Shown piece by piece: positions 1-23,681 of a stretch of DNA of 23,681 bases. This DNA is from a virus. Made by a program: the position numbers and the translations under genes. The stretch lies in IMG/VR virus record IMGVR_UViG_3300019756_000016, positions 1 through 23,681 of that record; one strand, given 5' to 3'. Numbering within the stretch: position 1 is the first letter of the stretch; the number at the start of each line of letters is the position of its first letter. Below the pieces are notes generated by a model that was given only the letters and a program-made list of their open reading frames with translations, was not told the origin of the DNA and ran no database searches.

Positions 1-36
1 GAAAAGTAAAAAAGCTGCTATTGTTATTATTCTCAT
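1..36 (-). CDS. N-terminus of a further signal-peptide protein (cut by window edge)
   Basis: An ATG lies at 36-34 on the minus strand, four bases after the stop codon of the preceding 980-residue gene, and the frame stays open to the window edge. The twelve visible residues read MRIITIAAFLLF, a short basic start followed by a hydrophobic run, as in the signal peptides of the three upstream fibre-like genes. Nothing of the mature protein is visible, so no function can be given. Close spacing and the matching N-terminus suggest it belongs to the same secreted-protein block. The call rests on only 36 bases. Confidence 0.5.
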   Translation of the reverse strand, partial: MRIITIAAFLLF

Positions 37-40
37 ATTA

Positions 41-2983
41 TTATTGTTGTACAATTACGATAAATTGACCATCACAAGCCTCGTAGCATAAAGCACCAGC
101 TGGCACAGCTCCGGAACATGGAGGACAAACAAAATTTACTTGAAATTGATTATCAGTAGGCTCAGTAACAACTAGGTTAGTAGGATTTAAAGAAGTAACC
201 ATTACATCATCTTGTAAATCTGATAAATCTACCGTTACATCAGTAGGACAATCATCTATACCTATTGTTAATTGATTACTACCAGCACTAAACGAAGCAT
301 TCAAACATTGATCATCTGTATCAGTATCTAATGAGCTTAAATCTATAGTTATGTCAGTAGGGCAATCATCTATACCTAGTTCTAGGTTAGAACCATTTAA
401 GCTACCATTCAAGCATTGATCATCTGTATCAGTCATCCCACAAGTAACTGAAGTAAGTACAGTACTCATATCAGCTAACACTATCTCTATAAACCCACCA
501 TTACAGTTTAAATCCGATATAACCCCATCGGCTCCACCGCCACCTCCAAGTCCACAAGCATTCAAGTCCTCAACTTCTGTACTACCATCAGGCCATGTAA
601 AAGTAACTACCCCAGCAGCACAAGTAATATCTATATCACCCCAAGCAATGTAATCATCTACATCTACCCAGTCAGCTACACCACCACTTACACCTATAAC
701 CTGACCTTCTGCTCCAGGCACCATTTCTATATTCAATGTATTTCCTGGACCAGTAACTAACCCTAATACTGTCTCAGATTCAGTTTCAAACGAAAGTGTC
801 TCTCCGTTAGTCATTGTTTGAGTAAGTCCAGACTGAGAACCAGCGTTAAATGCTGCAAAATCCCAGCTATAAGCGTCAGCTACACAACTTAAATCTACTG
901 TAATATCCGGTGCAGTCAATAAATCAAACACGACAGTACTAGGATCAGTACAAGTAACTCCTTGTAAGTAGCCATCATTACCTACCGCAGCTCCACATGG
1001 AACAGTAGTGGTTATAGTCGATCCATCTGCTAACTCAATCTCTAATACATCAGATACACAATCTATGTCTGCTATAACACCGTCAGCTTCCTCACATGGT
1101 ACAGTAGTAATAACTACCGAAGCATCATTCATAGTGAACTCTATAACATCATTCACACAAGCCATTGATACTACATGAAGCTCAGTAGAAACATCACATG
1201 GCACAGTAGTTAGTATTGTAGCTGGCTGTGTAGTAGTAATCTCTATAAATCCATCCACACAATTCAAATCATCAATAACTAAGTCTACTCCATTTGTACA
1301 AGCTACATCTGTTTCTATAATAGCACCATTGGTAAGGATAATATCAATCTCTGAATCATTACACTCTAAATCTGCTATATAAGTACCAGGATCAGTATTA
1401 ACCACACAACTCATATCTATAATCTCAATTCCATTTGGATCGTCCTCTAATTCTAAGGTTAGAATACCTGATGTACAGTTCCAGTTTGCATTTAGCGTCT
1501 GATCATCTGTATCTATAAATTCATCTCCACATGGGATTGAAGTAGTTACAGTACTCGCATCTGATAATAAAAGCTGTACAAGCCCATCAGAGCAAGATCC
1601 GTTAACAACATAAACGTCAGGACCCATATCGCCACCAAAACAAGTACTTAAGTCTACCGTCTGTACTCCACCACCATCTTCTAATTCTATAGAAAGTTCT
1701 CCAGTTACACAATCAAGATTAAAAGTTTGTATTTGTTGATTATCAGAACTTTCACCGCCTATTAAATCACTTAAATCTAACTGCAATGGTGGCTCTCCAT
1801 CATCTTCTAATGAAATAAACATAACCGATCCAACAAGAGTAAGTTGATCAATAGTCTGATCATCAGTTCCTACTCCACCGCAAGCGTTTAAATCTATTGT
1901 TGCTGACTCACTACCTACCGTAGCTGTAAATAATCCATTTTCATCACACTCTAATGTCACCTCAGAATCTCCAGCTGCTATACAACTCAAGTCTACTGAG
2001 TAGTCCTGACCCTCCACCATGTCGATTGTAAGCTCGTTTGTCACACAATCAAAGGTTAGGTCATTTATTACATCAATGTCCAGGTTATCTAATGTCACGC
2101 AGACTGGTGGTACATTATCCTGACTTAATGAGATACATAATTCATCCCCTGAGAAATTAAAGAAGTCTATGAATTGTGGATCAGGTAGTGTCTGAGATAA
2201 ATCAACACATTGAGTAGGCTGACCGTCATCTTCTATTGATAAACATAATTGACTACCAGTAATCTGAAAGATCTCAATTTGCTGGTCATCCGTATCAGGC
2301 TCACCATCAGCTCCAGCACAATCTCCAAATGGAATAGTTAAGTTAGGTCCATCCGAAAATATCAACACTAACTCACAATCATTATTGATCGATCCTCCAG
2401 TAACATAATTATCTTCAAATTCATCTGTTAAATCTACTGAATGGATCGTACCATTATTCATTGTTAATAATAGATCAGTACCAAATAAGTCTAAGTCTAC
2501 AGCAAAGACATCACTTGGATCACTTGGAGGCTTATTAATACATAATAAATCATTAATTAAATCTGAGTAAGGATCAACAAAGTTTATTCTTCTACCATCT
2601 GAGATCGCCACACCTAAAGCCTGATCACTTCCATATTCTTGCATTAATGATATATTACATAAGCCTACTGCACTTCTCCCAGATGTCTCAATCACACCAT
2701 TGGCACTAAACTCTTTTATGTAAGTACAAGTTGAGGCTATAATAGCATCATACGATGTTGATGTTATCAGCTGATTACCTACATCAAGGAAATTTACATC
2801 TTCCCCATTTCTAATTAATATTTGCGCCCTACCATCTGTAGTCTCAAATATGTAAGTGATCTCACATAATGGCACGAGGTATGATTGTCCATCTTCAGCC
2901 AATATGTTTACACTACCAATCTGTGCGTTTAAGCCAAATCCTATAAAGGATAGGATTAGAACTAATAATTTATGTGTTTTCAT
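41..2983 (-). CDS. Secreted, Cys-rich, acidic repeat protein (fibre/adhesin-like), 980 aa
   Basis: The protein starts with a signal peptide (residues 1 to about 20: MK, hydrophobic run, ending LNAQ). An N-terminal domain (about 21-150) resembles that of the 530-residue protein two genes upstream. From about residue 225 it is built of degenerate 35-45 residue repeats of two kinds: 'DDQ...L.ISLEDDG...VDLS', and a Cys-framed 'DxxC...IEI.LxDGS...TTVPC'. There are roughly 40 cysteines, which suits an oxidising, extracytoplasmic location. Residues 152-980 contain no Lys or Arg and are very Asp/Glu-rich. A Gly-rich linker (GLGGGGGA) lies in the last quarter. DDQ-type repeats are known from flavobacterial surface proteins and phage tail proteins. 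The start overlaps the astacin gene by 14 bases. The role is inferred: a long fibre or surface adhesin. It could instead be an exported protein not found in the virion. Confidence 0.75.
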   Translation of the reverse strand: MKTHKLLVLILSFIGFGLNAQIGSVNILAEDGQSYLVPLCEITYIFETTDGRAQILIRNGEDVNFLDVGNQLITSTSYDAIIASTCTYIKEFSANGVIETSGRSAVGLCNISLMQEYGSDQALGVAISDGRRINFVDPYSDLINDLLCINKPPSDPSDVFAVDLDLFGTDLLLTMNNGTIHSVDLTDEFEDNYVTGGSINNDCELVLIFSDGPNLTIPFGDCAGADGEPDTDDQQIEIFQITGSQLCLSIEDDGQPTQCVDLSQTLPDPQFIDFFNFSGDELCISLSQDNVPPVCVTLDNLDIDVINDLTFDCVTNELTIDMVEGQDYSVDLSCIAAGDSEVTLECDENGLFTATVGSESATIDLNACGGVGTDDQTIDQLTLVGSVMFISLEDDGEPPLQLDLSDLIGGESSDNQQIQTFNLDCVTGELSIELEDGGGVQTVDLSTCFGGDMGPDVYVVNGSCSDGLVQLLLSDASTVTTSIPCGDEFIDTDDQTLNANWNCTSGILTLELEDDPNGIEIIDMSCVVNTDPGTYIADLECNDSEIDIILTNGAIIETDVACTNGVDLVIDDLNCVDGFIEITTTQPATILTTVPCDVSTELHVVSMACVNDVIEFTMNDASVVITTVPCEEADGVIADIDCVSDVLEIELADGSTITTTVPCGAAVGNDGYLQGVTCTDPSTVVFDLLTAPDITVDLSCVADAYSWDFAAFNAGSQSGLTQTMTNGETLSFETESETVLGLVTGPGNTLNIEMVPGAEGQVIGVSGGVADWVDVDDYIAWGDIDITCAAGVVTFTWPDGSTEVEDLNACGLGGGGGADGVISDLNCNGGFIEIVLADMSTVLTSVTCGMTDTDDQCLNGSLNGSNLELGIDDCPTDITIDLSSLDTDTDDQCLNASFSAGSNQLTIGIDDCPTDVTVDLSDLQDDVMVTSLNPTNLVVTEPTDNQFQVNFVCPPCSGAVPAGALCYEACDGQFIVIVQQ
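209..424 (-). repeat. Two-copy tandem repeat (36 codons each) near the 3' end of the 980-aa gene
   Basis: Two neighbouring units, 424-317 and 316-209, each run from DDQCLN through GIDDCPTD to VDLS/IDLS. They are alike at DNA level: 'atcatctatacct' and 'cattgatcatctgtatcagt' or near copies occur in both. The other repeats of the gene match only at protein level, so this is the most recent duplication in the array. Confidence 0.7.
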
Positions 2984-3671
2984 TTAACTTTTTTATTATG
3001 TTGTTAATTGTATATGCCTTTAAATCTTTTAATTTCTGATCAGGAAACATCTCTCTTAGTCTATTAATGTCTCCTATTGATAATACCTTATTTTGATAAC
3101 CACAGTTCTCACCGTCTACCGTCCACTCACATGGAATATAATACTTCATTATAGAATCTACATCCATAGGTGTTTCATCGTAATGATGTTCCTGGTAATG
3201 AAATAAGTTATTATCTACTTCAGACTTACCCCACCCTATTTCTTTAAATGCTGCATAAACTTTAGGCTTATCAAAGTTGATACCTCGTATATGCTCGTGA
3301 GAGAAGTTTAAAGCATGAAGCCATTCATGAACTACATTAGATTGCTCTTCCTGATCGTACCATCCTATATTCATAGTAGGTAGCCAAGAACTAACAGCTA
3401 GACAATCAGTTCCTACGTAGCTCCATGATCCATCTGCTACATTAAAACTTATTCTGATTAATCCTGGATTATCACCCATTTCTTCAACTATTCGCAACCC
3501 TGGCACTTCATCCAAGATTCTCTGTATCCCTTTTCTGACGTAATCTCTCTGAAACATAGAACCACCTATAAAACTATAGGTGAACAATGTATCGAAAGGC
3601 CAGTACTTTCCTTTAGGGTTTATCGCTCTAGCTACATCTTTGTAAATCTGCCTTGTATAATGTATTCTCAT
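2970..3671 (-). CDS. Astacin-like zinc metallopeptidase (family M12A), 233 aa
   Basis: Residues 115-127 read HEWLHALNFSHEH. This is the astacin zinc signature HExxHxxGxxHE with Asn in place of the usual Gly; His115, His119 and His125 are the expected zinc ligands and Glu116 the catalytic base. The Met-turn follows at 173-177 (SIMKY, astacin SxMHY), with Tyr177 at the position of the astacin switch tyrosine. The preceding strand (GSWSYVG...PTMNIGW, about 81-104) also fits the family. The chain ends soon after the catalytic domain, with no added domains. No signal peptide is visible, unlike the genes on both sides. It starts two bases after the upstream fibre gene and overlaps the next by 14 bases, so it is clearly part of the same operon. 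Likely roles are maturation of the neighbouring fibres or digestion of host surface protein; the substrate is unknown. The family call is firm. Confidence 0.88.
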   Translation of the reverse strand: MRIHYTRQIYKDVARAINPKGKYWPFDTLFTYSFIGGSMFQRDYVRKGIQRILDEVPGLRIVEEMGDNPGLIRISFNVADGSWSYVGTDCLAVSSWLPTMNIGWYDQEEQSNVVHEWLHALNFSHEHIRGINFDKPKVYAAFKEIGWGKSEVDNNLFHYQEHHYDETPMDVDSIMKYYIPCEWTVDGENCGYQNKVLSIGDINRLREMFPDQKLKDLKAYTINNIIKKLNENT

Positions 3672-3673
3672 GC

Positions 3674-4891
3674 TTATGGATATTCTAGTATTACTGTTAA
3701 TGATCCGTAAAAATAAACCGTACCTGACAACACCCCACCAGCCTGAACAAAAGGTATTAACATTGTATCCCTATCAGTCGTATAATTAATATTTGTACTT
3801 GATACTACAAATGGCTGGTCATTATCGGTAGTTAAAGCACCAGTAAATGTCGTATTGACATTTAATACTTCTTCATTCCAGTTCTTGTCTACATTTGTAA
3901 AATCTCTTTCTGCCCTCAAGTATAGCCTTACCCCAGTTATAGCCGTACTACTTCTCCTTCCTCCAAAATAAGCAGCCTTAACAGTAGTACCACTAGGTAA
4001 AAATAAACCAGCTGGTGCAATACCAGAACTAAATTGTGGGGTAGCACCATTTCCTTTACCTTGTGACTTACTCGTTTCTTGTCCACTATACCATTGATGA
4101 AATGAATACCAATTATTGGTATTATTACCATACCATCTACCTCCTATGTACCATATTTGCTGACTAGACCCACCACTAGGCGCAGCTGGAACAAAATTAG
4201 AGCCATCGTACTCTAATACATCACCAGTAGTAGGCGTAACCGTAGTAACATCTACATCAGAATGAGTATCTATTGATCCGTCAGCAGTAGCAGTTAGTCT
4301 AACCTCTCCACTTGAGTCATCATAAATGGCTGTAATGCTAGTATGATTAACATGATTGAATTGCGAACCAGTTATATCCTCTATTTCTTCGTCACTCCTT
4401 TGGGTGTCTGTGTCTGTATCAGTCTGCCAATCTGAATTACCCAACTCGGTATCTATAGCAGAAACTATCTCTGATCCGGACTGATCAGCAGTAGCATTAT
4501 TCTCTACTCCATCTAACTTACTCTTATCACCATCTACAAACGGCCCTTCTACAAGAAGAGCTTGCTTATTATCTAATGCAGTTTGAGTAGCTGTACTAAT
4601 AGGTTTATCTAAATCACTCGTATTATCGACATTACCTAAGCCTACATCACTTTTAGTAGTTCCATGTGGGTTAGTGCCATCATCTAATGTTAGTTCACTA
4701 TGATTAGTAGCTCCACCACCTTGACTATTTATGTAATCTGTTAAAGCCTGAAGGCTGAATAAAAAATCTCCAGCAGCCGGATTATGGACCCTGATCAATT
4801 CAACACCAGTAAATCCACTTCTAATGACTCGATCTTGCGAAAACAATCCGCTTGATATAAATAATAGTGATATGACTACAAGGTGTCTCAT
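3674..4891 (-). CDS. Tail-fibre-like protein with signal peptide, 405 aa
   Basis: It begins with a 19-residue signal peptide (MRHLVV, hydrophobic run, ending LFSQ). The middle (about residues 60-170) carries motifs typical of long tail fibres: 'DVGLGNVDNTSDLDKPIS', 'ALDNKQALL' and 'DGDKSKLDGVENNATADQ'. Then comes 'TPTTGDVLEYDGSNFVP' and a Ser/Gly hinge near 240, followed by an aromatic, beta-rich C-terminal domain that could be the receptor-binding tip. The start overlaps the upstream stop in TAATG, which implies translational coupling. A fibre shaft motif behind a secretion signal is odd, because tail fibres normally assemble in the cytoplasm. The fibre likeness is strong; whether the protein is exported, and whether it sits on the virion, is not settled by sequence. 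Confidence 0.8.
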   Translation of the reverse strand: MRHLVVISLLFISSGLFSQDRVIRSGFTGVELIRVHNPAAGDFLFSLQALTDYINSQGGGATNHSELTLDDGTNPHGTTKSDVGLGNVDNTSDLDKPISTATQTALDNKQALLVEGPFVDGDKSKLDGVENNATADQSGSEIVSAIDTELGNSDWQTDTDTDTQRSDEEIEDITGSQFNHVNHTSITAIYDDSSGEVRLTATADGSIDTHSDVDVTTVTPTTGDVLEYDGSNFVPAAPSGGSSQQIWYIGGRWYGNNTNNWYSFHQWYSGQETSKSQGKGNGATPQFSSGIAPAGLFLPSGTTVKAAYFGGRRSSTAITGVRLYLRAERDFTNVDKNWNEEVLNVNTTFTGALTTDNDQPFVVSSTNINYTTDRDTMLIPFVQAGGVLSGTVYFYGSLTVILEYP

Positions 4892-6483
4892 TATTTAATT
4901 AGCTTGCCACTAATCCAAAAGTTTGCGCCTGGGCTAACTGACAATAAGTGGGTATTTGATGGCATAAGCCTTCCTCTTCTCTCAATAATACCTCTCATTA
5001 ATACGTCAGGTGTACCACGTATTGTACCAGCTTCATCAAAAAATGATAGTAATATTCCAGTTGAATTACCGCCTTGACTCCTTATATCGTGCCACCTAGT
5101 CGTTCCTAATGCTTGGTGATTAAAACCATAACTTACACCTTGGCCATATAGTTGAGGTCCATCTACATCTAAATAATTCGACACCCATGCAAGAGTAAAT
5201 TCAGCATCATTATCTAAACCTGAATAATTAGTGAAAACCCAAGAAGATCCATTGTATTCATATTGAAATGACCATCCATGATCGTAAAATATAGATACAA
5301 CAGTACTGTCAACTCCAGCTGAAACACCAGCACTAATCCCTAGCTGGCGATAAGTTTCATCAGGTGTAATTTGAATATGCGCAACTTTTGATGCATCAAT
5401 ACCTGAGTGATGTAGTGTGAATCCATTTCCACTTGGACTTGATGTAATACTATCAATATTTATTGGCGAATGACTTGCATCGTCTAGTAAGTACCACTCA
5501 CCAATAGTACCAGTTACAACACCATCAAAATCTAATCTAGGGATACAAGATAGCTCCACCTGATGGGAAGTGTCTTGTACATACGTATATTGTTCTTGAG
5601 TCCATACACAATCTCCTTTAGTTATGGTGTATAGATACTTCCCAGTTTCAAAATTGCTATTAAAAGGTAAACTAATTTCATAGGGATCAGTTAAAGAGAT
5701 TCCAGTAAAATCAATAAGTCCAAGATTAGGACGCTGAATTGTCATTAAACCATCCTCAGCTCCATGGACACTAATTTCAAAATTATCTCCTTGTTGCATA
5801 AAAGTTGTCTGCGAAATTTCAGGGTTAAAATCAGAGCAAGTATCTATAACAGTAGAGAGGTCTACCGAAAAATCGGTGCCATCTTCTGTCACAGTAAGAG
5901 TATAGTTCACAGAATCCAATACAAAGGCACTTATAGAAGGTCCATTACCTAAATCGATTGGCACACACACCGGATCTTCGCCATCATCATCCAATGATAT
6001 ACAGAGTAAACCATTAATATAGCTCATATTATCAATTCCCTGATCGTCCGTATCCTGAGAAGGTGCTAAACAGCTAGTAAGGGATGCTATAATATCACTC
6101 ATTTCATCTGATACATTATACTCAGTAGTTTGGTTGCCGTCATAGGACCTAATATCTACTGTACCTCCATAACCAGCCGTCACTTCATGGACTACAGATA
6201 TAGGTAGCAATGCAGTCGTACCACTTACAAGATTAACTTCTAATAGACATTCGCAATCATCAGCAGTCTTTATATCTTCATAAGCTTCGTCTATGATCGT
6301 ACTGAAATTTACATTCCTAGCCCTAAGAAGGGTTTCGTCACCTACTGGTGTTAGCCTTACAATCTGATCATAAGGAATTACCATTTCAACTCTATCTACG
6401 GTGTACTTAAAATGAGAACAGTCCTGAGCAAAACTTAGCCCATAGACCGCCATAAATACGATTATTGATATAATTCTATTCAT
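4891..6483 (-). CDS. Secreted fibre/adhesin-like protein, 530 aa
   Basis: I place the start at the ATG at 6483, giving MNRIISIIVFMAVYGLSFAQ, a good signal peptide, with an 8-base overlap on the upstream gene. Two earlier in-frame ATGs (6510 and 6507, after GAAAGAGG) would add nine residues and remain possible. The N-terminal domain (about 25-150) resembles that of the 980-residue protein; it is followed by one 'DTDDQ...LLCISLDDDGEDPVCVPIDL' repeat near 145-180. The C-terminal half is beta-rich, rich in Gly, Ser and aromatics, and shows no enzyme motif. Lys and Arg are present throughout, unlike in the 980-residue protein. Its stop overlaps the next gene in TAATG. Probable role: an exported fibre or adhesin; no specific family recognised. 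Confidence 0.7.
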   Translation of the reverse strand: MNRIISIIVFMAVYGLSFAQDCSHFKYTVDRVEMVIPYDQIVRLTPVGDETLLRARNVNFSTIIDEAYEDIKTADDCECLLEVNLVSGTTALLPISVVHEVTAGYGGTVDIRSYDGNQTTEYNVSDEMSDIIASLTSCLAPSQDTDDQGIDNMSYINGLLCISLDDDGEDPVCVPIDLGNGPSISAFVLDSVNYTLTVTEDGTDFSVDLSTVIDTCSDFNPEISQTTFMQQGDNFEISVHGAEDGLMTIQRPNLGLIDFTGISLTDPYEISLPFNSNFETGKYLYTITKGDCVWTQEQYTYVQDTSHQVELSCIPRLDFDGVVTGTIGEWYLLDDASHSPINIDSITSSPSGNGFTLHHSGIDASKVAHIQITPDETYRQLGISAGVSAGVDSTVVSIFYDHGWSFQYEYNGSSWVFTNYSGLDNDAEFTLAWVSNYLDVDGPQLYGQGVSYGFNHQALGTTRWHDIRSQGGNSTGILLSFFDEAGTIRGTPDVLMRGIIERRGRLMPSNTHLLSVSPGANFWISGKLIK

Positions 6484-6709
6484 CACCCTTATTTTCTTTA
6501 GTTTCATCATCCTCTTTCTTAGTTAATGTAGGCTCTATTTTGTATTTCCATAACCATCCACCAAAGCCAGCAAACAAAGCACCTACCATGGCAAGTATAG
6601 CTGCCCTGGAAGCCTCCATAAAGATTGAGGACCCAAAAAAAGCAAAGGCATAACCATATAGCATATTTTCAATGTCCATTAATTCTTGTTTTAATAATTG
6701 ATAATTCAT
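6476..6709 (-). CDS. Holin-like small membrane protein, 77 aa
   Basis: Two hydrophobic segments are visible, residues 17-31 (LYGYAFAFFGSSIF) and 36-54 (AAILAMVGALFAGFGGWLW), followed by a strongly charged C-terminal tail (KKEDDETKENKGDE). Size, two membrane spans and charged tail fit a class II-like holin, which would make pores in the inner membrane to time lysis. No endolysin is seen in the window, so context support is weak. It might instead be a minor membrane protein of another kind. It ends in TAG, which lies inside the first codons of the next gene. Confidence 0.5.
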   Translation of the reverse strand: MNYQLLKQELMDIENMLYGYAFAFFGSSIFMEASRAAILAMVGALFAGFGGWLWKYKIEPTLTKKEDDETKENKGDE

Positions 6710-6747
6710 AATATCGTGTTTACTAGCTATGCTTTATTTTATTTTAT

Positions 6748-7002
6748 TTATTCTTCGTTTATAACTTCTCCATTCCTCGTTTCTTGGAATGGGCTTGTTA
6801 AACTTGCATTAAATCCTTTCGCTTCAATAACCTCTTCAACTCTAAAATACTTTGTATTACCTGTGCTTAGGTTTTCAACTTTTATTATTGGCGATGCAGT
6901 TACTAAGTGATCAAGAGTTAAATTCCTTAATGCAGCTTTTATACTTGCTTTGTTGTTTAGCGTTATATCGTGCGCTCCACTTGTAATTCTATAATTTGCC
7001 AT
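6748..7002 (-). CDS. Hypothetical small protein, 84 aa
   Basis: No family recognised. The protein is soluble-looking, with no signal peptide, membrane span or cysteine. It has a mixed N-terminal half (ITSGAHDITLNNKASIKAALRNL) and an acidic end (NGEVINEE). It lies between the small fibre paralogue and the holin-like gene, with 15- and 38-base gaps and an A/T-rich leader (TATAAATT) before the ATG. Position suggests a late gene, perhaps a minor virion or fibre-assembly protein, but nothing in the sequence confirms that. Confidence 0.55.
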   Translation of the reverse strand: MANYRITSGAHDITLNNKASIKAALRNLTLDHLVTASPIIKVENLSTGNTKYFRVEEVIEAKGFNASLTSPFQETRNGEVINEE

Positions 7003-7017
7003 AATTTATACTTGTTT

Positions 7018-7521
7018 TTATTCTTCAAATAATATTGACCACCAAGACCCATTCCAATTAGTACTTAATGTATTATTTACCCTTAACTCTAATGATGCTC
7101 CATCAGGAATAGATGTGTTTAAATCAAAAGTAAACACCGAAGCAACAGCATCACTATATAATACGGTAACAGTTTCCTGTAAGACACTATTCACCCATAC
7201 TTCAAGTTCTAAAGACCCTGATGAACCAGCGCTTCCACCATACCTTAAAATTACCTTTTTTATGGTACACGCTAAAGGCGAATAATATATTGTTGTGAAA
7301 TGACCATAATTTAATGGGGAGGAATAAAGCCCATAATTTAAAAAGTAATCGTTAGCATTAGAGGCAAAGAAACCTCCATTTACACAGAAACTTGATCCCC
7401 CTGATCCCCCTCCTGCTAAATCAGCAATAAATTGCGTAGTAGTTAGTTGGTTACCTCCTGCCTCATTAATTAGCTGAATATTTTCAGTCCCATCTAGTGT
7501 TGACTTTGTAGGGTGTGCCAT
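7018..7521 (-). CDS. Small fibre / receptor-binding candidate, paralogue A, 167 aa
   Basis: The first 39 residues (MAHPTK, LDGTENIQLINE, GGNQLTTTQ, DLAGGGS) nearly match those of the next gene upstream. This kind of 'xIxLxxxxGNxxTTxxxIxDLA' start is common in phage tail and baseplate proteins and probably anchors the protein to the tail. A Gly-rich hinge follows, then a 125-residue beta-rich head that has diverged from its paralogue but keeps landmarks (VNGGFF, KKVILRYGG, final WWSILFEE). Likely role: host recognition. No catalytic motif is seen. Confidence 0.6.
   Translation of the reverse strand: MAHPTKSTLDGTENIQLINEAGGNQLTTTQFIADLAGGGSGGSSFCVNGGFFASNANDYFLNYGLYSSPLNYGHFTTIYYSPLACTIKKVILRYGGSAGSSGSLELEVWVNSVLQETVTVLYSDAVASVFTFDLNTSIPDGASLELRVNNTLSTNWNGSWWSILFEE
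7405..7521 (-). repeat. 5'-end duplication, copy A
   Basis: The first 39 codons of this gene match those of the neighbour at 7969-8085 at DNA level (shared 'agttagttggttacc', 'atattttcagt' and 'gtagggtgtgccat' on the plus strand). The remaining gene bodies match only weakly as protein. Confidence 0.8.
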
Positions 7522-7533
7522 AATTTTTATGTT

Positions 7534-8085
7534 TTATATCTCTTCAAAATATGCTGACCAGACAAGATTGCCCCAAGATACACCAGTAAAAGTTCCACTT
7601 ATATGTAAAAAAACACCCCTCCCAGGTGAAGCGACAGCCGAAGATGTAAATGTAAATTCGTAAACTGATTCGCCATTTACCTCGGCAATATCCGCAGTAT
7701 AATCAACCGTTTGAGACTCAATAGATGAAGCACCAGAGCCTGTGGTGTTCCGCTCTTGGAAATCGACTGTAATATCCCCATCTGATAAAGCTGCTCCAGT
7801 CAATGCAACTACAACTTTTTTTAATTGTGCAGTAACAGGAACTACAATTGTGTTATATCTTTGTATGCTATTTCCTTCACCTTCTGACGTAATTGGCAAA
7901 TAAAAGTCAGGAGCAGGAACAGTGCTATTAAAAAAAGCACCATTAAATAGAAACGTTGCCTTACTTGATCCACCGCCTGCTAAATCAGAAATAGATTGAG
8001 TAGTAGTTAGTTGGTTACCGCCTATTTCATTTATTAATTGAATATTTTCAGTGCCATCTAACACTAGTTTAGTAGGGTGTGCCAT
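7534..8085 (-). CDS. Small fibre / receptor-binding candidate, paralogue B, 183 aa
   Basis: Paralogue of the 167-residue protein just downstream (12-base gap): same N-terminal 39-residue anchor, a Gly/Ser hinge, and a divergent beta-rich C-terminal domain sharing the landmarks FNGAFF, KKVVVALTG and a final WSAYFEE. It starts one base after the tailspike stop codon. Sharing an anchor while the head varies is the usual pattern for adsorption proteins; the function is inferred from that and from position between the tailspike and the holin-like gene. Confidence 0.6.
   Translation of the reverse strand: MAHPTKLVLDGTENIQLINEIGGNQLTTTQSISDLAGGGSSKATFLFNGAFFNSTVPAPDFYLPITSEGEGNSIQRYNTIVVPVTAQLKKVVVALTGAALSDGDITVDFQERNTTGSGASSIESQTVDYTADIAEVNGESVYEFTFTSSAVASPGRGVFLHISGTFTGVSWGNLVWSAYFEEI
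7969..8085 (-). repeat. 5'-end duplication, copy B
   Basis: Partner of 7405-7521; see that entry. The two copies lie 564 bases apart in direct orientation, so recombination between them could delete or fuse a head domain. Confidence 0.8.
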
Positions 8086-8086
8086 A

Positions 8087-9748
8087 TTATTTTACATTTG
8101 TATCTCTGATAATAGCAGTCACTTGCTCTGTAATATTTGCATCAGTAGATAAAGAGTTAGCAAAGCAGTTTTGAATTTTAACGTTGTATGCTCCAGCATC
8201 TAAACTTTGTATATTTACAGAAGCTGCGTCATTGATAAAAGTACAGTTTTCAAATATAATATTATCCGCACCTGTTCCTGTTATATTTTGTATAGATACA
8301 TTTGCACTACCTGCATCATTACAAGTAAATCTACAATCTTTAAATCTTATTTCTGAATTTGCATCCATTACAAGATCTTTAATTACAACATTAGCATTAT
8401 TATCTGCAGTAAAATCTCCAGTAACTAATATTTTACCATTAGTCATATCTATATCGTTAGCACCAGAAGCACCAATTTTAAAGTTGTTACCCTCTGCACT
8501 ATAGGCAGTATCTACTTTACATAGAATAGTAGTGTTATTGACATATACATGCTGACCAGCTCCTAAAAAACATGGGAAGTTAAAAGTATGCTTTGGAGAA
8601 ACTACGTCTCCTAAATCATAAACTACATTCTCATAATAATTTGCACTGACAGTGGGGAATGTAGTAGATACCATACTGAGGCCTGCGGTGTTAGGGTCTG
8701 TGAGATCAGAGAAAGAGGGTGCAGTACCGTTATCTATTATCTTATCAATTCTCCAAAGAACTTGAGTACCAGAACCGTCGAAAGATTTATCTGTCCAGAT
8801 AGCATTACTATCCATCCCTGCCTCTATATTCAGCTCTCCTACATCATAGATAAAGGTTGAATTGGTTACAGCTACGCTTTGTTCCATTTGAATCCTAAGA
8901 ACTCCTAATCCATTTCCTAGACTAGGACTAGCAAAAATTCTATTTACTTTTAATCTGTTGTATGCTCCGTCTTTTACTGCTGTAGGTTGAGAGTTAGTAA
9001 AAGAACATGTAGTTTCACCATTCTGACCTGTAATATCGTCTACTTCTAAATCAAATAGATCACAACCTACTTGGATAACCCAAGATCGTCCTGAACCTGA
9101 TTGATTTAAATCTCCAACTTTACCTCTAAAACTAGAATCAGGATGGTACATACCAATCATTAATGGAATAGAACCTCCATTGTTAGAATTAAAATCTACA
9201 TAAGGAGCTTGTACTTCAAAGTTTCTTTGCTCAAAGGTACCAAATGTAGCAGACACAACGTCAGTCCATAAACTATATTGACCATCTCCTGTTGTAGAGA
9301 AGGTTGTACCTGGATCAAATAAAAATGAAGCAGCAGTTGCTGTACCACCAAAGGTAGCTTCTGCATTATTACCTTGATTATCTACTACATGAGCGTAATC
9401 AGCTTTAGTTATGTAAAACATATCTCCAGCCGTTACACTTACATCTCTATTAGCAGCGTGTAGTGATTGAAAAGGTAAAGTTCTAAAACCTTTATCTCCT
9501 GTACTATCATCTCCAAAAGGATTTATGTAGTATACATTTTCATATTCTACATCTGCTCCACCTATACCTTCACCTCCATCTTCTCTGCTTTGAAGTTCTT
9601 GAGTTAGGAGGCTTGAAAATTTAACTACACCTTCTCCAGGATTAGCACCGTCATTGTCTAATCCAGTTAGTGAGCCACTACCACATTTATTTCTGGTCGG
9701 CTTCTTACCTAACTTTAAATATACGTCTTGTTTTGAACAGTCAGCCAT
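8087..9748 (-). CDS. Tailspike with parallel beta-helix, 553 aa
   Basis: I take the ATG at 9748, whose A is the last base of the upstream stop (TAATG); a TTG two codons earlier is less likely. Residues 1-70 form a probable virion-attachment part. About residues 73-99 (VYYINPFGDDSTG...PFQSLHAA) is the usual opening of pectate-lyase-fold tailspikes ('GxDxxxGxxxxPFxSLxxA'). The rest, above all the last 150 residues, shows short beta-strand rungs (VVIKDLVMDANSEIRFKDC, NIIFENCTFIND, VKIQNCFANS) typical of a right-handed beta-helix. Such spikes bind and often cleave surface polysaccharide; no catalytic residues can be assigned by eye, so enzyme activity is open. It is followed at once by the two small fibre paralogues. 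Confidence 0.75.
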   Translation of the reverse strand: MADCSKQDVYLKLGKKPTRNKCGSGSLTGLDNDGANPGEGVVKFSSLLTQELQSREDGGEGIGGADVEYENVYYINPFGDDSTGDKGFRTLPFQSLHAANRDVSVTAGDMFYITKADYAHVVDNQGNNAEATFGGTATAASFLFDPGTTFSTTGDGQYSLWTDVVSATFGTFEQRNFEVQAPYVDFNSNNGGSIPLMIGMYHPDSSFRGKVGDLNQSGSGRSWVIQVGCDLFDLEVDDITGQNGETTCSFTNSQPTAVKDGAYNRLKVNRIFASPSLGNGLGVLRIQMEQSVAVTNSTFIYDVGELNIEAGMDSNAIWTDKSFDGSGTQVLWRIDKIIDNGTAPSFSDLTDPNTAGLSMVSTTFPTVSANYYENVVYDLGDVVSPKHTFNFPCFLGAGQHVYVNNTTILCKVDTAYSAEGNNFKIGASGANDIDMTNGKILVTGDFTADNNANVVIKDLVMDANSEIRFKDCRFTCNDAGSANVSIQNITGTGADNIIFENCTFINDAASVNIQSLDAGAYNVKIQNCFANSLSTDANITEQVTAIIRDTNVK

Positions 9749-10236
9749 TAGCAATAAATATTTCCTATTTCTTTAATAAGGTTATAGAGTGAGACCAAGT
9801 TTCCATGTTCAACTTTTGGTCCACAACCTTCTTTTCTTTTTTGTACCTTTAGTCTATACAAAGGGATATGCCATTCTTTCTCACAGCATCCTTTTTGTAG
9901 ACATGCTTTATTGTACTCTTTATCTAATCCAACTGCTCCACACTCATTCACAAGTACACATATGACTAAACCATTTAAATCGAAGTTTTCAACTCCTGTC
10001 ATATTCTGGTTAGGACCAGAAACAAATTGATTTCTATCTATAAAGTAGTCGTCACATGCAGGACATGGATTGGCAGCTTCTGCGCCACAGCAATCTGAAA
10101 ACTGTAGAACTTCTAATATATATTCATATATATTTAGTGAAGGCTGACCATTATTGTCAATTAAACACCCGTCACAATCAGAGTATTTTCTTTTGACAAG
10201 GTTAGCATCAAAATATCTATATTTTTGTTTACACAT
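9748..10236 (-). CDS. Cys-rich hypothetical structural protein, 162 aa
   Basis: There are 14 cysteines in 162 residues, in clusters (CDGC, CCGAEAANPCPAC, CLQKGCC, EGCG, C-terminal IYC). No signal peptide is seen. Paired CxxC-type spacings could bind zinc or form disulfides after lysis, but no known zinc-finger pattern is complete. It is the first gene after a terminator-like hairpin and overlaps the tailspike start by one base (TAATG), so it is translated with the tailspike and may be its adaptor or another tail component. No family recognised. Confidence 0.6.
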   Translation of the reverse strand: MCKQKYRYFDANLVKRKYSDCDGCLIDNNGQPSLNIYEYILEVLQFSDCCGAEAANPCPACDDYFIDRNQFVSGPNQNMTGVENFDLNGLVICVLVNECGAVGLDKEYNKACLQKGCCEKEWHIPLYRLKVQKRKEGCGPKVEHGNLVSLYNLIKEIGNIYC

Positions 10237-10245
10237 GTGTATTTA

Positions 10246-10288
10246 TTAAAAATAAAAGCTAAGGAGACATACGTCTCCAAAGCTTTTA
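10246..10288 (-). terminator. Hairpin terminator after the 535-aa structural gene
   Basis: On the minus strand AAAAGCTTTGGAGAC, loop GTAT, GTCTCCTTAGCTTTT form a 15-base stem with one 2x2 internal mismatch (plus 10254-10287, extendable by one pair), followed by ATTTTTA. It sits 16 bases after the stop codon and fits an intrinsic terminator, perhaps leaky, as no promoter is visible before the next gene. Confidence 0.65.
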
Positions 10289-10303
10289 ATATATTAAGAA
10301 TGA

Positions 10304-11911
10304 TTATACTCCAGCTGCTACAAATAATGCTGAAGGCCCACCTTGATAATTGAAATCGTCGAAAGCAATTCCATTATTGAAATCAGCATCTGCATCTATC
10401 AACCAGTTAAGCAAGACGGCAGCGAGATCTGCTTGTAGGTTAGTAGCTGTCGCAGTTGACGCACCTCCAGGACAACATGCAACTTCAGTTGTAGTTAACA
10501 AGTCAACCCAAAGACTAATGTCTGATTGAGCTGCATTAGCAGTAATCTTAGCTGCTATGTTAGCTACTGTATCACATACATAGTCACAGCAAGTTAAAAT
10601 TGTAACTTGTTTAGGACTATCAGTTGAACCAGAGATACCATTTTCTTCTGTATCGTAGTAATCTATGATTAAAGACGTATATCTAGAGTTAGGGTCAATA
10701 TACTTAACACCTTCAGAATCAGTTAATGATCCTCTGTCTCTATCACTATACATATTGTGGATAGTTCTTTGAACTCTCTTATCGTTTTCAATCAACCAAT
10801 TTCTTCCATGACCTTTACCTTCAAAAGGAGAAGTTCTAGTCAATGCTGGAGCAGGAGTTACGTTGAATCCTTTCTGTAAGTTAACGTTAACGTTAGGCAT
10901 TACATTTGGATCTTCGTCAATTCCTCTATATGTTTGATGCTCTAATCCAATGATTATGAAAGCATCTACATTAGCTGCATCACCTGCAGTTGATAAATCA
11001 ATAGGCTCAATAGTTGAAGAACCAGTGATTGGTGTAGCAACCGCACCACAAGCTGCTGCTGCTGCTTGCTGTTGTACTAAATAAGCTAATGATAATACGA
11101 AAGGAACATCTGCTACAAAGCTAGAAGTATTAGATGTAGAACATCCACTATCTTTATCTACTGCAGTATCTACCTGAAAAGGAATAGAGTCGCCACAGTC
11201 AATTGTTCCTATTGCCACCCCAGAACCACCAGCAATGTTGATAGCTAAAGCTACAGTGTCGTAGTTACCTGCTCTTTGATTACCATATGCATTAGCAAAC
11301 AATCTAGACTGCGTATTGTAGTCAAAAAGAATGTTTTGCAAATAGTGATCTTTAGGATCAGTTGTTCCGATAGCTGTGTAGCAAGGAGTTTCAAAAGAAG
11401 CATCTACTTGTAAACCTGAATAACCCCACTCAGTAAGTATTCTACTAGAGGTCATGTTTGCAAATAGTCTGTATTCAGTGTTGTCACAAGGGTCTGGTAA
11501 ATCAACAACAGCATTGTTTGCCATTACTTTAGGCATACATTTCTGTACTGTTACACTTCTGATATTATCTCTTCGGATGATACCAGACTCTACATAACCT
11601 TTGTCACCTACTTCCCAAGGATCAGCCAATGTAATATTAGATGACACTGGTGTACCTTGAAGAATTTTAATTGCTCTAACTTGATCTGGAGTTTCACCAG
11701 CTGCGATGAAGTTACCATGAGAAGAACCACCATTTCTAGGGTTATGATCCCAAGATAATACACCTAACTGACCATCCGCAATACCTAAAGAGGTAGTCCC
11801 ATCTACTAAAGCAGTACCTTTAGCAAACGCTTGGTCTGAAGTTCCTACTGGACAATAAGCCACTAGGATTTGCTCCATATCAAGTTTATTTCTTCGTTTA
11901 AAATTTGACAT
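10304..11911 (-). CDS. Putative virion structural protein, 535 aa
   Basis: Not recognised as a specific family. It has no signal peptide or membrane span, a basic N-terminus (MSNFKRRNK), and a large beta-rich body with Gly, Ala and Asn. There is an Ala/Gln run near the middle (LVQQQAAAAACGAVA) and 12 cysteines, several in the C-terminal third (TCCDYVC, ACCPGG). The size, its place five bases after the connector-like gene and before the tailspike region, and its own terminator suggest an abundant protein of the tail or head surface. Tail sheath, tail hub and decoration protein were all considered; none can be proven by eye. Confidence 0.55.
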   Translation of the reverse strand: MSNFKRRNKLDMEQILVAYCPVGTSDQAFAKGTALVDGTTSLGIADGQLGVLSWDHNPRNGGSSHGNFIAAGETPDQVRAIKILQGTPVSSNITLADPWEVGDKGYVESGIIRRDNIRSVTVQKCMPKVMANNAVVDLPDPCDNTEYRLFANMTSSRILTEWGYSGLQVDASFETPCYTAIGTTDPKDHYLQNILFDYNTQSRLFANAYGNQRAGNYDTVALAINIAGGSGVAIGTIDCGDSIPFQVDTAVDKDSGCSTSNTSSFVADVPFVLSLAYLVQQQAAAAACGAVATPITGSSTIEPIDLSTAGDAANVDAFIIIGLEHQTYRGIDEDPNVMPNVNVNLQKGFNVTPAPALTRTSPFEGKGHGRNWLIENDKRVQRTIHNMYSDRDRGSLTDSEGVKYIDPNSRYTSLIIDYYDTEENGISGSTDSPKQVTILTCCDYVCDTVANIAAKITANAAQSDISLWVDLLTTTEVACCPGGASTATATNLQADLAAVLLNWLIDADADFNNGIAFDDFNYQGGPSALFVAAGV

Positions 11912-11916
11912 TTTTA

Positions 11917-12672
11917 TTAAACTTTGTTTTGGATTTGATTATCCTTTATTTGATATTGTTGTACATCAACTATACTTGCTGCAGCCTCTTCAACCGCTAG
12001 TTTAACAAGTATATCTTTGTACTTACAAATCTCAGAATCAATTGGATCTGAAGATTTGTTCGGAGCCGTTAAGTCTCCGTTAATATATGCTAGAGAATCA
12101 TATCCACCAAAGAATACATCTCTAGGTTTTTTGATATACTCAAGTTTTACCTCAGATATATCAAATTCTTGATTTGTATGAATATACAAACTAGAACCAG
12201 AATCATCTGTAGAAGCTGCTATCCTAGAGGGAGCACGCTTCCAAGCTCTACTGGGTTTAGTAAGGTCATCATTCAATATTCTATTAAAATCATCGTGCTG
12301 CTTAGGAGTTATATTAACTATTCCACAAGCACTAGTGTCTGCGTAAGCTCTTACGAGATGGCAGTAGGGATATTTAAGATCAGAAAACTTCACTTCAAAT
12401 ATACCTGGAGCTACTTCCACAGGAGTAAGTATAGGCTGTTTAGGAAAAGACACGACAAGATCTGATAACATATCAGTTCTTTGTTGTGTAGTTTCAAAGC
12501 CAAATCTTTGAGGTTTACCTGAATTACCTGCATAGAACATTTCCACGTAGGAGAATTGAGCTTTATTGAAGAATATATCAATAAAAGCTGCAGGAAAATC
12601 TCTTTTATGATTAGAGTCAGATTTATTCCACTCTAATTTAAACTCTGTGTGTAACTCCTTAATACTAGTCAT
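11917..12672 (-). CDS. Head-tail connector / ring-protein candidate, 251 aa
   Basis: A soluble protein with an alpha-helical N-terminus (SIKELHTEFKLEWNKSDSN), a central mixed region (FSDLKYPYCHLVRAYADTSAC), a strand pair ending in 'VKLEYIKKPRDVFFGG', and a final helix (DILVKLAVEEAAASIVD). This layout, with 'Y.KKP' before a last helix, recalls connector/adaptor ring proteins of crAss-like and flavobacterial podoviruses, which join portal to tail. It follows the capsid gene by two genes, the expected place for such a protein, and overlaps the upstream gene by 8 bases. Family assignment is tentative. Confidence 0.45.
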   Translation of the reverse strand: MTSIKELHTEFKLEWNKSDSNHKRDFPAAFIDIFFNKAQFSYVEMFYAGNSGKPQRFGFETTQQRTDMLSDLVVSFPKQPILTPVEVAPGIFEVKFSDLKYPYCHLVRAYADTSACGIVNITPKQHDDFNRILNDDLTKPSRAWKRAPSRIAASTDDSGSSLYIHTNQEFDISEVKLEYIKKPRDVFFGGYDSLAYINGDLTAPNKSSDPIDSEICKYKDILVKLAVEEAAASIVDVQQYQIKDNQIQNKV

Positions 12673-13813
12673 TTAACCAGCCACCTTTTAGTTTTACTTC
12701 GTCATATAACTCTTTATACCAGTTAGTAACATCCTCATCTTTAGGGTTGTACTTTTTAAACTCATCAATTAAGAAACTAACAAGTTTATCTACATCCGTA
12801 AATTTAGATAAGTTTTCTTTGTCTGATTTAGAGTGCCAGACTAAGTAACCATCTAGAGTAGTCATTACATGGTTGTTCAGAGCTAACTGAACTAAGTATT
12901 CAATTTCAAATTTAACTGCTAACTCTGGAGAGTCTAACATCTCTACCTTATCAATAAAGTAGTCAATGTTCTGCATTTGATTTGTATTATCAGCGTCTAT
13001 ATAACTAGATAGAGCTGCTTGTACTTTTTCATCAGCAATCTCACCTTTAACAATATTATTACCCTTTACATCCTTTAATAGGCAACATAATTGATAACGT
13101 CTGTAAGGTGTCTCTTGCTTGATAAGTTTATAGTAATGGAAATATGCCTCTGAGATTCTCTCTTTCTTTTGGTTAAGAAGAACTGCTGATTCATTTTCTT
13201 CTGAAATAAAGAAGTTATGAATAGAGTTATTTATAGAGTTTCTATCTTTGGCAATTCTATACTGATTCTTAGCTAACTGCATTAGTAATCTACCTCGTGG
13301 AGTTTCATCACTAATTCTATTAGGTCTAGGATAAAGTACCATTTTAAAGTCTTGTAAGAAGGTTTTTTCTTGATCCCACTTAGCTGTACCCCAACCTCTG
13401 TTGAATAAATTACCTCCTCCTTTAACTTCGTCGGTGTAAAATCCTGGATTAACATTAGCTTTAATCTCAAAATCAGTTTGCAACTTAATACGATCTTGTT
13501 TTACTAAATCTTCAAGGACTTCTCTCCATTCAGCTGTAAGACCGTAGTCACTCATTACTCTTGTAACTTCCATACCTTTGTATGGGTTCTTGATAAGTTC
13601 GTCCAATCCTGTCTGCAACTTATTTGTATTAGGATTGATCTCAAATGAGTAAGTGTGTGTAACATTATCTTCTGCTACCTTACCCATTGTTTTGCTGTCT
13701 ATAAGACGACCTGTCTTTGGGTCAATACTTACATACTGCTGTTTGTGTCTACCTTGAGCAGACTCTCTTGGTACTGGGTTGATATACAACACAGTAGTTT
13801 CTTGGTTTTTCAT
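12665..13813 (-). CDS. Hypothetical head-completion protein, 382 aa
   Basis: No known domain recognised. The protein is highly charged, mostly helical in the second half (FKMVLYPRPNRISDE onward), with an N-terminal part (residues 1-70) that looks extended. It lies directly after the capsid gene and its terminator and overlaps the connector-like gene by 8 bases, so head completion or an internal virion protein is a fair guess. It stops at TAG, closely followed by an in-frame TAA (TAGTATTAA). A nuclease or polymerase role was not supported by any motif. Confidence 0.5.
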   Translation of the reverse strand: MKNQETTVLYINPVPRESAQGRHKQQYVSIDPKTGRLIDSKTMGKVAEDNVTHTYSFEINPNTNKLQTGLDELIKNPYKGMEVTRVMSDYGLTAEWREVLEDLVKQDRIKLQTDFEIKANVNPGFYTDEVKGGGNLFNRGWGTAKWDQEKTFLQDFKMVLYPRPNRISDETPRGRLLMQLAKNQYRIAKDRNSINNSIHNFFISEENESAVLLNQKKERISEAYFHYYKLIKQETPYRRYQLCCLLKDVKGNNIVKGEIADEKVQAALSSYIDADNTNQMQNIDYFIDKVEMLDSPELAVKFEIEYLVQLALNNHVMTTLDGYLVWHSKSDKENLSKFTDVDKLVSFLIDEFKKYNPKDEDVTNWYKELYDEVKLKGGWLND

Positions 13814-13833
13814 ACCGCTTAGTTTTTCGTTCT

Positions 13834-13885
13834 AAGAAAAAATTAGAAAGGGGGACATGCCTTAAAGACCATTAACCCCCCTTCT
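13834..13885 (-). terminator. Rho-independent terminator after the capsid gene
   Basis: On the minus strand AGAAGGGGGG (plus 13885-13876) pairs with CCCCCTTTCT (plus 13854-13845) in a 10-pair stem with one G-T wobble and a 21-base loop, followed by AATTTTTTCTT. It is the only strongly G/C-paired hairpin seen in a gene gap and lies 16 bases after the capsid stop codon. It probably trims or attenuates transcripts so that capsid protein is made in excess over the genes downstream. Confidence 0.85.
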
Positions 13886-13901
13886 CTCTGTTATATATGT
13901 T

Positions 13902-15542
13902 TTATGCTATAACTCTGTATGGGTTAAATTCAATTCTACCTACTCTGGTAGTATCCCAAACTGCAAGTCCAGCAGAGGTTTCTCTATAGATACCTAGCTC
14001 CTTGTTATTAGAGTATGCATTAGATCCGTCAGTGATCGCACCTGTTTTAAAGTCATACACATTAGATACTGTAAAGTAAGACTCTACACCACCTTGTGCT
14101 ACGCATGTAATGTTCTCTGAATTTGCACCAGCTGCTTTTTGATCAGTAGCACCGAAATCAAAGATATCCATTGCAAATGACTCTAGAGTTCTGTTAGTTC
14201 CTGGAGCAAGCTCTGGGAAGATCTGTCTGTCATCCTTAATTGGATCATACATTACTTGTAAGATAACTCCCATAGGTAATTTAATGGAAGTAAACTGTGC
14301 ACCAAATTCTAGTGCATTACTATGGAACATTGAGTTTGTAGACTTCAAGAAGTTAGAATCTACATACTGGAACTGAGAAGCTTCTTGTGCTACAAGTCTG
14401 TGGAAGAATTCTGCACCACCTTCACCAGTTGCTAACATAATCTTTCTATCATCAAAAGTTCTTCGAGTCAAGAAGATTTCCATAATATATTCATATAGAT
14501 CAGATAGAGTCAATGAACCGTTGTGTGTTCTAAAGTGACCATCTCTAACGATTTGTCTCCATCCTGGTGGAACTTTAATAGGTCTGTTAGAATCCTGATC
14601 AACAGTTTTCTCTAACTTACCAAATTCCATATTCATTTCAACATCTCTCTCAAGACGTTCTAAAAGTCTAGCTTCTACTGCAGTAACAAAAGTACCTGCC
14701 CAAACTTTCTCAAGGTTACCGCCTCTACCTTTGTTACCAAGGTTTTTAAATGGAGAGTAGTATACATATCCCATACCTACTGCACCATCACTATAAGACT
14801 TACCTCCAGGACCTCCAATGCCGTAACTCATGTTACCGTTCATTCTACGTCCATCTTTCATTGAAGCAATCTCTGCTCTGATAAATTTATCAGTGAACTC
14901 AGTTTTTCTGGCAAAGTTACCAGTCCAAGACTGTAACTGGAACATTTCAGAGAAATGAATACCAGAGTATTTTGTGTTCAATTCATCAGATACTGAAGTA
15001 GTTGCATCTAGTAATTTCTTACCAGGCATTAAGTAATCTACAGGAATCCAAGAGTTTAAATCTCCAGTTTGTAGTTTTACTTCTAATTCAAAAGAGTTAG
15101 CTGATCTTTGTTTTGCATGACCTAGAATCTTTAACATTGGTAAGTTAGCATTCTCAGTCTTTAACACAGTTGGCTCATGAGGCCACTCTCTGTCAATTGC
15201 AATTTTAAATGACAAACCACCTTTACCAGGATAAGAATCTTTAGGAACTAAAAGTTCTGTAATTCTAAATTCTATCTCACCCTCGCCTGTTAACATCCAT
15301 TCGTAGTCATCTGTACCACCTGGAAGTTCAAAGCAGTTGTTCATACCTTTTGTCATGTAGACAAATTTCTTATTCAATAAGTGTGAACCAAGTTTAGATG
15401 AGAAAAGCTGAGCGTTTCTCACACCAAATTTATAAGGTCCATACTTCTTAAACATATGCGAGTGAGAGAACGAATCATAATATGATCCACCTACTGCATC
15501 CCTTTTTACATATGTAAGAGCCGTTTTTCTAAGGTTACTCAT
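13902..15542 (-). CDS. Major capsid protein, 546 aa
   Basis: The call rests on position, right after a scaffold-like gene and followed by a strong terminator, and on content. The protein is 546 residues with no signal peptide, and is mixed alpha/beta. It has a long helical stretch (EARLLERLERDVEMNMEFG, about 295-312) as in the spine helix of HK97-fold capsids, and a helix-rich region near 355-390 (LSDLYEYIMEIFLTRRTFDDRK). A C-terminal beta part includes 'SIKLPMGVILQVMYDP' and 'VGRIEFNPYRVIA'. It resembles capsid proteins of crAss-like and Cellulophaga phages in length and in motifs such as 'KFVYMTKGMNN' near the N-terminus. It probably forms the icosahedral shell. HK97 fold is inferred, not computed. 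Confidence 0.75.
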   Translation of the reverse strand: MSNLRKTALTYVKRDAVGGSYYDSFSHSHMFKKYGPYKFGVRNAQLFSSKLGSHLLNKKFVYMTKGMNNCFELPGGTDDYEWMLTGEGEIEFRITELLVPKDSYPGKGGLSFKIAIDREWPHEPTVLKTENANLPMLKILGHAKQRSANSFELEVKLQTGDLNSWIPVDYLMPGKKLLDATTSVSDELNTKYSGIHFSEMFQLQSWTGNFARKTEFTDKFIRAEIASMKDGRRMNGNMSYGIGGPGGKSYSDGAVGMGYVYYSPFKNLGNKGRGGNLEKVWAGTFVTAVEARLLERLERDVEMNMEFGKLEKTVDQDSNRPIKVPPGWRQIVRDGHFRTHNGSLTLSDLYEYIMEIFLTRRTFDDRKIMLATGEGGAEFFHRLVAQEASQFQYVDSNFLKSTNSMFHSNALEFGAQFTSIKLPMGVILQVMYDPIKDDRQIFPELAPGTNRTLESFAMDIFDFGATDQKAAGANSENITCVAQGGVESYFTVSNVYDFKTGAITDGSNAYSNNKELGIYRETSAGLAVWDTTRVGRIEFNPYRVIA

Positions 15543-15543
15543 T

Positions 15544-16617
15544 TTATTCTAATATTGGTTTAAAATTATCATTTTCTAGAAACTTATCAAGGTTCATCTT
15601 ACCCTTGACAGAGCTAGATTTAGTTGATATGCTAGAAAAATAATCTTGTTTTTGGTTGTTTTTTAATTCTTCAACTTCTTTAGATGCACTTTGTTTTATA
15701 AATGCCTCAAAGTTAAAGCTTCCTGTTTTACTATCAAAGTAAGTGCATAGATTAGCTAACTGAATAAGAGCTTTAGGAGAAGAAAGAGCTGTCTGTAAAG
15801 TATTGTTTGTTACATTACCTGCCAACTCTCGTTTGAGTCTGTTGACTCTTCGTTTATCCCATCCTGTATTATCTAGTTCATCTACAACTTGAGAGATGAA
15901 CGCCTGTTCTTTTTCTTTAATAGCCTGCTCTTCTCTTACTTTGCTTTGTATCTTTTCTTGATACTTTCCTTTTGTGGACTCAAAATCCTGTTTCTTTAAT
16001 GAATTAGCTTTATCCAATAAAGCTTGTCCATTGTCTTGTTTATCTTCAAGGACATCAAGAGCTGCTTCCAGTGCATCTGGATCTAATGTACCTTTCATTC
16101 TAGTAGTTAAGAAGCTACGAGCTTCTTCAATAGAATCAATTTCACTATAGTTTTCAGGAGCTTCAATCTCCTGGATATAAGTATTTACAAACTCCTGTAA
16201 TCCTTTCTTATCTAAGGTATTCTCTGCTGACAGAGCATACTCAATGATAGGTTTTAAGATATCAGGACTATTGTGATAGATTTTTGCCTTCTCATACTCC
16301 GCTATATCTTTGAGCTTTTCTTTTAAGTTTTCTGCGCTTGGCTCAAACTCATCAGGATTCTCATCGTAAAAAAAGCCATCATCAAGTAAAGTATTATATA
16401 CAGCTTTATATACGTCATTACTTGCATCTTGAGATTCTGGCTCTGGAGTTGGGTCTGTAATAGTAGGTTCAGGAGCTGGGGTAGGAGAGTCATTGTTATC
16501 AACCTCCATTTCCATTAACTCAGCTGCTGAGACAATTACTGCATCGTCGCTAGACTCTGCATCTGGAAATAAATCTTCTTCAGTAAATACTGGAATAAAA
16601 TCTTTATCGTCTGACAT
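15544..16617 (-). CDS. Scaffold-like capsid assembly protein, 357 aa
   Basis: The N-terminus is very acidic (SDDKDFIPVFTEEDLFPDAESSDD), followed by a Pro/Thr/Glu linker (about 44-62). A helical middle and a charged coiled-coil (about 197-248) come next, then a Lys-containing C-terminus (KGKMNLDKFLENDNFKP) that could bind the capsid protein. This acidic, helical, elongated layout immediately upstream of the capsid gene (one-base gap) is typical of scaffolding proteins, which fill the procapsid and are removed on packaging. No prohead protease signature (such as a Ser-His catalytic pair) was found here. Confidence 0.65.
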   Translation of the reverse strand: MSDDKDFIPVFTEEDLFPDAESSDDAVIVSAAELMEMEVDNNDSPTPAPEPTITDPTPEPESQDASNDVYKAVYNTLLDDGFFYDENPDEFEPSAENLKEKLKDIAEYEKAKIYHNSPDILKPIIEYALSAENTLDKKGLQEFVNTYIQEIEAPENYSEIDSIEEARSFLTTRMKGTLDPDALEAALDVLEDKQDNGQALLDKANSLKKQDFESTKGKYQEKIQSKVREEQAIKEKEQAFISQVVDELDNTGWDKRRVNRLKRELAGNVTNNTLQTALSSPKALIQLANLCTYFDSKTGSFNFEAFIKQSASKEVEELKNNQKQDYFSSISTKSSSVKGKMNLDKFLENDNFKPILE

Positions 16618-16640
16618 AATTTTTCATTTTATGCAGTATG

Positions 16641-16648
16641 CAAATTTA
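16641..16648 (-). promoter_or_regulatory. Possible Bacteroidota-type -7 promoter box
   Basis: The minus strand reads TAAATTTG, matching the Bacteroidota -7 consensus TAnnTTTG, 24 bases before the scaffold start codon. No clear -33 TTTG is visible at the usual spacing, only a T-run. It would let the scaffold and capsid genes be transcribed apart from the portal transcript. Confidence 0.35.
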
Positions 16649-16690
16649 ATAAATTTAATTTAAAAAATTAATACTTTTGTTAATAAATAT

Positions 16691-16736
16691 GAATCTAAAT
16701 AAACATCTTTAGGTTTTATTAAAATTATTTAGATTC
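16691..16736 (-). terminator. AT-rich hairpin spanning the portal stop codon, with direct repeat
   Basis: A perfect 12-base inverted repeat, GAATCTAAATAA / TTATTTAGATTC (16691-16702 and 16725-16736), has the portal stop codon in one arm. Within and beside it is a 12-base direct repeat (TCTTTAGGTTTT at 16706 and 16735). The minus-strand transcript continues into U-rich sequence (TTAATTTTTTAA at about 16672-16660). The stem is weak for a terminator but could act as one or as a 3' end processing site. Confidence 0.45.
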
Positions 16737-19382
16737 TTTAGGTTTTTGGGCGTTTTTAGCCTTAATTTCTTGTTCTTTTAGCTCTTTATTGATACTCATC
16801 TCTTTGTCCTTCATATCCAACTCTCTATCTTTTTGAGCTAATTCTTTAGCTTTTATCTGAACATGGTTTTGTTCTTTCATTATTTCTACAGCATCTGGAA
16901 TACCATCTTTATCTAAATCCTTATCTTCTTGACCTATATGCTGGGTAATAGCAGCTTTCTGTAAGTCATAATTACCTTTGATATGAGCCAATTCAATTTC
17001 ATGAGCTTGATCGTCTTCTCTAAACTCCTTCTGCATAGCTTCAATCTTTTGTTGAGCTTGGTCAGCTGCTTGCTGTTGAGCTTGCATTCTTTCTAGTTGT
17101 TTACCAGACTCTACCTTTATCATCTTATGAATCTCTTCAGCACTCATACCAGAAGTAATACCTTTAAGTAAAGCTGACACTGCTTCCATACCTTCTCCAG
17201 CATTTTGACCAAATGAGTGAGCAAGTTGTAACATAAGCTCTTTGTACTGTTGATCTCCACCTGAATTAGTAACATATAATCCTATATCTATAAACTGAAG
17301 ACTCTTAGGAGTTATGTGTAATAACTCTGCGGAACCATCAGGTAGAATATAGTGTAGATAATGATCTTGCTTATCTTTAAGTAAGATCTTCTCTGCGTAT
17401 GTTCTAAAGTTAAGTAAGTAATCCTGATAAATATCTCTCCAGATTAGAGAGTGGTAGTAAAAGTAAGGCTCAGTAATGTGATGGGACTGAGTGATTGCTT
17501 GCTGATTATCTGATACATTAGAAGAGCTGGAAAACTGAGCTTCTCTTTGAGGAGAGATACCCATAGCTTGACCCATCTCTCTGTCTAGCATCTCAGCTAA
17601 TTGTTGCAGATTAAATATGTCGGCAGCAGTCGAAAGAATGTTTGAATTTGATCCTGGAGATCTAGTTGGATTTGTGAGTCCAGATATTCCTGTTTGAGAT
17701 CCTGAATAGAAGTTAATACCTCTACGTTTAGTATAAAGTGACCAAACTGCAATTGGATCTTTGATGAGGTCTCCATTAATATCTTTACCAAGTTCATCTG
17801 GTATTTGATCTACATCAATATCCATTATATAACCTTGGTACTTAGCAAGCTCTCTGTTTTGTATATGTTTTACATAGATATACTGTAGGTAGAAAGGTAC
17901 TGCTCTCTGAAATAGAGAGATAGACTTTGCATTTCTTGCTGTAAATACACCACCTTTAGTAGATAGTGAAAATGTAGAATAAGGTCTCTCTAAATTAGTA
18001 TTCTGGAAAGGTACTTCTCTACAGATAGGATAGACTCCGTCTCCAAGTCTAATAATTTCATATTTTCTAGGAATCCAGATAGTTTCAGCCTCATACTGTC
18101 TGCCATCTTCTTCCCATACTTTCTTAATAGACTTATTTCCAAATCTATTTGTAAACTCCACCTTCTCAGCTCCTCTAGGTATCTTTATCTTATCAGACAT
18201 CATAACTGTAATGGTTTTACCCATTTCATCTTTGTAAGATAAGTAAATGACAGGCTTATAAGCTTTAAACTCAAAGTGAGTCTCCCATACTAGAGAATCC
18301 CCTCCAATAGAGGTGTTAGTAGAGTTATCTTGTGCTAAACCAACTTTCTTATCTCCATACCCTTCTCCTGGTCCATTTACTAGAGATACTGCTAGGTCTG
18401 TGTCAAGTGTATCAAATACAGGTCTAGCTATACCTTCTGCTACACTATGTCTAGAATCAGGCCTATGATTTCTAGCGTAAGTATCTAAACCTAAATCCAT
18501 GATATCTCTGTCACTTAAATAATCAGAGTAACCTTCCCAAACTTGGGCTGGAGTCAATGGCTTTTTATACCAAATATAATCTCCTTTGTGTATTAATCTT
18601 TCGTTAGAATCTTTATGATATCCTGTATATAAAGTGTTTCTAACTTCTAAGTGTGGTTTACCATTTTTCCATCCTGAGTATACAAAAAACTTATCGTCCA
18701 GTATCATATCTATTAAAGTATCCATACCTTTTAACTTGGCATCCTGGTCTACTTTACAGAACTTAAGTACTTTGTTATAAAATATCTCCCATTCTGGAAG
18801 GAAGTCTTTTGCCATAATATCTTGAGGGGTAGCTTGAGTTCTTAACTCTTGCATAAGCTGCTCTATTTGAGTAGGCTTCATACCTTGTGCTTCTGCCTCA
18901 ATCTTTTCTAATTCTAAGACTATTTCTTCGTCAATAGAAGCTTTCAAGGCCTCTATCATTGCTTTGTTCTTTTCCTTAATAGCTTTATCAGACATCAACA
19001 TTACTTTCATTGAGTCTGATCTTTTTAAGTATTCCCCTGCTAGTACATTTACTTTGTTATGCAGGATTGGGTAAGCTAAGGGTTGTTCTTCTATCTTTGC
19101 TACTTCATCCTCTCCTAGAGGATTACAAAACCAATCTAGGTTAGCTTGTAAGCCAGATAAGTCACCGTTGTATATCTCATAGGTTAACTTACTCTCTGCG
19201 TAGTTATTAATAGTAGAATCATGACTAGGCACTACATGCTCCATGTAGTTTATATACCAGTCCTTAGTCTTTTTAGAATCAGGAATCTTTAAGTTGAAAA
19301 CAGGGTCGTTAGAGACCCCGCTTTCATTGTTAAAGAATCTAGCATTATCCTCCGAATAACGGGTTTTTCTGACTTTGCTCAT
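16725..19382 (-). CDS. Portal protein, 885 aa
   Basis: The large, mainly helical protein has an N-terminal part with 'INNYAESKLTYEIYNGDLSG', a phrase type seen in portals of Bacteroidota phages, and 'HNKVNVLAGEYLKR' (about 106-119). The body contains beta-strand and helix segments fitting the clip, wing and stem, though domain limits cannot be set by eye. The last 120 residues (from about 766) are a Gln/Lys/Glu-rich coiled coil. This is broken at residues 822-833 by a perfect EF-hand-type loop, D-L-D-K-D-G-I-P-D-A-V-E. Portals form the dodecameric ring through which DNA enters. It lies between the terminase/chaperonin genes and the scaffold, and its start is buried in the last 38 bases of the chaperonin gene. 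The extra length over classical portals (400-600 residues) is typical of crAss-like types. Confidence 0.8.
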   Translation of the reverse strand: MSKVRKTRYSEDNARFFNNESGVSNDPVFNLKIPDSKKTKDWYINYMEHVVPSHDSTINNYAESKLTYEIYNGDLSGLQANLDWFCNPLGEDEVAKIEEQPLAYPILHNKVNVLAGEYLKRSDSMKVMLMSDKAIKEKNKAMIEALKASIDEEIVLELEKIEAEAQGMKPTQIEQLMQELRTQATPQDIMAKDFLPEWEIFYNKVLKFCKVDQDAKLKGMDTLIDMILDDKFFVYSGWKNGKPHLEVRNTLYTGYHKDSNERLIHKGDYIWYKKPLTPAQVWEGYSDYLSDRDIMDLGLDTYARNHRPDSRHSVAEGIARPVFDTLDTDLAVSLVNGPGEGYGDKKVGLAQDNSTNTSIGGDSLVWETHFEFKAYKPVIYLSYKDEMGKTITVMMSDKIKIPRGAEKVEFTNRFGNKSIKKVWEEDGRQYEAETIWIPRKYEIIRLGDGVYPICREVPFQNTNLERPYSTFSLSTKGGVFTARNAKSISLFQRAVPFYLQYIYVKHIQNRELAKYQGYIMDIDVDQIPDELGKDINGDLIKDPIAVWSLYTKRRGINFYSGSQTGISGLTNPTRSPGSNSNILSTAADIFNLQQLAEMLDREMGQAMGISPQREAQFSSSSNVSDNQQAITQSHHITEPYFYYHSLIWRDIYQDYLLNFRTYAEKILLKDKQDHYLHYILPDGSAELLHITPKSLQFIDIGLYVTNSGGDQQYKELMLQLAHSFGQNAGEGMEAVSALLKGITSGMSAEEIHKMIKVESGKQLERMQAQQQAADQAQQKIEAMQKEFREDDQAHEIELAHIKGNYDLQKAAITQHIGQEDKDLDKDGIPDAVEIMKEQNHVQIKAKELAQKDRELDMKDKEMSINKELKEQEIKAKNAQKPKESK

Positions 19383-20781
19383 TATAAATTATATATTTTG
19401 TTTCATTTAATAGTCGGTACGAAGCTGTAGCATTTACTAAGGCTTGTATTACGACATCTACTGGGTCAATGATTCCTGTCTTTAAAAAGTCTTCTTCTTT
19501 ATTTGTCTTTACGTTTATTTCTTTTCCTGGAGCATATCCTTTAGGAATTGATATTCCTGCATTAGCTAGTATTTGTCTAAAAGGTGCTGTACCTAATTTG
19601 GAAATTTTAGTATCAGAAGTAGCATTCATTAAAGCATAACCTCCCCCTCTAACATAACCTGAAGCTAGTGCAGCTTTTACAGCTCCAATTGCATCCTCTA
19701 ATCTATCATACTCTTCTTTCATATTCTTTTCAGTAATTCCACCAGCATATAAAATAGCAGTAGTACCTTTAAGTTTATTTAGACGATTATTAATAAAGAA
19801 GTGGTCATGTTCTTCTATGTATGATGCATTTAATTGGGATGCCACAGTCTTAATTCTTTCTTCTAGATTACTGCAGTCTTCATTATAGATAGTAAAACTA
19901 GTAGGTCCAATTACTATCTCATCTACTGTACCATCTTCAGATACTATAGCTCTAAGATCTTCGTAATTTTCATCTACTTGTTTACCAAAACCAGGAGCTT
20001 TTACTAAACAGATAGGAAAGTTGTTTTGTACATTATGTAGTACCAGTCTAATTACTGAAGAAGAAAATTCTGGAGATATGATTACTAAAGGCTTCTTTTT
20101 AGAAGAAGCAGTCTCCATAATTTTTACATAACTGTCAGGATCAGAACTTTTCTTTTCATCAATAACTATTAAAGCATTATTGAAAGTTACAGTATCTTTA
20201 CCTCTTTCTGTAGCAAACCTAGGAGAGATATAACCTGAGTTAAATTCAAAACCTTGTTTAACTACATATTCAGTTTTAGCACTTACTCCGTAATTAAGAT
20301 TAACAAAAGCATCAAAACCTACTTCACGATAAATTTCAGCTAGTAATCTACCTAATCTAGTAGAGTTAGATGCTATAGTAGCAATGGCTTCTATTTCATC
20401 TACTGTAGTAATTTTAGTAGAAGATTTAGCTAATCTCAGAATTACTTCTGCTAGGTTTTCTTCAATGTCTTCTACGGGAATACCTGAATCTACCATCTCT
20501 TTTAATAATACTGAGGTAGTCGTAGTTCCATCTCCTACTTCTTCTACTGTTTTATTAGCAGAGTTAATAAGTAGTTGTGCTCCTATATTCTCTATTTCAT
20601 CTTCCAGAGCAATTGATTTAGCTACTGAAACTCCATCCTTAGTGAATCTAAGTTCTCCTAAGTTATCAAATATAGCTACAGTGTTACCGCCTGCTCCCAT
20701 TGTTGAAGCTACTACCTCTGCAGCTTTTTTTAATCCAGAAATAACTTTTTCTTTGTTGTCTGTTAGTTCTTTTGTTGTCAT
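19345..20781 (-). CDS. groEL: Phage-encoded GroEL-type chaperonin, 478 aa
   Basis: An ATP-driven protein-folding cage. Equatorial ATP-site motifs are present: KDGVSVAK (48-55), Asp61, GDGTTTTS (83-90) and RGGGYAL (378-384). Asp363, equivalent to the E. coli catalytic Asp398, is kept, as are APGFG (262-266) in the apical domain and GIIDP (436-440). It is about 70 residues shorter than E. coli GroEL, with loss in the equatorial domain (near 97-115 and 385-398) and in the C-terminal tail, which ends NPLFGG rather than in GGM repeats. The phosphate loop LGPKGRN is changed to MGAGGNT (28-34). Of the E. coli inter-ring contacts, Arg452 is kept (Arg402) but Glu461, Ser463 and Val464 become Ser411, Pro413 and Lys414. 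A single-ring form, as described for the chaperonin of Pseudomonas phage EL, is plausible. Its place between terminase and portal suggests that it folds capsid or portal protein. No GroES gene is seen. Confidence 0.95.
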   Translation of the reverse strand: MTTKELTDNKEKVISGLKKAAEVVASTMGAGGNTVAIFDNLGELRFTKDGVSVAKSIALEDEIENIGAQLLINSANKTVEEVGDGTTTTSVLLKEMVDSGIPVEDIEENLAEVILRLAKSSTKITTVDEIEAIATIASNSTRLGRLLAEIYREVGFDAFVNLNYGVSAKTEYVVKQGFEFNSGYISPRFATERGKDTVTFNNALIVIDEKKSSDPDSYVKIMETASSKKKPLVIISPEFSSSVIRLVLHNVQNNFPICLVKAPGFGKQVDENYEDLRAIVSEDGTVDEIVIGPTSFTIYNEDCSNLEERIKTVASQLNASYIEEHDHFFINNRLNKLKGTTAILYAGGITEKNMKEEYDRLEDAIGAVKAALASGYVRGGGYALMNATSDTKISKLGTAPFRQILANAGISIPKGYAPGKEINVKTNKEEDFLKTGIIDPVDVVIQALVNATASYRLLNETKYIIYNEQSQKNPLFGG

Positions 20782-21047
20782 AATTGTTGATAAATTTTAT
20801 AAGCCTCTGCTCCTTTAAGAGTGCAAAGTTTAGTCTTGAACTCTGCGCTACTTTCAGGATTAAATAATAAGTTTCTGTAAAAAACTTTATAAAATCTTAA
20901 TTCTTTTTTTCTAATGTTGTAACTTAATTTAAAGTTACAATTGCTTTGTTTACAGTCCCAGGATTTAAATACCTTTACATTAGATCCTTTAAACTTATTG
21001 TACTGAACCCACTCTTGCTCTAGTATTAGATCAACCATACTTTTCAT
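20778..21047 (-). CDS. Hypothetical small protein, 89 aa
   Basis: Not recognised. The basic protein has three cysteines (CKQSNC, then KLC) and a helix-forming end (KGAEAYKIYQQL). The start overlaps the terminase by 17 bases (an ATG at 21038 would overlap by 8), and the stop overlaps the chaperonin start as ATGA, so translation of all three genes is coupled. The size is near that of GroES, but no GroES mobile loop or beta-barrel pattern is visible, so I do not call it a co-chaperonin. Confidence 0.6.
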   Translation of the reverse strand: MKSMVDLILEQEWVQYNKFKGSNVKVFKSWDCKQSNCNFKLSYNIRKKELRFYKVFYRNLLFNPESSAEFKTKLCTLKGAEAYKIYQQL

Positions 21048-23391
21048 GGAATTGCTTTGTTTTTACTTGGTTATCAATAGGTCCAAATTGTCTTTCATTA
21101 GTAGAAAGAAACGCTAGTGGGTTTCTTTTTTGTCGTGTTGCCTTTTTAATTTCGTGATGCGTAAGTTCCTGAAAGGCTAAAGGAGCTATTATAAGTGAAG
21201 ATATAGAGTCAAAGTTATCTCCATTTTCTAGACTATATTGCATCATTTGTTTAATAGTAAATATACAAGGGAAAGTCTCTATTACTTTTTTATTCATCCC
21301 ATTATATACTGTGTCTTCTAGTAGCCAATCATGTGTATTATCAATCATAGATACTTTAGCTACTTTATTACCTACTACTACTCCATATTGTGTAACATTT
21401 TTAAGTTGAGCTGAATCTCCTTTTGCATACTGAGGTCTTAGACAAAGTAAATGTAATTTACTTTTCTTTTCAAAATAAGATCTAAGATATTCTCCACGGT
21501 TTGCCTCATACCAAACTCCTCTAATAGGATTACCATAAAAGGCTACTAATTTTTCAAAGTTCTCGTAATAAGCTCTTTTACCTCCTAATGCTTTACCATG
21601 ATAAGTAGCTACAAGGAAGTTTCCATTAAATCCTGCAGGAATATACTTAGGATTCATAAATACGTGGGTAGCTCCAATAGATTCTCCATCTTCTAAATTA
21701 TCTGACACATAAGGATCATGAGTAATAATATACATATCATTAGGTATGTTTCCATTTACTCTTGCTGGAGGTTCATACATCATGATACATCCCTCTAAGG
21801 ACTCACGTTTATTAGAGATAGGAAATTCATAAAAAGGTTCTGCTGAATGATCAACTTCATACGCTACACCTTCTTGTTTAGAACTATCCCAGGCTAACTT
21901 AATAGGAGTACCAATCTTTTTGTAGTTATTATTAACTCTTAACTCTTGCTCTCTTTTAGCAGCCTCTTCATAAGGGAAGAGATAGTTTTTATCTGATACC
22001 CACATATGAGAGGGTACTGCTGGATAGTTCATCTGGTACATCCTAATGGTCTTGGGGTTATCTGAGGCGTGTGCCTTCTTATAACCTTTTAACCAATACT
22101 CCTTAGATCTCTTCAAATCGGTATTTCCATTCTCATCTTTAAACTGCCTGTAAGTCATATAAGCAGGAATAAAGAATCCAATGAAACCTGATTGCTCCCA
22201 GTGATCTTTAAATTCAAGTAAGTTGAAAGAACTAGGGTCTGTAAACATTTCTTTAGAAGGTATAATAAGCTCAATATTACCAGAGGTTCCTAAAAACCAC
22301 TGTATACCAAACTGTATACCATTTCTTTTTACTGTTGCTCGGTTAGAGTTCCAACCGTCTTGTACATTCTCTGAAAGTCCAGTCTCCTCCCAAACAGATA
22401 AATTGTAACGTCCACCCGCTGCTGCTTCAGCTCCACCTTTTTTCTTATCAGAATAACAAACGTGAAATAAAGCAGTTTGAGTTCCAAAACCTTCTACCCA
22501 TCTACCATTAACTTTCTTCTTATAGTTATATCTCCAACCCCCTTTCTCTTTATTACCAGAGTTTTTAGGTCCAGACATATCTCTATAGAATGGATTAGGA
22601 GTCCAGTCTGCGTCTCCTTGCTTACCCCAAACACCTAAATCTTCATTGATTGCAAACTCATTCATACAGTCTACAATCTTAGACATAAGTTCACCTGACT
22701 TATCTGTATCTCCAGAGCCTAAACAAACTTCAATCTTTCTTTTCTTAACTTCATTAAGATTGTATCTGTTAGCTCCATCAAAACATAGAAAATAAAGCAA
22801 TCCAGCTAAGGCTATAAAGTAACTCTTACCCCCACCCCTACTTCCAAGGATCATATTATCTTTAGCTTCATTTTCTATTAAAGGGATGCCCAAGGGTTTG
22901 TCTTGTAACTTTCTAATATTTTCTCTAGGGGGTAGGTATCTTTTAAGTTTACCTTCTGAATTAATTAAGTTATAGTTACAATGTTCAGGGTCAGGGATGC
23001 CCTCTTCCCTGTATTCAAACCATAGGTCATTTGAAGTAAACTCATCGTCATGTTCCCAACCAGAAAAACCTCTAGCTTCTAACATTGCATAAGCCTGCTC
23101 TCGCTCTAGGTCATGACAAAAAGGTCTTATCTTAAAAGTTTCCTTAGTCTTTTTATCTGTATCTACTAAAGTACAGAAATTTCCATAAAAATATAGATTC
23201 CCTGGAAAGTAAGCATACTTACCAAATTCTTGTCCCCACACTCCTTCAATACAACGTCTCTTCTGCTCTCTCCAAAAAGTAAGATACCTAGGATCATTAG
23301 GATGATATCTAGGCACTTCCTTAAGTATATATTGGGCTAGGTTATCTGTCCTAGCCCAATTTTCTGTTGTATTAAATATTAATTCTTCCAC
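21031..23391 (-). CDS. terL: Terminase large subunit (packaging motor), 786 aa
   Basis: The motor translocates DNA into the procapsid and cuts it. The ATPase has Walker A GSRGGGKS (183-190, Lys189), Walker B NLSVWEE (330-336) and a coupling motif LGTSGN (367-372). The C-terminal nuclease has ITHDPY with Asp559 and WYEANRGEYL with Glu629 as likely metal ligands. About 180 residues lie before Walker A, longer than in many terminases but usual in crAss-like types. The start is GTG at 23391, four bases after the upstream stop (TAACCTGTG); the next in-frame Met is at residue 103, inside the conserved part, so GTG is the only sensible choice. The 3' end overlaps the small gene by 17 bases. Confidence 0.93.
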   Translation of the reverse strand: MEELIFNTTENWARTDNLAQYILKEVPRYHPNDPRYLTFWREQKRRCIEGVWGQEFGKYAYFPGNLYFYGNFCTLVDTDKKTKETFKIRPFCHDLEREQAYAMLEARGFSGWEHDDEFTSNDLWFEYREEGIPDPEHCNYNLINSEGKLKRYLPPRENIRKLQDKPLGIPLIENEAKDNMILGSRGGGKSYFIALAGLLYFLCFDGANRYNLNEVKKRKIEVCLGSGDTDKSGELMSKIVDCMNEFAINEDLGVWGKQGDADWTPNPFYRDMSGPKNSGNKEKGGWRYNYKKKVNGRWVEGFGTQTALFHVCYSDKKKGGAEAAAGGRYNLSVWEETGLSENVQDGWNSNRATVKRNGIQFGIQWFLGTSGNIELIIPSKEMFTDPSSFNLLEFKDHWEQSGFIGFFIPAYMTYRQFKDENGNTDLKRSKEYWLKGYKKAHASDNPKTIRMYQMNYPAVPSHMWVSDKNYLFPYEEAAKREQELRVNNNYKKIGTPIKLAWDSSKQEGVAYEVDHSAEPFYEFPISNKRESLEGCIMMYEPPARVNGNIPNDMYIITHDPYVSDNLEDGESIGATHVFMNPKYIPAGFNGNFLVATYHGKALGGKRAYYENFEKLVAFYGNPIRGVWYEANRGEYLRSYFEKKSKLHLLCLRPQYAKGDSAQLKNVTQYGVVVGNKVAKVSMIDNTHDWLLEDTVYNGMNKKVIETFPCIFTIKQMMQYSLENGDNFDSISSLIIAPLAFQELTHHEIKKATRQKRNPLAFLSTNERQFGPIDNQVKTKQFHEKYG

Positions 23392-23394
23392 AGG

Positions 23395-23681
23395 TTATGC
23401 TAATTCTCTTAATATTTTTTCAATAGTATCTGCTTTTAAATCATCTATTGAAGCTTCTATTCCTAAAGTCTGAGCTACAATAACTACTTGAGATTCATAC
23501 ATCTTCTCTAAAGATCTCTCAGAAGGAAATAGTTCTTTAAAAATCTTAACTACATCTTTATTATTAGTAGTTGGTTCCTCTGGATTATCATCCTCTTCAG
23601 GGAACATTTCATTTAATATTCTAATATCAGTCTCTGATATTTCAGTATTATATGTTCCGCAGTTCAAACCATCTAAAGTCC
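23395..23681 (-). CDS. Hypothetical protein, 5' end outside the window
   Basis: The frame is open to the window edge. The only start inside the window is a TTG at 23667, and the codons before it (…TLDG) continue without a stop, so the true start is probably outside. The visible 90-odd residues are acidic and helical, with a twice-used phrase, 'IRILNEMFPEE' and 'VVKIFKELFPSE'. Its position just before the large terminase would suit a small terminase subunit, but no DNA-binding helix-turn-helix is evident, so the function is left open. Confidence 0.55.
   Translation of the reverse strand, partial: TLDGLNCGTYNTEISETDIRILNEMFPEEDDNPEEPTTNNKDVVKIFKELFPSERSLEKMYESQVVIVAQTLGIEASIDDLKADTIEKILRELA

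Follow-up and report, generated by a model that had tools for sequence, protein, structure and literature searches.

The window analysed here is the whole 23.7-kb stretch of a virus record (IMG/VR IMGVR_UViG_3300019756_000016), part of the genome of an environmental crAss-like phage of Bacteroidota bacteria, and one of its genes encodes a 980-residue protein in which the last 829 residues contain neither lysine nor arginine. We propose, with a probability of roughly 0.55, that this member of the phage's tail-fibre block is exported and serves as an acidic fibre or stalk.

Composition of the 980-residue protein

The protein is encoded in a single unbroken frame on the minus strand (positions 41 to 2983). 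A preliminary description of this DNA had reported 829 consecutive residues without Lys or Arg, and the count proved exact: these residues occur only at positions 2, 5, 52, 58, 90, 103, 131, 132 and 151 of the protein, and residues 152-980 (window positions 44-2530) hold none. The same region contains 110 Asp and 45 Glu (155 acidic residues) together with 38 Cys, and the strongly negative charge that the description had expected is borne out by a computed net charge of about -155 at pH 7 and a computed pI of 4.05. The whole protein has three His, at residues 4, 181 and 603. Trypsin sites, which by the inference of the description the region should lack, are missing altogether from residues 152-980, and because a Pro comes directly after K151, trypsin would really leave a C-terminal piece of 848 residues. 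Five tryptic peptides of 6-32 residues are left, from the N-terminal ~110 residues of the mature protein. As these would in principle be detectable, the protein would be poorly visible to trypsin-based methods rather than invisible.

A chance origin of the Lys/Arg-free run is excluded at any ordinary content of these residues. The probability of such a run is 3e-19 at 5% Lys/Arg and about 8e-22 at 5.7%, the content of the other tail genes of the window being 5.5%; it is 3e-7 at 1.8%, the level found in related repeats elsewhere, and 0.7% at 0.6%, the level of the most depleted host relative. Among the 396 ORFs of the fetched loci, a set chosen for relatedness and thus biased towards relatives of this protein, 829 residues is the longest such run, followed by 511, 431 and 282, with a median of 33. 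The region does not derive from recent copy-and-paste. Its repeat units share a mean pairwise identity of 20%, and 393 of its 829 codons sit one base away from a Lys or Arg codon, so that the units diverged without gaining either residue.

Architecture of the 980-residue protein

The protein can be divided as follows (all on the minus strand).

41 to 2983, minus: ORF of the 980-residue protein with the Lys/Arg-free stretch; its first 14 nt, ATG included, are also the last 14 nt of the upstream protease gene
2924 to 2983, minus: predicted Sec signal peptide, residues 1-20; a cut between ...FGLNA and QIGSV would put Gln at +1 (Q-rule), by a rule-based heuristic
2531 to 2920, minus: N-terminal region, residues 22-151, in which a ~60-aa domain is present in two diverged copies
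44 to 2530, minus: Lys/Arg-free region, residues 152-980, by residue count
866 to 2530, minus: repeat units 1-15, residues 152-706, ~36 aa each, of the type TDDQ...LxLxLEDDG...TVDLS
638 to 865, minus: non-repeat insert of 76 aa, residues 707-782, from the repeat analysis
200 to 637, minus: four more repeat units (numbered 17-20), residues 783-928, from the repeat analysis
44 to 199, minus: C-terminal 52 residues, 929-980, with four Cys (953, 956, 966 and 970)

The duplication of the ~60-aa domain within residues 22-151 is supported by a z score of 6.4 (0 of 500 shuffles), and every Lys and Arg of the mature protein is confined to this region. The Lys/Arg-free part consists mainly of 19 diverged TDDQ repeats of ~36 residues, which resemble beta-hairpins in sequence and may fold as such; AlphaFold models of the repeats were poor (pLDDT 48 for AlphaFold2 with a small repeat alignment, 39 for a single sequence). 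In most units there are two Cys spaced by about 21 residues, e.g., 464-485, 541-562, 575-596, 609-630 and 642-663.

No homologue of the whole protein was found by sequence in phage records, IMG/VR or the PDB, no known fibre matched it in PHROG, the PDB or the phage records at the limits used, and its repeats are matched by no Pfam, PHROG or NCBIfam model. Pfam searches gave neither a sorting domain of the type IX secretion system (T9SS; no Por_Secre_tail match) nor a BACON domain (PF13004). A Pfam nec1 match of 20 bits fell short of the 27-bit cut-off and was attributed to chance composition. RTX-type large acidic adhesins are likewise long, repetitive and acidic, with few Lys and Arg; they differ from the 980-residue protein in using type I secretion rather than a predicted Sec signal peptide, and in having strict RTX nonapeptides. 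A motif scan of the 980-residue protein revealed neither such a nonapeptide (GGxGxDxUx) nor an EF-hand-like motif, so that the suggestion in the preliminary description that the region binds calcium finds no backing in a recognised motif; generic binding by acidic residues is conceivable.

Related repeats in Bacteroidota and in other phages

The units of the window match a consensus found in exported Bacteroidota proteins, TDDQTIDxFxLSGxxLxLSLEDDGxxTVDLS. A match at 49% identity over 78 aa lies in a Chitinophagales genome (L020), beside a 1768-residue protein with an open 5' end, a 431-residue Lys/Arg-free run, 66 Cys and a C-terminus resembling a T9SS sorting domain. Altogether the repeat was found in 8 of 395 Bacteroidia genomes (E <= 1e-5), and one of the proteins, of more than 3204 residues, has 0.6% Lys/Arg and a 511-residue run free of both, the longest among the Bacteroidota proteins as against 829 in the viral one. 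A repeat HMM scored 7e-59 against the 980-residue protein, with the window units themselves among its seeds; a first repeat alignment had been dropped since it collapsed onto overlapping copies. These Bacteroidota proteins (e.g., L020, L031 and L052) share with the viral protein the repeat type, the acidic character, a Lys/Arg content from low to zero and, where the N-terminus is present, a signal peptide, but they are encoded in bacterial genomes and their repeats lack Cys. Some of them, in contrast to the 980-residue protein, end in a phage-tail-collar-like region.

TDDQ repeats are also present in at least three unrelated phages, in one of which (L063) the repeat protein is Lys/Arg-free for 282 residues, up to the end of the contig. 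In the repeats of 15 other repeat proteins, 67 Lys or Arg were counted in 3725 residues (1.8%), and four of the proteins have none. Most homologues thus lack an ordinary Lys/Arg content in the aligned repeats, the finding that would have counted against the preliminary description, but a few small samples reach about 5-7%. As related repeats elsewhere are also poor in Lys and Arg, the depletion belongs to the repeat type, and the 980-residue protein stands at the extreme of a continuum rather than alone.

Genomic context and sister phages

The neighbouring genes and those that identify the phage are listed below.

2970 to 3671, minus: astacin/myroilysin-type metalloprotease, with HEWLHALNFSHEH (3291-3329) and a SIMKY Met-turn (3141-3155)
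3674 to 4891, minus: 405-aa tail-fibre-like protein, predicted signal peptide cut between SGLFS and QDRV; PHROG tail fibre/minor tail matches
4891 to 6510, minus: 539-aa tail fibre, predicted signal peptide cut between YGLSFA and QDCS; TDDQ-type repeats
13902 to 15542, minus: crAss-like major capsid protein (PF23898, E 2e-42), which identifies the phage
21031 to 23391, minus: terminase large subunit, 31% identity over 95% to its counterpart in Cellulophaga phage phi14:2

Three of the 16 ORFs of the window, those of 980, 539 and 405 aa, have predicted signal peptides with Gln at +1 according to a simple rule-based scan, our own heuristic; in all three the Gln directly follows a small-residue cut site. 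This pattern, known as the Q-rule, is the one that the majority of Bacteroidota proteins cut by signal peptidase I follow, and a protective role against proteolysis is ascribed to it (PMC5837995, PMC10653852). Tail fibres and minor tail proteins of Arthrobacter phages share the C-terminal domain of the 539-aa protein (residues 280-537; E 1e-12), and the protein had no match in the IMG/VR scan. Its N-terminal domain resembles that of a protein encoded by another phage, L050 (z 5.1); an N-terminal domain common to the 980- and 539-aa proteins was considered and was not significant. The preliminary description overlooked the three predicted signal peptides, the host-surface repeat family and the probable tail-fibre nature of the cassette. 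Further along, two adjacent paralogues (7018 to 8085, minus strand), both with the N-terminus MAHPTKxxLDGTENIQLINE, are likely small fibre or attachment proteins.

Similar signal-peptide genes occur after the head genes in sister phages and in unrelated Bacteroidota phages. The unrelated cassettes, from IMG/VR, are those of L049 (SU10-type capsid; 3220-8504), L050/L062 (L050 2970-9479) and L063 (7995-10869). As in the window, their signal-peptide genes follow the head genes, with Gln at +1 in most, and one gene encodes a long TDDQ-repeat protein poor in Lys and Arg; they differ in their unrelated heads, in the lack of Cys in the repeats and in the lack of an astacin gene in the stretches examined. 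A CBM5/12 carbohydrate-binding module is encoded by one gene of the L049 cassette. No signal peptide with +1 Gln turned up in the parts of phi14:2, crAss001 and FpV4 that were scanned, and the feature is therefore not general among crAss-like phages. Phage-encoded signal peptides that leave an N-terminal Gln are also known from P. gingivalis phages, whose Q-rule proteins are proposed to alter the host surface in the relevant passages of PMC10367356; unlike the present case, these are prophages, and the proteins, of unknown function, are not described in those passages as fibres or as poor in Lys and Arg. Similarly, the BACON-repeat proteins of crAss-like phages (PMC6949934) are tandem arrays of a Bacteroidota-surface domain encoded near tail genes, but the domain is Ig-like and we found no Lys/Arg depletion reported for them.

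Eight relatives of the phage were found in IMG/VR by means of the capsid protein. Those with a readable tail block encode several proteins at 1.7-5% Lys/Arg, many of them acidic and rich in Cys, so that poverty in Lys and Arg is a local trend with the window protein as its extreme. In the equivalent block of phi14:2 most gene products are virion proteins by MS/MS, and the fibre part has 3.5-8.4% Lys/Arg. One sister phage, G002 (L014 6653-11242), encodes four Cys-rich, acidic, Lys/Arg-poor tail-block proteins that lack signal peptides; a high Cys content therefore does not require export, which counts against the reading favoured below. In two others (L008 12851-13645 and L009 11691-12500), the capsid gene and the head gene that follows it have between them a gene whose product starts with a signal-peptide- or lipoprotein-like segment. 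An inserted ORF at 10996-11847, homing-endonuclease or intron-like, apparently splits the capsid gene of sister phage G004 (L008 9995-12786). A GroEL-like chaperonin gene lies between the portal and terminase genes of the window (19345 to 20781, minus strand), and is also present in several sister phages and, elsewhere in the genome, in phi14:2.

The neighbouring protease

The product of the adjoining gene belongs to the astacin/myroilysin type by similarity (PF01400 above the cut-off; myroilysin, 5e-23), although in HEWLHALNFSHEH the Gly of the astacin (M12A) zinc motif HExxHxxGxxH is replaced by Asn. No signal peptide was detected in it by the rule-based scan, and searches of 50,697 phage records and of IMG/VR gave no homologue. 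The preliminary description found it striking to meet a protease gene beside that of the repeat protein. The two genes do adjoin, with a 14-nt overlap, but the protease gene precedes in transcription order, and the title of PMC3186203 reports a preference of the astacin family for acidic residues on the prime side. As the family favours acidic sites, a lack of Lys and Arg would offer no protection against this enzyme, and the protease does not explain the missing residues; if anything, the Asp/Glu-rich protein would be a candidate substrate.

Discussion

According to the reading that we favour, the 980-residue protein would be made alongside the other structural proteins and carried out of the cytoplasm by the host Sec pathway. 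Signal peptidase I would cut before Gln21, which a host glutaminyl cyclase could convert to pyroglutamate, and the paired Cys of the ~36-residue, beta-hairpin-like units would oxidise outside the cytoplasm. Disulfides are known to stabilise the tail of crAss001 (PMC10172136). The product would be a long, Lys/Arg-free rod bearing many negative charges and acting as the stalk or spacer of an adhesion appendage and most likely joining the virion fibres at or after lysis; as an alternative end point, the rod may be displayed on the infected cell. The loss of Lys and Arg would then be a selected property of the repeat type, which keeps the charge uniformly negative from neutral to seawater pH; protection from proteases specific for Lys or Arg would be a bonus or a second cause. 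We found no experimentally studied relative of the protein, and nothing relevant in the literature on Lys/Arg-free extracellular proteins.

As to where the protein ends up, we put a place in the virion slightly short of even odds, with the cell surface or shedding a serious but weaker contender and any other destination improbable; the slight lean to the virion comes from the position of the gene and the fibre homologies of its neighbours. The protein could instead be absent from virions and be displayed on, or shed from, the infected cell for receptor masking (superinfection exclusion), for binding to neighbours or as a decoy. This is possible though rather doubtful: the signal peptides of its Bacteroidota relatives, its own predicted signal peptide with +1 Gln and the host-surface role proposed in passages of PMC10367356 speak for it, but the gene sits among fibre genes, two of its neighbours combine predicted signal peptides with tail-fibre homologies, and it lacks a T9SS sorting domain. 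We regard it as unlikely that the hydrophobic N-termini are anchors or docking helices of an ordinary tail fibre assembled in the cytoplasm. The position in the tail block would fit, and the gp22 fibre of crAss001 uses residues 1-26 at its N-terminus for docking (PMC10172136), but the gp22 N-terminus is hydrophilic, and the three N-termini of the window have Gln exactly at the cut site, a pattern that recurs in other phages. That the Lys/Arg-free run is an artefact of a frame error or misassembly is highly improbable; the contig does end 40 bases past the stop codon, but 829 codons stay in one frame, with regular repeats and Cys spacing and with homologues in the same frame.

Regarding the cause of the depletion, a loss that confers resistance to proteases of trypsin-like or Arg/Lys specificity, whether environmental or from the host, is in line with the preliminary description, and we consider it a tentative possibility. 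It is consistent with the absence of Lys and Arg, with the Pro after K151, and with the high proteolytic pressure argued to prevail outside Bacteroidota cells (PMC10653852). On the other hand, Phe and Leu sites are not depleted and the family of the adjacent protease favours acidic sites. His is nearly gone from the 980-residue protein (0.2%), L052 (0.1%) and L020 (0.0%), as against 1.5-1.7% in other genes of the window, which points to charge; yet it is kept at ordinary levels in other Lys/Arg-free relatives (up to 1.9% in L031; three His in the 282-residue run of L063), as expected for protease avoidance, and His therefore does not decide the matter. The two causes predict nearly the same sequences and cannot be separated from sequence alone. 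It seems improbable that the two genes form a single system whose astacin-type protease acts on the acidic repeat protein or on a protein of the host surface. The overlap of the two genes and the acidic prime-side preference reported in the title of PMC3186203 would suit it, but a protease that lacks a signal peptide would meet the repeat protein only in the cytoplasm or after lysis, and no homologue of the protease came up in the phage records or IMG/VR.

The surprise lies in the set of fibre-like genes with predicted signal peptides to which this gene belongs. Known crassvirus fibres have no signal peptide (crAss001 gp22, which begins MFFTQEDYRKIEKWL, and those of the scanned stretch of phi14:2), so that an exported tail fibre is without a precedent that we could find. 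As a speculative generalisation, some Bacteroidota phages, including crAss-like ones, might export tail-fibre proteins through the host Sec pathway, with protease-resistant, Lys/Arg-free, disulfide-stapled fibres maturing outside the inner membrane and joining the virion at lysis, i.e., a two-compartment assembly. The unnamed repeat common to hosts and phages merits a family model of its own, and for a long stalk beyond the reach of trypsin, a repeat free of Lys and Arg would be a natural solution. Virion proteomics based on trypsin would under-count such fibres. If the fibres are exported, these viruses would be tailed phages whose assembly takes place partly outside the cytoplasm.
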